Made by a program: the position numbers and the translations under genes. From contig NZ_AP021884.1 of NCBI RefSeq assembly GCF_009938015.1, positions 434,001-498,000 of the forward strand: 64,000 bases of DNA. Direction: 5' to 3'. The DNA is from Sulfuriferula plumbiphila. Lineage in GTDB: Bacteria; Pseudomonadota; Gammaproteobacteria; Burkholderiales; Sulfuriferulaceae. Numbering within the stretch: the stretch's first letter is position 1; each line of letters begins with the position of its first letter. The notes beneath the pieces are model-generated. The model was not told where the DNA came from. It worked only from the letters and a program-made list of their open reading frames with translations, and made no database searches. Positions 1 through 64,000 of this stretch are shown here, one piece after another.

Positions 1-318
1 GGAATGATGCCCGGCATGGGGGGAATGACGGGGGACAAGGGCGAGTCCGGCGCGCATCAAATGTCAGGGCTGATGAACGACATGTCGAGTGAGATGAAAG
101 ATATGTCCGGCATGATAGAAAGCGGCAGCATGAATCCGGACACGATGAAGAAGATGTCAAGGCAGATGAAGCAAATGGGCGGCATGATGAACAACATGTC
201 GGGCATGATGAACAAGGATATGGCGATGGACGCCGGTACGCAGAAGAAGATGGGCCAGATGCGCAAACAGATGGACCGGATGCACAAGGACATGCCTGCC
301 ACACCCGCAAAGATGTGA
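1..318 (+). CDS. Methionine-rich periplasmic protein (5' end cut by window edge)
   Basis: The reading frame is open from the first base, so the gene probably begins upstream of the window. The visible protein is almost entirely Met, Lys, Gly, Asp and Ser, with repeated MSGM and MKKM-like units and long amphipathic stretches. It has a full-length paralogue at 31109-31546 that carries a signal peptide. The visible part here aligns to the mature region of that paralogue, including the shared tail MRKQ-D-MHKD, which suggests its own signal peptide lies off the left edge. Clustered Met is typical of periplasmic Cu(I)/Ag(I)-binding proteins, and the surrounding copper-type genes agree. Metal binding is inferred, not shown. 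No named family is recognised. Confidence 0.7.
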   Translation, partial: GMMPGMGGMTGDKGESGAHQMSGLMNDMSSEMKDMSGMIESGSMNPDTMKKMSRQMKQMGGMMNNMSGMMNKDMAMDAGTQKKMGQMRKQMDRMHKDMPATPAKM

Positions 319-328
319 GCGCGTTAAA

Positions 329-356
329 CCAGGCGGTCAAGCCGCCTGGCTTTCTT
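329..356 (+). terminator. Intrinsic terminator-like hairpin
   Basis: An 8-bp perfect stem (CCAGGCGG / CCGCCTGG) with a 5-base loop (TCAAG) is followed by CTTTCTT. It lies 11 bases after the stop of the Met-rich gene and just before the next ribosome binding site, so it probably ends or attenuates transcription of the Met-rich gene. Confidence 0.65.
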
Positions 357-366
357 GGAGGCAACC

Positions 367-597
367 ATGGATGTCATGATCATCGCCACGAAAGCCTGCA
401 CGCATCGCAAGAACCTGGAAAAGGAACTCGAATGCTTGCGGATTCCGTACCGCGTGTGTTTCGTCGAAGATTGCGCCGACCTTGTCCAAAAGTTCGGCAT
501 CCGGCATTCGCCGAATCTGGTGGTGGACGATGAAGTCGTGTTCCGGAAACAGCCGACGGAAGTGGAACTGCACGCCTATTTCGACACCAAGAAATAA
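367..597 (+). CDS. Small glutaredoxin/thioredoxin-fold protein
   Basis: A 76-residue protein. It starts with a short beta strand, then KACTHRKNLEKEL, giving a single Cys where glutaredoxins have CxxC. It ends with a cis-Pro-like segment (IRHSPNLVVDDEVVFRK), which is the usual small thioredoxin-fold layout. The start at 367 is preferred over an in-frame ATG at 355 because a GGAG ribosome site sits about 7 bases before 367. It may handle thiols or metal-thiol adducts near the HMA and ATPase genes. A second thioredoxin-like protein with a full CxxC is at 40814. The monothiol or degenerate active site makes a redox role less certain than a chaperone role. Confidence 0.6.
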   Translation: MDVMIIATKACTHRKNLEKELECLRIPYRVCFVEDCADLVQKFGIRHSPNLVVDDEVVFRKQPTEVELHAYFDTKK

Positions 598-848
598 AGC
601 CGGCCCGGGCATCCGGGTTTATCACCAATAGAATTTTAGGAGGGCCTCATCAAGTCGACACTTATCCTTTCGAACTACGAAGGCAGTGTAGTCAGCGGTA
701 TTCAGGCGGTGATGCTGTAGCTCAACCACTCCTGTCATCCCGTCTCATCGCTATGCATCGGGTACCCGCGTATCGTCGGCGAGGATACAACGACTTGAAG
801 GCGTATTGGCGTGTAGTTTTTATCAACCCTTCGGAAAGAGGCATCACT
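598..848 (+). other. Intergenic stretch, 251 bp, no gene seen
   Basis: No convincing coding sequence. A good ribosome site (TAGGAGGG, about 638-645) is followed by a short open frame of about 22 codons that begins with ATC instead of a start codon and ends TAG near 720. This may be the scar of a lost small gene. The last 15 bases hold the ribosome site (GGAAAGAGGC) of the following HMA gene. Confidence 0.4.
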
Positions 849-1103
849 ATGCAAACTGAACTTTTAAAAGTAACGGGAATGACTTGCGGCGGCTGCACCA
901 GCAACGTAACGCACGCGCTGAAGGCGATTCCCGGGGTCGGCGAGGTAAAAGTGTCGCTCTCGGCCGGCGAAGCCACGGTGCAATACGACGAGCGGCTGAC
1001 CTCGACCGATCAACTGAAATCGGCCGTGAAAGGCGCGGGCTATGGCGTGGATACCACCAACACTGCTCAGAAACCTCAAGGCAAGGGTGGCTGCTGCAGT
1101 TAA
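849..1103 (+). CDS. HMA-domain metallochaperone (CopZ/MerP-like)
   Basis: An 84-residue single heavy-metal-associated domain. It has the metal site GMTCGGCTSNV near residues 11-21, the ferredoxin-like beta-alpha-beta continuation (VGEVKVSLSAGEATVQYDE), and an extra C-terminal GGCCS that adds two thiols. Such proteins bind Cu(I) or a related soft metal with the CxxC pair and pass it to a P1B ATPase; one lies at 3991. The start is ATG 849, behind GGAAAGAGG. A longer in-frame ATG at 753 has no ribosome site. There is no signal peptide, so it should be cytosolic. Which metal is carried cannot be read from sequence. Confidence 0.88.
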   Translation: MQTELLKVTGMTCGGCTSNVTHALKAIPGVGEVKVSLSAGEATVQYDERLTSTDQLKSAVKGAGYGVDTTNTAQKPQGKGGCCS

Positions 1104-1166
1104 CTCGAACTGATATCCATCAGTGAAATCGCCATTTTTTTGTTTAATTGAGTAGAGGAGCGAATC

Positions 1167-1337
1167 ATGGAATGGTTTTCACAAAACTGGGTTTGGGTGC
1201 TGTTCTTCGCCGGGATGATCGCGATGCATATGTTCGGCCACGGCGGTGGGAGTGGCGGCGGCCATAAAGACCCCAAGCCCTCAAGCAAAGACAGAGAGCA
1301 ACGTGCTTCGAAACAAGGGCCGGATCATCAACATTGA
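1167..1337 (+). CDS. Small DUF2933-like membrane protein, copy 1
   Basis: A 56-residue protein preceded by AGAGGAG. One N-terminal membrane helix starts MEWFSQNWVWVLFF and ends in MHMFGHGGG. A hydrophilic tail follows with Gly, His, Lys and a final HQH. The pattern W-QNW-WV-F--M--MH-FGHGG recurs at 32305 and 39084. A related DUF2933 protein is at 30156. The His-rich end facing the other side of the membrane suggests a metal-binding anchor, but no function is established. It is followed, as at 32305, by a DUF5676-like gene, which supports a functional pair. Confidence 0.72.
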   Translation: MEWFSQNWVWVLFFAGMIAMHMFGHGGGSGGGHKDPKPSSKDREQRASKQGPDHQH

Positions 1338-1374
1338 CCCGCTAGATATTGGTTTTTAAACAGGGGGCGACGAT

Positions 1375-1635
1375 ATGCTGAATATAAAAGTCGTGACTTG
1401 GTCATTGGCGATTTGGACCACGTTTACGTTCGTGTTTTGTGTCGTCTACGGCCTGCTGACGCCGTCAAGCGTGCACATGGTTGCGTTTCTCGAGCAAGTA
1501 TTGCCGGGATTCGAATGGCTCAGTTGGCGGGGCTTTCTCGTTGGGTTGATTCAGAGTTTCCTCTATGGCGCATACGCGGGTCTCGTCTACGTGCCCATTT
1601 ACAATTTTCTGCATCGCAAGTGGATAAGACAATAG
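1375..1635 (+). CDS. DUF5676-like small membrane protein, copy 1
   Basis: An 86-residue protein with two clear transmembrane helices (about residues 8-28 and 52-76) and the conserved end YAGLVYVPIYNFLHRKW. It is very similar along its length to the protein at 32511-32777, including the start MLNIK and the segment FLEQVLP. A ribosome site (GGGGGCGA) precedes the ATG. The stop codon abuts the next gene with no gap. The role is unknown. Such proteins are found in metal-resistance islands beside DUF2933-like proteins, as here. Confidence 0.75.
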   Translation: MLNIKVVTWSLAIWTTFTFVFCVVYGLLTPSSVHMVAFLEQVLPGFEWLSWRGFLVGLIQSFLYGAYAGLVYVPIYNFLHRKWIRQ

Positions 1636-2442
1636 ATGAATAAGAAAGCCAATGAAAAAGAATCGAGTGGACCCGCGCCCTCAATTTCAAAAAAGTCCTA
1701 CAAGGACAGCCTGCACAAGCTCCAGATCGAACTGGTTAAGCTGCAGCGGCATTTCATTCAGTGCGACGACAAAATCCTGATCATCTTTGAAGGCCGGGAC
1801 GCCGCCGGGAAGGACGGCACGATCAAGCGCATCGTTGAGCATTTGAGTCCGCGCGAAACACGCGTTGTGGCCCTCGGCAAGCCCTCGGATCGAGACCGTA
1901 CATCGTGGTACTTCCAGCGTTATGTTCCATATTTGCCGGCGGCTCAGGAACTCGTGCTGTTTAACCGCAGTTGGTACAACCGGGCGGGGGTGGAGCGGGT
2001 AATGGGCTTCTGCACCGAGGCCGAGTACCAAGAGTTCATGGGCTCGGTGTCAGACTTCGAGCATATGTTGATGCGCTCTGGAATCAAGCTCCTCAAGTAC
2101 TATCTCGACATCAGCAAACCCGAGCAGAAGCAACGCTTGAATGAGCGCAAGAGTGATCCACTCACACAATGGAAAGTCAGCACGCTTGACAACCTGGCGC
2201 TCAAGAAGTGGAAGCAGTACAGCCTGGCGCGCGACGAGATGCTGGCACACACCCACAACGCCATAGCACCGTGGACCATCGTGCGCGCCGACGACAAACA
2301 ATTGGCACGGCTCAACATCATCAAGAATCTGCTCAGCCGGCTTCACTATGCAGACAAGGACGAGCGGCTGATCCTGCCGGACCCTGATGTTGTCTTTATG
2401 TACGACGAAACGTATTTGAAAAACGGCATGATTGCAGAGTGA
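1636..2442 (+). CDS. ppk2: Polyphosphate kinase 2
   Basis: A 268-residue PPK2-family kinase, a typical single-domain length. It shows the Walker A-like loop EGRDAAGKDGTIKR (residues 52-65), the FNRSWYNRAGVERVMGFC segment that holds the Walker B and lid residues, and the conserved C-terminal W-----D-----N----LL helix. It would move phosphate between polyphosphate and nucleoside di- or monophosphates in the cytoplasm. The start directly follows the stop of the preceding gene with no separate strong ribosome site, which suggests translational coupling. Polyphosphate is known to take part in metal tolerance in some bacteria; a link to this island is an inference from position. Confidence 0.93.
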   Translation: MNKKANEKESSGPAPSISKKSYKDSLHKLQIELVKLQRHFIQCDDKILIIFEGRDAAGKDGTIKRIVEHLSPRETRVVALGKPSDRDRTSWYFQRYVPYLPAAQELVLFNRSWYNRAGVERVMGFCTEAEYQEFMGSVSDFEHMLMRSGIKLLKYYLDISKPEQKQRLNERKSDPLTQWKVSTLDNLALKKWKQYSLARDEMLAHTHNAIAPWTIVRADDKQLARLNIIKNLLSRLHYADKDERLILPDPDVVFMYDETYLKNGMIAE

Positions 2443-2473
2443 ATCAGACGCGCGGCGGAGGTAAGGCTCGTTA

Positions 2474-2623
2474 ATGAATAACCCGAACATCCCGGCACTC
2501 GCCGTGTCCGGCAGCTCCGCGCTATTGGCTATCAATGCGCCCATGCTGAAGCGGACCAAGCTGGCAGGTATCCGTCGGCTTGGCGGAGCGGCGGCGACTG
2601 TTGCGGCGCAGGTGCCGGCGTGA
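2474..2623 (+). pseudogene. C-terminal scrap of a copA-like P-type ATPase
   Basis: A 49-codon open frame with its own ATG. Its product (PALAVSGSSALLAINAPMLK and on) matches the last 45 or so residues of the ATPase at 3991-6411 ([20 protein letters not shown]), including LAGIRR-GGAA. It therefore looks like the remnant of a second ATPase copy deleted between ppk2 and the MFS gene. Its TGA overlaps the GTG start of the next gene (GTGA), so the scrap could act as a coupled leader peptide. No ATPase function is possible. Confidence 0.75.
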
Positions 2624-3897
2624 CGGTCACCACGCAGCGCCCAGTCGGCGTGCCCCGTGCCACCATGGCCACGCTCATGCTCGCCGTCTTCACGGTGTCA
2701 GTCGGCTTTGGCGTCGTGCTTCCGCTTCTGCCCTACCTGATCGAGCGGCTCCTGGGAGCGGGCGTAGCGGCTGCGCAAGTTTCCCGGCACACCGGGCTAC
2801 TGACCGCTGTCTACACCCTCTCGCTTTTTCTGTTTGCTCCCATGTGGGGCCGGCTATCCGATCGACGCGGCCCGCGTGGTGTGTTGTTTGTCGGGCTGCT
2901 CGGCTTCGGCGTCACCATGCTGGTTTTCTCGTTCGTTGAGAGTCTCATTGCGGTTTACGCCGAGCGTTTCTTGAGCGGCATGTTTGCTGCAGCGGTGACG
3001 CCAGTGGCGGCGGCCGTGATCGGCAACCTCACTCCCACCGAACAGGGGCGCGCGCGCCGGCTCGCGTTTGTGAGCATGGCCGGCATCGCCGGCTTCCTGC
3101 TCGGACCGATGCTGGGTGTGTTCGTCACGCGCTTTGCAGCGGATTTCTTTACTCTCGCCATGCCCGCCGGATCGGTCGCGATTCCGCTCGTGGCGACTGC
3201 ACTGCTCGCCTTCCTCGTGGCCCCCGCTGTCGCGTTTGCCGTGCCGAGTGGCGAGAGCCACGATCGGTCACAGAAGACGACGGGCGTCTCGGTCGATAAG
3301 GCTGCATGGCTTGTGCCGAAGCTGCTCATCCTCACCTTCATCGTCTCGGCCGGCGTCGGGGTGTTCGAGGTCGGACTCGCACTGCGCGGCAAGCAGGAGC
3401 TCGGCTTGACCCCGTACCAGATCGCGCTGATGTTCACCGAGTGCAGCCTGGTCATGTTTGTGATACAGGCAATCGTATTCTCGCCATGGTTCAAGCCGGA
3501 TAGGACCCGCTGGCTCATCGCGCCCGCGCTGTCCGTGCTGGCGGCCAGCTTGTTCCTGGTATCGTGGACGTCTGATTTTACGTCGATGCTGGTCGTGATC
3601 GGTGCGGTCGCGGCCAGCGCCGGCATCCTCTCGCCGATACTGACTTACTGGATCTCGGCCAAGGCCGGGAGCGCGCAGGGCTGGGAACTCGGCAAGCAGA
3701 CGGCAGCCGCCAGCCTGGGGGTCACCCTGGGCTCGGCGGCAGGCGGACTCCTCTTCAATATCGCCACCTTGCCTGGCGCCCCCTTCGTCCTGACCGCGGG
3801 CCTTGCCGCACTGGGCTTCCTGCTAAGCCTCGGACTGCCGCATTTACTCGTGCCCCATCATCTCGGAGGCAGGGTATTTACGAGCGAGCCACCGTGA
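2620..3897 (+). CDS. MFS transporter
   Basis: A 425-residue protein with about 12 hydrophobic helices. The loop between helices 2 and 3 carries GRLSDRRGPRGV, the MFS motif A signature. A longer hydrophilic loop near residues 205-225 divides the two halves. It is an inner-membrane secondary transporter. It starts at GTG 2620, overlapping the upstream ATPase scrap by 4 bases. The substrate is not visible; the position between a polyphosphate kinase and a copper-type ATPase suggests export of a toxic solute, but drug-type or metabolite-type MFS proteins look the same at this level. Confidence 0.82.
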   Translation: MTVTTQRPVGVPRATMATLMLAVFTVSVGFGVVLPLLPYLIERLLGAGVAAAQVSRHTGLLTAVYTLSLFLFAPMWGRLSDRRGPRGVLFVGLLGFGVTMLVFSFVESLIAVYAERFLSGMFAAAVTPVAAAVIGNLTPTEQGRARRLAFVSMAGIAGFLLGPMLGVFVTRFAADFFTLAMPAGSVAIPLVATALLAFLVAPAVAFAVPSGESHDRSQKTTGVSVDKAAWLVPKLLILTFIVSAGVGVFEVGLALRGKQELGLTPYQIALMFTECSLVMFVIQAIVFSPWFKPDRTRWLIAPALSVLAASLFLVSWTSDFTSMLVVIGAVAASAGILSPILTYWISAKAGSAQGWELGKQTAAASLGVTLGSAAGGLLFNIATLPGAPFVLTAGLAALGFLLSLGLPHLLVPHHLGGRVFTSEPP

Positions 3898-3990
3898 CCG
3901 GAACCACCATAAAAGAAAATCTCGACAACGGCCTGCTTGCGCCGTAGCCGGAGACTTACAAGACCTGCTGAAGACAACTGAGGAACAACG

Positions 3991-6411
3991 ATGAAAACAA
4001 CCGTCATTGATGTGCGCGGCCTGCTCTCCCCGTTGAGTGCCTGGGGCGTCGAGAAGCAACTCGCCAAGGCGCCAGGGGTAAAGCAGGTCGATGTGAACTG
4101 CGTTTCAGGCAGCGCAATGGTGGTGTATGACGAGACGGTGACGGGCCTCAATGCCATCAAGGCGAAAGTACGCGAGTGCGGCCATCACTGTGGCGGCGAG
4201 ATTGTGCCCAAGCATCTTTGTGAACAAGAACATCCGCCTGGCGATGCACAAGTCAAGGCGGATCCTGCAAAGGCTACGCCGGTCTCCGCAGCGCCGCCCG
4301 CGCAACATCACCAGCACACCGGGCAAGCCCAAACCGCGCAAGCTGCCGAGCATGCGGATAGGGACAGCATGGGCCATGAGATGGGCCACGGCGCCGGCAT
4401 GGACATGCAGGCGATGGCGCGCGACATGCGCAACCGTTTCTTCATTGCGCTGGTATTTGCGCTACCGGTGTTTCTCTATGCCTCGATGGGGATGGAGTTT
4501 CTCAAGCTTGAACCGCCGTTTGGGATGGACCGCAATCTTTTTCTGTTTCTGCTCGCGAGCGGCGCGATTATCTACCCCGGCTGGCCGTTTTACGTCGCCG
4601 CGTTGCGTGCCGTCAGAAACGGCGTGGCCAACATGGCCGTGCTCGTTCTTCTGTCTGTGGGAACGGGCTATTTTTTCAGTGTGGGCACCACTTTTTTCTT
4701 CGCAGGCGAACAGTTCTACGAAGCCTCGTCGGTGCTGCTGGTCTTCATTCTGCTGGGCCATTGGCTGGAGATGCGCGCCCGCGCCGGGGCGTCCGATGCC
4801 ATCCGCGCGCTGATGGACCTTGCCCCGCCGCAAGCGACCGTGCTGCGCGAGGGACGCGAGATAGAACTGCCAACGGCCGAGTTGAAAGTCGGCGACACGG
4901 TGATCATCCGGCCCGGCAATAAAATTCCGGTGGATGGCGAAGTCATCGAGGGCGAATCGCAGGTAGACGAATCCATGCTCACCGGCGAATCCATGCCGGT
5001 CAAAAAGACACTCGGCGCTGCCGTGATCGGCGCCACCATCAACAAAAGCGGCAGCTTCAAATACCGCGCGACCAAGGTCGGCGCCGACACTGCACTCGCC
5101 CAGATCGTGAAACTGGTGCAAGCGGCGCAGAACTCCAAGGCACCCGGCCAACGGCTGGCCGACCGGGCTGCGCAATGGCTGGTACTCGCCGCGATCGTCA
5201 CCGGTCTTGCTACCTTTGCGGTATGGTTCTGGTGGATCGGCCAGCCGCTGCTGTTTGCCATGACGCTGACCATCACCGTATTCGTGATCGCCTGCCCGGA
5301 TGCACTGGGCCTGGCCACGCCCATGGCGATCATGGTCGGCACCGGGCTGGGGGCCATGAACGGCATCCTGTTCAAGAACGCCGCCGCCTTGGAAGAAGCC
5401 ACCAAGCTTAACGTGATTATCTTCGACAAGACCGGTACGCTGACCCTGGGGCAGCCCGAGGTCGTGGATGTGGCGACGGCAATGGGCACCGACGTGGATG
5501 CCATGCTGGCCTTGGCCGCCGCGGTTGAGCAAGGTTCCGAACACCCCCTCGCCCAGGCGATTCTAAAACGTGCGGCCGGCATGCCGACGCAACCAAGCAG
5601 CGGCTTTACCAATATCGACGGCATGGGCGCCAAGGCGGAAGTCGAAGGACGCACTGTGCTGCTGGGTAATCGTAAATTGATGGACGCAGAACAGGTTGAT
5701 ATGAACGGCCTGGTCGCCAAGGCCGACGAGATGCAGGGCGCGGGTCGCACCGTCGTGCATGTGGCTCACGGCGGCAAGCTGCTCGGGCTCATCGCCATCG
5801 CCGATGCGCTGCGGCCGACATCGAAGGACACCATCCAGGCGCTGCAGCGACGCGGCGTGAAAGTGGCCATGCTCACCGGCGACAACCGTGCCACCGCCGA
5901 GCGCATCGGCCATGAACTCGGTATCGACATCGTGCTCGCCGACGTGCTGCCGGGTCAGAAGGCGGAGAAGCTCAAGGAGCTGCAAGCGCAAGGCAACAAG
6001 GTCGGCATGGTGGGCGACGGCATCAACGATGCGCCCGCCCTGACCCAAGCTGACGTGGGCTTCGCCATCGGCGCCGGCACCGACGTGGCGATGGAGAGCG
6101 CCGATGTGGTGCTGATGAAGAGCGACCCTTACGATGTGGTGGGCGCACTGGAGCTTTCCCGCGCCACGCTGCGCAAGATGCACCAGAATCTCGGCTGGGC
6201 GGTCGGCTACAACGTCATCGCCTTCCCGCTCGCCGCGGGTGTGTTCTACCCGTTTACGCTGAGCCCCGAGATCGCGGCTCTTGCCATGTCCGGCAGCTCG
6301 GCGTTGGTGGCCGTTAATGCACTGATGTTGAAGCGCACCAGGCTGGCGGGCATCCGCCGATCAGGCGGGGCCGCCAAAATGGAGGCTGCCAAGGGATGGA
6401 AATCTGCATAA
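3991..6411 (+). CDS. P1B-type heavy-metal ATPase with CPD metal motif
   Basis: An 806-residue metal-exporting ATPase. The N-terminal 65 residues form an HMA-like fold but have LLSPLSA instead of GMxCxxC, so that site is degenerate. A linker rich in His and Met (about residues 105-140) may replace it. The TGES loop, DKTGT (phosphorylated D479), SEHPLA and [10 protein letters not shown] are all present. The transmembrane metal motif reads [10 protein letters not shown] (C435-P-D437) rather than CPC of Cu(I) pumps or CPH. An Asp ligand should change metal preference or coordination. The gene follows TGAGGAA and sits beside HMA and rhodanese genes. Copper-type function is likely from overall similarity, but the exact ion is uncertain. 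Confidence 0.9.
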
Positions 6412-6435
6412 CAATAACTTTAGGAGAGACAGCGC

Positions 6436-7092
6436 ATGAAGAATTACCAACCGCCTGCTTCAACCGCATTGCCAACTGAGTTGCTTGTGCCGGGCGCAGC
6501 GCCGACTTTGGCGGTGAACATCACCGCCGCTCTGGCGTCGGTGGACGTGATGCATCATGGCCGGAAGGTCACCATCATGCGCAATCAGAACCAGAGCAAC
6601 GCTGTCAATTCGGATTTCGCCAAGACTTCGCGCAAATGCCCACCATTCTGCATTCAGCCCAATGAGCTGGCGCCTGGCGTGAAAACCATAGCTGAACTCG
6701 AAGTGTTGCACTTTCTCAAGAAAATAAGCGACGGCGATGCGTCCATGATGGTGATCGACTCGCGTACGCCGGCCTGGGTAGAAAAGGGCATCATCCCCGG
6801 GACGGTGAACATCCCGTGGGACACACTTAACATCGGCAAGGCGGATCCGGCCGCCGTGCAAGAAATTCTGGAAAACCAACTGGGCGCCAAGCGGCGGGAT
6901 GAGTTCTGGGATTTCGACAACGTCAAGACGCTGGTGATGTTCTGCAATGGCCCTTGGTGCGGACAGTCATCGACCACGATCAAAGACCTACTGAAAATCG
7001 GTTATCCGGCGCACAAAATCCTCTGGTATCGCGGCGGTATGCAGGATTGGGAAAGCCTCGGGCTGACCACACTCAAACCATTGGGCAAATAA
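6436..7092 (+). CDS. Rhodanese-domain protein
   Basis: A 218-residue protein. The C-terminal rhodanese domain (about 85-215) contains MMVIDSRTPAWVEKGIIPGT, the usual DxR and (I/V)PG-(V/I)N-P landmarks, and an active-site loop CNGPWCGQS with the nucleophile at C170 and a second Cys at C175. The N-terminal 60 or so residues are unusual and hold CPPFC. It would carry a persulfide sulfur. No signal peptide is clear. It has a good ribosome site (AGGAGAGAC) 24 bases after the ATPase stop, so it is probably in the same operon. The paired Cys could also bind metal. Confidence 0.82.
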   Translation: MKNYQPPASTALPTELLVPGAAPTLAVNITAALASVDVMHHGRKVTIMRNQNQSNAVNSDFAKTSRKCPPFCIQPNELAPGVKTIAELEVLHFLKKISDGDASMMVIDSRTPAWVEKGIIPGTVNIPWDTLNIGKADPAAVQEILENQLGAKRRDEFWDFDNVKTLVMFCNGPWCGQSSTTIKDLLKIGYPAHKILWYRGGMQDWESLGLTTLKPLGK

Positions 7093-7533
7093 ACGTTTAT
7101 CATTGTCATGATCTGAACGGGGTACGACGGGTCGGCGTCGGTCCCTCGCGGCGCCTTCGCTTGCTTGCCTGCCTGTCTCACTTACTCAACTTAGATTGCG
7201 CTTTCAGCAGGCGCTGACGATGGCAAGCCAGGCCAAAATCCGCAGGAACGCCAAAATTTCTTGCAGAACCCCATGCACAGCATGCTTGACGGCATCAAGA
7301 TAATGCGTGGAAAAAAATGGAACAAGCGGGATCAGACAGGCTCCTGGCGCATGAACGCGACATTACAAAAATGTAATCCGGCCGTCACGCTGGCGTTATC
7401 ACCAGTGGTTTACTCTGGCCCTGTTCAAACACATTTCCAGATGGTCATGGTTCAGCATGGTGGAAATGGAAATGCCCATACCCGATAACATCCTGCCCAA
7501 TGCCTGGTTTACACACACAAGGAAAACATCACG
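7093..7533 (+). other. Intergenic region, 441 bp
   Basis: No supported gene. A 75-codon frame at 7261-7488 has no ribosome site and no protein-like composition. The useful content is the dyad at 7362-7377, described separately. A probable promoter for the downstream cupredoxin remnant should lie between the dyad and 7500. Confidence 0.5.
7362..7377. promoter_or_regulatory. Copper-box-like operator dyad
   Basis: A perfect inverted repeat ATTACA-AAAA-TGTAAT. The shape TTACA-4-TGTAA resembles operators of the CopR/PcoR/CusR class of copper response regulators. It lies about 155 bases upstream of the cupredoxin remnant, a typical target gene. No matching regulator gene is in the window. Confidence 0.5.
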
Positions 7534-7785
7534 ATGAAAACCGCCTTAACCGCGATCACGGCGATGGCAGCGACACCACCCTTGAGCCAGCCCGGTGACA
7601 CGAAAAATGCCAACCGCACCCTGCATATTACCATGAGCGACACCATGCGCTTTACCCTCGCCACGATCAAGGTAAAACAGGGCGACACGGTAAAATTTCT
7701 GGTGACCAACATCGGCAAGATCAAGCACGAAATGGTGATGACACCCAGGCGGCGCTCCAAGAACACACCACGCTTATGCGCAGAT
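7534..7785 (+). pseudogene. Broken cupredoxin gene
   Basis: The first 70 codons look like a periplasmic cupredoxin: a short signal-like start, then RTLHITMSDTMRFTLATIKV and a KQGDTVKFLVTN-IGKIKHEMVM strand pair. The His of KHEM is the first copper ligand of the family. Just after this (about 7740) the frame breaks; the continuation GTQAALQEHTTLMR is in another frame and matches the expected next helix. Then, near 7785, the sequence turns into arnT-like debris, so the Cys/His/Met copper loop is lost. It is therefore a nonfunctional truncated gene. Confidence 0.72.
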
Positions 7786-7799
7786 CGTCCTGCTCAGAC

Positions 7800-8147
7800 A
7801 CGACAAGCCTTTCCCCTTCCAGTTTACCTACCATATCGCCGAACGCGCCCGCCCCGAACTGCGCCAGGACATCGCCTTCTTCAGCGTCGATACCTACCCA
7901 GACTCTACCCTTCTACATCAAGCGTGCGGTGATCATGGTTGCCTACAAGGACGAACTCGGTTTCGGCATCGCTCATGAGCCCGAGAAATTCATCGCGGAT
8001 CTTGCCGCGTTCGAACCGGCTTGGCGGGCGGCGCTCTGGGCCTTGGCCCTGATGCCGCCGCACACCTATCGGGAATTCCTGGGTAAGGGCCTGCCGATGC
8101 GCCTGGTAGGGCAAGATACGTGCCGTACCATCGTGGCCAAGCCCTGA
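7800..8147 (+). pseudogene. 3' fragment of an arnT-like gene
   Basis: Two overlapping frames encode the C-terminal 105 or so residues of an ArnT-type glycosyltransferase: TYHIAERARPELRQDIAFFS, then after a frameshift near 7905, PFYIKRAVIMVAYKDELGFG and LPMRLVGQDTCRTIVAKP. These align with the end of the intact protein at 15346-17004 (AYTIAQRIKPYLKPGVPFYS; LPMRVIARDTRRVVVTTP). The start is replaced by cupredoxin sequence, so a deletion joined the two genes. Six bases after its stop the SMR gene starts, the same order as at 17000. Confidence 0.75.
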
Positions 8148-8152
8148 CGGCA

Positions 8153-8527
8153 ATGACCATCGTCAGCTTCGTCCTCATCCTCACCGGCGTGCTGCTCAAT
8201 GCCGCCGCCCAATTGCTGCTGAAGGCAGGCACTAATGCCATCGGCCATTTCGAATTCCGTCTCGACAACGTCATTCCCGTGGGCCTCAGGCTCGCCTTCG
8301 AGCCGCACATCATCGGGGGATTGAGTTGCTACGCGGTCGGTGTGGTGGTGTGGATCATGGCTTTGTCGCGGACGCCTGTCAGCGTTGCCTATCCGATGCT
8401 CTCCATCGGTTACATCGTTAATGCGATCATCGCCAGTTTCTGGTTCGGCGAAAACGTCTCTTCCCAGAATCTGCTCGGCATCGGTTTCATCATCGTCGGC
8501 GTCTGGCTGGTGGCGGTCCGCCCATGA
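8153..8527 (+). CDS. SMR-family membrane protein, ArnE/ArnF-like
   Basis: A 124-residue protein with four transmembrane helices, the classic small multidrug resistance size. It starts TIVSFVLILTGVLLNAAAQL, with the GVLLNA-AQLLLKAGT motif shared with the fusion protein at 17001. ArnE/ArnF are SMR-like subunits that flip undecaprenyl-phosphate aminoarabinose for lipid A modification. The position right after an arnT 3' end supports that role, though a generic EmrE-type exporter is possible. The ATG at 8153 is preferred to 8120 because the latter lies inside the upstream gene. It appears intact. Confidence 0.75.
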   Translation: MTIVSFVLILTGVLLNAAAQLLLKAGTNAIGHFEFRLDNVIPVGLRLAFEPHIIGGLSCYAVGVVVWIMALSRTPVSVAYPMLSIGYIVNAIIASFWFGENVSSQNLLGIGFIIVGVWLVAVRP

Positions 8528-8973
8528 CTATCCACTCATGTCTTCGCGACACGCGGCTGCGCGCAGCAGCCTGGACAATTCTTGCGATTTGGCTGGTGCA
8601 GTTCATCGCCTGTGTGGTCTGTGCACATCAACCGGAGGCAGGCCATAACGACGGCGGCGGCATGCACAGCCACTCCAAACAGCAACAGAACCCGACGGAA
8701 CAAACCCTACTCGACCCCATTAAGCATACCTCCGACGATACTTTCCCCTCTTCATTCGAAGATTGCGATACGTTTGACGATTCTGCAACGCCCTCCAGTC
8801 GCTTCTCATCAGAAATCGTAGCCCTTGTTGTTGCCTTCGTTTGCCTGCCACTTCTTTATCATTCCGCCCGAAGACTGCCCGGCTTTAGGCTCGCCGCCTT
8901 ACTCGCACCGCCCGGTATTCCGCTGTATCGACTCATCGCAGATTCTCTCCGCGCCAACGCTCCTCCCCGGTAA
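8524..8973 (+). CDS. Hypothetical membrane protein with His-rich loop
   Basis: A 149-residue protein overlapping the SMR gene by 4 bases (ATGA). It has an N-terminal helix (about 14-34), a hydrophilic central region with GGGMHSHSKQQQ, and a second hydrophobic segment (about 97-114). This layout of TM, His/Cys loop and TM resembles small accessory proteins of copper loci, but no family is recognised. The C-terminal 30 residues are Pro/Leu/Arg-rich. Expression is plausible through coupling to the SMR gene; function is unknown. Confidence 0.5.
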   Translation: MTIHSCLRDTRLRAAAWTILAIWLVQFIACVVCAHQPEAGHNDGGGMHSHSKQQQNPTEQTLLDPIKHTSDDTFPSSFEDCDTFDDSATPSSRFSSEIVALVVAFVCLPLLYHSARRLPGFRLAALLAPPGIPLYRLIADSLRANAPPR

Positions 8974-9082
8974 TCCCTCCAGTCTTTCCCGGTATCCCGG
9001 TTCGCTCGCTTAAAGCACTAGTGGGCGGCGTTATTTTGCCTGCGCCGGACGGCGTTCGGCTTGGTTGTCGATGAGGTTTGCT

Positions 9083-9952
9083 ATGAAAGTGTGTCTTAAA
9101 TGCGGTGATGGATTTGTTTCGTCTGATTGGTTATGCCCAGCCTGCGGGTTCAGCCCGCCTCAGCGTTTTGGCTATACATGTTTCGCCCCCGAAATTGCAG
9201 AACGCAGTGAGGGATTCAACGCGTATCTGTTCGAGCAATTTGCGGCGATCGAAAGTTCGCATTTTTGGTTCAAGGGAAGAAACGAACTCATTGCGGACAT
9301 GCTCGCATCCTATTTCCCGGTAGCGCAAAATCTTTTGGAGATCGGGTGCGGGACTGGGGTCGTGCTGGCCGGAATAAGGCAACGTTTCCCGGATCTATCG
9401 CTTACCGGCACTGAAGCGTTGGTAAGCGGCTTGGGCTATGCGGCGAAACGCGTCGCGGATGCCACGGTTTTTCAAATGGATGCCCGCGCCATACCATTCG
9501 ACGCCGAATTCGAGGTAATTGGCGCATTCGACGTGCTCGAACATATCGAAGAGGACGAGCGTGTGCTTCGCCAGATGTATCGCGCGTGCAGGCAAGGAGG
9601 GGGGATAATCTTGACCGTTCCGCAACATCCTTTTCTGTGGAGCGCGACCGACGAGTATGCGTGCCACAAACGCCGTTACACCCGTCAGGAGTTAGTGGGC
9701 AAAGTTGAAAGCGCGGGTTTTATCGTTCAGCGTGTCAGCTCCTTCGTCTCTTTGCTGTTGCCATTGATGGTGTTGTCACGCCTCTTGCAGCGCAAACCCG
9801 CCACCGAGTCGAATCCCATCGACGCAGGCTTCAAAATCGGTAACCCGCTCAACCGCGTGCTAGGCTTTGTTCTGGAGCTTGAGCGTTTCGCAATCAAAAG
9901 AGGGGCTTCGTTTCCGATGGGCGGTTCGTTGCTGTTGGTGGGAAGAAAGTAG
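9083..9952 (+). CDS. SAM-dependent methyltransferase with N-terminal zinc ribbon
   Basis: A 289-residue protein. The first 22 residues hold two Cys pairs (C4-LK-C7 and C18-PA-C21), a zinc ribbon. A class I methyltransferase domain follows, with motif I LLEIGCGTGVVL (near residue 85) and an acidic motif after the next strand (AFDVLEHIEED). A C-terminal amphipathic or membrane-near segment (SSFVSLLLPLMVLSRLLQRK) suggests a lipid or glycan-lipid substrate. The start at 9083 has GAGG 7 bases before it; a TTG at 9065 is weaker. The last 92 bases belong to the repeat also seen at 19440. It probably belongs with the envelope glycan genes around it. Confidence 0.8.
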   Translation: MKVCLKCGDGFVSSDWLCPACGFSPPQRFGYTCFAPEIAERSEGFNAYLFEQFAAIESSHFWFKGRNELIADMLASYFPVAQNLLEIGCGTGVVLAGIRQRFPDLSLTGTEALVSGLGYAAKRVADATVFQMDARAIPFDAEFEVIGAFDVLEHIEEDERVLRQMYRACRQGGGIILTVPQHPFLWSATDEYACHKRRYTRQELVGKVESAGFIVQRVSSFVSLLLPLMVLSRLLQRKPATESNPIDAGFKIGNPLNRVLGFVLELERFAIKRGASFPMGGSLLLVGRK

Positions 9953-10316
9953 CGACTGGAGACGACTTTGACCTGTCTCGTGCCGAGCCACTTCGAGGCT
10001 GGCATGGCAGGCAAGATCGTGGTCAGGCGGTAGGGATAGGATGGAGTTTCCTTACAAAAAAGTAATCTTCGCGTCATCTTTCTGTGGGGCAAGCACAGGC
10101 AAACTGCTCATATCAAATATTCAATTAAGCCATCCTTGAACACTGCTCATCCTCCCTTGTCGCGAGCCTGGCTCTGGTTGCTGCTGCTTGTTGCGGCGTT
10201 TACCTGGTTCGCTCCCCTCGATTACAACGCGCTGATTCGGCCCGACGAGGGCCGCTATGCGGAGATTCCGCGCGAGATGGTGGCCACCGGAGACTGGAAC
10301 ACGCCGCGCCTGAACG
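9861..10316. repeat. Long repeat, copy R1
   Basis: This copy contains the 3' end of the methyltransferase gene, the intergenic region, and the first 60 codons of an arnT gene. Bases 9952-10316 match 15162-15526 with only a few substitutions and no indel. Bases 9861-10122 match 19440-19701, again without indels. R1 is thus the only copy that spans both shared segments. Confidence 0.9.
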
Positions 10317-10339
10317 CCATGATGCACCACCGCCCATAA
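10136..10339 (+). pseudogene. 5' fragment of arnT
   Basis: Codons 1-60 are nearly identical to those of the intact gene at 15346 (TTG start, then NTAHPPLSRAWLWLLLLVAA and IRPDEGRYAEIPREM). At 10316 the sequence leaves the arnT match and stops seven codons later. The fragment keeps only the first helix and the catalytic-region DE motif, so it cannot be active. It marks the edge of the R1 repeat. Confidence 0.85.
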
Positions 10340-10359
10340 AAAAACGACAGAGAAAATTC

Positions 10360-12048
10360 ATGGCAAAAAACCTCCAGCCTGATCGGCTTGCAAGCAGTGA
10401 GCTGAATCAGGCCGTCGAATCCCCCCGTTTACCTATCTCTTTTGGCTGGTTTCTGCTGCTGGCAACGGCGTATGTGCTGCCCGGCCTGATCGGGCACGAC
10501 CCGTGGAAGCAGGATGAAACCTACGTCTTCGACATCCTCTACCGGATGTTGCAGAACCACGACTGGGTCGTGCCGCACCTGGCCGGTGAGCCTTTCATGG
10601 AAAAGCCGCCGCTGTATTACTGGCTGGGTGCGGCGCTGGCACACAGTTTTTCAGGCTGGCTGCCGCTGCACGATGGTGCGCGCCTGGCCACCGGCGTGTT
10701 CATGGCGATCACTTTCCTGTTTGCAGGGCTGACGGCGCGACATGCCTGGGGAACGGGGCATGGCCGCTACGCCGTGCTGGTGCTGATGAGCTGCTTTGGC
10801 CTGCTCTACGAGAGTCACATCATGATCACCGATGTGCCGATGCTGGCCGGATTTTCCATCGCCAGTTACGGCTTTATCCTGAGCCGCGCACGCCCGCTGG
10901 CGGCGGGCATCTGGCTTGGCGTCGGCGTCGGCGTTGGTTTTCTCGGCAAGGGTGTGCTGGTGCCGGGTGCGGTCGGCGTAACCGCGCTGCTGCTGCCGCT
11001 GTTATTTCAAAACTGGCGCAGCAAAACCTACGCCCACAGCCTGGGAGTGGCGTTTGTGGTCGCGCTGCCGTGGCTGCTGATCTGGCCGATTGCCCTGTAT
11101 CTGCGCGACCCGCATCAGTTTTATGTGTGGTTCTGGCTGAATAACGTCGGCCGCTATCTGGGCTTTTCCGTCGCCGAGCTGGGTGCCCCCAACAATGAGC
11201 CCTGGTCCTGGCTGAAAACGCTGCTGTGGTTTGCCTTTCCTGCCTTGTTTCTGGCGTTGGCCAGCGTCTGGCAACGGCGCCATGACATTCGTCGCAGCGC
11301 ACCGCTGCAACTGGGACTGGTCAGCTTTGGCGTGTATCTGGCGGTGCTGCTGACGTCGGCGTCGGCGCGCGCGTCTTACGGTCTGCCCATGCTGGTGGCG
11401 CTGGCACTGCTGGCGGCACCGCAGGCGGCGACGCTGCCCGCTGCTCTGAGCCGCTGGCTGGATTGGGGCGCGCGGCTGTTTTTCGGTACGCTGGCGGCGC
11501 TGTTCTGGGGCGTATGGGGCAGCATGATCGCCACCGGCCACGCGCCGCACTGGACGTTCCTCACGCGCGTGTTGCCCGTCGATTTCGTCATGCCGTTTCT
11601 GCCGCTGGCGGTCGCTGTCGCGGCCGTGGCGACGCTGGTCTGGCTCGCTGCCTGGTATGGCCTGCCACGCCTGTATGAGCGCTCCATCGTGAGTTTTGTC
11701 GCCGGGCTGACGCTGTGCTGGGTGTTGTTTGCCACACTGTGGCTGCCGTGGCTGGACAACGCCAAAAGCTACCGCAGCGTGTTTGTGGCGATGCAACCAA
11801 ATTTACCTGTACAGCGCAACTGTGTAGAAAGCATCGGCCTGGGCGAATCCGAGCGCGGCATGCTGGATTATTTTCTCGGCGTGCAAACGCTGCGCCGTGA
11901 AATTCACCCTGACATTGATTGCGACGTAGTGCTGGTGGAAGGCTCGGCGGATACGCCGCCCGGCCTGCTTGCACCGGCCTGGCGGCAAGTATGGCAGGGT
12001 GGGCGTCCGGGGGATAACAAGGGGCGCCTCTGGTTGTTCGTGCGTTGA
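10360..12048 (+). CDS. ArnT-like polyprenyl-phosphate sugar glycosyltransferase
   Basis: A 562-residue integral membrane protein with about 12 helices and the GT-C signature region GHDPWKQDETYVFDI near the N-terminus, where the Asp and the DE pair form the catalytic site. FMEKPPLYYWLGA follows, as in ArnT and related PMT-family enzymes (EKPALQYW in the other copy). A C-terminal soluble part of about 90 residues follows. It should transfer a sugar from a polyprenyl-phosphate donor to a periplasmic acceptor. It differs strongly from the ArnT at 15346, so it is a separate enzyme and not a recent duplicate. It starts at ATG 10360 behind AGAGAAAA. Donor and acceptor are unknown. Confidence 0.82.
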   Translation: MAKNLQPDRLASSELNQAVESPRLPISFGWFLLLATAYVLPGLIGHDPWKQDETYVFDILYRMLQNHDWVVPHLAGEPFMEKPPLYYWLGAALAHSFSGWLPLHDGARLATGVFMAITFLFAGLTARHAWGTGHGRYAVLVLMSCFGLLYESHIMITDVPMLAGFSIASYGFILSRARPLAAGIWLGVGVGVGFLGKGVLVPGAVGVTALLLPLLFQNWRSKTYAHSLGVAFVVALPWLLIWPIALYLRDPHQFYVWFWLNNVGRYLGFSVAELGAPNNEPWSWLKTLLWFAFPALFLALASVWQRRHDIRRSAPLQLGLVSFGVYLAVLLTSASARASYGLPMLVALALLAAPQAATLPAALSRWLDWGARLFFGTLAALFWGVWGSMIATGHAPHWTFLTRVLPVDFVMPFLPLAVAVAAVATLVWLAAWYGLPRLYERSIVSFVAGLTLCWVLFATLWLPWLDNAKSYRSVFVAMQPNLPVQRNCVESIGLGESERGMLDYFLGVQTLRREIHPDIDCDVVLVEGSADTPPGLLAPAWRQVWQGGRPGDNKGRLWLFVR

Positions 12049-12081
12049 CGCCCAGGCAACTTGTAATGAGGGTGCAGTCTG

Positions 12082-12489
12082 TTATGCAGCGCTTCGCTCG
12101 ATGTTGATAAGGCAATGACCTTGTTGCTTGAGGCTGACAAGCCAAATATGTAAAAACTCATTCAGACTTTTTTGCGCGCGGACGTCTACCTCGCCTTCAC
12201 CGTATACATAGCGAAAGCCGGATTGATTATGAAACATCAGCGCTTCTGCCCCCGAAACAAGATAAACGCAGATTTCCATGTCCGGGTCTGGAACCAGGAC
12301 GCCGTTTTGTTCGAAGTGATGGGCCAGCTCTAGGTGAACTTCTGTTTTTGAGCTATACAAAACATCCAAGCCCAATGCCATTGACCCAGAAACATTGGAA
12401 CAACGATAATCACCTTGTTTAACCGTTGGTAAGTCGGGAATAATTTCAAGCAGCCCTGCGTAGATTCTGCTGTAAACGGTGGTATTCAT
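12082..12489 (-). CDS. DUF1249-like protein
   Basis: A 135-residue soluble protein on the minus strand with a good ribosome site (AGAGG) before its ATG. The features PDM-IC-YL-S-AEAL in the middle and a C-terminal LNEFLHIWLVSLKQQGH helix match the DUF1249 (YqiB) layout. Function of that family is unknown. It is convergent with the upstream ArnT-like gene (33-base gap) and lies just left of the insertion sequences. It may be a displaced housekeeping gene. Confidence 0.6.
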   Translation of the reverse strand: MNTTVYSRIYAGLLEIIPDLPTVKQGDYRCSNVSGSMALGLDVLYSSKTEVHLELAHHFEQNGVLVPDPDMEICVYLVSGAEALMFHNQSGFRYVYGEGEVDVRAQKSLNEFLHIWLVSLKQQGHCLINIERSAA

Positions 12490-12657
12490 AAAACCTCTTA
12501 AGCAAAGCCACGGAAAACGCCGTGGACGCCGACCGGAAACCAGTCGATTTTTAAAAATTGATCCTCTCGCTCGAACCTCTCTCGCACCCGCCCTGGGGCG
12601 GGCGGGGGGTGGGGATAGCCCTTGCCCTCACGGGCGAGGGTTGGGAGTGGGTGGGCG

Positions 12658-13721
12658 ACAAGCATGCAGCCGTTACCAACGACACCGGCAACACCCGCAA
12701 CGGCAGCAGCGCCAAGACGCTCAAGGGCGATTTTGGTGCCTTGCCTATCGAGATTCCGCGCGACCGCGCCGGCAGCTTCGAACCGCAGCTCATTGCCAAA
12801 CACCAGACCCGCTGGAGCGGTTTTGACGACAAGATCCTGTCGCTGTATGCGCGCGGCATGACAGTGCGGGAAATTCAAAGCCATCTCGAAGAAATGTACG
12901 GCGCCGAGGTCTCGCCGACATTGATTTCATCGGTCACCGATGCCGTCATGGACGAAGTCAAAGCCTGGCAAGTGCGTCCGCTGGATGCGCTGTACCCGAT
13001 TGTCTACCTCGACTGCATTCATGCCAAAGTACGCGATGACGGCACGGTACGCGTCAAGGCAGTGTATCTGGCCTTGGGCGTCAATCTCAATGGCGAGAAG
13101 GAATTACTCGGACTGTGGGTGGCCCAGACCGAGGGCGCCAAGTTCTGGCTGCAGGTCGTGACCGAACTCAAGAACCGCGGCGTGCAGGACATCTTCATTG
13201 CCTGTGTGGACGGCCTCAAGGGCTTCCCCGAGGCGATTGAGGCGGTGTTCCCGAACACGGCGGTGCAGCTGTGTATCGTGCACATGGTGCGCTACAGTCT
13301 GAACTTCGTGGGCTGGAAACTGCGCAAGACGGTGGCGGCCGATCTGCGCCTGATTTACACCGCCGCGACCGCCGAAGAAGCGGTCATGCGCCTGGCTGAG
13401 TTCGATGTTAAATGGGGCGCTGATTATCCGTCTATCGTGCAGTCCTGGCGGCGCAACTGGGAGCGGATCATTCCGTTCTTCGACTATCCTGCCGAAATCC
13501 GCAAGGTGATCTACACCACCAACGCCATCGAGTCGGTCAACATGAGTCTGCGCAAAGTCACCAAAAGCCGGGGCTCGTTTCCCAATGACGATGCCTTGGT
13601 CAAGCTGTATTATCTGGCACTACGCAACATCAGCAAGAAATGGACAATGCCGATTCAGAACTGGAAAGCGGCGCTGAACCGGTTCACTATCCTGTTCGGT
13701 GAGCGTATGCCGCAGCATTAA
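12658..13721 (+). pseudogene. IS256-family transposase, 5'-truncated
   Basis: From about 12658 (DKHAAVTNDTGNTRNG) the frame encodes a near-complete mutator-type (IS256) transposase: the first catalytic Asp in YLDCIHAKVRDDG, the second in CVDGLKGFPEAI, the Cys/His pair in QLCIVHMVR, and the catalytic Glu in TTNAIESVN. The open frame extends left to 12558, but those 33 codons come from GC-rich non-coding sequence unlike the family. The usual N-terminal 50-60 residues are missing. The left inverted repeat is also not found. It is probably immobile alone. Confidence 0.85.
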
Positions 13722-13741
13722 ACGATTTCCCGTTTACATAC

Positions 13742-13755
13742 ATGGACGCCCACTT
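13742..13755 (+). repeat. IS1111-type inverted repeat, transposase-distal end
   Basis: ATGGACGCCCACTT, exact reverse complement of 15122-15135. The match does not extend beyond 14 bases on either side. Confidence 0.85.
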
Positions 13756-14020
13756 TTTTGCCAAGCTTTCAATAGATGATTTTGAGTAGGTAAAGATTGC
13801 AGCCATACATCCGGACTTTAAGTGAAGCCTGTGGCTTCTGTCCCTGATGGAATCCGCTAACCGGTCTCCCAACACAAAAGCGATCTCTTAAGGATCAGTG
13901 TAAACGACGGATTTACCCTGCCACGGTCTGACCTGTCTCGCCATCACTTCATGATTGCCTGTGCAATCGGTGGAACGACTCCTTCAACTCGTTAATAAAT
14001 GGTTTTCTCAATCAACTCGA
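13756..14020 (-). ncRNA. Candidate bridge-RNA region of the IS1111-type element
   Basis: About 265 non-coding bases lie between the transposase stop and the element end. IS110-family recombinases use a bridge RNA encoded in the non-coding end of the element, and IS1111 members carry it downstream of the gene, which is where this stretch lies. Several short self-complementary stretches are visible but no structure was computed, so the exact RNA limits are unknown. Confidence 0.4.
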
Positions 14021-15055
14021 TTACGCCACTGCTACTGCCGAGGTGTAATCGGCCCGGAACAGGCTGTCCTTGGTGAGCAGCGCCCAAATGATGCGGGCAT
14101 TCTTATTCGCCAGCACAACGGCAGCTACGTTCTTGTTGCGCCTTGCCATTAGCTTTCTGAGCCAACTATCGGGCTCGGCCTTGTTCTGTGCATACCTGAT
14201 TACTGCCCTTGCCCCGTGAATCAGCAAGGTACGCAAGTACGTATCGCCACGCTTGCTGATGCCAAGCAGCGTTTGCTTGCCCCCGCTGGAATGCTGTCGG
14301 GGTACTAGCCCCAGCCAGGCAGCCAACTGGCGACCGTTCTTGAATTCTCGTGCATCGCCTACCGTAGCAATAATTGCACTCGCCGTGATCGGCCCTAGCC
14401 CTGGTATCTCCGTCAGTTTCCGGCTTGCTTCATTCTCCCGATGCCACAACTGGATTTGTTTCTCCAGTTCATTCACATGACGATTCATCTCTTTCAGATT
14501 GTCGGTCAAGCGTTCAAGCAACCGCCGCATCACGCCCGGCAAGCCGTTCTCGGCATCTTCCAGTATCTCCGGCACGCGTTTGGCAAGGGCATCGATACTT
14601 TTTGGTATCACAATACCGAATTCCGATAGCAGGCCCCTGATCTGGTTGCCCTGTGCCGTTCTGGCCTTTACGAACCCCTGCCTTGCCTGGTGTACCGAGA
14701 GAATCGCCTGCTGTTCGATCATTTTCTGCGGAACGTAGCGCATGTTCGGCCGGCGCACTGCTTCGCAGATCGCTTCCGCATCGGCCATGTCATTTTTGTT
14801 TGTCTTGACGTACGGCTTCACAAATTGCGGCGCCATCAGTTTGACCGTGTGCCCATAGCCGCCAAGCTTCCTGGCCCAGTGATGCGCACTGCCACACGCT
14901 TCCATGCCAATCAGGCAGGATTCCAGGCTCGCAAAGTATTTCGCCATCTCGTTTCGCTTCAACTGCTTGCGAACCACAACTTTGCCCCGCTCATCCACGC
15001 CGTGGATCTGAAAAACTTCCTTTGCCAAATCGATGCCAATGGGCGTAATCTTCAT
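14021..15055 (-). CDS. IS110-family transposase/recombinase
   Basis: A 344-residue full-length enzyme. The N-terminal RuvC-like DEDD domain has TPIGIDLAKEVFQIHG (first Asp), CLIGMEACGSAHHWARKL (Glu), and KTNKNDMADAEAICEA (Asp pair). The C-terminal Transposase_20 region has LTEIPGLGPITASAI and LAAWLGLVPRQHSSGGKQ, with the catalytic Ser in that segment. It has no frameshift or stop and could be active. It acts with a guide RNA to insert the element without target duplication. Confidence 0.93.
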   Translation of the reverse strand: MKITPIGIDLAKEVFQIHGVDERGKVVVRKQLKRNEMAKYFASLESCLIGMEACGSAHHWARKLGGYGHTVKLMAPQFVKPYVKTNKNDMADAEAICEAVRRPNMRYVPQKMIEQQAILSVHQARQGFVKARTAQGNQIRGLLSEFGIVIPKSIDALAKRVPEILEDAENGLPGVMRRLLERLTDNLKEMNRHVNELEKQIQLWHRENEASRKLTEIPGLGPITASAIIATVGDAREFKNGRQLAAWLGLVPRQHSSGGKQTLLGISKRGDTYLRTLLIHGARAVIRYAQNKAEPDSWLRKLMARRNKNVAAVVLANKNARIIWALLTKDSLFRADYTSAVAVA

Positions 15056-15121
15056 CTCGGACGCTTCTCTCCGTTGTGTGGTCTATACAACTACACTTTG
15101 GCACTACGATGCCGTTTGGGG

Positions 15122-15135
15122 AAGTGGGCGTCCAT
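15122..15135 (+). repeat. IS1111-type inverted repeat, transposase-proximal end
   Basis: AAGTGGGCGTCCAT, exact reverse complement of 13742-13755. It lies 67 bases upstream of the transposase start codon. Confidence 0.85.
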
Positions 15136-15161
15136 TCCATTACAAAATCGCGGACACCCTC

Positions 15162-15526
15162 GCGACTGGAGACGACTTTGACCTGTCTCGTACCGAGCCA
15201 CTTCGAGGCTGGCATGGCAGGCAAGATCGTGGTCAGGCGGTAGGGATAGGATGGAGTTTCCTTACAAAAAAGTAATCTTCGCGTCATCTTTCTGTGGGGC
15301 AAGCACAGGCAAACTGCTCATATCAAATATTCAATTAAGCCATCCTTGAACACTGCTCATCCTCCCTTGTCGCGAGCCTGGCTCTGGTTGCTGCTGCTTG
15401 TTGCGGCGTTTACCTGGTTCGCTCCCCTCGATTACAACGCGCTGATTCGGCCCGACGAGGGCCGCTACGCTGAGATTCCGCGCGAGATGGTAGCCACCGG
15501 CGACTGGAACACGCCGCGCCTGAACG
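15162..15526. repeat. Long repeat, copy R2
   Basis: This copy matches 9952-10316 without gaps and with few substitutions. It begins immediately after the IS256-type right end and runs into the intact arnT gene. Because arnT continues past the end of the match here and not in R1, R2 holds the original arnT context. Confidence 0.9.
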
Positions 15527-17004
15527 GAATCAAGTATTTCGAAAAACCGGCGCTGCAATACTGGGCCACGGCCACCGCTTTCACGCTGTTCGGCGAGCAT
15601 AACTGGACTGCCCGGCTGTGGTCGGCGTTGACCGGTTTTCTAGGTATCCTGCTGGTGTATTTCACCGGCATGCGCCTGTTCGGACGCGAGGCAGGGCTGA
15701 TGGCCGCCCTGGTGCTGGGCAGCAGCTTTCTCTATGTGATGCTGGGGCATATCAATATCCTCGACATGGGGGTCAGTTTCTTCATGGGGCTGACCCTGGC
15801 CGCCATGCTGCTGGCACAACGCGACGGGGTAAGCGCACAGGAAAATCGCGGGTGGATGTACGTGTGCTGGGCCGGCATGGGCCTGTCCATGCTCAGCAAA
15901 GGATTGATCGGCGTGGCGCTGCCGGGCGCGGTGCTGGTGCTGTATACCCTGATCCAGCGCGACTGGGGCTTGTGGAAGCGCCTGCATCTGGGTATCGGCA
16001 TGCTGATTTTCCTGGCGATTGCTGCACCCTGGTTCATTACCGTGTCGATTGATAACCCGGAGTTTCCGTGGTTCTTTTTCGTGCATGAACATTTCATGCG
16101 CTTTCTGACCACGATACACGGCCGGGTACATCCCTGGTACACCTTTATTCCGGTGGTGATGCTGGGGATTTTACCGTGGCTGGTGCCGATGTTCGACAGC
16201 CTGTGGCGTAGCTGGAAAACCGATACCCCGGCGCGAGGCCAGTTTGCGCCGCGCCGCATGCTGCTGATCTGGATCGTGTTTATTTTCCTGTTCTTTTCCA
16301 AATCGGATTCCAAGCTGGTGCCCTATATCCTGCCGATTTTTCCGGCGCTGGCGTTGCTGATTGGCGACCGCTTGACGCGCATCTCGGGCAAGACGCTATT
16401 CTGGCAGCTCATCATCATGCTGTCGATTGCGCTGGCTGCCATCGTGTTTGCCCCGCTGGCGGTGCGTGCGGGCAGTGTGTCGGTACCGGCCAGTCTGTAC
16501 GCCAACATGGTGCCGTGGATTCAGGCGGCGGGGGCGAGCTGGCTGGCCGGTACGCTGCTGGCGCTGTGGTTTGCGCGCCGTGAACAGGTGCGTGCGGCGG
16601 TGATTGCGCTGGGGCTGGCGGGCCTGCTCACCGGGCAACTCACGTTCATCGGCTACGATGCCATCGCGCCCGCCAGTTCGGCCTACACCATCGCGCAGCG
16701 GATCAAGCCCTACCTCAAACCGGGTGTGCCGTTTTACAGCGTCGGCATGTACGAGCAGACCTTGACGCCGTACATTCAGCGCACTGTGACGCTGGTGGCG
16801 CATACCGATGAAATGGCGTTTGGCTTGCAACAGGAGCCGTGGAAATGGATACCGAGCGTGGATACCTGGAAACAAATCTGGCTGAAACAGCCCTACGCGC
16901 TGGCGGTGATTACGCCGCCGCTGTATGAACAACTGGCGGCAGAGAAGCTGCCGATGCGCGTGATTGCGCGGGACACGCGGCGCGTTGTGGTGACAACGCC
17001 ATGA
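15346..17004 (+). CDS. arnT: ArnT: aminoarabinose (or related sugar) lipid A transferase
   Basis: A 552-residue inner-membrane GT-C enzyme, the normal ArnT length. The first loop has RPDEGRYAEIPREMVATGDW with the catalytic acidic pair, then FEKPALQYWATA, and about 12 helices. The soluble C-terminal domain ends LPMRVIARDTRRVVV. ArnT moves 4-amino-4-deoxy-arabinose from undecaprenyl phosphate to lipid A phosphate and lowers surface charge. The following genes (SMR-like, arnC, arnA scrap) support the family. The start is TTG 15346, with no strong ribosome site; the first 60 codons are shared with the fragment at 10136. Substrate identity is inferred because the sugar-making genes are broken here. 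Confidence 0.85.
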   Translation: MNTAHPPLSRAWLWLLLLVAAFTWFAPLDYNALIRPDEGRYAEIPREMVATGDWNTPRLNGIKYFEKPALQYWATATAFTLFGEHNWTARLWSALTGFLGILLVYFTGMRLFGREAGLMAALVLGSSFLYVMLGHINILDMGVSFFMGLTLAAMLLAQRDGVSAQENRGWMYVCWAGMGLSMLSKGLIGVALPGAVLVLYTLIQRDWGLWKRLHLGIGMLIFLAIAAPWFITVSIDNPEFPWFFFVHEHFMRFLTTIHGRVHPWYTFIPVVMLGILPWLVPMFDSLWRSWKTDTPARGQFAPRRMLLIWIVFIFLFFSKSDSKLVPYILPIFPALALLIGDRLTRISGKTLFWQLIIMLSIALAAIVFAPLAVRAGSVSVPASLYANMVPWIQAAGASWLAGTLLALWFARREQVRAAVIALGLAGLLTGQLTFIGYDAIAPASSAYTIAQRIKPYLKPGVPFYSVGMYEQTLTPYIQRTVTLVAHTDEMAFGLQQEPWKWIPSVDTWKQIWLKQPYALAVITPPLYEQLAAEKLPMRVIARDTRRVVVTTP

Positions 17005-17261
17005 GCGCCATCAGCTGGCTGCTGGTTCTGTCCGGCGTGCTGCTCAACGCCTGCGCGCAATTGCTGTTAAAGGCGGGCACCAATAGCGTCGGCACGTTTT
17101 CGTTCACCGCCGACAACGTCTGGCCGATTGGCCTCAAGCTTGCCAGCGAGCGCGTCGGCGCGGGCATCATCAGCCTGCCGCTGTTCCCGGGCATGGACGA
17201 AGACGACGTCGAGCGGGTGTGTGCGGCGGTGAGCGAAGTGCTGCGTGGAGCGGTGTCATGA
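17001..17261 (+). pseudogene. In-frame fusion of SMR N-terminus to ArnB-type aminotransferase tail
   Basis: An 86-residue frame starting with ATGA overlap on arnT. Residues 1-50 (SGVLLNACAQLLLKAGTNSV and on) match the first half of the SMR protein at 8153. From about residue 51 the sequence is ERVGAGIISLPLFPGMDEDD and VERVCAAVSEVL, the C-terminal signature of DegT/DnrJ/ArnB PLP aminotransferases. A deletion has therefore joined the front of an arnE-like gene to the back of arnB, near 17150. Neither activity can survive: the SMR has lost two or more helices and the aminotransferase has lost its PLP domain. Confidence 0.82.
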
Positions 17262-18232
17262 ATATGACGCAGAGCGTTGCAATGAGCGCGCTGCAGCTAT
17301 CCGTGGTCATCCCGGTTTACAACGAGGAGGCCGGGCTCGACGTGCTGTTCGCGCGCCTGTACCCGGCGCTGGACGCGTTGAACCTGAGTTACGAGGTCAT
17401 CTTCATCAACGACGGCAGCCGCGACCGTTCCGCCGCGATGCTGCGCGAACAATTTACGCGCCGCCCGGATGTAACGCGCGTGGTGCTGCTGGCCGGCAAC
17501 TTCGGCCAGCACATGGCGATCATGGCCGGGTTCTCGCGCTGCCAAGGCGAGCGCGTGGTGACGCTGGACGCCGATCTGCAAAACCCGCCGGAGGAAATCG
17601 GCAAGCTGCTGGCGCGCATGGACGAAGGCTACGACTACGTCGGCGGCGTGCGTCAGCAACGCCAGGATTCGTCCTGGCGGCGCCATGCCTCGTGGGCGAT
17701 GAACCATCTGCGCGAGCGCATCACCCACGTGGTGATGACCGACCAGGGCTGCATGTTGCGCGCCTATAGCCGCGAGGTGATTGCCGCCATCAATAACAGC
17801 CATGAGGTCAACACCTTCATTCCGGCGCTGGCCTACACCTACGCACGCAATCCGGGCGAGGTGGAAGTCGCGCACGAGGAGCGCGCGGCGGGCGAATCGA
17901 AATACTCGCTGTACAACCTGATCCGCCTCAATTTCGATTTGGTGACCGGGTTTTCGCTGGTACCGTTGCAGATGTTCTCCATGGTCGGGCTGGTGTTGTC
18001 GCTGCTGTCCGGGCTGCTGGTGGTCTATCTGGGCCTGCGTCGCATCTTCCTGGGGCCGGAAGTGGACGGCGTGTTCACGCTGTTTGCGATTATATTTTTC
18101 CTGCTTGGCGTGGTGCTGTTCGGCATCGGCCTGCTGGGCGAATACACCGGACGCATTTACCAGCAGGTGCGCCAGCGTCCGCGCTACCTGATCGAAGCGG
18201 TGCTGGAGCAGACCGGGGCAGACAAACCGTGA
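17258..18232 (+). CDS. arnC: ArnC-type undecaprenyl-phosphate glycosyltransferase
   Basis: A 324-residue GT2 enzyme. The N-terminal catalytic domain has LSVVIPVYNEEAGLDVLF, FINDGSRDRS and VTLDADLQNPPEEI (DxD-type metal site). MTDQGCMLRAYSR follows, then two C-terminal helices (about 235-290) that anchor it in the inner membrane. In arn loci ArnC adds formylated aminoarabinose to undecaprenyl phosphate. The start at ATG 17258 overlaps the previous stop (ATGA); an upstream frame start at 17219 is inside the fusion gene. It looks intact, although arnB and arnA beside it are not. Confidence 0.88.
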   Translation: MNMTQSVAMSALQLSVVIPVYNEEAGLDVLFARLYPALDALNLSYEVIFINDGSRDRSAAMLREQFTRRPDVTRVVLLAGNFGQHMAIMAGFSRCQGERVVTLDADLQNPPEEIGKLLARMDEGYDYVGGVRQQRQDSSWRRHASWAMNHLRERITHVVMTDQGCMLRAYSREVIAAINNSHEVNTFIPALAYTYARNPGEVEVAHEERAAGESKYSLYNLIRLNFDLVTGFSLVPLQMFSMVGLVLSLLSGLLVVYLGLRRIFLGPEVDGVFTLFAIIFFLLGVVLFGIGLLGEYTGRIYQQVRQRPRYLIEAVLEQTGADKP

Positions 18233-18357
18233 CCCGCGCCGTGGTGTTTGCCTACCATGATGTCGGCGTGCGCTGCCTGTCGGTGCTGCTCGACGCGGGT
18301 GTGGAGGTGGCGTACGGGCAGTCGCTGTTTTTGGCAAACTATCAAACTGACGCATGA
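18229..18357 (+). pseudogene. 5' scrap of arnA (formyltransferase end)
   Basis: A GTG start overlaps the arnC stop (GTGA). The product TRAVVFAYHDVGVRCLSVLL followed by DAGVEVAYGQ is the first beta-alpha-beta unit of the ArnA formyltransferase domain. After about 30 codons the match ends, and a foreign 12-codon tail leads to TGA at 18355. This stop overlaps the ATG of the next gene, so the remnant can still couple translation to it. Enzyme function is lost. Confidence 0.78.
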
Positions 18358-18662
18358 GCCAGTTCAAAAACCTTTCGTCACATATTTTGCAAGCCTCGGC
18401 CTCGATGGTGGGCGTTTGCTTGATGATTCTCAGCATCGTCAAGCTCATTCATGCGGGTGGAGCAGATACAGCGAGCAGGCTGCTATACAAAATACTCGGC
18501 TTCGACAATGTGGTGTTTCTACTCAGCGCCATCCTGTCCTATGCTTCAATGCGCTATGAGCGGATGTCTGTGAACCTTGAAGATATGGCTGACACCATGT
18601 TTATAGTCGGCCTGATTTGCATGACGGCAGCCTCGCTTGTGCTTACTTTCGAGATGCTCTGA
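18354..18662 (+). CDS. Hypothetical small membrane protein
   Basis: A 102-residue protein with three hydrophobic helices (about 12-32, 48-64, 80-100). It starts at an ATG that overlaps the arnA scrap stop. No family is recognised. Two bases separate its stop from the Rieske gene start, so the two are probably transcribed together. It was perhaps brought next to arnC by the deletion that removed arnA. Confidence 0.55.
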   Translation: MSQFKNLSSHILQASASMVGVCLMILSIVKLIHAGGADTASRLLYKILGFDNVVFLLSAILSYASMRYERMSVNLEDMADTMFIVGLICMTAASLVLTFEML

Positions 18663-18664
18663 AA

Positions 18665-19261
18665 ATGGCCGCGACGCCAGAAATCGACATGAATCGCCGG
18701 CGATTCCTGATTGCCGCTACCGCCGCAGTGGGGGGCGCAGGATTCGTGATGACCGCCTATCCATTCGTGATGAGCATGATGCCGAGCCAGAAAGCACTGG
18801 CCGAAGGCGGGCCAATCGACGCGGATATCCGTCCGATAGAGCCAGGTATGCTGGTTACCTTCGCATGGCGCAAACAGCCGGTATGGGTGCTGCATCGCAC
18901 CCAGGCAATGCTCGACAGGCTGGGCAAGCATGATCAGCTGCTGCTCGATCCGCTGTCGCAGCAGCCGCAACAGCCCGTTTATTGCCAGAACGCGACCCGT
19001 TCAATCAAGCCGGAATACTTTGTCGCAATTGGCATCTGCACTCACCTCGGCTGCATCCCAACCTACCGCAGGGAGGTGGGAGCGCCTGATCTGGGGGCAA
19101 ATTGGCCGGGGGGCTTTTTCTGTCCCTGCCACGGTTCCAAATACGATCTGGCAGGCCGTGTATTCAAGGACGTGCCGGCGCCGCTCAATCTGAAAATCCC
19201 GGAACACACTTACCTGAGCGCGACCCGCCTATTGATAGGCGCAGACAAAAAAGCAAGCTAA
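18665..19261 (+). CDS. petA: Rieske iron-sulfur protein (bc1-complex type)
   Basis: A 198-residue protein of normal length for the ubiquinol-cytochrome c reductase Rieske subunit. A Tat-type start (NRRRFLIAATAAVGGAGFV) forms the membrane anchor. The [2Fe-2S] ligands are in C125-THLGC130 and C153-PCHG, with CTH and CPCHGS boxes complete. It would move electrons from quinol to cytochrome c1 in the periplasm. Neither cytochrome b nor c1 is adjacent, which is unusual because the three normally form an operon. It could supplement a chromosomal bc1 complex or be a displaced copy. Confidence 0.9.
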   Translation: MAATPEIDMNRRRFLIAATAAVGGAGFVMTAYPFVMSMMPSQKALAEGGPIDADIRPIEPGMLVTFAWRKQPVWVLHRTQAMLDRLGKHDQLLLDPLSQQPQQPVYCQNATRSIKPEYFVAIGICTHLGCIPTYRREVGAPDLGANWPGGFFCPCHGSKYDLAGRVFKDVPAPLNLKIPEHTYLSATRLLIGADKKAS

Positions 19262-19439
19262 GCGCCTGTCGAACTTAAAGGAAATCGGCTGCAAATCCGC
19301 CTGGCCGGTGCATATTTCACCGCTTTTTTGGTCAATAGCTCGCCCAGCCGAATTTTGCGAGCATCCGCTGTGCGGATTGCCTGCTTGAACCTTTTCGCTA
19401 CGATTCTTCCAGTCCGACAAGCTCCTATCGACAAGCTCC

Positions 19440-19701
19440 TAGGCTTTGTTCTGGAGCTCGAGCGTTTCGCAATCAAAAGAGGGGCTTCGTTTCCGATGGG
19501 CGGTTCGTTGCTGTTGGTGGGAAGAAAGTAGCGACTGGAGACGACTTTGACCTGTCTCGTGCCGAGCCACTTCGAGGCTGGCATGGCAGGCAAGATCATG
19601 GTCAGGCGGTAGGGATAGGATGGAGTTTCCTTACAAAAAAGTAATCTTCGCGTCATCTTTCTGTGGGACAAGCACAGGCAAACTGCTCACATCAAACATT
19701 C
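19440..19701. repeat. Long repeat, copy R3
   Basis: This copy matches 9861-10122 without gaps. It includes the last 30 codons of the methyltransferase gene with its stop, plus part of the region before arnT. The gene front is absent, so it is a passenger fragment between the Rieske gene and the RND operon. Confidence 0.9.
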
Positions 19702-19711
19702 TTTTGTTTCC

Positions 19712-19804
19712 ATGGTGGGGTTGGATGAAGAGATGGTCAAAGCATACAGTCGCAATCAGGAGCAAGAGGATGAACACTATAACCGGATCAAACTGGGCGC
19801 GTAG
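19712..19804 (+). pseudogene. Possible C-terminal tail of an IS200/IS605-type transposase
   Basis: Thirty codons beginning VGLDEEMVKAYSRNQEQEDE resemble the end of small Y1 transposases, which close with a helix of this kind. GC-rich dyads follow within 75 bases, as at IS200/IS605 ends. There is no upstream catalytic part. The assignment is weak. Confidence 0.35.
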
Positions 19805-19859
19805 TCACCTTGGGCGGCTCACGGGTTTAAGGCCCTTTTGAGGGGTTCATCCAGTACCC

Positions 19860-19876
19860 ACCCGGCTTTGCCGGGT
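19860..19876 (+). terminator. Small hairpin before the RND operon
   Basis: ACCCGG-CTTTG-CCGGGT, a 6-bp perfect stem. No U-run follows directly (CACTTGATTT). It could be the end of an IS200-type element or a weak terminator. Confidence 0.4.
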
Positions 19877-19898
19877 CACTTGATTTAGGAATACCTTT

Positions 19899-21206
19899 AT
19901 GTCGTCACCTTGCATCAACCGGGCGTCTTGGCGCCTCTTGATTTTCCTGATTGGTAGCACCTTGTTAGGCGGTCTCAGCCAGACCGCCAACGCCGCGGGA
20001 ATGACACGACTACAAGCAATCGATATTGCTGTTCAAAGCAATAAAGATCTGCAAGCCGCGCGCTATACCGTGGAACAAGCGCGCGCGCGTTTGCTGCAGG
20101 CAGGGCTGCCGCCTAATCCACGGCTGGATATCGCTGCGCGAAATGATCTCATTTTTAGAAACCAGGGAGAGTACGCGGCCAGCATTGGCATCAGCCAGCA
20201 GTTCTCTGTAGTGGGCCGTATTGCCCATCAAAAAGAAGTTGCGCGCGTGGATGTGGCCTTGGCTTTGGCCGAGATCAGACAAGCCGAGCTCAAGCTGGCA
20301 GGCGATGTAACGTCCCGATTTTATCGCATCCTGGCGCTGAATCGTCAGATCGAGGTACGCGAACGTTTGATGGATGTCGATCAAAAACTGGTACTGGGTA
20401 CACGTAACCGTTTCAAGGCTGCCGAAGTTTCCGAGCTTGACGTCAACACCGCTCAGCTCGAGCTACAGCGTCTAACTCAGGAACGCGCGCTGTTGCTGAG
20501 TCAGCGGATAACCCAACTGGCCCAGTTGAATCAACTTCTCGGAAGACCTGCAACACAAGCCATAGCGTTGAACGATGCCTTGCCGGCCAGTGACTCACTG
20601 CCGAGTTTGGCAAACCAGCAACGCCAGGCATTGTCGTCACGGCCGGACCTGCGTTTTGCACTGCTCAGCGCGAACCGGGCCCAGGCTAACCAGGCATTGG
20701 CGCGCGTGCAACGTTGGGAAGACTGGACTGTGGGCGTGGTGCTGGAACAAAGCCATCTGGTGATCGACGGGGGGCCATCCCAGGGAAGCAGCCGTGCCTT
20801 GGGGTTGAGCCTGTCGATTCCATTGCCATTGCGGAACAAGAATCAGGGGAACATCGCTGAAGCAGCAGCTACCGAAGCACAAGCTTACACGCGTATTGAA
20901 GCGCTCAAGCTCAGTATCGGCAACGAGGTGGCCAGCACTTACGCAGAAACCGAGCGTTTGCAACAGGCGCTATCGGAATACCAGCGCAATATGTTGGCGC
21001 TCAGCGCGCGCAACGTACGCCTTGCCCTGCAGGGGTACAACCAGGGGCTAATCCCTGTCGGTGACGTGGTTCGGATACAGCGCCAGCAGGGCGAGTTGAA
21101 TATTGCCTATCTGGATACGCTCGATCAATACCTTCAGGCATTGGCGAGATTGCATATCGCCACCGGGGATTATGCCGGATATGTACCCGAGCAAAAGACA
21201 CCATAG
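19899..21206 (+). CDS. Outer-membrane efflux factor (CzcC/CusC-like, TolC family)
   Basis: A 435-residue protein with a signal peptide (cleavage near NAA-GMTR). Two repeats of TolC-like helical hairpins follow: LQAARYTVEQARARLLQAGL with PPNPRLD in the first half and RPDLRFALLSANRAQANQAL in the second. It forms the trimeric outer-membrane channel of a tripartite pump. The next two genes encode the adaptor and the inner-membrane RND pump, in the usual C-B-A order with short gaps. Start at ATG 19899, ribosome site TTAGGAA. Confidence 0.88.
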   Translation: MSSPCINRASWRLLIFLIGSTLLGGLSQTANAAGMTRLQAIDIAVQSNKDLQAARYTVEQARARLLQAGLPPNPRLDIAARNDLIFRNQGEYAASIGISQQFSVVGRIAHQKEVARVDVALALAEIRQAELKLAGDVTSRFYRILALNRQIEVRERLMDVDQKLVLGTRNRFKAAEVSELDVNTAQLELQRLTQERALLLSQRITQLAQLNQLLGRPATQAIALNDALPASDSLPSLANQQRQALSSRPDLRFALLSANRAQANQALARVQRWEDWTVGVVLEQSHLVIDGGPSQGSSRALGLSLSIPLPLRNKNQGNIAEAAATEAQAYTRIEALKLSIGNEVASTYAETERLQQALSEYQRNMLALSARNVRLALQGYNQGLIPVGDVVRIQRQQGELNIAYLDTLDQYLQALARLHIATGDYAGYVPEQKTP

Positions 21207-21227
21207 AATCATTTTGAAGGAAATACC

Positions 21228-22205
21228 ATGCGAAATTTTTCCAAACCGCGTATGAGCAGTCAGCTGCTTAGGCAATTGCGCGGCCTGCTTTTTCTGGCCT
21301 TATTCACTGCGCCCGGCGCATTACCTTCCGCCTTTGCGCATGGGGGGGAGATCGAAGTGGGTGGCGGAGCGCGCGGTCCGGTGCAATTGAGCGCCGCACA
21401 GCAGAAGGCGATCGCCTTGCAGTTGGCGCCCGCCAGCTTCCGTCCACTCTCCACCGAGCTGAATCTGAACGGCGAGGTACAGTTGCAGCCTAATCGCCAG
21501 GCCGACGTCAGCCTGCGCATCAGTGGCCAGATCAAAGCACTGTACGCCAACCTGGGAGAGACGGTTCGGGCCGGCCAGCGTTTAGCGCTGGTGCAATCCC
21601 GGCTGGTGGGAGACCCGCCGCCCAGCGTGACCATTAATGCACCCATGAGTGGCGTGATCGACGCCCGCAATGCAGTCGTTGGCCAAGCGGTGGAACCCAA
21701 CACGGTATTGTTCCATATCAGCGACCGTTCTCAGGTTTTCGTAGTCGCGAGCGTGTATGAAGAAGATATCGGCAAGATCAAGCCAGGACAGGAAACTCGC
21801 GTCCGCGTGCTGAGCTATCCGAAGCAGGTGTTCACCGGTAAGGTCACCTTGATCGATCCCAATCTGGACCCGTTGAACCGTACCGTGAAGGTGTGGGTAC
21901 AGCTCGCCAATCCGCAGGGCTTGCTCAAACCCAACATGTTTGCTCGTGCCAGCGTTATTTTGCGGGCTAACGAGGCGGCGCTGACCATACCAAACGGCGC
22001 CATTATCGAAGCCAATGGCGAGAAATTCGTATTTGTTCGCAATGGAGGAAAATATAACCGTGTGGAAGTAAGTATTGGCGCCAAAGATGATGAATACAGT
22101 GAAATCACCGATGGCCTGGTACCTGGAGATGAGGTGGTGACCCAAGGCAATCGCCAGATCTACACCATGTGGCTTACCGGCGGCCAACCGAAAGCGGGGG
22201 AATAG
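21228..22205 (+). CDS. Periplasmic adaptor (CzcB/CusB-like membrane fusion protein)
   Basis: A 325-residue protein with an N-terminal signal (cleavage near AFA-HGGE). The barrel-sandwich hybrid (VSLRISGQIKALYANLGETV; SVTINAPMSGVIDARNAVVG), a beta barrel and a membrane-proximal domain (LVPGDEVVTQGNRQIY) are complete. The helical hairpin is short, typical of HME-type adaptors. HGGEIE at the mature start may bind metal. It is 21 bases after the channel gene, with AAGGAAAT as ribosome site. Confidence 0.88.
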   Translation: MRNFSKPRMSSQLLRQLRGLLFLALFTAPGALPSAFAHGGEIEVGGGARGPVQLSAAQQKAIALQLAPASFRPLSTELNLNGEVQLQPNRQADVSLRISGQIKALYANLGETVRAGQRLALVQSRLVGDPPPSVTINAPMSGVIDARNAVVGQAVEPNTVLFHISDRSQVFVVASVYEEDIGKIKPGQETRVRVLSYPKQVFTGKVTLIDPNLDPLNRTVKVWVQLANPQGLLKPNMFARASVILRANEAALTIPNGAIIEANGEKFVFVRNGGKYNRVEVSIGAKDDEYSEITDGLVPGDEVVTQGNRQIYTMWLTGGQPKAGE

Positions 22206-22210
22206 GAGTC

Positions 22211-25200
22211 ATGTTCAATCGCCTGATTGCCTGGTCGCTCCACAACCGCCTGATAGTCCTCGCTATCACGCTGGTCTTATTTGTCGCCGGCGGATATGCA
22301 TTGCAGCGGATGTCGGTAGACGTCTTCCCCGAGTTCGCTCCACCCCAAGTGGTGATACAAACCGAAGCGCCCGGTATGGCGCCGCAGGATGTGGAGTCAT
22401 TGGTGACCTATCCGCTAGAGAGCGCGATCAACGGTACGCCGGGTGTAAGCGACGTACGTTCCAAGACCTCCGTGGGACTATCGACCATTACCGTCATATT
22501 CAACGCAAATACCAATGTCTACCTGGACCGGCAACTGGTCAACGAGCGTATCCAGAACGTGACCGGCCGGCTTCCCGCAGGGACCAAGCCGCCGGTGATG
22601 CTGCCTGTCACATCGGCCGTGGGGTGGCTGGTTAAATATGCCCTGACCAGCAATACCTTATCCCCGGAGGAACTGCGCACGTTGTCCGACTGGGAAATCC
22701 GCCCGCGCATTCTGGCGCTGGGTGGCATCGCATCGGTGGTATCCATTGGCGGTGAGGTCAAGCAATACCAGGTACGCCTGGATCCAAGCCGAATGCTTGC
22801 CTATCAGATCAGCGCCGAAGAAGTGCGCAAGGCATTGGAAAAATCCAACACCAACGTGCCGGGCGCCTTTCTGCAGCATCCCGGGCAGGAATTGATCGTC
22901 GGCGGCGTCGGGCGCATTACCTCGCTGGACGACCTGAAAAATACCATTATCGTTATGCGCAATGGCGCCCCGATCACGATCGGCAATGTCGCGGAAGTCG
23001 CCTTCGGCGGCGAGATCAAGCGCGGCGACGGTGCCTTCGCAATGAAGAATGCGGTAATCGGAACCATTTCCAAGGCCTATGGCGCAGATACCCTTACCAC
23101 GACGTACAAGGTGGAAAAAGCACTCGCCGAATTAAAAAAACAATTACCGGCGGGCGTCCAGATGGATACGCAGGTGTTCCGGCAGGCGAACTTCATCGAG
23201 GCCGCGATTCACAATCTGAACGTGTCCCTGCTGGAGGGCGCGTTGATCGTGATCGCCGTGCTGTTCGTGTTCCTGATGAACTGGCGCGCTTCGTTCATTA
23301 CCTTTCTGTCCATGCCGGCCTCCTTCGTCGGCGGCATCCTGGTGATGCACGCTTTCGGCATCGGCATCAACTCCATGACTCTGGGCGGTCTGGCGATCGC
23401 CATCGGCGAAGTGGTCGACAACGGCATTATCACGGTGGAAAACGTGGTGCGGCGATTGCGGCTAAACCGCAATGCGGCACGTCCGTTGCCACCGATCGAG
23501 GTGGTGTTCGACGCGGTGCAGGAAATCCTCAACTCGGTGGTGTACGCGACGCTGATCGTGATCATGATCTTTCTGCCGATCTTCTTCCTGCAAGAACTGG
23601 CCGGGCGCATCTTCAGTCCCTTGGGGGTGGCCTATATCGCTTCGGTGACCGCTTCTTTGGTAGTGGCGGTGACCATGGTCCCGGCCCTATGCTATCTGCT
23701 GCTGGTGCGAAGCAAGGAAAAAACTCAGGATGAGGGTGTGGTCCTGCATGCCACGGACAGCCGCGAATTGCTTGCCGACACCACGCCGATTGGCGAAACC
23801 GGGGAACAGGAGACCCGTTTTGTCCTCTGGCTGAAACGTCATTTTCTGCGCCTCCTGAACCTGGCATTACGCAAATTTTGGTGGGTAGTCGGGCTGTCGC
23901 TGGTAGCGCTGGCGTCGTCGCTGGCCTTGCTGCCGTATTTCGGCCTGTCTTTCCTGCCGGAGTTTCGCGAAGGCAACTACATCATTGCCATGAACACTTT
24001 GCCGGGTACCTCGCTGCAAGAATCGATGCGCCTGGGCGCCCTGGTGCGTCAGGATCTGCTCAAATATCCACAGGTGGTCTCGATCGATCAGCGTGCTGGG
24101 CGCAGCGACCTGGACGAAGATGCGCAGCCGCCCAATTTCAGTGAATTTGACGTTCGGCTTGATTTTGCCAAAAACCCGAATATGACCGCAGAAACCTTGC
24201 TTGAGAAAATTCGCCAGGATCTGGCCGGGATACCGGGTGTCGTATTCAACGTTGGACAGTTCATCGCACATCGAATGGATGAAGTGCAATCCGGGGTACG
24301 CGCCCAGGTTGCCATCAAAATTTTCGGGAGTAACCTGTCCACGCTGTATCAACTGGGACAGAATGTCCAGCAGGTGTTGCATAGCGTACCCGGTGCGGTC
24401 GATATCAATCTGGAACAGCAGATCCGCGTACCGCAAGTCACCATCAAGATTGACCGCAGCAAGGCCGCCCGTTATGGCATGGCGGTCGGAGACATTGCAC
24501 AGGACATCCAGATGTCATTGAATGGGGAAGTCTTGTCCAGCGTGAAGGAAGGAAGCCGTACTTTCGATCTGTATGTGCGCCTGGAGCCGGCCGCGCGTAA
24601 CAGCATGGAAGCCATCCGTGACCTGTTGGTGGATGCGCCCGGCCTCAATCCCGATGGAAAGGCCAAGATACCGCTGCGGGAAGTGGCTGACGTAGAGGTT
24701 CAGGACGAGCCTTATTCCATTAACCGCGAAAGCGTACAGCGCTTGATTGTCGTCGCCTTCAACGTGCAGGGGCGGGATTTGGCAAGCGTTATCCGGGATA
24801 CGCAGTCCAAAATCGATGCCCAGGTAAAACTGCCATCAGGCTACCACATCGAATTTGGCGGTCAGTTTGAAAGCCAGCGGCAGGCCAACCAGACACTATT
24901 GAGCTTCGGCCTGCTGGCCCTGTTTGGCGCCGCAATCCTGCTATACAAGGTATTTGGCACGTTCCGCGAGGCGCTGCTGGTGCTGTTCAACCTGCCGCTC
25001 GCCATGATCGGCGGTATCGTTGCGCTCTATCTCGCCGGGGCGAACATGAGTGTCGCAGCGGTGATCGGCTTCATCACGCTATTTGGCATCGCTACCCGCA
25101 ACGGGATCATCCTGGTCACCCATTACAACCAACTGCGCAAGGAAGGAAAACCTTTGCAGGAAGTCGTGGTGCAAGGCACCCTTGACCGTCTGGTGCCGGT

Positions 25201-25408
25201 CTTGATGACGGCAGCCACCGCGTCATTGGGGCTGATCCCGCTGTTGTGGGGTTCGCCCGTCGGCAAGGAACTGGAACAACCACTGGCGCAGGTGGTGCTG
25301 GGCGGTCTGGTGACATCCACTTTCCTGAACATGATCGTCGTGCCCACGGTTTACAACCACATCGAACTCTGGCGCGAAAGGCGCCAAAGCAAGCTCAGCG
25401 CAGTTTAA
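22211..25408 (+). CDS. Heavy-metal RND efflux pump (CzcA/CusA family)
   Basis: A 1065-residue protein of full HME-RND length: helix 1 from the N-terminus, two large periplasmic loops and 12 helices. The proton-relay helix 4 reads GEVVDNGIITVEN (residues 399-411, with E400 and D403), different from the D-D pattern of CzcA, so the substrate class is uncertain. NMSVAAVIGFITLFGIATRN near the C-terminus is the conserved helix 11 region. The start ATG 22211 has GGAG in front; the open frame reaches back to 22169 inside the adaptor gene. It exports a divalent or monovalent metal from the periplasm. Confidence 0.92.
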   Translation: MFNRLIAWSLHNRLIVLAITLVLFVAGGYALQRMSVDVFPEFAPPQVVIQTEAPGMAPQDVESLVTYPLESAINGTPGVSDVRSKTSVGLSTITVIFNANTNVYLDRQLVNERIQNVTGRLPAGTKPPVMLPVTSAVGWLVKYALTSNTLSPEELRTLSDWEIRPRILALGGIASVVSIGGEVKQYQVRLDPSRMLAYQISAEEVRKALEKSNTNVPGAFLQHPGQELIVGGVGRITSLDDLKNTIIVMRNGAPITIGNVAEVAFGGEIKRGDGAFAMKNAVIGTISKAYGADTLTTTYKVEKALAELKKQLPAGVQMDTQVFRQANFIEAAIHNLNVSLLEGALIVIAVLFVFLMNWRASFITFLSMPASFVGGILVMHAFGIGINSMTLGGLAIAIGEVVDNGIITVENVVRRLRLNRNAARPLPPIEVVFDAVQEILNSVVYATLIVIMIFLPIFFLQELAGRIFSPLGVAYIASVTASLVVAVTMVPALCYLLLVRSKEKTQDEGVVLHATDSRELLADTTPIGETGEQETRFVLWLKRHFLRLLNLALRKFWWVVGLSLVALASSLALLPYFGLSFLPEFREGNYIIAMNTLPGTSLQESMRLGALVRQDLLKYPQVVSIDQRAGRSDLDEDAQPPNFSEFDVRLDFAKNPNMTAETLLEKIRQDLAGIPGVVFNVGQFIAHRMDEVQSGVRAQVAIKIFGSNLSTLYQLGQNVQQVLHSVPGAVDINLEQQIRVPQVTIKIDRSKAARYGMAVGDIAQDIQMSLNGEVLSSVKEGSRTFDLYVRLEPAARNSMEAIRDLLVDAPGLNPDGKAKIPLREVADVEVQDEPYSINRESVQRLIVVAFNVQGRDLASVIRDTQSKIDAQVKLPSGYHIEFGGQFESQRQANQTLLSFGLLALFGAAILLYKVFGTFREALLVLFNLPLAMIGGIVALYLAGANMSVAAVIGFITLFGIATRNGIILVTHYNQLRKEGKPLQEVVVQGTLDRLVPVLMTAATASLGLIPLLWGSPVGKELEQPLAQVVLGGLVTSTFLNMIVVPTVYNHIELWRERRQSKLSAV

Positions 25409-25433
25409 CCAGCCACACAGGAGGACTCACGGT

Positions 25434-25868
25434 ATGAAAGCAACATTGATGAAAGTTTCAGGTTTCAGAGCCGCCGCTCTGGGAACAATACTGGCAAGTA
25501 GCCTGGTATTCAACCCGCTTGCGCACGCAGCGGAAAAAGCGGTCGCTCCGGTGCAAATTCCAGCTACCAGTGAAGCCATTTGGCGGTCGATAGATAAAGA
25601 AACTGCAATTTTGGACACGCTGATACGAACCGGTAAGCTTGAGGAACTGCACCATCACGCATTCGCTATCCGTGATTTGGTCGCGGCATTGCCCAGCCGT
25701 TCCGGCGCCTTGCCGGCCGAAAAAATAGCGCAAATCAAAGCCTCCAGCAAGTACGTCGCCACTCTGGCGGAACGGCTGGATGCAACAGGCGATGCGAAAG
25801 ATAAGGCAGCGGCAGCGTCGAACTTGCTGAAATTGAAAGGGGTCTTGAAGACAATTCGGGCTAATTAG
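25434..25868 (+). CDS. Small periplasmic helical protein of the RND operon
   Basis: A 144-residue protein with a signal peptide (cleavage near AHA-AEKA) and a helical mature part. LEELHHHAFAIRDL places three His in a row, and a second helical region ends SNLLKLKGVLKTI. The order resembles a small four-helix metal sensor or chaperone like those that accompany metal RND pumps, but no named family is recognised. It has a strong ribosome site (AGGAGG) 25 bases after the pump gene. A fragment of a paralogue is at 27537-27596. Confidence 0.65.
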   Translation: MKATLMKVSGFRAAALGTILASSLVFNPLAHAAEKAVAPVQIPATSEAIWRSIDKETAILDTLIRTGKLEELHHHAFAIRDLVAALPSRSGALPAEKIAQIKASSKYVATLAERLDATGDAKDKAAAASNLLKLKGVLKTIRAN

Positions 25869-25876
25869 GGGGAGGT

Positions 25877-26153
25877 TTGACAAGCTCTTCCAGCGCCTCA
25901 CGCCCGAAAAAAGAGTTCAGCCACATCAAATCCAAAACCCGAGTGCTGGTGGAGCACGTCTTCGGAAGTCAAGCGCAGATGGGTGGGCACATTGTGCGCA
26001 CCCATCTGCAAACTGCGGGCAAGAGTCAAGATCAGGATGATGAATCTGGCCTACAACATGAAGTGTTTGGGGCAGCTGATCAAGCGTGATACGCAGGCGG
26101 CCATCCGAGCGCTGAACACCGATGACAGGAGAGATGCGTCCAGCGCAGCATAA
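25877..26153 (+). pseudogene. IS5-family transposase 3' remnant
   Basis: The sequence encodes KTRVLVEHVFGSQAQMGGHI and, after a frameshift near 26005, MMNLAYNMKCLGQLIKRD, both diagnostic for the C-terminal end of IS5 transposases (catalytic Glu in VEHVFG). The front of the gene is absent and the terminal repeat is not clear. It shows a past insertion right behind the RND operon. Confidence 0.8.
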
Positions 26154-26216
26154 AAGAGGGAAATCCTCATCCGGCCAGGCGCGACGGATCGCGACAACGA
26201 AACGAAAGGAAAGAAA

Positions 26217-26906
26217 ATGATGCTCCGCTACTTCAAGTCATCGCCTCTCGGACGGGCCGCAGCCGTCCTCTTGATCACCGGCACGCTGGCCGCAGGCAAC
26301 ACCGCCGCCCAGCCGAACCAACCATCGGCGGCGCCGGCCGCAGCCGACTTTATCCAGCCGGTGACCCAACGCGATCACATTCGTGGCAATCCCGATGCGC
26401 CGGTCAAGATCGTCGAATTCGCTGACACTGAGTGCCCGTTGTGCAAGCGCTTCCATCCGACGCTGCAACGCATCGTGGCGGAATACCCGGGCAAGGTCGC
26501 CTGGGTGTTCCGCCATTTTCCTCTCGATAACATCCATCCCAAGGCGCGCAAGGAGGCGGAAGCCACCGAGTGCGCCAACGATCTCGGCGGCAACGAAAAA
26601 TTCTGGGCGTACCTGGACCGTCTGTACAAAATCACGCCGAGCAACAACCGTCTCGACCCTGCAGAACTGCCGCGCATCGCGGAATACGTCGGCCTCAACC
26701 GCGCGAAGTTCGAGCAGTGCCTGGAAAGCGGCAAATACGCCCAGCGGGTGGCGGAGGATTTGGACGACGCCCTCGCCGCCGGCGCTCAAGGCACTCCGTA
26801 TACCGTGGTTGTCGCCCCAAACGGCAGGAAGTTCGCCATTCTCGGCGCCCAGCCCTATGCCTCGGTGAAGCTGGTGGTCGAGATCGCCTTGCAGCAGAAG
26901 AAATGA
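26217..26906 (+). CDS. DsbA-like periplasmic thiol-disulfide protein
   Basis: A 229-residue protein with a signal peptide (cleavage near AAQ) and a thioredoxin/DsbA domain. The redox motif is C73-P-L-C76 in FADTECPLCKRF, and the cis-Pro is in GTPYTVVV. The helical insert between is the DsbA-type layout. PVTQRDHIRGNPDAPVKIVE before the domain is common in DsbA-family proteins with a DsbG/TrbB-like role. It overlaps the next gene (ATGA), a CxxC membrane protein. A role in metal-damaged thiol repair or cytochrome assembly is inference. Confidence 0.86.
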   Translation: MMLRYFKSSPLGRAAAVLLITGTLAAGNTAAQPNQPSAAPAAADFIQPVTQRDHIRGNPDAPVKIVEFADTECPLCKRFHPTLQRIVAEYPGKVAWVFRHFPLDNIHPKARKEAEATECANDLGGNEKFWAYLDRLYKITPSNNRLDPAELPRIAEYVGLNRAKFEQCLESGKYAQRVAEDLDDALAAGAQGTPYTVVVAPNGRKFAILGAQPYASVKLVVEIALQQKK

Positions 26907-27529
26907 CCGCCATGGACAAGCCGCATCTCATCCGCACCAGCGTCGAAGCCGCCAAGGAAGTATTCGCGCGGCCGGCGTATCTCGGGCTGGCGGTGGCGAT
27001 CGCGCTGGCCGCTTTTCTGGCGTCTCTCTGGATTCCAAATTACAAATTGATCGGCGCAGTATTCATCACGCCGGACGTGACACTCGATACCAAGCTGCAA
27101 CTGCTGGCGAGCCTGCTCGCGGGGATCAGCACCAACTTTGGCGCGTTCGCCGCGTTCTCCGCCGCGACCATTCCCCTGCTGTTCGGCGTGGACATCGCCA
27201 TGCTTGTTTATTTCCTGCGGCGCCGGCGCGCGCGGTTGCCGCACGGAGAAATTGCCGCCAGCGTCGGCGGCGCGGCGAGCGGGGTTGTCGCAGCCGGATG
27301 CGCCGCCTGCGGCTCGTTCCTGCTCGTCACCATCCTGTCATTCCTCGGGGCATCTGGAGCGCTTGCGCTGTTGCCGCTACAGGGTGGGGAACTGGGGCTG
27401 CTGAGCATCGCCCTGCTTCTCCTGTCGATCTTTCTCATCGCGCGCAAGATTGCTGCTCCGGTTGTTTGCGAGATCAAGCCACCTGCACAACCGCCCGGCA
27501 ACGCACCACCCTTGGAGGAACGGCCATGA
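26903..27529 (+). CDS. Hypothetical four-helix membrane protein with CxxC
   Basis: A 208-residue protein with four or five hydrophobic helices (about 24-44, 68-98, 115-140, 150-175). GVVAAGCAACGSFLLV puts a CxxC inside the third helix, as in thiol-active membrane proteins. It starts at ATG 26903, overlapping the DsbA-like stop. The frame is open back to 26570, but that part is antisense to the codon pattern of the previous gene. It may act as redox partner of the DsbA-like protein, by position only. The C-terminal tail is Pro-rich and followed by another ATGA overlap at 27526. Confidence 0.6.
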   Translation: MTAMDKPHLIRTSVEAAKEVFARPAYLGLAVAIALAAFLASLWIPNYKLIGAVFITPDVTLDTKLQLLASLLAGISTNFGAFAAFSAATIPLLFGVDIAMLVYFLRRRRARLPHGEIAASVGGAASGVVAAGCAACGSFLLVTILSFLGASGALALLPLQGGELGLLSIALLLLSIFLIARKIAAPVVCEIKPPAQPPGNAPPLEERP

Positions 27530-27536
27530 GCCGACA

Positions 27537-27596
27537 GAACGGTTGGATGCAGCAGGTGATGCGAAAGATAAGGCAGGAGCAGCGTCAAATTTATAG
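27537..27596 (+). pseudogene. 60-bp scar of a paralogue of the 25434 gene
   Basis: Read from 27537 this gives ERLDAAGDAKDKAGAASNL then TAG. The protein at 25434 has ERLDATGDAKDKAAAASNLL near its end, and the bases also match closely. The rest of the gene is gone. The 160 bases up to the next gene hold another short open stretch (ESYVLPLMYEWVENRRER, 27620-27681) that could be a second scar. Confidence 0.75.
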
Positions 27597-27736
27597 CGAG
27601 TCACGCTGCCCCCGAGTCCTACGTATTGCCGCTGATGTACGAGTGGGTGGAGAACCGCCGCGAACGCAAACAAGTGAAGTAAACCAGACGCGCGGCCCGT
27701 ACGGGCCGCACGCAATCACCAGACAGGAGAAAACGC

Positions 27737-28081
27737 ATGAAAGAAATCAAGGCTTATATCCATAACCACCGCATCGCCGATGTGATTCGCGCTCTCAAGG
27801 AGTCAGGACTGTGCAACACGGACGGAACGCCTGGCTGCCGCAATCTTGCCGTCATCCCGGTAAAAATCCTGCTCAAGGCGATGGATGCCAGGGAACAACA
27901 CTATTCCATTGAATTGGCCGAGACAGTCATTAACGAATCGAAGCTGGAACTGGTTTGCGAGGATCACCAGGTGGACGAGCTGGTGGCCATCATCGGGCAC
28001 GCCGCCCGCACCGGCCAGGCCGACGCAGGGTGGATTTATGTGACCGACATCGTCAGCGCGGCAGCCATCCGCTGGTTGTAG
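27737..28081 (+). CDS. PII-family signalling protein
   Basis: A 114-residue protein with the PII fold: MKEIKAYIHNHRIADVIRAL at the start, a T-loop region (TPGCRNLAVIPV, unusual and with Cys), and the B-loop/C-loop TGQADAGWIYVTDI. The classical uridylylated Tyr region (GRQKGHTE-Y) is absent, so it is not a standard GlnB/GlnK. Such PII-like proteins occur next to HME-RND pumps in many proteobacteria and may sense nucleotides. Strong ribosome site ACAGGAGA. Confidence 0.82.
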   Translation: MKEIKAYIHNHRIADVIRALKESGLCNTDGTPGCRNLAVIPVKILLKAMDAREQHYSIELAETVINESKLELVCEDHQVDELVAIIGHAARTGQADAGWIYVTDIVSAAAIRWL

Positions 28082-28137
28082 GAATGAACAAGGTGCAATT
28101 TTTGCGGGAGACCACGTTTTTTTGAAAGGAGCAAATC

Positions 28138-28470
28138 ATGGGATTGTTTGAACGAATGCTGGGCAATTTGAGGGGCGGCAAATTCGGCGGACACCACGGC
28201 GGCTATCAAGGCGGCCACCATAGCAGCGGTTCCAGACACGGCGGCTACGGCGGTTATCCAGGCTATCCGCAGGGCACGGGCCCAGGCGGCGGCAATCCCG
28301 GCAATCCCTGCCCCAAGTGCGGCAGCGCCAATGCGGGCGATGCGCGCTTCTGCCAGCAATGCGGCACTTCCCTGTCGGCCGGTAAATGTTCCGGCTGCGG
28401 TGCCGAGCTGCCGGCGGGTACCAGGTTTTGCGGCCAGTGCGGAACGCCGGCGCGCGATGCCGGGGCTTAG
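28138..28470 (+). CDS. Gly/His-rich double zinc-ribbon protein
   Basis: A 110-residue soluble protein. The N-terminal half is almost all Gly, His, Tyr and Ser (FGGHHGGYQGGHHSSG). The C-terminal half has two zinc ribbons: CPKCGSANAGDARFCQQCG and CSGCGAELPAGTRFCGQCG. The first part could hold metal in a low-affinity manner, as seen in Gly/His storage proteins. It has no signal peptide and a clear ribosome site (AAAGGAG). The exact role is unknown. Confidence 0.75.
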   Translation: MGLFERMLGNLRGGKFGGHHGGYQGGHHSSGSRHGGYGGYPGYPQGTGPGGGNPGNPCPKCGSANAGDARFCQQCGTSLSAGKCSGCGAELPAGTRFCGQCGTPARDAGA

Positions 28471-28514
28471 CATCCTTGACGCAGCCATCCCAGTGTTAGG
28501 GTGAGGAATACTCC

Positions 28515-29246
28515 TTGATTCCCTCGGGGAAGATGTTGTTGATTCTCGCGCTTGTTCCCCTGGCCGGCGCTGTGCTGGCAGGGATCGGCGTAGGGCAACT
28601 GCGCACCAGGCAGTATGGGGGATGGTTTGCCGCGGGCGCGGTGTTCGCCGCCGCCGGGGCGAGCCTGCTTCCTGCCATGACGGGGACCAAGCCTGCCTTC
28701 GCCTTATTGCTGGGTCTCACTTTGGGATGCGTCGCAGGCATCGCCGTTTACGCGTTGACGGAATTCTTATGGCCCCGGAATCTGGCGAACCTGCGAGGCA
28801 GTCGTCGGGAGGTACGGGAGGTACGGAACGAGGAAGAACGTGTCGCAAATACCATTTTAGCCGTGCTGCTCGTCGCCTTTTGCATCGGTGTCGCGTATTC
28901 CGCGAAGATCGCCGAGTCCATGGCCGTGATGCTCTCCCTCGCCGTGCAGCTCTTTTGGCTCGCCTTCGCGCTTGCAACCCCAGCCGTGAAGTTTGCTGCA
29001 CGCGCCACGATGGGATTGGCGCTCGCCGTTATCGTGCTGCTTGGCCTAATGGTGGGCATGGCGCTTGCGGAAGGATTAACCGGGGCAGGCCTTGTCGCCA
29101 GCCTTGCTTCGGGATTCGGTGCGGCCCTGTATATGGCAGTCCACCAGTTGCTTGCCGGTTTGGACAAGGGCAGTGAGCCGCGCGCCTTGGCTGCAAGCTT
29201 TTTATCAGGGTATGGCGCAGCGCTGGTCCTTGTGGCCGTTGTATAG
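28515..29246 (+). CDS. Hypothetical polytopic membrane protein
   Basis: A 243-residue protein with about seven or eight hydrophobic helices and a basic loop (RGSRREVREVRNEEER) in the middle. The start TTG 28515 has GAGG at good distance; ATG 28533 is the alternative. No family is recognised with certainty. A ten-base gap to the MgtC-like gene suggests co-transcription. Confidence 0.5.
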   Translation: MIPSGKMLLILALVPLAGAVLAGIGVGQLRTRQYGGWFAAGAVFAAAGASLLPAMTGTKPAFALLLGLTLGCVAGIAVYALTEFLWPRNLANLRGSRREVREVRNEEERVANTILAVLLVAFCIGVAYSAKIAESMAVMLSLAVQLFWLAFALATPAVKFAARATMGLALAVIVLLGLMVGMALAEGLTGAGLVASLASGFGAALYMAVHQLLAGLDKGSEPRALAASFLSGYGAALVLVAVV

Positions 29247-29255
29247 GAAGAGGAG

Positions 29256-29627
29256 ATGAACAAAAAAATGGATATCGGAACTGAACTTCTTTATGCCTCG
29301 CGCATGATGGTCGCTGCGCTGATAGGAGGCTTGATCGGCTGGGAAAGAGAACGCCATGCGAGCGACGCGGGCATTCGGACTTACATGGCGATCGCTATAG
29401 GGGCGTGCGCATTCAGCCTGATATCCGCCCATGTGGCCAATGATCCGACCCGTATCGCGGCACAAGTCGTCACCGGCATAGGCTTTATCGGGGCAGGCGT
29501 CATTTTCCAGGATAAGGGGGGCGTGGCAGGGCTAACGACCGCCGCAACACTCTGGGCGACAGCCGCAGTGGGCATGGCCAGCGCTTCACCGACCGCTTCG
29601 AGCGCATCTTCGTGCCCGTGGTGCTGA
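29256..29627 (+). pseudogene. Truncated MgtC/SapB-family protein
   Basis: The first 105 codons are a normal MgtC membrane domain: ALIGGLIGWERERHASDAGI, RTYMAIAIGACAF and GIGFIGAGVIFQDKG. At about 29575 the match ends and a Ser/Ala-rich tail of 17 codons runs to the stop. The second half of the membrane domain, and any C-terminal domain, are missing. MgtC proteins act in Mg limitation and virulence. The N-terminal piece might still insert in the membrane but is probably not functional. Confidence 0.72.
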
Positions 29628-29702
29628 TAGGCGCCGGGCTGCTCGTCGTGCTGCCGCCGCTGTTCGGCTTTCCGTTCGCCGAGTCGTTTTACCCTGCTCC
29701 AG
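29576..29702 (+). pseudogene. Internal fragment of a Zn/Cd P-type ATPase
   Basis: In the frame offset by one from the MgtC gene, the sequence reads GQRFTDRFERIFVPVVLIGA then GFPFAESFYPA. The stretch QRFTDRFER-FVP is the conserved entry to the third helix pair of ZntA-type ATPases. Neither the SPC/CPC motif nor the DKTGT site follows, so only about 40 codons remain. It joins MgtC debris on the left. Confidence 0.65.
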
Positions 29703-29781
29703 ACAGTGTCAGGAGCGGTTCGTCGCCAATCCCCATCTCTATACAGGGGTGCCGGGCGAAAAAGCGCCCAAGCGGAGGGGG

Positions 29782-30102
29782 ATGGCGGTGATCAAGCAAC
29801 GCCGTTTCCAGCTCGACCGGCCACTCTCCGCGGCGGGAGCGAACCTGCTCGGGGAGGAATTGCGATCGATGATGGGCATCCAGGCGGTCGGCCTCCACGG
29901 CGACACCGTGAGCATTACTTACGACCTGATCCAGGCGACGGCGGAGCAGCTCGAAGCGAAGATGGCGGAGGTGGGCGCGAGGCTGGGCGAGGGCTGGGCG
30001 GAGCGATTGCGCCGCGGCTTTGTGCATTATATCGAAGAGTGCGAAGTGGGCAGTCTCGAGGTGGATCCGCGCCACCGGCACGGACGCCCCCGGCACGGAT
30101 AA
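29782..30102 (+). CDS. Hypothetical protein with HMA-like fold
   Basis: A 106-residue protein. KQRRFQLDRPLSAAGANLLG, then IQAVGLHGDTVSITYDLIQA, suggest a beta-alpha-beta-beta order like HMA or ACT domains, without any CxxC. The C-terminal tail (PRHRHGRPRHG) is His/Arg-rich and may bind metal. The start ATG 29782 has GGAGGG close in front; GTG 29788 is the alternative. The family is not recognised. Confidence 0.5.
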   Translation: MAVIKQRRFQLDRPLSAAGANLLGEELRSMMGIQAVGLHGDTVSITYDLIQATAEQLEAKMAEVGARLGEGWAERLRRGFVHYIEECEVGSLEVDPRHRHGRPRHG

Positions 30103-30155
30103 GGCGGCCCACGCGGGCTATTTACCATATTTAAATATAAGGGGGCGATACTTTC

Positions 30156-30380
30156 ATGACGAATCGGCATTTTTCTCATTCCGGCGGCGTGGACTGGGCA
30201 TGGATCGCGGCGCTCGCCATCGGCGCGTTTTTCCTTTTCATGGAACACCGGGCGCATCTGCTCGGCATTCTGCCCTATCTGCTGCTCGCCTGCCTTGCGC
30301 TGCTCCTTTTCCTGGGCGGTGGCCATGGGCACGGCGGCCTGCATGATGCCGAGCACCCTTCGAAAGGAGCCGATCAATGA
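30156..30380 (+). CDS. DUF2933 membrane protein
   Basis: A 74-residue protein with two hydrophobic segments (about 13-30 and 38-54) joined by FLFMEHRAHLLGILPYLLLA, then GGGHGHGGLHDAEH. EHRAHL-G-LPYLLLL-C followed by a Gly/His tail is the DUF2933 pattern. It overlaps the next gene (ATGA). The role is unknown, perhaps metal-related given the His tail. The upstream spacer is AT-rich with a GGGGGCG ribosome site. Confidence 0.75.
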   Translation: MTNRHFSHSGGVDWAWIAALAIGAFFLFMEHRAHLLGILPYLLLACLALLLFLGGGHGHGGLHDAEHPSKGADQ

Positions 30381-31026
30381 ACCCGTCACCCCCCGCATAT
30401 GGTTTGTGGACGCTGGTCATCATCAACTCGCTGGTGTTCATCATTTTTGCCTTCAGCTTCACCCGGCCGAAGACTGCGCGCGACTGGCGCTCGTTCGGCG
30501 CCTTTTCCGCATTCCTCGTGGCGTTGTTCACCGAGATGTACGGCTTCCGCTCACCATTTACCTGCTCTCGGGCTGGCTGCAGAGCCGTTATCCGAGTGTG
30601 AACTGGTTCTCGCACGACGCCGGTCATCTGCTGGAGGAGTTGTTCGGCTGGCGCGCCAACCCCCATTTCGGCCCGTTTCACGTGCTCAGCATCGTGCTCA
30701 TCGGCGGCGGATTCATCCTGCTCGCCAACGCCTGGAAGGTGCTCTACGCGGCGCAGCGTACCCACACGCTCGCCACTGCCGGGCCGTATGCCTATATCTG
30801 CCATCCGCAGTACGTGGCTTTCGTGCTCATCCTGTTCGGATTTCTGTTGCAATGGCCGACGCTGCTCACGCTCGCCATGTTCCCGGTGCTCACCTATATG
30901 TACCTGCGCCTGGCGCGGCGCGAGGAGCACGAGGTGGAAGATGAATTCGGCGATACCTACCGGCGCTATGCGGCGGCGACACCGGCGTTTTTTCCGCATC
31001 TGCATCAAGCAAAGCTTGGGGCTTGA
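30377..31026 (+). pseudogene. Isoprenylcysteine methyltransferase-like gene with one-base frameshift
   Basis: The first frame (30377-30601) starts with a membrane helix and runs to ALFTEMYGF, then goes out of frame. The second frame takes over at PLTIYLLSGWLQSRYPSVNW and ends HLHQAKLGA at 31026, with the ICMT signature GPYAYICHPQYVAFVLI and the RREEHEVEDEFGDTYRRY box that binds S-adenosylmethionine. Restoring one C at about 30548 (GGCTTCCGC to GGCTTCCCGC) gives one continuous 216-residue protein. It is either a recent mutation or a sequencing error. Confidence 0.82.
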
Positions 31027-31108
31027 GCGCCAAAGAATTCGGGGAAACCCGGAATGGAAGGACCTGCCATCGGGTGCAATGATTGTTTAATGCAAAGGAG
31101 ATCGAAAA

Positions 31109-31546
31109 ATGAAAGCACAATACGTTCGCAACGCAGCAATCGCGCTTATCGCCGGCCTTGGGTTGATGGCCACCCCCCTCTATGCCGAGATGCCGGGCGG
31201 CAAGGATATGGGCAAGGGCATGATGGGCGACCAGAAGGGCGGCATGACGCAGATGTCCAGCATGATGCACGACACGGCCGACACCATGATGTTGATGTCG
31301 GGCGAGATTGGCAAGGGCGACATGAACGCAGCGCGGCAGAAGCAGATGTCCGAACGCATGCGGGAGATGTCCATAATGATGGATGACATGTCCGGCATGA
31401 TAGGCAAGGGCATGATGATGGATGCCGAACAGCAGAAGAAAATGAGCGAGATGCGCAAGCAGGTGGATGCGATGCACAAGGACGCTGCGGCGGGGACCGG
31501 TACGAAGAAGCCCGCGCCGCATTTGCATCCGCGTGACGGTAAATAA
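31109..31546 (+). CDS. Methionine-rich periplasmic protein, full length
   Basis: A 145-residue protein with a signal peptide (NAAIALIAGLGLMATPLYA, cleavage before EMPGG). The mature part has more than 25 Met, in clusters such as MGKGMMGDQKGGM and MIGKGMMMDAEQ, with alternating Lys/Gln/Asp, probably a long amphipathic helix. It ends with PAPHLHPRDGK. Met clusters bind Cu(I)/Ag(I). It is a paralogue of the protein at the left edge. Ribosome site AAAGGAGA. Confidence 0.78.
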   Translation: MKAQYVRNAAIALIAGLGLMATPLYAEMPGGKDMGKGMMGDQKGGMTQMSSMMHDTADTMMLMSGEIGKGDMNAARQKQMSERMREMSIMMDDMSGMIGKGMMMDAEQQKKMSEMRKQVDAMHKDAAAGTGTKKPAPHLHPRDGK

Positions 31547-31632
31547 CAGGGGAAATGGGGTACCCGCAGGCCCGCTCTCACAAGCTGAAACCGAACCGCT
31601 TATGGAACCGATAATATTTAAGGAGGTGTGTC

Positions 31633-31887
31633 ATGACTGACTTCTGGGAAGTGCATGCATTTTCGCTGGCGACGACTCTGGGTGTGGCATATATCCTATG
31701 CGCCATTTTCGATACGCTGTTTCCACCCTTCGGGCTGCTCGCCGTGCTTGCGCCGGCCAGCCCGTGGCCGATCTCCGGCAGTCCCATCGCTTTCCTGGCG
31801 GGATTCGCGCTGTTCACCGCCGCCGGTTTTGTGCTCGGCGCGCTCTATGGAATCGCGCAGAGATTCTGGAGCAAAAGACTGCGGTGA
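31633..31887 (+). CDS. Small membrane protein, two helices
   Basis: An 84-residue protein with hydrophobic segments at about 12-42 and 52-76, ending in a basic tail (RFWSKRLR). The layout resembles the DUF5676-like proteins but the sequence does not match them closely. It has a very strong ribosome site (TAAGGAGGTG). The role is unknown. Confidence 0.6.
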   Translation: MTDFWEVHAFSLATTLGVAYILCAIFDTLFPPFGLLAVLAPASPWPISGSPIAFLAGFALFTAAGFVLGALYGIAQRFWSKRLR

Positions 31888-32036
31888 GGTAGCGTCATGG
31901 ATCCGGATACCCTGAAAAGTATCGGCTAACAGGCGGCTACGGTGGCCCAAGTTAATGGGCGCCAGGAAAAGATGGGGTAACTCGAATGAATGGGCGCGGA
32001 CAAGCTGCGATTCGTGGTGTTTGATAAGGAGGACTT

Positions 32037-32264
32037 ATGAGCTACGTTGGATGGGGTTTTATGGGAATGCACGCGCTGTGGTGGCTGTTCTGGATCGCAC
32101 TGATCGTAGTGTTCTTCACGCTGATTGAACCGGTGCCGCGAAGTCGGCGGCGCGAGACGCCGCTCGAAGTGTTGCAGCGCCGCTATGCCGCAGGCGAGAT
32201 ATCGTCCGAGGAGTACGAAGAGCGCAAGGCCAAGCTCGAACGCGACACGCAGCCGCACAAGTAA
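32037..32264 (+). CDS. SHOCT-domain membrane protein
   Basis: A 75-residue protein. One N-terminal helix (about 13-30) is followed by a C-terminal SHOCT motif, ETPLEVLQRRYAAGEISSEE then YEERKAKLE, which is a short oligomerisation helix. Strong ribosome site (ATAAGGAGGA). SHOCT proteins of this size are common in metal-resistance islands; the role is unknown. Confidence 0.83.
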   Translation: MSYVGWGFMGMHALWWLFWIALIVVFFTLIEPVPRSRRRETPLEVLQRRYAAGEISSEEYEERKAKLERDTQPHK

Positions 32265-32304
32265 CGCGGCCATTATTAACGTAAGCATGAGCGAGGAGGT
32301 GGAT

Positions 32305-32499
32305 ATGGACTGGTTAGCGCAGAACTGGGTATGGGTGGTGGTGTTCGCGGTATTCATCGGGATGCATCTGTTCGGCCATGGCGGGCATGGAGGGCGCGGT
32401 GGCCATGGCGGTCACGGCGGTTGTGGCGGCGGGGACGATCAAAAGCCTGCGGACGGAGCAGAACCGGGCAAGGACAAACCGCAAGGCCATCAACATTAA
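32305..32499 (+). CDS. DUF2933-like membrane protein, copy 2
   Basis: A 64-residue protein: one helix (DWLAQNWVWVVVFAVFIGMH) and a Gly/His tail (FGHGGHGGRGGHGGHGG), ending HQH. An in-frame ATG lies 18 bases upstream (32287), but in copy 3 (39084) one extra base puts that ATG out of frame. The inner ATG, served by GAGGAG, is therefore the true start. It is followed by a DUF5676-like gene 11 bases downstream, as in copy 1. Confidence 0.75.
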   Translation: MDWLAQNWVWVVVFAVFIGMHLFGHGGHGGRGGHGGHGGCGGGDDQKPADGAEPGKDKPQGHQH

Positions 32500-32510
32500 G
32501 GAGAACCGTC

Positions 32511-32777
32511 ATGCTGAATATCAAGCTCGTTTCTTGGGCGCTCGGCTTGTGGGGCGCGGTCACTTTTGTGGTGTGCGTGATCTACGGGCTAGTCACACCA
32601 GAAAGCCTGCACATGCATGCGTTTCTCGAGCAAGTGCTGCCGGCGTTCAAGTGGCTCACCTGGTGGGGCTTCCTGCTCGGGCTCGCGGAGAGTTTTTTGT
32701 ATGGCGTGTATGCCGGGCTGGTGTATGTGCCGATTTACAACTTTCTCAAGCGGCGCTGGGATAACGGCCAGCCGTAG
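32511..32777 (+). CDS. DUF5676-like small membrane protein, copy 2
   Basis: An 88-residue protein that shares MLNIK at the start, HAFLEQVLPAFKWLTWWGFL in the middle and YAGLVYVPIYNFLKRRW at the end with the one at 1375. It has two transmembrane helices. Ribosome site AAGGAGAA. The pair of DUF2933-like and DUF5676-like genes is thus conserved twice in this window. Confidence 0.8.
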   Translation: MLNIKLVSWALGLWGAVTFVVCVIYGLVTPESLHMHAFLEQVLPAFKWLTWWGFLLGLAESFLYGVYAGLVYVPIYNFLKRRWDNGQP

Positions 32778-32925
32778 CCGCATGGAGCCCCGGTGAATGC
32801 CGGGCCGCCGGTAGGCAGAGGTCGTACCGCAGCAGAGCTTGTGCCGATTCCGGATGGGTTGCCCCCGGAGCCGACAGTACCCAAAGAGCGTGGCAACCAT
32901 TGGCATGATGATATGGAGGCGGAAC

Positions 32926-33117
32926 ATGGCGATCGATCCAGTATGCAAGATGAATGTGGAGCCGGAGAAGGCGGTGGCCAAAGCGGAACATGCCGGACAG
33001 GTGTACTACTTCTGCTCCGAGGCCTGCCACAAGGCGTTTACCGCCGAGCCGCAGAAGTATGCGGGCGGCGCGCAGGGTGGCAAAGGATCCTGCTGTGGTG
33101 GCTCGAGCTGCCACTGA
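32926..33117 (+). CDS. YHS-domain metal-binding protein
   Basis: A 63-residue protein. MAIDPVCKMNVEPEKAVAKA and YYFCSEACHKAFTAEPQKY form a complete YHS domain, with Cys ligands in DPVCKM and FCSEACHKAF. The C-terminal tail GSCCGGSSCH adds three Cys and one His. YHS domains bind copper, mercury or related ions, or occur on P-type ATPases. The start is set by GGAGGCGGAAC before ATG 32926. It is cytosolic. Confidence 0.85.
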   Translation: MAIDPVCKMNVEPEKAVAKAEHAGQVYYFCSEACHKAFTAEPQKYAGGAQGGKGSCCGGSSCH

Positions 33118-33191
33118 CATCACACGTGTGTTACACGCAGCTCAACGGTGCTGGTAACAACTGTGATGGTTTTGGTCGCAACGCAAACGAC

Positions 33192-33226
33192 AACAACAGC
33201 CTCTATCTGTTTAGTTGGCTGTTGTT
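33192..33226. other. Inverted repeat, possible operator or terminator
   Basis: AACAACAGCC and its exact complement GGCTGTTGTT are separated by 15 bases. It lies between the YHS gene and the cytochrome remnant and has no U-run after it. The loop is long for a terminator, so a regulator site is possible. Confidence 0.4.
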
Positions 33227-33277
33227 CTGAATTCGGTAAAAGAATAACAACAGGAAGCACTATAAGAAAGGAAAACC

Positions 33278-33573
33278 ATGAAACTTGCGCTACTGGGACT
33301 TGCCGCTTCGACGGCACTATTGATTACGGGCCAAACCTTGGCCGCCGATGGCAAAGAGGTCTACAACAAATCGTGTGCCATCTGCCCAATATAGAATCGC
33401 CGAAGCTCGGCGACAAGGCCGCATGGGCACCACGCCTCAAAAAGGGTACCGATGTCTTGGCGGCTTCAGTGTTAAAGGGTATGGGTGCGATGCCAGCAAA
33501 GGGTGGTAACGCCACCTTGTCAGAGGCCGACATCAAGGCTGCGGTGGATTATATGGTGGCCCAGCTTAAGTAA
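33278..33573 (+). pseudogene. Cytochrome c5-like gene with destroyed haem site
   Basis: Codons 1-36 give a signal peptide and EVYNKSCAIC, the start of the haem motif. The next codons are Pro-Ile-stop instead of His. In another frame the rest of a class I cytochrome c5 continues: SPKLGDKAAWAPRLKKGTDV and KGMGAMPAKGGNATLSEADI, with the Met ligand in GAMPAKGG. A deletion at about 33391-33400 removed the His and a few codons and shifted the frame. It would have been a periplasmic electron carrier. Confidence 0.82.
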
Positions 33574-33627
33574 CAGGACATGCGTAAGAGGTGATCCATA
33601 TCTCTCATTAATTAGGGGAATACTGCC

Positions 33628-36456
33628 ATGAAACCCAAAAAAAATATTGTCCTGATCACCGGCTGCAACGGACGCATCGGCGATGCGGTAATGCGGCGGC
33701 TGACCGGACGTTTCAGCGATGTCGTGGGCTTCGACCGCAACGCGCCCTCTCCGCCGCCGCCCGACTGCGTGCGCATACCGGTCGATATCGCTTCTGATGA
33801 CAGCTTACGCGAGGGACTGCGCATCCTGCGGGAACACCACGGAACCCGCATCGCCGCCGTGGTCCATTTAGCTGCCTATTACGATTTCCTCGGCAAGCCG
33901 AGCCCGAAATACGACGCGATCACAGTCGAGGGCACGCGACGTCTGCTGCGTGGGCTGCGCGAGGGCACCGGACGCATGCTGCGCGAGGGCTTCGAGGTCG
34001 AGCAATTCATTTTCGCCAGCACCATGCTCGTGCACCGGCCGGGCGAGCCGGGCCAGTTCATCACCGAGGACTGGCCGATCGGGCCAACCTGGGCCTACCC
34101 GGAGTCGAAGGTCCGCACCGAGGCGCTCATCCGGGCGGAGCGCGGCGCGATTCCCGCCGTGCTGCTTCGCTTCGCCGGCGTCTACGATGATGTCTGCCAC
34201 TCGCCGCCGCTCGCGCACCAAATTCAGCGCATCTACGAGCGGCAGCTCGCCGGCCATCTGTATTCCGGCGAGACCTCGCACGGCCAAGCCTTCATCCACC
34301 TGGACGACGTGGTGGATGCCATCGAGCGCGCCGTGGAGCGTCGCGCCCAACTGCCGCCGGAGGCGGCGATCCTCATCGGCGAGCCGGAGACGCTGAGCTA
34401 CGATGAACTGCAGCATACGTTTTCGCGGCTGATTCGCGACGAGTCGTGGGAGACGCACAATATTCCCGGGCCGATCGCGAAGGCCGGCGCATGGGTTCAG
34501 GACCACATTCCCGGCCAGGATCAGTTCATCAAGCCGTGGATGATCGATCGGGCTAACGATCATTACGCCCTCGACATCACGCGCGCCCGCACCTTGCTTG
34601 ATTGGGCGCCAAGTCGTTCGCTGCGCCAGACACTGCCCAAGATGGTAGCGGCATTGCAGGCCGATCCGTTCAGCTGGTACCGCGAGCACGGCCTGGAGCC
34701 GCCCGCGTCGATAACGCAGAAAGCAGAGCAAGCCGTGCCGCAGGTGACCGAGCAGCCCGAGCACGCGCCGGCGTCAGCGCATGTGCATGTGCATGCGCAA
34801 GGCTGCCTGATGCATGCCTGCCCGATGCACCCGGAAGTCTGTCAGTCTTCGCCGGGAAACTGTCCGCGGTGCGACACGAACCTGGAACCCCTCGCGCCGC
34901 CATCGCCGCAGGCGGTCGAATACACCTGCCCGATGCATCCCGAAGTCGTGCGCAACGAACCGGGCAATTGCCCCAAGTGCGGCATGACACTGGTGCCGCG
35001 CAGCGCCCCGGTGGAGCACGCGGACGAACATCCCGACATGATGGTCGACGAGCATCGGAAAATGCTCTGGCCGCACTATCTCAACATGATGCTCGGCTTG
35101 TGGCTGCTGACCAGCCCGTTTACGCTCGGCTATCTGAGCGATTTCGTCCCCGACGCGAATCAACTGCGCGTTATGGCCGAGCGCGGGCTGCCATCGTTTG
35201 ATCTGCGCAACCTGCTGATGACCTGGAGCGATGTCATCAGCGGAATTCTGGTTGTGGTCTTGAGTGCCTTGTCCGCCAACGCGTCGCGCCGCTATCCGTG
35301 GGCGCAGTGGGCAAACGCCTTCGTCGGCGTCTGGTTGCTGTTCGCTCCATTGGTATTCTGGACACCGTTGCCAGAGGCTTATGCGAATGGGACGCTGATC
35401 GGTGCGCTGGTGATCGCGTTTTCCGTGCTGGTCCCGATGATGCCGGGCATGAGCATGGCCGGCATGATGGGCGGGCCCGACGTACCACCGGGATGGGCCT
35501 ATACGCCGTCAAGCTGGTTGCAGCGCATGCCGATCGGGGTGCTCGCGCTGATCGGTTTTCTTATCGCACGCATTCTCGGCGCCTATCAGCTCGGCCATAT
35601 CGATAGTGTTTGGGAGCCATTCTTCGCCGGTAGCGGTGACATGAAGGGCGTGATGAACGGCACGGAGACGATCATTACTTCGGACGTGTCCAAGGCCTGG
35701 CCGATTGCCGATGGCGCCCTGGGCGGCATCGTCTACATGGCCGAACTGGTGATGGTTTGGATGGGTGGAAAAACTCGCTGGCGCACCATGCCGTGGATGG
35801 TACTCGCGCTGGCCATCCTGATCCTGCCGCTGGGCGTGGTGAGTATCTATTTCGTCATCATCCAGCCGATTGTGATCGGCACCTGGTGCACGCTGTGCCT
35901 GATCGCCGCGCTCGCGATGGCGGTGATGATTCCCTACGCGCTGAACGAATTCGTGGCGATGGGCCAATTCCTGGTTTGGGCGCGCCGCCAGGGCAAACCG
36001 TTCTGGCGCACCTTCTGGACCGGCGACGCGATGGAAGGCGGCAGCGCCGACAGGTCCAAAGGGCTCATCGGAACACCGCGCGAGCAGATCGCACAGGCCA
36101 CGCGCGGTGTGACCTATCCCTGGACGCTGACGCTCAGCATCGCGATCGGTGTGTGGCTCACGTTCACGCGGCTCAGCTTCGACACCTCGGGCGCCATGGC
36201 CGACAGCGATCACCTGATCGGTGCATTGGTGGTGACCTTCTCGATCATGGCCTACGCTGAGGTCGGCCGCGCCGTGCGCTTCATCAACATCCCGTTCGGC
36301 GTATGGTTGATCGCCGCACCGTGGCTGCTCGACGGTATCGCCTCGCCGCTGGCAATCTGGAACGGTGTCATCTGCGGAATACTGCTGATTGCATTGGCGA
36401 TCCCGCGCGGCCCGGTCAAGGATTCTTATGCGGGCTGGGATCGATATATTGTTTAG
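33628..36456 (+). CDS. Fusion protein: SDR epimerase / two heavy-metal-binding domains / SPW and VKOR membrane domains
   Basis: A 942-residue protein. Residues 1-345: short-chain dehydrogenase-like domain with ITGCNGRIG (11-18) and catalytic Y157-PES-K161. Residues 380-395: His-rich linker. Residues about 394-425 and 432-460: two short domains of the type CPMHPEV-(N/S)-PGNCP-C, known from copper proteins. From about 478: SPW-repeat helices (MMLGLWLLTSPFTLGYL; FVGVWLLFAPLVFW). A VKOR-like segment with C754-TL-C757 follows, then two more SPW-type blocks to the end. All parts are one open frame, with good codon use and no stop. VKOR parts form disulfides using quinone. The combination suggests a redox/metal membrane enzyme; its substrate is unknown. 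Cytochrome c lies 19 bases downstream. Confidence 0.8.
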   Translation: MKPKKNIVLITGCNGRIGDAVMRRLTGRFSDVVGFDRNAPSPPPPDCVRIPVDIASDDSLREGLRILREHHGTRIAAVVHLAAYYDFLGKPSPKYDAITVEGTRRLLRGLREGTGRMLREGFEVEQFIFASTMLVHRPGEPGQFITEDWPIGPTWAYPESKVRTEALIRAERGAIPAVLLRFAGVYDDVCHSPPLAHQIQRIYERQLAGHLYSGETSHGQAFIHLDDVVDAIERAVERRAQLPPEAAILIGEPETLSYDELQHTFSRLIRDESWETHNIPGPIAKAGAWVQDHIPGQDQFIKPWMIDRANDHYALDITRARTLLDWAPSRSLRQTLPKMVAALQADPFSWYREHGLEPPASITQKAEQAVPQVTEQPEHAPASAHVHVHAQGCLMHACPMHPEVCQSSPGNCPRCDTNLEPLAPPSPQAVEYTCPMHPEVVRNEPGNCPKCGMTLVPRSAPVEHADEHPDMMVDEHRKMLWPHYLNMMLGLWLLTSPFTLGYLSDFVPDANQLRVMAERGLPSFDLRNLLMTWSDVISGILVVVLSALSANASRRYPWAQWANAFVGVWLLFAPLVFWTPLPEAYANGTLIGALVIAFSVLVPMMPGMSMAGMMGGPDVPPGWAYTPSSWLQRMPIGVLALIGFLIARILGAYQLGHIDSVWEPFFAGSGDMKGVMNGTETIITSDVSKAWPIADGALGGIVYMAELVMVWMGGKTRWRTMPWMVLALAILILPLGVVSIYFVIIQPIVIGTWCTLCLIAALAMAVMIPYALNEFVAMGQFLVWARRQGKPFWRTFWTGDAMEGGSADRSKGLIGTPREQIAQATRGVTYPWTLTLSIAIGVWLTFTRLSFDTSGAMADSDHLIGALVVTFSIMAYAEVGRAVRFINIPFGVWLIAAPWLLDGIASPLAIWNGVICGILLIALAIPRGPVKDSYAGWDRYIV

Positions 36457-36475
36457 GAACTCTCGGGAGGTATCG

Positions 36476-37252
36476 ATGAACCATGACCTGAAACAGTATC
36501 CTCAGCCCATAACAGGTATGACGCTGCGCAGGTTGCCGGTCGCGATGCGCGCGCTGTTCTCATGCTTTCTGATCACGATCGGCATGGGATTTCTCGCGGC
36601 GATCTACTACCTCTTTCTGCAAGATGTCGACCCGCACCAGCGGATGGGTATGTCGCTCGTCCCCAGTGTGGCAGCGAAATACTATGGTGAACGGAGTGGC
36701 ACTCGTCTTGAGTCCGCTTTACGCGGATCCATGTCGAGCCGGATCAGCGCTGCGGACAAGGCGAAGGTCGTCGGCTGGCTGCGAGATGGCGCGACGCAGG
36801 ATGGATTCGCCGGCGTCCAGCCCATCTTCGAGAACACTTGCGCTGTTTGTCACAGCGCGAAGCCGGGTTTGCCGATCCCGCCTCTGACGACCTTCGAGCA
36901 AGTGAAGGCGTTAGCCCAAGTGGATATGGGAACCTCTCTTCTCGTGTTGGCACGCGTTTCCCATGTGCATCTGTTCGGCATCAGCATCATTTTTCTGCTC
37001 ACCGGGACAATTTTTGCGATGAGCGAAATTTCCTGGAAATGGCGCTTGCCGATCCTTGTGATTCCCTACCTCGCCATCTGGGCGGACATCGGCTCGTGGT
37101 GGATGACCAAGTACGAGCCGGTGTTTGCATATGTGGTCGTGGGCGGCGGCGCGCTCCTGGGCTCGGCGCTGGGCGTGCAAATTTTCTTTTCGCTGTGGGA
37201 AATGTGGTTTGCTGATCGCCCATCAAAACACACTCGCCAGCGCATGCTTTGA
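36476..37252 (+). CDS. Membrane-anchored cytochrome c protein
   Basis: A 258-residue protein. One N-terminal helix (about 20-48), a periplasmic part with a single haem site C122-AVCH126, then three or four helices (about 158-250). The haem domain begins DAVQP-like (FAGVQPIFENTCAVCHSAKP). The start ATG 36476 has GGGAGG in front, close behind the SDR/VKOR fusion, so the two form an operon. It could take electrons from the VKOR part or from quinol. The order is unlike common cytochromes, and no named family is recognised. Confidence 0.72.
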   Translation: MNHDLKQYPQPITGMTLRRLPVAMRALFSCFLITIGMGFLAAIYYLFLQDVDPHQRMGMSLVPSVAAKYYGERSGTRLESALRGSMSSRISAADKAKVVGWLRDGATQDGFAGVQPIFENTCAVCHSAKPGLPIPPLTTFEQVKALAQVDMGTSLLVLARVSHVHLFGISIIFLLTGTIFAMSEISWKWRLPILVIPYLAIWADIGSWWMTKYEPVFAYVVVGGGALLGSALGVQIFFSLWEMWFADRPSKHTRQRML

Positions 37253-37357
37253 AGACGCAGCGATCAGGACACCGGGATGACACCATGCCCGTCATCCAGC
37301 ATGCGAAGTTTGCGCTGCGCTATGCCGCGTATACGTAGTTCAAAGGAGGAAAGCGAG

Positions 37358-39037
37358 ATGGGCCACCGCGATGACGGCGCGACGCAATCCGATGCACTGG
37401 TGCTCTTCGGCATCACGGGGGATCTTGCCCACAAGAGAATTTTCCCGGCGCTCTATGCAATGGCGAAACGCGGCGGCGTCAACGTGCCGGTGGTGGGCGT
37501 CGCCACCTCGAAGTTGAGCTCGGCGCAATTGCGCGAGCGGGCGGCGGAGAGCATCGCGAAATCGGGCGGGATCGATGACCGGAAAGCCCTCGACCATCTG
37601 CTCTCGCTGCTTAGCTACGTGAGCGGTGACTATAACGCCCCGGGCACGTTCACGGCGATAAAAGAGGCGCTGGGCGGCGCCCGGCGCACTACCTGGCCAT
37701 CCCGCCCGCGCGTCATCGTCGAAAAACCGTTCGGGCGCGACCTGGCGTCGGCGCGGAAGCTCAACCGCATCGCGCTGTCGGTGTTCGCTGAAGACGCGAT
37801 CTTCCGCATCGACCACTATCTCGGGAAGGAGGCGATCATGAATATCCTCTATTTCCGTTTCGCCAATTCGTTTCTCGAGCCGATCTGGAACCGCAACTTT
37901 GTGGCCAGCATTCAGATCACGCTGGCCGAGGATTTCGGCGTGGAGGGCCGCGGCGCGTTTTACGAAAGCGCCGGTTGTTTGCGTGATGTTATCCAGAACC
38001 ATTTGTTCCAGATTGTCGCGCTGCTGGCCATGGAGCCGCCGGCCTATCAGGGCTATGGCGCCGTGCACAGCGAGAAAACCAAGGTGTTCCAGGCCATGCG
38101 CCCGCTGCAGCCGGACGACGTGGTGCGCGGCCAGTACACCGGCTACCGGAAAGAGCCGGGCGTGGCGCAGGGCTCGGATGTCGAGACGTTCTGCGCTCTG
38201 CGGCTGTTCATCGATTCGTGGCGCTGGGAAGGGGTGCCGTGGTATCTGCGCTCCGGCAAATGTCTGGCTGAAACTGCGGCCGAGGTCCTGGTGGAGTTGA
38301 AGCCGCCGCCGCAAAGGCTGTTCGACGATTCAGCCCCGGTGGACGGCCGGGCCAATTATCTGCGCTTCCGTCTCTCTCCCAACGCTGCCGTCGCCCTCGC
38401 CGCACGCGTCAAGCGCGCCGGCAAGGAGTTCGTCGGCGACCAGCGCGAACTCTACCTGCTGGAGGAACAGCCGGGAGAGCAAACACCCTACGAGCGGCTG
38501 AAGGCGATCGCCGGCAGCCACCCGTTCCAGATCGTGCTCGCCGGCAAGGCGCATCCGCGCGACGAGGGAGGTAAACACCTGATCGAGCAACTGCATGCGT
38601 ATGCTCGCGCACTCGAAGGCAGCTTGCCGGTCGCCTATCTGCCCGACTACGACATGGAAACCGCGCTTGCCCTGGTGTCGGGCGTGAACCTGTGGCTGAA
38701 CACGCCGCTGCGTCCGCTCGAAGCCTCCGGCACCAGTGGCATGAAGGCCGCGTTCAACGGCGTACCGAGCCTATCGGTGCTCGACGGCTGGTGGATTGAG
38801 GGCTGCATCGAGGGCGTGACCGGCTGGGCGATCTGCAATGCGGCGGGTGTGGCGGATGATGAAGCGAGTGCGCTCTACGACAAGCTCGAGCAAGCGGTGC
38901 TGCCGCTTTATTACGGAGACAGCGGCGATCCGGCTGGCTGGGTCAAAGTGATGAAAGGCGTGATCAGCAAGAACGCGTCCTATTTCAACAGCCATCGCAT
39001 GATGCGCCGCTATGCGACGGAGGCGTACATCCGATGA
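37358..39037 (+). CDS. Chimera: glucose-6-phosphate dehydrogenase with glucan phosphorylase tail
   Basis: A 559-residue frame. Residues 14-375 are G6[14 protein letters not shown] (18-29, NADP site), EKPFGRD (122-128), RIDHYLGKE (150-158). Around residues 108-118 the family has a longer segment; here [11 protein letters not shown] replaces it, and the bases show AHYLAIPP in another frame, so two indels remove about 20-25 residues. From about residue 385 the sequence is alpha-glucan phosphorylase (GlgP) C-terminus: [20 protein letters not shown], and [14 protein letters not shown] with the PLP lysine K463. G6PD lacks its last part and GlgP lacks most of its length. Whether it is active is doubtful. 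It has an excellent ribosome site (AAAGGAGG). Confidence 0.8.
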
Positions 39038-39083
39038 GGCATTCGTGAAACGCGGCGGCAAATAATGAGCGAGGAGATAGGAT

Positions 39084-39212
39084 ATGGACTGGTTAGCGCA
39101 GAACTGGATATGGGTTGTGATTTTCGTCCTATTCATCGGCATGCATCTGTTCGGACACGGCGGGCATGGCGACCGTGGCGGTGGCGGGGACGAGTATCGG
39201 TATAACGCATGA
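39084..39212 (+). CDS. DUF2933-like membrane protein, copy 3 (short)
   Basis: A 42-residue protein: DWLAQNWIWVVIFVLFIGMH, then FGHGGHGDRGGGGDEYRYNA. The sequence from 39065 is nearly the same as from 32287, including the ribosome site GAGGAG. The His/Lys tail of the other copies is missing. It is 19 bases before the HD-GYP gene. The role is unknown. Confidence 0.65.
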   Translation: MDWLAQNWIWVVIFVLFIGMHLFGHGGHGDRGGGGDEYRYNA

Positions 39213-39231
39213 GATCAATAGCATCCGCTGA

Positions 39232-40494
39232 ATGAAGAATCGCGCGTCAATCCACAAACGGGTAATTTTGCGGCTGTTGATTGCCTGGCTCGCGCTATCT
39301 GTAGTCATCGGCGCCGCAGTGTCGTATTTCGAAATACGCAAGGCGGAAGCGCTGGTGCTGCAACTCGCGATCGCCGGATCGCGCAGTTTCGCAGCGTCTA
39401 ATCTGTATCACTTCAATCGCCCCGGCGAGGCGCATGAAGCCGCATTGAGACGGCAGGCCGAGCAGCTTCTCAGGCAGCAATTTTTAATGATCACGCTATA
39501 TGACCGCGACCGGCACCCGATTCTGCAAGTCGCGGCGCCCGGAGCAAGCGCAGTTGATCTGATGCAACAGCATCGGCACTTGTTACTCCCCGGGCGGACG
39601 GCGCAGCACAATGCCACTTTTTTTCGCCAGCGGCTGCTGATGCATATTTTGCTGCCCCTCAAGCAGTCTGACGATACGCTGGCCGGCTATTTCGAGGGCG
39701 TGTACCAAGTCGATCCCCAGACGTTCGCGCGTATTCGCAACGACGTGCTCGGCGCCTTGTCGTTAGTGGTGCTGGTGACGCTTGCTAGCGCGCTGGCGCT
39801 GTATCCTGTGATTATTTCGCTGAACCGCGAATTGATCAAATTTTCGGGTGATTTACTAAAAGGAAACATCAATCTGATGGAGGTGCTGGGAAGCGCCATC
39901 GCAATGCGCGATGCCGATACCGGGGCGCACAATTATCGCGTCACGATTTATGCCGCCCGGCTCGGCGAAACAATCGGCCTCGCGCCGTCGCAGCTACGCA
40001 AGTTGATCGCGGGCGCCTTTCTACATGATGTCGGCAAAATCGGCATCAGCGACACAGTCCTGCTCAAGTCCGGTCAGCTTAGTGATGACGAGTTGCGCGT
40101 CATGCACGGCCATGTATCGCTAGGCGTCGATATCCTGCGCAAATCGGAGTGGCTGCAGAACGCCCGCGACGTGGTGGAATTCCACCACGAGCGCTACGAC
40201 GGCAACGGCTATTTGCGCGGGCTCAAAGGCGAGCAGATTCCTTTGAACGCTCGCATTTTCGCGATCGCCGATGTATTCGACGCGCTGGTGTCGAAGCGCC
40301 CTTACAAAGAACCGTGGCCCATTGACGAAGCGCTGTGTCTGCTTGAGCGCGAGCGCGGCAAACATTTCGATCCGGTCCTGCTGGATGCGTTCGTCGATAT
40401 AGTGCACACGGTTTACACGCAGATAAACGGCGCGGATGAAACAACCGTAGCGCGCCTGCTGGATGAACTGGTTAAAAAATATTTCTTTGACTGA
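39232..40494 (+). CDS. HD-GYP cyclic-di-GMP phosphodiesterase
   Basis: A 420-residue protein. Two N-terminal helices (about 12-34 and 168-192) enclose a periplasmic sensor region of about 130 residues. The cytoplasmic HD-GYP domain has HD at 265-266 in FLHDVGKIGISD, HH at 318-319 in EFHHERYDGNGY, and the ADVFDAL motif. The GYP-like box is DGNGYLRGLKGEQIP. It should break down cyclic-di-GMP and thereby control motility or biofilm in response to an envelope signal. The start ATG 39232 has a weak ribosome site. It is the only clear signalling enzyme in the island. Confidence 0.9.
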   Translation: MKNRASIHKRVILRLLIAWLALSVVIGAAVSYFEIRKAEALVLQLAIAGSRSFAASNLYHFNRPGEAHEAALRRQAEQLLRQQFLMITLYDRDRHPILQVAAPGASAVDLMQQHRHLLLPGRTAQHNATFFRQRLLMHILLPLKQSDDTLAGYFEGVYQVDPQTFARIRNDVLGALSLVVLVTLASALALYPVIISLNRELIKFSGDLLKGNINLMEVLGSAIAMRDADTGAHNYRVTIYAARLGETIGLAPSQLRKLIAGAFLHDVGKIGISDTVLLKSGQLSDDELRVMHGHVSLGVDILRKSEWLQNARDVVEFHHERYDGNGYLRGLKGEQIPLNARIFAIADVFDALVSKRPYKEPWPIDEALCLLERERGKHFDPVLLDAFVDIVHTVYTQINGADETTVARLLDELVKKYFFD

Positions 40495-40595
40495 TGTTAT
40501 GCGATGGCGCTGACCGGACGTGCCGCGCCATCTTGCTGGGCTCGCAGCGCTTGCGACAATTCTCGTTTTGTTGGCAACTTTTTAGGAGGAACGAT

Positions 40596-40817
40596 ATGAC
40601 GATCGTACGGAAGATGTTCCGGGTGGAGGGCATGCACTGCGGTGCGTGCGCCGTTTCCACCGGCATGGTGCTCAAGACCGTGAAGGGTGTGAAATCCGCG
40701 CACGCGGACTACGACGCGCGCAGCGCGGAGGTCGAGTACGACGACATCCAGGCCGGTCTGGCAGCGCTGAACCAGGCGCTGGAAGGGTTGGGCTACCGGC
40801 TGGAGGAGAGGACATGA
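40596..40817 (+). CDS. HMA-domain metallochaperone, second copy
   Basis: A 73-residue single HMA domain with VEGMHCGACAVSTGMVLKTV (CxxC inside MHCGAC) and the rest of the ferredoxin-like fold. Strong ribosome site (TTAGGAGGAA). The stop overlaps the next gene (ATGA). It is a different subtype from the HMA protein at 849, without extra Cys. The metal is not known. Confidence 0.88.
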   Translation: MTIVRKMFRVEGMHCGACAVSTGMVLKTVKGVKSAHADYDARSAEVEYDDIQAGLAALNQALEGLGYRLEERT

Positions 40818-41068
40818 TCGACATGCTCTTCATCACTGTTCCCAATTGTGCCCAATGCGCCAAGGCCAAGCACGTGATCGAGAAGGTGCAGCCCGATTTC
40901 CCGGAGCTGAAGGTGGAGTACATCGACGTCACCGTGCACCCGGAGATCCTGCAACAGTACCGCGTGCTGTCCGCTCCCGGCATCGTGCTCAATGGCAAGC
41001 TCGAATACACCGGGGGACTTGAGGAGGATGCCTTCCGCGAGCGCCTGAGGCAGCTTTCCGGCGCGTGA
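40814..41068 (+). CDS. Thioredoxin/glutaredoxin-like protein
   Basis: An 84-residue small thioredoxin-fold protein: FITVPNCAQCAKAKHVIEKV gives the active-site CAQC, YIDVTVHPEILQQYRVLSAP gives the helix and the cis-Pro, then GIVLNGKLEYTGGL. It is translated right after the HMA gene by overlap, so the two probably work together, for example in keeping the CxxC of the chaperone reduced. The protein resembles other arsenic- or copper-island thioredoxins. Confidence 0.8.
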   Translation: MIDMLFITVPNCAQCAKAKHVIEKVQPDFPELKVEYIDVTVHPEILQQYRVLSAPGIVLNGKLEYTGGLEEDAFRERLRQLSGA

Positions 41069-41100
41069 CCACAGGGAAGGACGAGCGCGAACGGTTGTCT

Positions 41101-41121
41101 GGGGCGTAGCTGAAGCGCCCC
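41101..41121 (+). terminator. Hairpin after the HMA/thioredoxin pair
   Basis: GGGGCG-TAGCTGAAG-CGCCCC, a 6-bp GC stem with a 9-base loop, 32 bases after the stop. There is no U-run, so termination is uncertain. Confidence 0.35.
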
Positions 41122-41204
41122 ACGTTGCGCGCATCCGCGATGCTCTAATCGGCGTCCAGCGCGGTGATTGCCGATGTGGCGCCTTACGAGGGTCGAGGTT
41201 GCGG

Positions 41205-41236
41205 TTGACCTGTCACCTGCGCATAGGTTGTACAGT
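41205..41236 (+). promoter_or_regulatory. Possible MerR-type promoter
   Basis: TTGACC (41205-41210) and TACAGT (41231-41236) are separated by 20 bases, longer than the usual 17. The spacer carries ACCT near the left and AGGT near the right, the symmetric half-sites of MerR-family operators. It lies 105 bases upstream of the cfa remnant. No MerR-type gene is in the window. Confidence 0.4.
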
Positions 41237-41341
41237 GCCTACACGCGCTCATGCATCCGAGGATGGCGCGCGGGAAGAGCGAGCGCGAAAGCTTGTTCAG
41301 GTTGCGTAACAATAACATGGCTAATCTCAACAGGAGGTCGC

Positions 41342-41822
41342 ATGGATTTGTTCTTATCTGCAAACGCTGGTGCAAAGCGGGCAGAACGCATCGTGGCGCG
41401 CGTGTTCCGGGATTATCCCGGCAGCATGGCAGTGCGTTTGTGGGATGGACAAACCCTGGCCTTCGGCACTGGCGCGCCTGCATTCACCCTAGCTTTTCGG
41501 GAACCCCGGCCCTTGCGGGAACTGATCCTGTCGCGCGATCCGTTGCGTCTGGCCGAAGCCTATTTTCTGGGGAAGGTGGATATTGAGGGTGATCTCTATG
41601 CCGCCTTGCATCTTAAGGACTATCTGCAATCCTTGCGCCTGTCCATCATCGAGAAGGCCGCCTTATCTTTCTGGAGCGCTTTTGTTGGGGAATTCTGCAG
41701 ATGAGGATGCAGGTACCGCTTCGCCAGGCTGGCGCGCATCCTTGGCTACCCGCCTGGCGGGCGCGCATTCCAAGACACGGGATCGCCAGGCCATCGCTTT
41801 CCACTATGACGTATCCAATGAT
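41342..41822 (+). pseudogene. cfa: Cyclopropane-fatty-acid synthase gene, frameshifted and cut by an IS
   Basis: Codons 1-115 encode the N-terminal part of a CFA synthase-like protein (AVRLWDGQTLAFGTGAPAFT; LRLAEAYFLGKVDIEGDLY). A frameshift near 41680 moves the match to another frame, where HSKTRDRQAIAFHYDVSND starts the methyltransferase domain. At 41823 the IS1380-type element begins and the remainder of the gene is not found on the other side. The gene would have modified membrane lipids. Good ribosome site (AGGAGG). Confidence 0.82.
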
Positions 41823-43559
41823 CCTAGAAAAAAGCGGTTACCCGATCCTGCTCGCATGATTTTGGAGCAGTCGCTGCGCTGGAAGAGGAGAGATTCCGGC
41901 GAGAACCCATTTGAGATGATCGCAGACGAGATTCCAGACGGTAGTCTGACTCAACTGCTCCGCAGCCTGGGCGACCCAGGTCTGAAGCAAAGCAGAGACA
42001 CGCATCAGCGCTGCCCGAGCCTTCTCGAAATGGGCGTGCAAACCGGTCAGCGTGATCGTCGTTTGGCCCGCATGTTCCGTTCGGCGCCCCACCGAGGACA
42101 TCAACCACGGGCGGCGGGTAATCGCCTCGCGCCGAGCCTCTGGATTGGCCAGACGAACGAAGAGACTCCACCAGTTGTAGATGAGCGCTACCGCGCGCGG
42201 CGAGTTGGCAGCGGTGCAGATCATGCGTAGTAAACCCACCCCAGCCCCACTGGTTCTTCAGCTCGTCGAAGGCGTTCTCGGCATCGGCCCGATCCCGGTA
42301 GAGCTGGCCCAGACCGAGAATCTCGTAGTCCGTGTTGGCCACCAGCACGGCATATTCATAGCCGGTAATGCCCTTGCCGGACTTTTTATCTGCCTCGATA
42401 AAGGGGCCAGCAACTGCTGGCCGTCATCCTCCCCGCATATCATGATTTCGCCAGTGAGCGGTCGGCGTATCACGACGACCCGGCGTTTCGTTTCCCAGCC
42501 GGTGAGCGCCAGTTCCCCATCTTTTCCCTCCCAGCCTTGGCCGGCGTCCGTCCAGCCCGATTGGCGGAACAGGCTGCCGATGTGGCGCTTGACGTTCTTC
42601 GAGAGCTTGAGCTTGAACAGGTAGGGTTGGCTCCGTTCCTCCAGTGCCGTCATCAGCGGGTCGTTGCCAAAGGCGCTGTCGCCACGCACCAGCTTCGGTT
42701 TCTTGCCCGGGGGCAAGTCGTCGAGAATCTGCAACAGTCCGGGTTGGGTGTGCTTGGCCGTGTGCTCGTTACCGGCACGGACTTCGACACCCAGCACCAG
42801 GCGGGTGTTGGCCATGAGGTAGGTGTGGTAGCTGTGCGACGGGCGACCCGGCTTTCTCGGGTTGTAGGAGATGACCGCGCCCTCCTGATGGCCATACAGC
42901 GGCTTGACGGTGGTATCGGTATCGAGAATCCAGGGCGCATCGAGCAGCCGGGTAATGCTGCCGGACAAGTGTGCGTCCAGCCAGGCCGTGCCTTCAGTTT
43001 CGGGAATGCGTTTCAAGGCATTGCGCAAGGCATCCTCGGAGATGACCCTCTTCATGTCGAGCAGGCCGGGGTTGACGCCATCGCAGCGTATGGCTGTTAC
43101 GTGCGAGTAGCGCTTGTGGCCCGACAGCACCGAGAGCATCCAAGTGCCCAGCACATCCGCCCGGCTCGGCGCATTGGGGCTGGTGTAACTCAGCGGACAG
43201 CTTTCCAGCCAGCGCGACCACAGTCCAGTCAAGGTGAGAAACTCGATGAAATAGGCCAGTTGTCCCATCGGCGTGGCGGTACTTTCGGTATCCCAGCGTA
43301 CCTGTACCCGACCCGCCATCGTCTGCACACCTGCGCACGACAAAAGCATTTCTTCGCGCTTCGCCAGCTTCTTTTTCGACTCACCCATTGGGTGACCCCT
43401 TTAATGGTTATGAATCCCACAGCCTGCCTGAGTTTCAAGCAGTTTACACACCGTCAACTGAGATTTTTAGGTTGAAATGTCCGGGCTCAAAAGCAATCTG
43501 AAAATTCACCGAAATTCAGATTTTGTGCGGTGCACTCGATTGTTCGGCGCTTCCCTAGG
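41823..43559 (-). mobile_element. IS1380-type insertion sequence
   Basis: It starts with CCTAG at 41823 and ends with CTAGG at 43555-43559. Both are the typical terminal bases of IS1380 elements, with imperfect similarity inside (GCG blocks). It carries one transposase gene on the minus strand with frameshifts. No clear target duplication is visible, so one boundary may be off by a few bases or the flank has been deleted. Confidence 0.65.
41838..43388 (-). pseudogene. IS1380-family transposase with two frameshifts
   Basis: The N-terminal frame (43388 to about 42400) has APWILDTDTTVKPLYGHQEG and NPRKPGRPSHSYHTYLMANT, with the first catalytic Asp, and VRGDSAFGND with the second. Near 42400 the frame shifts by one; the next frame has YEILGLGQLYRDRADAENAF with the catalytic Glu. 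A second shift near 42200 leads to VALIYNWWSLFVRLANPEAR and the C-terminus at 41838. It is non-functional unless the shifts are sequencing errors. Confidence 0.85.
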
Positions 43560-43806
43560 GCTGGGTACATGAAGAGCGTCTTGGTCATCCGCCGCAACAC
43601 TTGCTTGGCGGATTATGTACGCGGTTGAGTTTGCATGAGTGACTTTAACCCAATTCATACAATCTTTTCCGAATACGGCAAATTTGATGCTGATCGCAAA
43701 AACCCCATGTAAAACGGCTTATTCCTCCGAGACTTTCTTTCGATCCATCGCTAATCTGTTTCCATCAGCCACACCCACCAGGGTGCACACTGACCGAAGG
43801 GAGAGA
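43560..43806 (+). other. Junction between metal island and conjugation operon, 247 bp
   Basis: There is no supported gene. A small dyad TCCGCC-13-GGCGGA lies near 43588-43613. Nothing resembling attachment-site repeats was found by eye. A promoter of the conjugation operon probably lies here, because all genes downstream are on the plus strand. Confidence 0.4.
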
Positions 43807-44316
43807 ATGCCTATGTACTCCGCCACATCGACCAAGCAAAAGGATGTTTCGATGACAACCCGGTTCGATGCCGAACACACGGATGAGACGATCGAAACCC
43901 GGCTCTGGCTCGAAGAGCACGATTGGCTATACGCGCTTCTGAAGAGCGAACAAAACGTCTCGCCGACGTTTCGCTTCCCCGACTTGATCAGTGCCTGCGT
44001 ATCGCTGGTTTTCGCCAACGACGATGCCTCGGAGCGTATCTTCGAATTCCTCGGCACGGAACTGGTACTGCGTCCGCCGCACGGCCCGCGCCGTCGTGAG
44101 TCCATGTGGATGCCGCAATACGACCTGCTGCTGGCCGTGCAGCGGTCACCGGCAAACCGGCATCCGAATCCGAAGTTTCAACTCGACCAACTGACGACTG
44201 CATGTGTGGCTCTGAGCAGTCAGGCCGACCTGTCGGGCGCGAATGTCCTGCAGCAGGCCCGCGTCAACATGGCCAGTCGGGCTGCTAGAAGGAGGGAATC
44301 GCATTTGACAAGCTGA
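43807..44316 (+). CDS. Hypothetical protein at the head of the conjugation operon
   Basis: A 169-residue soluble protein, mostly helical: ETRLWLEEHDWLYALLKSEQ, FRFPDLISACVSLVFANDDA, then QYDLLLAVQRSPANRHPNPK and FQLDQLTTACVALSSQADLS. The last two blocks look like a weak internal repeat of the first two (F-FPDLISACVSLVF / FQLDQLTTACVALS). The start at ATG 43807 has AAGGGAGAGA in front. Function is unknown, perhaps a regulator or accessory protein of the conjugative element. Confidence 0.6.
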   Translation: MPMYSATSTKQKDVSMTTRFDAEHTDETIETRLWLEEHDWLYALLKSEQNVSPTFRFPDLISACVSLVFANDDASERIFEFLGTELVLRPPHGPRRRESMWMPQYDLLLAVQRSPANRHPNPKFQLDQLTTACVALSSQADLSGANVLQQARVNMASRAARRRESHLTS

Positions 44317-44505
44317 CTTGGCCATCAAGGCCAGACCTGTAACAACGGTGCCCGCCACCCTGACCTGCTGATTCACCCGCTGCTGTACCACCCCGCCTAG
44401 GCCATCGTCGCCAAGGCTCACCCGAACCCGACCACGGCCGGACATTCCGGTCCCGACATCGATGCCCGCGCACCGTGCGCGACGCACTGGTCTTCGTTGG
44501 GGTGA
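44317..44505 (+). other. Intergenic region, 189 bp
   Basis: GC-rich sequence. A GCGCAC-CGTGCGC dyad lies near 44467-44479. No gene is supported in either strand; an open minus-strand frame across it is antisense to two genes and is not considered real. Confidence 0.4.
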
Positions 44506-45057
44506 GTGATGCGACATCTTCAAACCGCTGGACTGCTTTTGCTGCTGTGTGCTCCCGCGTATGCCCGAGCCTGCTGGGAGCAAGCCGCGCAACGCTATGG
44601 CGTTTCCGCGCAGCTGCTGTACGCGATTGCCCGCGTCGAGTCGCATCTAAACCCCCTGGCGGTCAATCGCTCGCACCGGAGCCGCACCGGGTCGTACGAC
44701 ATCGGGCTGATGCAAATCAACAGCTCGAACCTGCGCACGCTCGCGCGCTACGGCATCCACGAGCGCGATCTCTACGATTCCTGCACCAACATCCACGTCG
44801 GCGCCTGGCTGCTCGCCCATAGTTTTTCGCGGCACGGCGCTACCTGGGACGGTGTCGGCGCCTACAACGCGGTCTGCACCCAACTCAAGGGCGCGGCCTG
44901 CCAGAACGCCCGCGCCAGATATGCGTGGCTGGTCTATCGGCAGCTTCCGTCCCAACAAGCTTCGCAACGGCAACCCGCTTCAACGAAGGCCAAACGTTCC
45001 CACGATGTTGCCCAAGACGGGCATCCGCTGATTCTTTCCGCGCGGGTGTCGCCATGA
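44506..45057 (+). CDS. Lytic transglycosylase (VirB1-like)
   Basis: A 183-residue protein with a signal peptide (cleavage near AYA-RACW). The SLT domain has the catalytic Glu in [28 protein letters not shown] and [10 protein letters not shown], then AYNAV. It should open peptidoglycan for assembly of the secretion channel. The stop overlaps the next gene (ATGA). The C-terminal 40 residues are a polar tail. Confidence 0.9.
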
Positions 45058-45764
45058 CGCTCAGCACCTGCCGGCTCTTCGCCGTAGCAAGCATGGCAGC
45101 GAGCATTGTGCTGTTCGTGACATCGTGCAGTCTGCTGCCAAAACGCCAGGGCGAAGGTGGAAAAGCCAGCCACGCTGGTCAACGCGCTCCCGTCCAGCGT
45201 ATCGCTCAGATGGAATTCGGCCGCGACGCAGCGTTTGCCGTTTGCACGGAACCGGCATGCCCCACGGTCACCCGAAAATCCTTGGCTGTCGCGCCGGATG
45301 CCGCTGCGTCGATAGCACCCAAACCAACGGTCAATTCGGCGGCGTCGAGTACCGATGTTCCCCAGCCGGTGGCCGATCGCGCCACCACCGCGCTTGCCGC
45401 CATTCCCGTCGCAGAACGACACGAGGTGATCGTGCATTTCATGTCGGGAAGCGCTGCGCTCACACCTGCAGGCAAGGCCGCACTTACGCAATCGCTCGCC
45501 TATGCGCGTAAAGCCAATCGCATCGTCATCTCCGGTCGCACCGATAGCATCGGTGCCGGCAACCCCAATCAGTCGCTTGCCCGCGCACGCGCGTTCGCCG
45601 TGCGCGACTACCTGCGCCGGCGCGAGCCCATGCTTCCCGCTCTCATGGTGATCGAAGCCCGTGGCCGCTGCTGCTTCATCGCATCCAACGACACGCCGGA
45701 AGGCCGACGGCAGAACCGTCGTGTCGAGATCGTCTTCAGCGTTCCCGAGCGGGTGGCGCCATGA
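45054..45764 (+). CDS. OmpA-domain lipoprotein of the conjugation operon
   Basis: A 236-residue protein. The lipobox is LFVTSC near residue 25. A Pro/Ala-rich linker is followed by an OmpA-like peptidoglycan-binding domain ([52 protein letters not shown]). It probably ties the outer part of the channel to peptidoglycan. The frame is open back to 44925, but ATG 45054 overlapping the transglycosylase stop is the natural start. Confidence 0.85.
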
Positions 45765-45838
45765 CGCTTAAGTCTTCACCTGCTCACTACGTGTCGAGTC
45801 AAGTCATTCGACGTTCAACTTTCCTTGGAGAACTTCTC

Positions 45839-46192
45839 ATGAGTACAGCACTTCTCAATTCGCCCACGACGCATCCCAACTTGAGCCGCAAACCGCTAGC
45901 CGTGACCCTGATGATCTCGCTCCTGATCGGCTTGTGCACCGCCTTCCCGGGCTATGCCCTGGATCTGGTGGCCTTCACCGGCATCACGGGTCCGCTGACG
46001 TCCGCGCTCACTCAGATCGCCAGCCTGGGGCCGGGTATCAAGGCGCTGGTCGGGTTCGTGGGATTCGTCGTCGCGCTGATCTCGCTCTCCGCATTGCGCA
46101 ACTTCGGACCGGTGCTGTTCTACATCGGTCTGGCGATCTTTGCCGCAGTGGGCCTCGTGATCGCCGGCGCGATCATGGGCGCGGTTCTCTGA
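45839..46192 (+). CDS. traA: Conjugative pilin (TraA-like)
   Basis: A 117-residue protein. A long leader is followed by two hydrophobic helices (LDLVAFTGITGPLTSALTQI and on; VGFVGFVVALISLSAL and VLFYIGLAIFAAVGLVIAGA), the usual layout of F-type pilins, with a possible cleavage near GYA-LDLV. The start at ATG 45839 has TTGGAG in front; an earlier ATG at 45761 overlaps the previous gene and would add 26 residues. It would be processed by the signal peptidase-like TraF at 53716. Confidence 0.72.
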   Translation: MSTALLNSPTTHPNLSRKPLAVTLMISLLIGLCTAFPGYALDLVAFTGITGPLTSALTQIASLGPGIKALVGFVGFVVALISLSALRNFGPVLFYIGLAIFAAVGLVIAGAIMGAVL

Positions 46193-46225
46193 GCATCGAT
46201 TGCCGACCACGAGCGGGAGAGCGCT

Positions 46226-46525
46226 ATGCAGGCGGAAACCTATATTCCCCGGCGTCTCGACGACCAGTGGAAGCTCGGATTCTGGGACGTCGACGTTGCC
46301 GCCCCGATCCTCTTCTGCTTCTTCGTCGGTTACATGTCCGGCTCCAAGGCTTCATTCGCCGTCTGCTTGGGCGTAGGCATCTTCCTCTCCCGCTGGCTCT
46401 CCCGCACCAAGGCGGACAAGCACCCGGCCTTCGCGATGCACTGGATCTACTGGCGCCTGCCGCCCAATCCGCTCACCGCGATGCGTGTGACGCCGCCTTC
46501 TCACCTGCGCCGCATGGTCGGCTGA
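46226..46525 (+). CDS. traL: TraL, F-type T4SS membrane protein
   Basis: A 99-residue protein. ETYIPRRLDDQWKLGFWDVD is the typical TraL front, followed by two hydrophobic helices (about 25-60) and a basic tail. It is an inner-membrane component of the F-type channel (VirB3-like). It is followed by traE after 16 bases. Ribosome site GAGCGGGAGAG. Confidence 0.88.
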   Translation: MQAETYIPRRLDDQWKLGFWDVDVAAPILFCFFVGYMSGSKASFAVCLGVGIFLSRWLSRTKADKHPAFAMHWIYWRLPPNPLTAMRVTPPSHLRRMVG

Positions 46526-46541
46526 ACCGGACGGGCCCGCT

Positions 46542-47099
46542 ATGGACTACGCCAAGCTCAGCAGCGATCTGAAGGAGATGCGCCGCCGCAACCGGGGCTT
46601 AGGTCTGGCCATCGGCGGCCTGGTCGCAGCACTGCTTACCTGCCTCGTCATCATCCTCAACCTGATCGGCACGGAGCGCACCATCGTCGTGCCGCCGTCG
46701 ATCGACAAGACCTTCTGGGTCACCAAGGACCGCGTCAGCCGCGAGTATCTGGAGCAGATGGGCAGCTTCGTCGCCTGGCTGATTCTGGACGTCACGCCCG
46801 CATCGATCGACTGGAAGAAAGACATCCTGCTCAACTACGTCGCGCCCGACCGGTACGGCGCCATGAAGTCGCGCCAGGAAATCGAGGCCGAGCGGCTCAA
46901 GCGCATCAACGCCAGCACTTTTTTCCTGCCGCAGCAGCTCGTCGCGAATGAGGACAACCAGACCGTCGTCGTTCGTGGGCGCTTGCGCACCCAGGTGAAC
47001 GGCCAGGACACGGCGACGGAAACCAAGGCCTACCTCGCCGAGTTCCAGTACGTCGGCGGCCGCATGCATCTGAAAGCCTTCAAGGAGATTTCCCAATGA
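46542..47099 (+). CDS. traE: TraE, F-type T4SS core protein
   Basis: A 185-residue protein: one N-terminal helix (about 22-42) and a periplasmic VirB8-like domain (TFWVTKDRVSREYLEQMGSF; ASTFFLPQQLVANEDNQTVV). It builds the inner-membrane part of the channel. The stop overlaps traK (ATGA). Confidence 0.9.
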   Translation: MDYAKLSSDLKEMRRRNRGLGLAIGGLVAALLTCLVIILNLIGTERTIVVPPSIDKTFWVTKDRVSREYLEQMGSFVAWLILDVTPASIDWKKDILLNYVAPDRYGAMKSRQEIEAERLKRINASTFFLPQQLVANEDNQTVVVRGRLRTQVNGQDTATETKAYLAEFQYVGGRMHLKAFKEISQ

Positions 47100-47902
47100 T
47101 CAGCAAGCCGTGGTTTTTGCCGCCGCTGGCGACGGCGGCAGCGCTCGCCAGCCTCTCCGCCCATGCCCTGCAGATCGTCGAAGCGCACGACGGCGTCACT
47201 GTCGAAGCGGTCATCGCGATCAAGGAACCGACCCGCATCCGGATCGAGAACGCATCGATCACCGACGTGTTCGGCAACCTCTACTCGAGCAATTGCGGGC
47301 TGCCCGCCGCCGCGGCGGGTACGCCGTCGCCCGCGACACCAACCGTCAATCCGGCCGGCGAAATTGCGCTGGAGTGCGACCGCGACAAGGGGGAAATCTA
47401 CGTGCGCCCGGTCGGCGACTCGACCAAGCCGGTCAACCTGTTCGTGTCTTCGGCGAACGCCACCTACACACTGCTGCTGCGGCGCTCGGACACGCCGTCC
47501 GACACCATCGTCATCCGCGACAGGACAGCGCGACTGGCGGGGCCCGAACTTTCCCCCACGCGTCAAGGTCCGCTCGGGGCGTCCGCCAATCATATCCGCG
47601 CGATGAAAGCGCTGCTGGTGGCGATGGCCTCCGACCGGGTCGCACCGGATGTGCGCGTGGAAGAAATCGACCGGCCGGTCCAGCTCTGGAGCGAGGCCAA
47701 GTTCTCGCTGATGCGGACCTACGAGGGACGCGGCCTGGTCGGCGAGAAATACCTGCTGACCAATATCAGCGATCAAACGATGGTGCTGGCCGAACAGGAA
47801 TTCGACCGGGAGGAGGGCGGCGTCGTCGGCGTCGCCATCGAGAACCTCAATCTCCGCCCCGGTGAAAGCACCAGCGTCTACGTGATCCGGCTGGGGAGCT
47901 GA
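47096..47902 (+). CDS. traK: TraK, F-type T4SS secretin-like component
   Basis: A 268-residue protein with a signal peptide (cleavage near AHA-LQIV). The mature part is rich in beta strands, with EIALECDRDKGEIYVRPVGD and TYTLLLRRSDTPSDTIVIRD; VirB9-like. It forms the outer-membrane core complex with TraB and TraV. Two bases separate it from traB. Confidence 0.88.
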   Translation: MISKPWFLPPLATAAALASLSAHALQIVEAHDGVTVEAVIAIKEPTRIRIENASITDVFGNLYSSNCGLPAAAAGTPSPATPTVNPAGEIALECDRDKGEIYVRPVGDSTKPVNLFVSSANATYTLLLRRSDTPSDTIVIRDRTARLAGPELSPTRQGPLGASANHIRAMKALLVAMASDRVAPDVRVEEIDRPVQLWSEAKFSLMRTYEGRGLVGEKYLLTNISDQTMVLAEQEFDREEGGVVGVAIENLNLRPGESTSVYVIRLGS

Positions 47903-47904
47903 CC

Positions 47905-49290
47905 ATGGGCGCATTCGATACATCGAAGTTCAGGAGCGCGATTGGGCGTCTCACCCCGAAGCAGCGCCAGTACGCAACGCTCGCGGCGATCATGGCGTGC
48001 GGCGTCGGGGCCTTGTGGGCCGTCTTTGCCTTCACCGGCGGCGCAACGAAGATCGCCGATTCACAACAGTCCGCCGTATCCGCCGGTGCGGCCTCGGTCA
48101 CCAACATCGGCGTCATGTCGCCGGGCCAGCAGGTCAATCCGGTCGACCAGTGGGTCGGTACCGCCGGCCGCAAGCTCGCCCAGTACGAGCACGAGCGCGA
48201 AGAGCAATCCCGCGTCAACCGGGACCGCAAGGAGTTCGAAGACAGGACGATGCAGCGTTTCGGCGAGCTGGAGCAACGGCTGACTGCGGCCGGACAGGCT
48301 CAGACTGCCGCTGCAACACCACCGCCAACGCCAACACCACCGGCACCGACGCAGTATCCACCTCCCAGCGCTTTGCCCGCCAATCTGCCTCCGCCGCCTG
48401 GGCGATCCGTTCCGTCTGCGGCAGTGCCTGCGGGTGCGCCGGCCGACGGCGTGGAAACACGGACACCGGGACTGGTGCATGTGTCGATGGCCGACGCAGG
48501 CAAGGTGACGCAGTCCCAGGCACCCCAGTCTCCGTCCGCCAAGCCGGGGCGCAATGGCGGCGGCCGCACCGGCACGATCGACACCTATCTGCCGGTCAGT
48601 TTCACGCGCGGCGTTTTGCTTGGCGGGCTGGACGCACCGACTGGCGGCCAGTCCCAATCCAATCCGCAGCCGGTGCTGATCCGGCTTTCCGACAACTCCG
48701 TGCTGCCCAACAAGTTCCGGGGCGAGTATCGGGAGTGCTTCGTCATCGCCGCCGGCTATGGCGACATCAGTTCCGAGCGCGCCTACCTGCGCACCGAGAA
48801 CCTGTCATGCGTACGCGATGACGGCTCCACGCTCGAAGTCAAGATACAGGGCAGCGTGTATGGCGAAGACGGCAAGGTCGGCATGCGCGGGCGTCTGGTC
48901 ACCAAGCAGGGACAGATGCTGGCCAACGCCCTGCTCGCCGGCATCGCCAGCGGCATCGGCCAAGGCCTGTCGACATCCTCCACGAACTACAGCACCTCGG
49001 CGCTCGGCACCATCGCCAGCACCTCAGGCAGCGAAACCTACCGCGCCGGGCTCGGCAGCGGCGTCGGCCGCGCGCTGGACCGGCTGGCCCAGTACTACAT
49101 CAAGCTCGCCGAACAGACTTTCCCCGTCGTCGAAATCGACGCCGGTCGCGAGGTCGATGTCGTCATCACCAAGGGTGTGCGCATTGACGCACCCGTCATC
49201 GCCAAAGCTCGCCCGACATCGAACGTCGCCTTTGCGCGCCGTTCGCCCGAAGAACGCTACCTGAAGGAATCCGACGATGAAGACTACTGA
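47905..49290 (+). CDS. traB: TraB, F-type T4SS scaffold protein
   Basis: A 461-residue protein. One N-terminal helix (about 30-50), a coiled-coil and Pro-rich linker ([20 protein letters not shown]) spanning the periplasm, and a VirB10-like C-terminal domain ([39 protein letters not shown]). The antenna region is Ser/Gly-rich ([12 protein letters not shown]). It connects inner and outer membranes. It overlaps the next gene by 14 bases. Confidence 0.92.
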
Positions 49291-50095
49291 CCGTGCGCTG
49301 CTGGCTGTCGCCCTGGCCCTTGCGGGTATCTCTTTCGACGCCGCTGCGGCAGCCGACGAGACGCGCCTGCTGGCTGCACTGCAGAAGGCGCACCCCGGCA
49401 CACACTTCACCGGCGTCTCCCGCACACCCATTCCCGGTCTGTACGAGGTGTGGATGGGTCCCAACGTGGCGTTCGTTTCCAACAGGAACCTGCGCTACCT
49501 GGTCTTCGGCCGCGTGTTCGACACGAAGACCATGACCGACCTGACCGCGCCGAGACTCGCCCAAGCGGAGCGCCTGCGATTGGTCGCCGGGGATCGGGAA
49601 GACATCGCGCCCGCCGTCCCGGTCGAGCAGTTACCGCTGGCCGACGCCATCAAGACCGTGCGCGGCAACGCCAGCCGCACCGTCGTCATCTTCAGCGACC
49701 CCGCCTGTCCTTATTGCAAGCGGCTGGAACCGGAGCTCGATAAGCTCGACAACGTGACGATCTACACGTTCCTGGTGCCGTTCCAGGGCTATGCGCTACC
49801 GACCGCCGTCTGGTGCGCTGCTGACCGGCAGAAAGCCTGGCACCAAACCATGCAGCGGGGCGACCAGAGTTTGCTAGCCACGTCCCCATCGCCCACCTCC
49901 TGCGCGCATCCGCTCGAACGCAATCTCGCGCTCGCCCAGCGGCTGAAGGTGCGCGGCACGCCCACGATCTTCTATGCGGACGGCCGTCGCAGCGATGGCT
50001 ATGTCGATGCCGCCGAAATCGAATCCCGTCTGGTGCTTGCGGCCTCCCATTCGCCCGATGCCGGCGCTGCCCGTCAGAAGGAGGCCCCGCAATGA
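49277..50095 (+). CDS. DsbC-like disulfide isomerase of the conjugation operon
   Basis: A 272-residue protein with a signal peptide (cleavage near AAA-ADET). The N-terminal dimerisation domain and C-terminal thioredoxin fold carry [20 protein letters not shown] (CPYC) and a cis-Pro in [11 protein letters not shown]. It should shuffle disulfides in Cys-rich proteins such as TraN and TraU here. Its size and order are typical for DsbC in SXT-like elements. It overlaps both neighbours. Confidence 0.9.
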
Positions 50096-50772
50096 CCCTC
50101 CCATTCATTTCGACGCGCGGCATCACCGCGCTGGTCGCCTGCGTTTCGCTCCTGTTGTCCGCGTGCGCCAGCATCAGCGGCCTGGGCGGCAGTACCGAGT
50201 ACGGCTGCAAGGCGCCGCAGGGCATGCAGTGCGATTCGGTGTCCGGCAATTATTACAACGCGATCCGGAACGATCTGCCGAGCCAGCGCCGCCAGACCGA
50301 TGCGGCGGGCAGCACTGCTGCCGCTGGTCCGCGACCGGCCGCCGTGAATGCCTCGGCAGTGGCAGCCGCACGTTTGCCGGTTATCGGCCAAACGGGCACC
50401 GGCAATACGCCGCCCGTGACACTCGCGGCCTTGCCCCTGCGCTCCCAGGCCCGCGTGCTGCGGCTCTGGTTCAAACCCTGGGAAGACGCGGACTACGACT
50501 TGTACGACCAGGGCTTCGTCTACGTGCAGATCGACAATGGCCGCTGGCTGATCGATCACGCGCAGCGGCGGATCCGCGATGCCTATGCACCGATTCGTCC
50601 GCCGCACCCGGCCGCTTCGGCATCGGTGTCGCAGCCCACCACCGCACCAGCCAAGCCGGCCGATCCCGGTTTCTTCGGTGCCGCTCCGCCAGAGAACACG
50701 CCCGGCCCCCTGGCAGCCCCCTCGAAACCGTTGCCGGGCGCGAGCGATCTGCCTGCCGACGACGGCCAATGA
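50092..50772 (+). CDS. traV: TraV, outer-membrane lipoprotein of the T4SS core
   Basis: A 226-residue lipoprotein. Lipobox LLSAC near residue 23. The typical conserved front [20 protein letters not shown] follows, then a Pro/Ala-rich body and [19 protein letters not shown]. It anchors TraK and TraB in the outer membrane. The start overlaps the stop of the DsbC-like gene (ATGA). Confidence 0.85.
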
Positions 50773-50795
50773 CCGCGTAAACCAGGGAGATACTC

Positions 50796-53366
50796 ATGTT
50801 CGATTCCATTCGCACAGGATTGCTCGATGCCGTCGGCGCCGGTCACGGGAGCAATGGTTTTTTCGGGTTGCGCGGGCGGGACGAATCGCCCGCCGAGCAA
50901 TTCGCCAGTTGGCTGCCCTATTCGGCCTATATCGGCGGCGACGACATCTTCGTCAACCGCGACAACCTCGGCTTCATGCTCGAGGTCATGCCTCAGTCCG
51001 GCGCGGACGAACGCATGGTCGAAGTGCTGATCTCCCTATACGCCACCTGCCCCAAGGGCGCGGGGGTGCAGTTTCACCTGTTCGCGTCGCCGCATGTGCG
51101 CGGCCTGTTGCGCCACTACGCCAATCTGCGCATGGAGGACGAGGACCAGGCCGAGAAGGCCAAGCACTGGGGCCGTCCCGCACGCAACGAAAACCTGTTT
51201 CGCCGGCTCGCGCGCCAACGTGTCGGCCATCTGCTGCACGGCGCGCAAAAGTCGATGACGTCCGGATTCCATTACACCATCCGCGACTTCCGGCTGATGA
51301 TGAGCGTGGCGCTACCGGGCAGTGCCGACGACTTGAACCGGCGCGACGAACTGATCGCGCTGCGCGAGGCCATGTCCACCACCTTGCGTGCAGCCTCGCT
51401 GCCCAACCGTGTCTGCGACGCCGCCGACCTGATCAACTGGTGCTCGCTGTTCACCAACCCGGACCGCATCTCGCGTACCGACACACCCGATCTGCGCTAC
51501 GACGACGGCCGCGAGATCCGTGACCAGATCGTCGATTTCGACACGATCCAGGACGCCTATGCGAACGGGCTGCGCCTGTGGAAGGAAGGCGACTCCAACG
51601 CGCTCGAAGCGCGGTTCTACTCGATCAAATCCTTCCCGGAGCGCTTTGCGCTGTGGCAGATGGGTTCGCTGATCGGCGACCTGATGCAGCCGGCGCTGCA
51701 ATACAACGCCCCGTTCCTGCTGACGATGGGCGTCCACATGCTCGACCCCAACGCGACCAAGACCATGGTGACGGCCAACCACGTCCGGGCGACGCAAAAC
51801 GCCCAGAGCAAGATGGCCGCGGTGATGCCGGACGTCAACAAGAAGCTGAAGGATTGGAATGCCGCCGCCGATGCGATCGATGTCGGCGGCGCGCTGGTCA
51901 GCATGTACCACCAGTTCGCCATTTTCACGCCCCCCGACAAGGCGGTCGCGGTCGAGGAAACCGCCAAGGCGATCTGGCGCGCGCGGGGATTCGAACTCAA
52001 CGCCGACGTGTACATGCACCGCCAAGCGCTGATCGCCAGCTTGCCGATGACGCTGTCCGAACGGTTCCATGGTGATCTCAGGAAGATGCGTCGCGTCACC
52101 CGCAAGACCATGGCCAACGCCATTCACTTAGCGCCCTTGATCGCCGAATGGCGCGGCACGCGCACGCCGACGCTGGTCTTCGGCGGCCGGCGCGGCCAGT
52201 TGATGACGCTGGACCTATACGACAACGATTTAGGCAATTACAACTTCGCGATCATCGGCGCCCCTGGCTCCGGCAAGTCGGTGCTGATGAACGAGATGGC
52301 CTGGTCGTATCGCGCGATCGGCGCCAAGGTCTGGATGCTGGACCTGGGGCGCTCGTTCGAGAAGCTGTGCCGCAAGGCCCGTGGCACCTACATCGAGTTC
52401 CGACCGGACGTCGATATCTGCCTGAACCCGTTCTCGATCGTGCAAGACATCAACGAGGACGTCGACATGCTGGTGCCCGCGATCGCCAAGATGGCATCGA
52501 TGCAGCACACGCTCGAAGAGGTACAGTACAAGGCCATTTCGGCGATGATCTTGAAGCTCTTTCGGGAGTACGGTCGCGACCTCACGGTTACCGGCCTGCG
52601 CGACGCCTTCAAGACAGGCACGATCGAGGAACTCGGCGTGGTCAACGATTCACGCATCCGCGATCTGGCGATCATGCTCAACCCCTATGCCAGGGGCGGC
52701 CAATATGAGCGCTTCTTCGAGGGGCGCAGCAGCATCGATTTCAGCAACGACTTCATCGTCATCGAGAACGAGGAACTCAAGCGCAAGCCCGACCTGCACG
52801 CGGTCGTCAACATTCTGCTGCTGTACCAGATCACTGGTGAGATGTACCTGACGCGCAATCGCAAAAAGGTGCTATTCATCGACGAACTGAAACAGCAGCT
52901 CGGCGATATCGGCGCCGACGACCCGGTCAAGGCAGCCGTGGTCGAAGAAGCTGCACGGCGCGCCCGCAAGTACGGCGGCGCATTGGGCACCGCGACGCAG
53001 AGCGCCGACGACTATTACGGATCGGCGCAGATGGAAGCCGCGTTCAACTGCTCCGACTGGGTCTTCCTGCTGCGGCAAAAAAAAGAATCGATCGAGATGC
53101 TGGACCGCAAAGGCCGGCTGACGATGGATGAATCGAAGAAACGCCTGCTCAATTCGCTGCGCACCGAGCCCGGCGTGTTCTCCGAGCTCTACATCTCCTC
53201 GCCGGTGGGCGAAGGGGTCGCCCGCAACATACTCGATCCGGCGACGCACCTGCTGTTCTCCAACAAGCTGGAAGACAACGCACCGATCGACGAACTGCGC
53301 GCACGAGGCTACAGCATCGATGACGCGATCAGCGAGTTGCTGCGCCAAAGAGGGCATGTGGTATGA
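50796..53366 (+). CDS. traC: TraC, conjugation ATPase (VirB4-like)
   Basis: An 856-residue protein. N-terminal TraC_F domain, then the ATPase: Walker A GAPGSGKS (residues 488-495, K494), Walker B KKVLFIDEL, and the SADDYYGS/NCSDWVFLLRQ region. It powers pilus assembly at the inner membrane. It overlaps the next gene by 4 bases (ATGA) and has a good ribosome site (GGGAGA). Length and motifs are complete, so it is likely active. Confidence 0.95.
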   Translation: MFDSIRTGLLDAVGAGHGSNGFFGLRGRDESPAEQFASWLPYSAYIGGDDIFVNRDNLGFMLEVMPQSGADERMVEVLISLYATCPKGAGVQFHLFASPHVRGLLRHYANLRMEDEDQAEKAKHWGRPARNENLFRRLARQRVGHLLHGAQKSMTSGFHYTIRDFRLMMSVALPGSADDLNRRDELIALREAMSTTLRAASLPNRVCDAADLINWCSLFTNPDRISRTDTPDLRYDDGREIRDQIVDFDTIQDAYANGLRLWKEGDSNALEARFYSIKSFPERFALWQMGSLIGDLMQPALQYNAPFLLTMGVHMLDPNATKTMVTANHVRATQNAQSKMAAVMPDVNKKLKDWNAAADAIDVGGALVSMYHQFAIFTPPDKAVAVEETAKAIWRARGFELNADVYMHRQALIASLPMTLSERFHGDLRKMRRVTRKTMANAIHLAPLIAEWRGTRTPTLVFGGRRGQLMTLDLYDNDLGNYNFAIIGAPGSGKSVLMNEMAWSYRAIGAKVWMLDLGRSFEKLCRKARGTYIEFRPDVDICLNPFSIVQDINEDVDMLVPAIAKMASMQHTLEEVQYKAISAMILKLFREYGRDLTVTGLRDAFKTGTIEELGVVNDSRIRDLAIMLNPYARGGQYERFFEGRSSIDFSNDFIVIENEELKRKPDLHAVVNILLLYQITGEMYLTRNRKKVLFIDELKQQLGDIGADDPVKAAVVEEAARRARKYGGALGTATQSADDYYGSAQMEAAFNCSDWVFLLRQKKESIEMLDRKGRLTMDESKKRLLNSLRTEPGVFSELYISSPVGEGVARNILDPATHLLFSNKLEDNAPIDELRARGYSIDDAISELLRQRGHVV

Positions 53367-53719
53367 AGGTATTCATTGTCCACTTTCTCACGACCGCCTT
53401 CGTCGTGGCGATCGCGCTGCTCGCCTACGACCGCATGGTGGTGCGCCCCGCGCAGCTGATCGGTGTCGTCGATGTCGGCGAGGTGTACCGGCTGAAAGAG
53501 GCCGAGTTCACCCAGATCGTCACCAAGACCACTTCCGAGGACGACCGCCAGAAAGCGCTGCTGATGGCGCGTCAGTTCGCGCAGCGGCTGCCGCTTGCGC
53601 TGGAAGAACTGCCCCGCGACTGCCATTGTCTGGTCATCGTCCGCACGGCGGTGGCCGGCGTCCCACCGAACACTGTCGATCTCACGGCGCTGTTGAAGCG
53701 CAAGGTGGACGCGCCATGA
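53363..53719 (+). CDS. trbI: TrbI-like protein (F-type)
   Basis: A 118-residue protein. One N-terminal helix (about 5-22) and a periplasmic part with QLIGVVDVGEVYRLKEAEFT and CHCLVIVRTAVAGVPPNTVD, the size of F-type TrbI (pilus retraction/assembly factor). It lies between traC and the traF-type peptidase, which matches the F-type order. It overlaps both. Confidence 0.72.
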   Translation: MKVFIVHFLTTAFVVAIALLAYDRMVVRPAQLIGVVDVGEVYRLKEAEFTQIVTKTTSEDDRQKALLMARQFAQRLPLALEELPRDCHCLVIVRTAVAGVPPNTVDLTALLKRKVDAP

Positions 53720-54309
53720 ATACTGATTACTCCACATTGGATCCACGCATTCAGGCTGGTGGACTACCACGTCGGGCGCTCCGGCTCTTCGGCAATTCGC
53801 TGCGTCACGCGCGTGCGCATTGGATTCTCTATACGCCGGTATTTGCCATATGGGGATTCGCGTTCGCACGCGTCTTCATCGATCCGACGCCGCACCTGCC
53901 GATTCTCTTCAACTGGACACCCAGTGTCCCGTACAAAGTCGCGGTCGTGCAATACGGGGGGCAGCAATCGCTCAGGTGTGGCGATTTCGTCGTCTACGCG
54001 TTCGACGGGGAAGCCCAGCGCATTTATCCGGGCCTGCGCGCGCAACCTTTTTTCAAACAAATTCGCGGCGTGCCGGGAGATCGCGTCACGGTCGTCGGCC
54101 GTCAGGTGTTCGTGAATGGCCAGCCGGTGGGCTTCGCGAAGGCATACACCTTCGATCGCCATGCGCTCGACCCGATCGCCGAAACGGTGATCCCGCCCGG
54201 TTACTACTACGTGCAAGGGACCCATCCGGACAGCTTCGACTCGCGCTACCGCGCCAGCGGTCTGGTGCGCGCGAATCAGGTGATCGGCAAGGTCAACCCT
54301 TTGTTCTAG
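53716..54309 (+). CDS. TraF-type S26 signal peptidase
   Basis: A 197-residue protein. One N-terminal helix (about 36-52), then TPSVPYKVAVVQYGG with the Ser of the S-x-P nucleophile box and FFKQIRGVPGDRVTV with the catalytic Lys. GYYYVQGTHPDSFDSRY is the typical S26 closing region. It processes pilin or other conjugation proteins. The open frame reaches back to 53128, but ATG 53716 overlapping the TrbI stop is the natural start. Confidence 0.88.
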   Translation: MNTDYSTLDPRIQAGGLPRRALRLFGNSLRHARAHWILYTPVFAIWGFAFARVFIDPTPHLPILFNWTPSVPYKVAVVQYGGQQSLRCGDFVVYAFDGEAQRIYPGLRAQPFFKQIRGVPGDRVTVVGRQVFVNGQPVGFAKAYTFDRHALDPIAETVIPPGYYYVQGTHPDSFDSRYRASGLVRANQVIGKVNPLF

Positions 54310-54320
54310 CGGAGACGATC

Positions 54321-54659
54321 ATGCGCAGAACCTTTCTTCTGATGGTGATGTTCTTCTCAGCCGGGGCTGCGCCGGCCCAGCGCGAGACGCCCACACCGCT
54401 GAAAGACGATGTGCCGCTGGATGCCTATCTGGACGCGCTGGCGCAGATCTCGCCGGCGGCACGCGAGGGAGCCTCCACCTACCTGGATGCTTTTCGGCGT
54501 CGCTGTGGCCGCCCGCTCAGGACGGTCGAACTGCGCCAAGCCATCGCCGACGGCGCGGGCGATCCCGTGTTGATGGCGATGATGCGCGCCGCCTTCCAGC
54601 GCGACCCGGCGACGCTGCAACACCTGTCCGACTCCGTTTCGTGCGTGCGGGGGAAATGA
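54321..54659 (+). CDS. Hypothetical secreted protein of the conjugation operon
   Basis: A 112-residue protein with a signal peptide (LLMVMFFSAGAAPAQ, cleavage near PAQ). The mature part is helical, with two Cys (RRRCGRPLRT, SVSCVRGK), which may form a disulfide. ATG 54321 has GGAGACGATC in front. Three bases separate it from traW. No family is recognised. Confidence 0.62.
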   Translation: MRRTFLLMVMFFSAGAAPAQRETPTPLKDDVPLDAYLDALAQISPAAREGASTYLDAFRRRCGRPLRTVELRQAIADGAGDPVLMAMMRAAFQRDPATLQHLSDSVSCVRGK

Positions 54660-54662
54660 GCC

Positions 54663-55292
54663 ATGTTACGTCGCATCGTCCTGTACCTGATCGCCGTCAC
54701 GCTGGTCATCCCAGGCCTTGCACGCGCGAGCGACCTTGGCACAATCGGGCCGGTCTATCCGATCCAGGAGCCGCACCTGCTCGATTTCATCCGGCAGCGC
54801 CTGCAGGAGAAGGAACGCAGCGGCGAACTGAAGAAACTTGAAGAACAGGCACGCGCGCGCGGCATCGATGCCGTCACCCATCCGCAACCGGTCGCGGGCA
54901 TCAAGTTGGCGGAAACGGCCCGTACCTTCTATTTCGACCCGACATTCACGCTGGACCGGAACGTCCTCGACGACAAGGGCAAGCTGTTGTTTCCCGCCGG
55001 CACGCGCAAGAACCCGCTCGAAATCGTCGCGCTGTCCAAGCACCTGCTATTTTTCGACGCGCGCGACAAACGCCAGGTGACGCGGGCGCGCGAGCTGATC
55101 GCCTTCTACCGGGGCCGCGTCAAGCCAATCCTGGTCGGCGGTTCCTACCTCGACCTGATGAAGTCGTGGCGTGCGCCGGTGTACTACGACCAGCAAGGCG
55201 TACTGACGCATCGCCTCGGCATCACGCAAGTGCCCGCGATCGTCTCGCAGGAAGGCCTGCGTCTTCGTATCGATGAACTGGTGCTGCAATGA
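54663..55292 (+). CDS. traW: TraW, F-type pilus assembly protein
   Basis: A 209-residue protein with a signal peptide (cleavage near ARA-SDLG). TIGPVYPIQEPHLLDFIRQR is the typical TraW front, followed by TRKNPLEIVALSKHLLFFDA and a thioredoxin-like end with ITQVPAIVSQEG. Periplasmic; works with TraU and TrbC in pilus assembly. It overlaps traU (ATGA). Confidence 0.9.
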   Translation: MLRRIVLYLIAVTLVIPGLARASDLGTIGPVYPIQEPHLLDFIRQRLQEKERSGELKKLEEQARARGIDAVTHPQPVAGIKLAETARTFYFDPTFTLDRNVLDDKGKLLFPAGTRKNPLEIVALSKHLLFFDARDKRQVTRARELIAFYRGRVKPILVGGSYLDLMKSWRAPVYYDQQGVLTHRLGITQVPAIVSQEGLRLRIDELVLQ

Positions 55293-56302
55293 AAACACTC
55301 ACCCGTCTTTTTCTCGCCCTGACTTTGGTCATTCCGTTCGGTGCCGCACACGCTGCCGGCGCGGCCACCTGCACCGGCAAATTCCCGAACCCGATCACGG
55401 ATATCTGCTGGAGCTGCATCCTGCCGATCAGCATCGGCAGCGTGCGGGTAGCGAATTTCGGCGGCCAGGAAGACATCGACAACCCGGGGAGCCCAGTGTG
55501 TAGCTGCGGTGTGAATCCCACTATCGGCCTGTCGATCGGTTTCTGGGAGCCCGCGCGCCATGTCGAGGTGGTGCGCAAGCCGTTCTGCCTGGTGTCGCTT
55601 GGCGGGATCGATCTCGATCCCGGCATCCCGGCACCGGAGGCGGCCCGCTTCACCCGGCCCGAGAGCGATGGCGACGGGGGCAGCTTCTACCAGGCGCACT
55701 TTTACGTGAACCCGGTCATGTACTGGCTGGACGTGGTCACCGATTTCCCTTGCCTCGAGCACGGTTCCTTCGATGTGGCCTACCTGACCGAGGTCGATCC
55801 GTTGTGGAACGACGACGAACTGACGCTGATTCTGAACCCGGATGCCGTGTTGTTCGCCAATCCGGTCGCCATTGCCGCCTGCGCCGCCGATTGCGTCGCC
55901 GCTTCCGTCGGCTTCGGTATCCGCGAAATGTTCTGGTGCGCCGGCTGCCAGGGCGGCATCTATCCCCTCGATGGTCAGGTGCCCTACCACATGGGCGGCG
56001 TGCGCACCGCGGCGCTGATGGCGCAACGACTGACAGCCAAGATGCACCGCGAACTGATCGCCTGGGGCTGGCACGGCAAGGCCGGCCTGTGCGGCCCTTA
56101 CTTCCTGCCGGTAATGGACAAGACCGCCTACAAGACTCAGTTGACCTATCCCATTCCCAACACCGACAAGACCGACGGCAAATGCTGCCAGCCCTTCGGC
56201 CGCACGACCGTGCTGTGGGGTGCGGGCAAGGAATATCCGGTCCGCGGCGAAGACTTCGCTTTCATGCTCTTCAGGAAAAGGAACTGCTGTGTCGGCTACT
56301 GA
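55289..56302 (+). CDS. traU: TraU, F-type DNA transfer/pilus assembly protein
   Basis: A 337-residue protein with a signal peptide (cleavage near HAA-GAAT). Cys-rich: CTGKFPNPITDICWSCILPI, then VCSCGVNPTIGLSIGFWEPA and FWCAGCQGGIYPLDG, the typical TraU blocks. Many Cys will form disulfides, which explains the DsbC- and TraF-like genes. It overlaps trbC by 14 bases. Confidence 0.93.
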   Translation: MKTLTRLFLALTLVIPFGAAHAAGAATCTGKFPNPITDICWSCILPISIGSVRVANFGGQEDIDNPGSPVCSCGVNPTIGLSIGFWEPARHVEVVRKPFCLVSLGGIDLDPGIPAPEAARFTRPESDGDGGSFYQAHFYVNPVMYWLDVVTDFPCLEHGSFDVAYLTEVDPLWNDDELTLILNPDAVLFANPVAIAACAADCVAASVGFGIREMFWCAGCQGGIYPLDGQVPYHMGGVRTAALMAQRLTAKMHRELIAWGWHGKAGLCGPYFLPVMDKTAYKTQLTYPIPNTDKTDGKCCQPFGRTTVLWGAGKEYPVRGEDFAFMLFRKRNCCVGY

Positions 56303-57053
56303 GATCACCCGCACCTTTGGCCGGGCAACTGGCCTCATCGCTGTGCTATTTCTGCTGTCGATGCGGGCGGCGCTCGCGCAATCGTCTGCCACCGTGACCG
56401 ACGCGGACATCGAGCGTGCAAAACGCTCCCAGCCGATAGTCACCGAGCAGGACATCGAACACGCGCAGAAGAAATACCGCATGCCGGCCGAGGCCGAGTT
56501 GCGCAGCGTGCCGGTGCCATCCACGCCGAACGTCGATGCATTGCCGCAGCCGAAGGCGACGAAGCCGCTCGACCTCGAAGCCATCGCCAAAGGCTATGCA
56601 GCCAGCACCGACCGGATCGCGCAGGCCCAGGGCCTGGTTTCCGGCCCCGGACTGCTGGTGTTCGTGAGCTTCTCGATGCCGGAAGCGACGCTCAAGCGCT
56701 TGGTCGAGCAGGCCGCGCGCGCCAAGGCTTCGCTCGTGCTGCGCGGCTTCGTCAACGGGTCGCTGCAGGAAACGGTGTTGCACGTGCAACGGCTGATCGG
56801 CAACCGCGACGTCGCCTTCCAGATCGACCCGCAAGCCTTCGACCGCTTCGCCATCAACAAAACGCCGAGCTTCGTGCTGGTACGCGACGGCGCGCAGGCA
56901 AAAGATTGTGCCAGCGGCCAGTGCTTCGCCGCCGATGCCTTTGTCACGACCGCCGGCGACGTCAGCCTCGATTACGCGCTCGAAAACATCCAGCGCATGG
57001 CGCCCAAGTTCGCGGGGGATGCTGCGGGCTTCCTGAACAGAATCCGGAGATAG
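56289..57053 (+). CDS. trbC: TrbC, F-type pilin assembly protein
   Basis: A 254-residue protein with a signal peptide (cleavage near ALA-QSSA). GLLVFVSFSMPEATLKRLVE and GFVNGSLQETVLHVQRLIG form a thioredoxin-like fold with a TrbC-type end (FAINKTPSFVLVRDG). GTG 56289 is the most likely start, with AGGAAAAGG in front, overlapping traU; the ATG at 56220 lies deep in traU. Confidence 0.88.
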   Translation: MSATEITRTFGRATGLIAVLFLLSMRAALAQSSATVTDADIERAKRSQPIVTEQDIEHAQKKYRMPAEAELRSVPVPSTPNVDALPQPKATKPLDLEAIAKGYAASTDRIAQAQGLVSGPGLLVFVSFSMPEATLKRLVEQAARAKASLVLRGFVNGSLQETVLHVQRLIGNRDVAFQIDPQAFDRFAINKTPSFVLVRDGAQAKDCASGQCFAADAFVTTAGDVSLDYALENIQRMAPKFAGDAAGFLNRIRR

Positions 57054-57055
57054 CG

Positions 57056-59374
57056 ATGCGTAAGCTCATTACCTGGTTCACGCTGATCTGCTTCGTGACG
57101 ACTCAGACCGGTGCCGTCGCCGGTCCCTTTGATGAAGGGATCGCGGCCGGCCAGGCCGCCAATCCCCTCATTCGCGGCAACATCGATGCACCGAGCGCGT
57201 CCACCACCGTGCCGGACTATACGACCACGCCGCCGGAATCGGCCTACTACGGGCAGACCAACCTGGCCAGCCAGGCCGATGCCCGGCTGGCCAGTTGTGC
57301 GACGATGCCGAACGACCCGGTGTGCCAGGCACAGCGTGGCGCCGTGTCCTCCGCCAACACCCCACGGCCGGCAGTGTCGCCCTACGATCCCTCAGTCGCC
57401 GGTGCTCGTGACATTGCGCGCAACCCCTCGTCCGTCCTTGGGAGTCTTTCCGCCTACTACACCGGTTGCAGTACGTCCGACATCACCACGCCTTCGGGCA
57501 CCACCACGAAAATCTGCAACCGCTATGCCGGCGTCGGCAATTACTCATGCCGGCGGGATCTCAGCGTCGAAGTGAACCTCGTGCCCAGTTGCGCCGAGGG
57601 CACCTGGTTTGCCCAGGGCGTCGCCGACCGGAACGGGGCGGATCACATGTATGCCCAGGCCCAGTGCCGGATTCGAGCCGATGGTAAACAGCACTTCCGG
57701 TTTTACGCGGCGGGGGGCATGGGCGCGTGCATCGGCTGGCAGGCGCTGGACCTGCCGACCGCGCCCTCGACCGAGGCATCCTTCGTCATCGACCTCTCGC
57801 CGCATTGGCAGGGCCACTGCTGGAGCCCCTTCAAGGTGGTGGTGATGCCAGGTTCCGGGTGTGTCAGCGGCAACTGCAATTACAACTTCCAGTTCGGCAC
57901 GCCGGTCTACGCCTGTCCGTCCGGCAACGTTCGGGGCGATCAGTTGACCGGGTTGGGCGGAAGCGATGCCCCGGGTCCGGCCGATCAGTGCTTCACGCTT
58001 TCCCCGCCGGACATATGGGGATCCTGCGCGGGCGGCGCGCAAGGGGCCACCGACCAGAACGGATCCTTCCAGTGCGCGCTGGCGTCCGGTGCGGTCACCC
58101 TGATCGGCGCATCCGGCTGGAGTATCCCCTTGTCCTTCACCCAGCCCACGATGAACCACACCGAGACCGACGTGTGGGATGACAAATGCCCGGTACTCGG
58201 TGCCGGTGGGCGCTGCACGGCCACCCTGGCCGATCGCTGCGTCGACGGGCCATCGACGAAGAATATCGGCGGCCGTGCGGTGACGCGCGCCTGCTGGTCC
58301 TACGAGCGCGGCCTGTCATGCACCTCGGGCGCACCGGTAAATGAATGCGCTCCGCTGGCCAGCGCTGGATGCGCGCCGACCGGCAGCGTATGCAAACAGA
58401 TGAACGCCGCCACCGGCGTGTGCGAGGTCTACCAGGATACGTACAGCTGCCCGACCAGCCCTGAGACCACCACCACGGCATCCAACTGCCCGGCGAACGT
58501 CTTCTGCCTCGGCTCGAGTTGCTTCAACACCAGTTACACCAACGACGCCGACTTCGCCCGCAGCATGTCGATGATGGAAGCCGCACGTGAGGCAGGCGTC
58601 TACCTGGACACCAACAATATGCAGGTATTCAAGGGCGAGGCGAACAGCTGCCGCGACCGGCTCCTGAAGAACTGCTGCTATTCCGATTCAGCGGGTGCCG
58701 GCATGACCAACCAGAGCCTGTTCGGTGTCGGCTCGCGGCTGGTCTATGACGTCCTGATGAATGCCGAGAACCGCGAGTTTCTGTACCAGGGGGTTTCGGC
58801 CCTGCTTACCAGCGGCGGTTTCAGCGGTTCCTTCACCACCTACGGCGTGACGGTCGCCGTCAACGGCACTGCGCTGCCCGCCGGCTCGGTCGTGCTCGCA
58901 TCCGAAGGCAATATCGTCGTGGCCGTCGACCCGTGGACGCTGGCCATCGCCGTCGTGATTTACATCGTCATGTCGATGACGTCGTGCAACGAGGAAGAGG
59001 GGAAGCTCGCGATGAAGGAAGGCGCGGGCTTGTGCCACAGCATCGGCACCTATTGCTCGTCCTGTATCCGCATCCTGGGCCATTGCGTGTCGTGCATCGA
59101 GCACACCACCGGCAAGTGCTGCTTCAACAGCCGCCTGTCCCGCATCGTCAACGAACAGGGCCGCACACAGGTCGGCAAGGGCTGGGGCAGCGGCGAGAGC
59201 CCCGACTGCTCCGGCTTCACCATCGCACAACTGCAGTCGTTGGATTTCGCCGCGATGGATCTGAGCGAGTTCTACGCGTCGATCGTGCCCAACCTGCCTA
59301 ATGTGAACGCCATCCAGAGCAACAACGCCGGACGCATCTCTAACTGCTACTACGGACAAGGACGCTGCCAATGA
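57056..59374 (+). CDS. traN: TraN, Cys-rich mating-pair stabilisation protein
   Basis: A 772-residue protein with a signal peptide (cleavage near AVA-GPFD). It is very rich in Cys, with blocks RDRLLKNCCYSD and CSSCIRILGHCVSCIEHTTG near the C-terminus, typical of TraN in the outer membrane, where it contacts the recipient cell. A short hydrophobic segment (LAIAVVIYIVMSMTSC) lies near residue 640. It starts at ATG 57056, just after trbC. Its many disulfides agree with the DsbC-like gene. Confidence 0.9.
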   Translation: MRKLITWFTLICFVTTQTGAVAGPFDEGIAAGQAANPLIRGNIDAPSASTTVPDYTTTPPESAYYGQTNLASQADARLASCATMPNDPVCQAQRGAVSSANTPRPAVSPYDPSVAGARDIARNPSSVLGSLSAYYTGCSTSDITTPSGTTTKICNRYAGVGNYSCRRDLSVEVNLVPSCAEGTWFAQGVADRNGADHMYAQAQCRIRADGKQHFRFYAAGGMGACIGWQALDLPTAPSTEASFVIDLSPHWQGHCWSPFKVVVMPGSGCVSGNCNYNFQFGTPVYACPSGNVRGDQLTGLGGSDAPGPADQCFTLSPPDIWGSCAGGAQGATDQNGSFQCALASGAVTLIGASGWSIPLSFTQPTMNHTETDVWDDKCPVLGAGGRCTATLADRCVDGPSTKNIGGRAVTRACWSYERGLSCTSGAPVNECAPLASAGCAPTGSVCKQMNAATGVCEVYQDTYSCPTSPETTTTASNCPANVFCLGSSCFNTSYTNDADFARSMSMMEAAREAGVYLDTNNMQVFKGEANSCRDRLLKNCCYSDSAGAGMTNQSLFGVGSRLVYDVLMNAENREFLYQGVSALLTSGGFSGSFTTYGVTVAVNGTALPAGSVVLASEGNIVVAVDPWTLAIAVVIYIVMSMTSCNEEEGKLAMKEGAGLCHSIGTYCSSCIRILGHCVSCIEHTTGKCCFNSRLSRIVNEQGRTQVGKGWGSGESPDCSGFTIAQLQSLDFAAMDLSEFYASIVPNLPNVNAIQSNNAGRISNCYYGQGRCQ

Positions 59375-59745
59375 AAACTATCCCGATCGTATTCCTGTTT
59401 ACGGCATGGTCCACCTTCACCCAGGCGCAAGCCGCTGAGCGCACGCCCGTAGCGGATGCACGTCCATTGATGATCGCCGCGATCGACTCGCCCGCAGGCG
59501 TTGCGCACGGCGTCCTGGCAGGCGACATGGCTGATGCCATCACTCGACGCTTCAAGGCGACGTCGCCGATCTATATCGATGTCTCGACGGAACGCCGCTA
59601 CGCGCAATCCGGCTGCAGCCGGCTCAAGGTGGTGTTCTGGCAGGAGGGCGTGCTACTGCCGGGCGCTCCAGCGCCGAGAAAGCAAACCATCGAAATGGGC
59701 ATCAATTATTGCCGCGACGGCCTGCCGCCGAAATCGCTGTTGTGA
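59371..59745 (+). CDS. Hypothetical secreted protein in the conjugation operon
   Basis: A 124-residue protein with a signal peptide (cleavage near AQA-AERT). Two Cys (SGCSRLKV, INYCRDG) may pair. It overlaps traN (ATGA). VVFWQEGVLLPGAPAPRKQT and EMGINYCRDG resemble small periplasmic accessory proteins of mobile elements, but no named family is recognised. Confidence 0.6.
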   Translation: MKTIPIVFLFTAWSTFTQAQAAERTPVADARPLMIAAIDSPAGVAHGVLAGDMADAITRRFKATSPIYIDVSTERRYAQSGCSRLKVVFWQEGVLLPGAPAPRKQTIEMGINYCRDGLPPKSLL

Positions 59746-59755
59746 AGGATCAGAG

Positions 59756-60631
59756 ATGAAGCGCTCCCTGTCAAAGCTCACCCTGCTCCTATTCGCACCA
59801 TTGCTGCTGCCGCTTGCCTCTTTTGCACAGGATCAAGCCGGAAAGGTGACAGTAACGGTGGCGGCGCCCGGTTACTGGTCCGATAGCTGGCGAGGCTGGC
59901 ATTTCTATGAAGAACCCGCACCGGACGACGAAGCCGTCCCACCGCCCAAGGCCATTACCGCTCCTTCGTCCCCGGCAACAACGCTGCCACCGAAAGCCCC
60001 TGAACTCGTCCAGTTCGAACGTTTGCAAAAGACGCTCGAGGAATACCGGAATATCGCCATCATCAAACCGACCGAGGTGAATGTGCGCCGCTACATGGAA
60101 CTCGAAGCCAAGGTTGTCGCCCAGGCATCCTATTTCGCCGACGTGGCGCAACGCGTCGCATGGGCCACGCCAGAACTGGATCCGACGCTCCAGGGGCGTC
60201 CGGTCAACGCGAAGGCGCTCGAAGTGTTCGAGCAGGAGCAACTGACGTCGCGCTCCCGATCCATTGCCGAACTGGGCAAGGATCACGTGCTGTTCTTTTT
60301 TTTCCGCGGCGACTGCCCGTACTGCCACGCCTTCGCTCCGACGCTGGAGGCTTTCCAAGCCCGTCACGGCATCAACGTCGTGGCGATCAGTGTCGATGGT
60401 GGCCCGATGCCGGGTTTCCCGAATGCCAGACCCGACAACGGAATCGCGCGCACCCTGAACGTGACGCAGGTGCCGGCCGTCTTCCTGGCGCAACCTTATA
60501 CCGGAAAGATCACGCCGATCGGTTTCGGCGTGCTGTCCGAGTCCCAGTTGATCGAGCGGATATCCATCGTCTCCACGCCCTCCGCCGAGGCGATGGTTCC
60601 AAGTGCGAGCAAGCATGTTGTCCTTCGATAG
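59756..60631 (+). CDS. traF: TraF, F-type thioredoxin-like pilus assembly protein
   Basis: A 291-residue protein with a signal peptide (cleavage near SFA-QDQA). The front has WSDSWRGWHFYEEP, typical of F-type TraF. The C-terminal thioredoxin fold has FFFFRGDCPYCHAFAPTLEA (CPYC active site) and a cis-Pro in VTQVPAVFLAQP. Unlike F-plasmid TraF, the CxxC is kept, so it may be redox-active. The start at 59756 has AAGGATCAGAG in front. Confidence 0.9.
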   Translation: MKRSLSKLTLLLFAPLLLPLASFAQDQAGKVTVTVAAPGYWSDSWRGWHFYEEPAPDDEAVPPPKAITAPSSPATTLPPKAPELVQFERLQKTLEEYRNIAIIKPTEVNVRRYMELEAKVVAQASYFADVAQRVAWATPELDPTLQGRPVNAKALEVFEQEQLTSRSRSIAELGKDHVLFFFFRGDCPYCHAFAPTLEAFQARHGINVVAISVDGGPMPGFPNARPDNGIARTLNVTQVPAVFLAQPYTGKITPIGFGVLSESQLIERISIVSTPSAEAMVPSASKHVVLR

Positions 60632-60641
60632 GAGCATTGCC

Positions 60642-62060
60642 ATGACCACCGGATTGATGAAACGCACTGTCAGCACGGTGATGGCCGTGGTGCTTGTCCT
60701 CACTTCTGTTTCCGTATGCGCGGGGGATCTGAACAGCGAGGTGAACACCATGTTCAACAACCTCGGCGCGATCGGCAACTACACCTCGCCCGGCGCGTTT
60801 CGCGGCCAGACCTTCAACACCTACACCGGTGGCAGCCTGTTCATGCGCTCGCCCAACAAGGTCTACCAGCTCACGGCAATCCAGTTCCCGAGCGCCAAGG
60901 CCGGGTGCGGCGGCATCGATGTGTTCGGCGGCTCGTTCTCGCATATCTCGGCGACCGAATTCAAGAACATGTTGAGGAACATCACGGCGGCGCTGCCCGG
61001 CATTGCGTTTCAGCTTGCGCTGGAATCCGTCTCGCCGCTACTCGGCGGCCTGACAAAATGGGCCAAGGGTCTGGAGACATGGATCAACAATGCCCGCATC
61101 AACTCCTGCGAAACCGCAAAGGCCATCGTCAGCAGCGCCGCCGAAGCCGTCGGTTACAGTTCGCAGGAATCCTGCGCAGATCTCGCGGTCGAGATGGGAC
61201 TCGAGACGGATCGTGATGCGGCGCGTCGCCGCTGCGGCTCGGATCGCCCGGGCGTCCTCGCTTCTGCCCGCTCATCCGGTGACCCCAACATCCGCAACAA
61301 GGCTCCGTTCGTCGGCAATCTGACCTGGAAGGCGTTGCAGTACACCGGATCCTACCTCGATGACCAGGAGCGCGAACTCATCATGAGCATAGTGGGTACG
61401 ATCATCTACTACCCCGACGAGACGGGCCGCGATCCAGAACCGATTGCACCCACGATTACCTCGATCAGCCAGTTGCTGTATGGTCAGGCCGCAGCTTCCG
61501 GTACCGATGTCGTGCAACATCTGCTGAAGTGCAACGACTACACAAACTGCGATTCGGTCACGCTCAATACGAGTTACACCCATACCCCTTTCACCGCCAA
61601 GGTCGAGAACATGATGCGCTCGATCGCGTCGAAAATTGCCACTCGCACCGCCATTCCGAACAACTCCGCGGAGGTCGGTTTCGTCAATCAGACCACTGAG
61701 CCAGTCTACAAGATGCTCTCGATCGGCGCCACGATACCGGGTTCGGGACTGGCCGACAGCCTGATCGCCCAGTATCGCGATGTGATCGCCGCCGACTACG
61801 CCTATGTATTTCTCGATCGCAATCTTCGCCTGGGCATGGCCGCCCTCGATAAAGACTACACCCTGCAGCAGGTGCAGCGCGATCGGGCCAATGACATCCG
61901 CCGGCGCGCACAGGCCATGCTGTTGCAACTGGCCCAGGAGAAAAATCTGTTGAACCAAAAAGTAGGATCGTTCAAGGCGGTCTCAAGCCATCTTGAGCAA
62001 CTGGAGCGCCAATTACGTTCCAGCATGCCGCAGCAAGTGATAGACATGCTGGGGCGGTAG
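60642..62060 (+). CDS. traH: TraH, F-type pilus assembly protein
   Basis: A 472-residue protein with a signal peptide (cleavage near VCA-GDLN). NTMFNNLGAIGNYTSPGAFR and GGSLFMRSPNKVYQLTAIQF, then AGCGGIDVFGGSFSHIS, are the usual TraH landmarks. The C-terminal 70 residues form a coiled coil (KNLLNQKVGSFKAVSSHLEQ). Periplasmic/outer-membrane partner of TraF. ATG 60642 has TAGGAGC in front. Confidence 0.93.
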   Translation: MTTGLMKRTVSTVMAVVLVLTSVSVCAGDLNSEVNTMFNNLGAIGNYTSPGAFRGQTFNTYTGGSLFMRSPNKVYQLTAIQFPSAKAGCGGIDVFGGSFSHISATEFKNMLRNITAALPGIAFQLALESVSPLLGGLTKWAKGLETWINNARINSCETAKAIVSSAAEAVGYSSQESCADLAVEMGLETDRDAARRRCGSDRPGVLASARSSGDPNIRNKAPFVGNLTWKALQYTGSYLDDQERELIMSIVGTIIYYPDETGRDPEPIAPTITSISQLLYGQAAASGTDVVQHLLKCNDYTNCDSVTLNTSYTHTPFTAKVENMMRSIASKIATRTAIPNNSAEVGFVNQTTEPVYKMLSIGATIPGSGLADSLIAQYRDVIAADYAYVFLDRNLRLGMAALDKDYTLQQVQRDRANDIRRRAQAMLLQLAQEKNLLNQKVGSFKAVSSHLEQLERQLRSSMPQQVIDMLGR

Positions 62061-62109
62061 GCCGCCTACATGGCGAATTAGGCAGCGAAGAAAGACGAGA
62101 GGCGCGATC

Positions 62110-64000
62110 ATGTGGGAGATCTACGCGTACCAGAACTCGGACAGTCTCTTCGGCATCTTCAACGCCATTGCGGCCATCTTCGGTTCGAGCGATTACCTGA
62201 GCGCTGTGGCCGTGGTCGCATTCTGCGGCTTTGTCGCCGCGTTGATAGCATACGCGTTCGCCCCCGAAAAACTTCAGGGCTGGAAGTGGTTGGGCTCGGT
62301 GGTTCTGGTGTTCTCGATCCTGATCGTGCCCAAGGTCACGGTCGGCATCGTCGACAAGACCGGCGGCGCGCCGGTCAAGGTGGTCGCCAACGTGCCCTTC
62401 GGCGTGGCGATGTTCGGCGGCCTGACCAATATGATCGGTCATACGCTCACCGATCTCTTCGAGACCGCCTTTCAGGTCATTCCCGGCCCAGGCGCGCTGC
62501 CCAGCGAGCTGACCTATCAGAAAAACGGCCTGATGTTCGGCAACCGCCTCATCCGCGACACGCGCAACGTCGTCTTTCAGGATCCGGGCTTCAGAACCGA
62601 TCTGATCAACTTCATTCACAACTGCACGATGTACGACCTGATCGACGGCACGATCGACCCCGCCACGTTTTCCAGTTCTGCCGACGTTTGGAGCTTGATG
62701 GCCTCACCGAATCCGGCCCGATTCAGCACGCTCACCGCCTCGGGCGGTGCGGTCACAATCGATACTTGCCCGAACGTCTATCTCAACCTGAATGGCCGTA
62801 TTCCCGCTCAGATTACGCAAATACAAGGACGATTGGCTTTCCAGTTGAACCCGACACTACCCAGTGCCGCCGCGGCCGCGGTCATCGCGAGTCAGATACA
62901 GCAAGCCTACCTCAAGAACAGCATCGCCGACGCTGCGGCCACGGCTGCCGACCTGATTCGTCAGAACGCGGTCATCAACGCCATCAACGACACGAGCAAG
63001 ATCATCGGCCAAAAGGTGAATGACCCGGCTTCGATGATCCTGGCTGTCGGGCGTGCGCAGGCGGTGGCGCAAACGAATGCGTCGTGGCTCAACTACGGCA
63101 AGGTCGCCGAACAGGCGCTGCCGGTTTTTCGCAACGTCGTGGAAGCGGTGACCTATGCACTGTTCCCATTGTTCGTGCTGCTGCTCCTGCTCACCAGCGG
63201 CCGCGATACCATGCTCGCGGTAAAGTCGTACATCGCCATTCTGATCTGGATTCAATTGTGGCCGCCGCTCTATGCGGTTCTCAACTACATGGCGTCAATC
63301 TACGCATCCTACGATCTGGCCGCCGCCGCCGATCTTGGCGGCGGCCTCAAGGCACTTTCATTGCAGACTGCATCGACGATTTATTCCAGCGCGATCTCCG
63401 GCGAGGCGGTGGTCGGTTATCTCGTAATCAGCGTTCCCATCATTGCGTGGGCTGCGTTGAAGCGTATGGAAAACTTTGGCACGGCTCTGGTGGGGGGATT
63501 GTCCGGTCTGCAGGGCTCGTTGACTGGTGCGACAGGCGGCGCAGCAGCCGGCAACGTCAGCATGGGCAATGTATCCATGGATCAGATGCAACTCGCGCCG
63601 AACCGTACCTCGTCATTCATGAATACGTGGCAGGACGACATGACGGGCAATACCTTTTCTTCGAATGTTCTGAACGGACGTACCGGCGTCAGTCTCTTGC
63701 GCAACCAGGGTTTTGCGTCCCGGGTCGTGTCGATGAGAGTGTCCGAGCAGGATGTGACGGAGGCGAACAAGCAGGCGGATACCGCGCGCAGCGAGGCCAT
63801 CTCCGCCAACACGGAACGCTCGGCAATGCTGTCGGATACATTCACGCGTGGATTGGCCAAGTATCGGTCGTCGCGCAGCAGCGGCGGAACGACGTCCAGC
63901 AGCTTCGAGCAAATGGGTGAAAACCTGAATCGACTGGATCAAATCACCAAGGGCGTTTCTGACAGAACCGGACTCACGCAATCCCAAGTTGCTCAGATCG
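62110..64000 (+). CDS. traG: TraG, mating-pair stabilisation/entry-exclusion protein (3' end beyond window)
   Basis: The frame is open for 630 codons to the right edge. Three or four helices lie near the N-terminus (about 36-54, 60-80) and again at about 345-375 and 430-460, enclosing a periplasmic part of about 250 residues (LPSELTYQKNGLMFGNRLIR; NFIHNCTMYDLIDGTI), as in F TraG. After residue 490 a polar, Gln/Ser-rich region follows. In F plasmids the protein is over 900 residues, so about a third is missing here. It starts 50 bases after traH. Confidence 0.93.
   Translation, partial: MWEIYAYQNSDSLFGIFNAIAAIFGSSDYLSAVAVVAFCGFVAALIAYAFAPEKLQGWKWLGSVVLVFSILIVPKVTVGIVDKTGGAPVKVVANVPFGVAMFGGLTNMIGHTLTDLFETAFQVIPGPGALPSELTYQKNGLMFGNRLIRDTRNVVFQDPGFRTDLINFIHNCTMYDLIDGTIDPATFSSSADVWSLMASPNPARFSTLTASGGAVTIDTCPNVYLNLNGRIPAQITQIQGRLAFQLNPTLPSAAAAAVIASQIQQAYLKNSIADAAATAADLIRQNAVINAINDTSKIIGQKVNDPASMILAVGRAQAVAQTNASWLNYGKVAEQALPVFRNVVEAVTYALFPLFVLLLLLTSGRDTMLAVKSYIAILIWIQLWPPLYAVLNYMASIYASYDLAAAADLGGGLKALSLQTASTIYSSAISGEAVVGYLVISVPIIAWAALKRMENFGTALVGGLSGLQGSLTGATGGAAAGNVSMGNVSMDQMQLAPNRTSSFMNTWQDDMTGNTFSSNVLNGRTGVSLLRNQGFASRVVSMRVSEQDVTEANKQADTARSEAISANTERSAMLSDTFTRGLAKYRSSRSSGGTTSSSFEQMGENLNRLDQITKGVSDRTGLTQSQVAQI

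Follow-up and report, generated by a model that had tools for sequence, protein, structure and literature searches.

The question raised by this locus is what one protein could do that carries, in a single frame, an SDR enzyme domain, metal-binding modules and a VKOR-type membrane bundle. The window, that is, the whole 64-kb stretch of DNA analysed (Sulfuriferula plumbiphila, NZ_AP021884.1), contains this gene at 33628..36456 on the + strand, as are all features given below. The unbroken 942-residue frame reported in the first-pass annotation was recovered by ORF scan with an ATG start. It begins with an extended SDR domain (residues ∼4–355, 33637..34692; Pfam Epimerase, fold match and motifs), followed by a linker recognised by its His/Met/Cys-rich composition (residues 352–471, 34681..35040), which contains both HMBD modules. 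The two CPMHPEV...PGNCPxC units described earlier were found as stated: CPMHPEV occurs at residues 398–404 and 434–440 with PGNCP after each, giving module 1 (PGNCPRC, 34816..34893; Pfam and motif) and module 2 (PGNCPKC, 34921..34998; motif and Pfam, best stretch 432–457). The membrane part, with 12 predicted helices, consists of a first SPW match with four helices ahead of VKOR (35218..35424), a Met-rich loop MMPGMSMAGMM predicted from topology to be cytoplasmic (residues 604–614, 35437..35469), the VKOR domain (residues 635–771, 35530..35940; Pfam and VKOR structure matches) with CTLC at 754–757, and a second SPW match with four helices past VKOR (residues 832–924, 36121..36399), so that SPW helices enclose the CxxC as had been proposed. 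On the whole protein, the Pfam matches to Epimerase (3.9e-17), HMBD (7.9e-19, 2 stretches), VKOR (4e-20) and SPW (6.9e-24, 2 stretches) all exceeded the gathering scores, with 84.6 bits for SPW against a cut-off of 31.5. The structure model of the 942 residues had a pTM of 0.50, and domain packing cannot be taken from it.

It was found that the fusion is not confined to the window. The suggestion that it occurs only here was rejected, as one complete ORF was present in 59/80 related loci, and 118 plasmid records held at least 80% of the fusion. These 80 loci were the best of at least 529, so that near, linked copies are over-represented in the fusion rate and the clade shares, and loci from close relatives do not count as independent. 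Relatives with the same domain order were found in several phyla, which argues that the fusion did not arise by chance. A Pontibacter plasmid copy was annotated as two adjacent genes, and several Bacteroidota loci had the membrane and SDR parts in neighbouring ORFs, indicating that the two parts are commonly, but not always, fused. No relative of the fusion or of the cytochrome gene that follows it was seen in the viral contigs scanned. In databases, full-length relatives appear by annotation only as 'NAD-dependent epimerase/dehydratase family protein' or 'vitamin K epoxide reductase family protein' (e.g. WP_189424537.1, WP_024018514.1); six plasmid proteins so annotated were 44–57% identical to the window fusion and had no HMBDs. 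The fusion joins known parts, and neither a characterised member nor an experiment on it was found in the literature and database searches. We thus have a recurrent, mobile multi-domain protein of copper/metal islands for which no described function was found, and resistance operons are consequently annotated with two misleading names, epimerase and VKOR. For a plasmid region of Sulfobacillus, PMC6803676 mentions a hypothetical VKOR, which may be a different protein from this fusion.

The SDR domain carries TGCNGRIG at residues 11–18 and YPESK at 157–161, which agrees with the TGxxGxIG motif and Y157/K161 assigned at first. YxxSK was present in 60/60 fused rows, and the third Gly of TGxxGxxG was replaced by Ala in 15 rows. 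An aspartate at the end of strand 2 marks NAD-type SDRs; D36 stands at that position and was invariant in a 38-row alignment, so the earlier assignment as NAD-type fits. The fold matched UDP-glucose 4-epimerase, dTDP-glucose dehydratase and their kin with Z of 28–30 over ∼290–314 residues. Fold, Gly motif and YxxxK are thus common to the window SDR and the extended SDRs GalE and RmlB, but identity to this epimerase/dehydratase group was only 15–24%. The domain fell far below the NCBIfam cut-offs for GalE and HpnA (for GalE, 29.9 bits against an equivalog cut-off of 262.3). TDE is the motif of dehydratase-type extended SDRs, and the window SDR has 'STM' in its place.

Between the enzyme and the membrane part, the linker was rich in potential metal ligands. 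The median H+M+C content in 60 fused rows was 16.7%, compared with 5.6% and 5.9% in the flanking parts; the minimum was 7%, and some linkers were not metal-ligand-rich. Residues 428–465 matched the copper efflux ATPase chains 3rfu and 8ovl, which belong to the copper P-type ATPases with HMBD (PF19335), whereas here the modules lie between an enzyme and a non-ATPase membrane part. HMBDs were mostly limited to the window's clade (16 tree rows plus L118, which has no membrane part and was assigned from its SDR domain) and were absent from most relatives; the two metal modules are mainly a clade trait and not a defining part of the fusion.

The surroundings pointed to metal stress. In the window, the same island contains an outer-membrane factor, a CusB-like adaptor and an RND pump (19899..25405, the first ORF judged by eye) and a P-type ATPase with an HMA domain (3991..6408, without stop codon), and it lies close to a conjugative element with profile matches to the F-type genes TraE, TrbI-like, TraC, TraH and TraG_N (46542..63999). 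Gene calls here and in the neighbour surveys were made by a greedy longest-ORF method, and the frame-broken P. fungorum L009 was left out of the neighbour counts. A metal-island setting was likewise found elsewhere: at least one of CusA, multicopper oxidase, P-type ATPase and MerR was a neighbour in 45/71 loci outside the window's clade, while 26/71 had none of these four copper gene clusters. CusA lay beside the fusion in 16 of 29 loci, chosen by hand among long ones, compared with ∼0.2 expected from the CusA density of the same genomes.

A second context was formed by sugar genes. Just 3' of the fusion, trehalase-type GH15, related glycoside hydrolases, and glucose or glucose-6-phosphate dehydrogenase were found repeatedly. 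Such genes were present within 3.5 kb on the same strand in 15/88 loci from several families and phyla; the other 73 had none of the tested families within this distance, many of the contigs being short. GH15 alone occurred in 8/88 loci against ∼0.1 expected, the density being taken from 24 genomes picked to include GH15-positive ones and used for density only. Glucose-6-phosphate dehydrogenase was a recurrent neighbour in the window's clade, and in the window itself an ORF at 37277..39037 comprises most of this enzyme and the end of an alpha-glucan phosphorylase (Pfam/NCBIfam). The trehalase and glucose-dehydrogenase neighbours suggest that metal tolerance is linked to reducing power derived from sugars. 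In the window's clade, CFA synthase and ICMT/PEMT-type methyltransferases were also observed near the fusion.

These neighbours, together with the 26 loci lacking all four copper gene clusters, are consistent with an ordinary SDR, tethered to the membrane and serving the chemistry of envelope lipids or sugars during general stress, whose association with metals arises only through shared mobile islands. The strong CusA enrichment and a linker that is metal-ligand-rich across clades argue against this explanation, which we consider rather unlikely.

Pfam matches to VKOR and SPW were both obtained in all 54 sequences scanned. To our knowledge, no function is known for SPW (PF03779), of which the window protein has two matches, and the phrase 'SPW repeat' was found in no paper of the literature searched. 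In a VIA-align search with the membrane model, VKOR structures filled the top eight rows with Z of 7.2–9.2 (next fold 6.7), values in a range (below ∼13) that can arise by chance for helical bundles. The objection that the VKOR fold is not predicted was set aside on these rows. Foldseek with the same model returned nothing at E 0.001, including no transporter fold, and the profile of the membrane part had no match among PDB sequences at E 1. As in the VKOR family (Synechococcus VKOR 3kp9/4nv5, human VKOR 6wv3), a four-helix bundle was seen with the CxxC, here C754–C757, opening helix 4. Sixteen Arg/Lys were counted in predicted inner loops and 4 in outer loops, which fits an N-in topology. No thioredoxin domain was matched, and the VKOR part has an SPW repeat on either side and shares its chain with an SDR, unlike in the VKOR family.

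In VKOR, a loop cysteine pair passes electrons. According to PMC11208910, this pair lies between helices 1 and 2 of the family, and an aromatic or Arg residue at CxxC+4 serves quinone binding. The window protein and its relatives differed in both respects: no Cys was present in 648–722 in 77/77 rows, and CxxC+4 was Ala in 72 (the window among them) and Gly in 5, never W/Y/R. The CxxC itself was kept in 42/77 rows and was SxxA in the remaining 35, which form one clade. All 35 SxxA copies were complete ORFs, implying that the protein is retained without the cysteines, and many of them lie in copper islands. On the other hand, the CxxC was present in all 42 rows outside that clade, distant phyla included, which argues that it matters there. 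The SxxA clade therefore offers a natural experiment, in which a whole VKOR-fold protein without CxxC separates scaffold from thiol function.

These observations bear on the envelope metal-redox system first suggested for the locus, in which quinone-mediated oxidation of the CxxC thiols would be coupled to NAD(P)H and a cytochrome. The predicted VKOR fold, the CxxC of the 42 rows, and thioredoxin-like and CcdA/DsbA/TlpA genes near some copies are in its favour, but the missing loop pair, the Ala/Gly at CxxC+4 and the loss of CxxC in one clade told against quinone-linked thiol oxidation. Furthermore, Pfam gave no match to a flavin, haem or Fe-S domain in the fusion protein, suggesting that electrons have no route from the SDR to the other side of the membrane; with no carrier matched between SDR and VKOR, the four redox chemistries that had been linked form a list and not a chain.

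The cytochrome was the remaining member of that system. The membrane c-type cytochrome (258 aa, 36476..37252; ORF and haem motif), with a single CAVCH, does follow the fusion by 19 bases, the fusion stop ending at 36456 and the likely ATG lying at 36476 behind GGGAGG. It had no Pfam or NCBIfam match at E 0.001, and its longer ORF form had none at 0.01. Its family was found in 43/274 genomes of the class, 3 of which also had the fusion among the matches listed; the fusion was absent from the short flanks of 33 cytochrome loci, and tblastn of the cytochrome against plasmids gave no match. In the window's clade, where cytochromes were recognised by CxxCH and a hydrophobic start and not by profile, a c-type cytochrome, from either of two families, lay directly 3' in 5/17 loci, which indicated that the link is real but local. 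A small c-type cytochrome gene just 5' of the fusion (33279..33573) has a reading frame interrupted at its haem motif. The membrane cytochrome that follows the fusion is only loosely associated with it, and its role as a constant partner was rejected because of this low share and the rare linkage elsewhere. The local linkage speaks for the metal-redox system first suggested, its rarity overall against it, and we regard that system as improbable.

The reading that we favour, tentatively, is that metal-stress islands carry here an NAD-dependent SDR which is anchored in the membrane and responds to metal, the degenerate VKOR bundle serving as a scaffold or thiol/metal site. It is supported by the domain order, its recurrence, the copper/soft-metal and sugar-gene context, the predicted VKOR fold and the missing relay residues. 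The gene product would be an extended SDR of mobile metal-stress islands whose enzyme domain faces the cytoplasm and may, in an NAD-dependent reaction, oxidise, reduce or epimerise a sugar-type substrate, which the trehalase/glucan and glucose-dehydrogenase genes next to it possibly provide. On the cytoplasmic side, Cu(I) or a comparable soft metal would be bound by the Met-rich loop and by the linker, which has HMBDs here and, in many relatives, stretches rich in His/Met; the bound metal might modulate the enzyme or the way it is assembled. The 12-helix SPW-VKOR-SPW part would serve as a membrane scaffold in which the VKOR bundle probably no longer runs a DsbA-to-quinone relay. Where kept, the CxxC would be no more than a simple disulfide or metal site on the periplasmic face, and the c-type cytochromes beside the fusion in the window's clade would be optional associates. 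The SDR fold with its YxxSK pair, the ligand-rich linker, the Arg/Lys distribution and the complete SxxA copies also speak for this reading. Against it stand the CxxC kept in the 42 rows outside the SxxA clade, the linkers poor in metal ligands, the 73/88 loci with no sugar gene of the tested families within 3.5 kb, the 26/71 loci outside the window's clade lacking the four copper gene clusters, and an upstream region in which no CueR-like site stood out.

A bolder version of this metal-responsive SDR, which we think unlikely, would have a linker-bound soft metal gate the NAD-dependent sugar-type SDR on the relay-less VKOR bundle; within the window's clade, the CxxC that is retained there would form, with the adjoining c-type cytochromes, a private thiol/haem outlet in place of the missing loop cysteines. 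If true, this would be a membrane enzyme of a new kind, acting in metal stress. A copper/soft-metal relay or exporter, in which the linker and Met loop collect Cu(I), the CxxC and M764 pass it to the periplasm and the SDR senses redox state, would suit the ligand-rich linker, the copper islands and the conservation of M605 in the Met-rich loop and M764 in the VKOR bundle (both 77/77), but is hard to credit: CxxC is missing from 35/77 rows, many of them in copper islands, the structure search at E 0.001 gave no transporter fold, and exporters are already present among the neighbours.

Upstream of the window gene, a CueR-like dyad scored 8, which was reached in 40/40 shuffles, and a CueR box was rejected there. 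Among the upstream stretches scanned, only L058 stood out, with a score of 11/14 that was reached in 1/40 shuffles.

The open reading frame of the fusion was confirmed at 33628-36456 (942 codons), uninterrupted and with its motifs at the positions described in the first-pass annotation. By Pfam, Epimerase, two HMBD stretches, VKOR and two SPW stretches were all found above curated cut-offs. Directly 5' lies a small c-type cytochrome gene (33279-33573) whose frame is broken at the haem motif, with a DUF5676 gene also upstream; 19 bases past the fusion stop, at 36476, starts the gene of a membrane protein of 258 aa that has a single CAVCH. In the downstream ORF at 37277-39037, most of a G6PD is joined, without a change of frame, to the C-terminal portion of an alpha-glucan phosphorylase; a deletion seems to have fused two genes of the island, and the first part of the G6PD looks incomplete. 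Farther out, a P-type ATPase, a CusB-like adaptor with an RND pump, HMA and thioredoxin-like proteins, and a weak cupredoxin-like match below its cut-off were observed. F-type conjugation genes occupy 46542-63999 (from about 46.5 kb), possibly as part of an integrative conjugative element, and no tRNA gene was found within the window. The metal and conjugation genes around the fusion indicated that it lies in a metal island, close to a conjugative element. At 41168-43388, a relative of cyclopropane-fatty-acid (CFA) synthase has its start only and is broken off near a DDE transposase. A second, broken fusion copy was found at 2.153 Mb of the same genome (L165, G000:C1:2153369-2154364); its membrane pieces are 76-82% identical, and none of the marker proteins used had a match within the surrounding 18 kb.

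Recurrence of the fusion elsewhere was established. At least 529 genomic stretches encode relatives, and among the best 80 of these, 59 carry a complete single-ORF fusion; among the other 21, a contig end truncates four, and the remaining 17 are spread over two or more ORFs, either as separate genes or through a disrupted frame. Plasmid records matching the fusion numbered 492, 118 of them covering at least 80% of the query at a single site; a Pontibacter plasmid copy, outside the 80 loci, is annotated as two adjacent genes. The 77-row tree covers Pseudomonadota, Bacteroidota, Acidobacteriota, Gemmatimonadota, Deinococcota and one archaeon-labelled genome. Within the window's class, the membrane half was found in 6 of 274 genomes among the matches listed (one a fragment), a sparseness expected of a mobile gene. 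Database entries for such proteins exist already under two main names, and searches of an open-licence library turned up no description of the fusion. At locus L100, genes for ornithine carbamoyltransferase and carbamate kinase lie upstream of a split SDR/VKOR pair, and members of the same gene clusters occur at L116.

Structure alignment of the SDR part with UDP-glucose epimerase and dTDP-glucose dehydratase gave Z of 28-30. D36, which in SDRs points to NAD as cofactor, was invariant in the 38-row alignment A2. A separate model of the membrane part, built from 54 sequences, reached pLDDT 87 and pTM 0.83. As the first-pass annotation had anticipated, VKOR structures filled the top eight rows of the second-look aligner (Z 9.2 to 7.2, with 134-144 residues aligned at rmsd 2.9-4.4), the first non-VKOR fold following at Z 6.7, although Z below about 13 may reflect a common arrangement for helical bundles. 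Foldseek gave no match to this model at E 0.001. Because of the low Z and the Foldseek result, the fold call rests on the unanimous top rows and on Pfam, by which VKOR and SPW were each matched in 54/54 membrane-part sequences. Twelve helices were predicted; Arg/Lys residues number 16 in the predicted inner loops and 4 in the outer ones, a distribution suggesting that the SDR, linker and Met-rich loop would be cytoplasmic and the CxxC at the outer face. The CxxC falls where helix 4 begins, which is also its position in VKOR according to PMC11208910.

Neighbours were counted at 88 loci (the 80 best genome loci, the window and seven plasmid loci). CusA, a multicopper oxidase, a P-type ATPase or MerR was found at 50 loci, namely 45/71 outside the window's clade, which bears out the recurrence in metal islands, and 5/17 inside. 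At least two kinds of these four markers occurred at 23/88 loci, none in the window's clade. CusA was found at 16 of 29 hand-picked loci with searched genomes versus about 0.2 expected (hand count of 40 rows at ≥50% identity in 132 Mb of those loci's genomes). The neighbour make-up of the window's clade differs from that of the remaining loci: among 20 clade loci, including the added genomes G302 (two places) and G186, CFA synthase was nearby at 8, G6PD at 7, an ICMT/PEMT-type methyltransferase at 6, a P-type ATPase (identified by marker matches and likeness to the window's own ATPase) at 5 and a GDE/GH100-like hydrolase at 4.

A GH15, MGH1-like, GDE/GH100 or G6PD gene lies on the fusion's strand and no more than 3.5 kb 3' of it at 15/88 loci (18/88 including glucose-1-dehydrogenase-type SDRs at ≥40% identity); the other 73/88 have none of the former there, many contigs ending early. 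GH15 was found at 8/88 loci versus about 0.1 expected from a density of 33 in about 126 Mb (24 genomes), several of the eight being near relatives. These neighbours are trehalase-type (Pfam Glyco_hydro_15 and TREH_N, below the NCBIfam TreH1 cut-off), and at L124 and L125 the GH15 gene overlaps the fusion end by 4 bases. At six loci an SDR gene of the glucose 1-dehydrogenase subfamily by profile begins 14-25 bases past the fusion; five of these are 76-100% identical to the query, the sixth 30%. Since different glycoside hydrolase families occupy the same place across phyla, a metabolic tie seems more likely than common descent of one operon. The SDR fold and neighbouring genes suggest a sugar-type substrate.

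We tentatively propose that the fusion is an NAD-dependent SDR that is anchored in the membrane and belongs to metal-stress islands, in which protein soft metal on the linker would tune the SDR and the VKOR-fold part, its relay lost, would serve as a scaffold. That it is a plain membrane SDR merely co-travelling with metal genes is somewhat less likely. A search upstream of the fusion gene gave no CueR-like site.

In 60 fused rows, the linker had a median H+M+C content of 16.7% (lowest 7%), compared with 5.6% and 5.9% for the parts on either side of it. The two HMBD modules noted initially are present in the window's fusion but are mostly a trait of its clade, which holds 14 of the 16 HMBD rows by motif (16/77); elsewhere the linker is short or His/Met-rich. 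A copper relay is improbable.

In VKOR enzymes, according to PMC11208910, the loop joining helices 1 and 2 carries a pair of cysteines, helix 4 has the CxxC, and the residue at CxxC+4 helps quinone binding; conserved cysteine pairs are also mentioned in PMC4555120. In contrast, cysteine was absent from 648-722 in 77/77 rows. The CxxC+4 residue was Ala in 72/77 and Gly in 5/77, and the CxxC was kept in 42/77 but replaced by SxxA in 35/77, by one change on a well-supported branch. Every one of the 35 SxxA copies is a complete ORF. D695, Y703, W723, Q746, M605 and M764 were conserved in 77/77 rows, which with the missing relay residues suggests, at the sequence level, a module conserved for something other than the classical DsbA-quinone relay. 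The chain of quinone-linked thiol oxidation proposed in the first-pass annotation, for which the CxxC at helix 4 would speak, is accordingly doubtful in view of these losses. The SxxA clade comprises L007, L012 and 35 rows between L062 and L121; its hosts are mainly sphingomonads, Microvirga and other Alphaproteobacteria, and many copies lie in copper islands.

The partner cytochrome suggested earlier holds only in part. Directly 3' of the fusion, 5/17 loci of the window's clade versus 0/71 elsewhere carry a c-type cytochrome belonging to either of two families; within 5 kb, one is present at 8/17 versus 4/71. The family of the window's membrane cytochrome was found in 43/274 genomes of its class, and no fusion was found in flanks of about 1.5 kb at 33 cytochrome loci, the window's own excluded. 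The link is local and loose. Among the matches listed, three genomes have both: the window's own, G186 and G302, in which they are about 9 and 12 kb apart. G302 carries two HMBD-type fusions (G302:C1:755567-758545 and 2547560-2550826) whose open frames span 1002 and 1093 aa; a G6PD gene comes after each of them.
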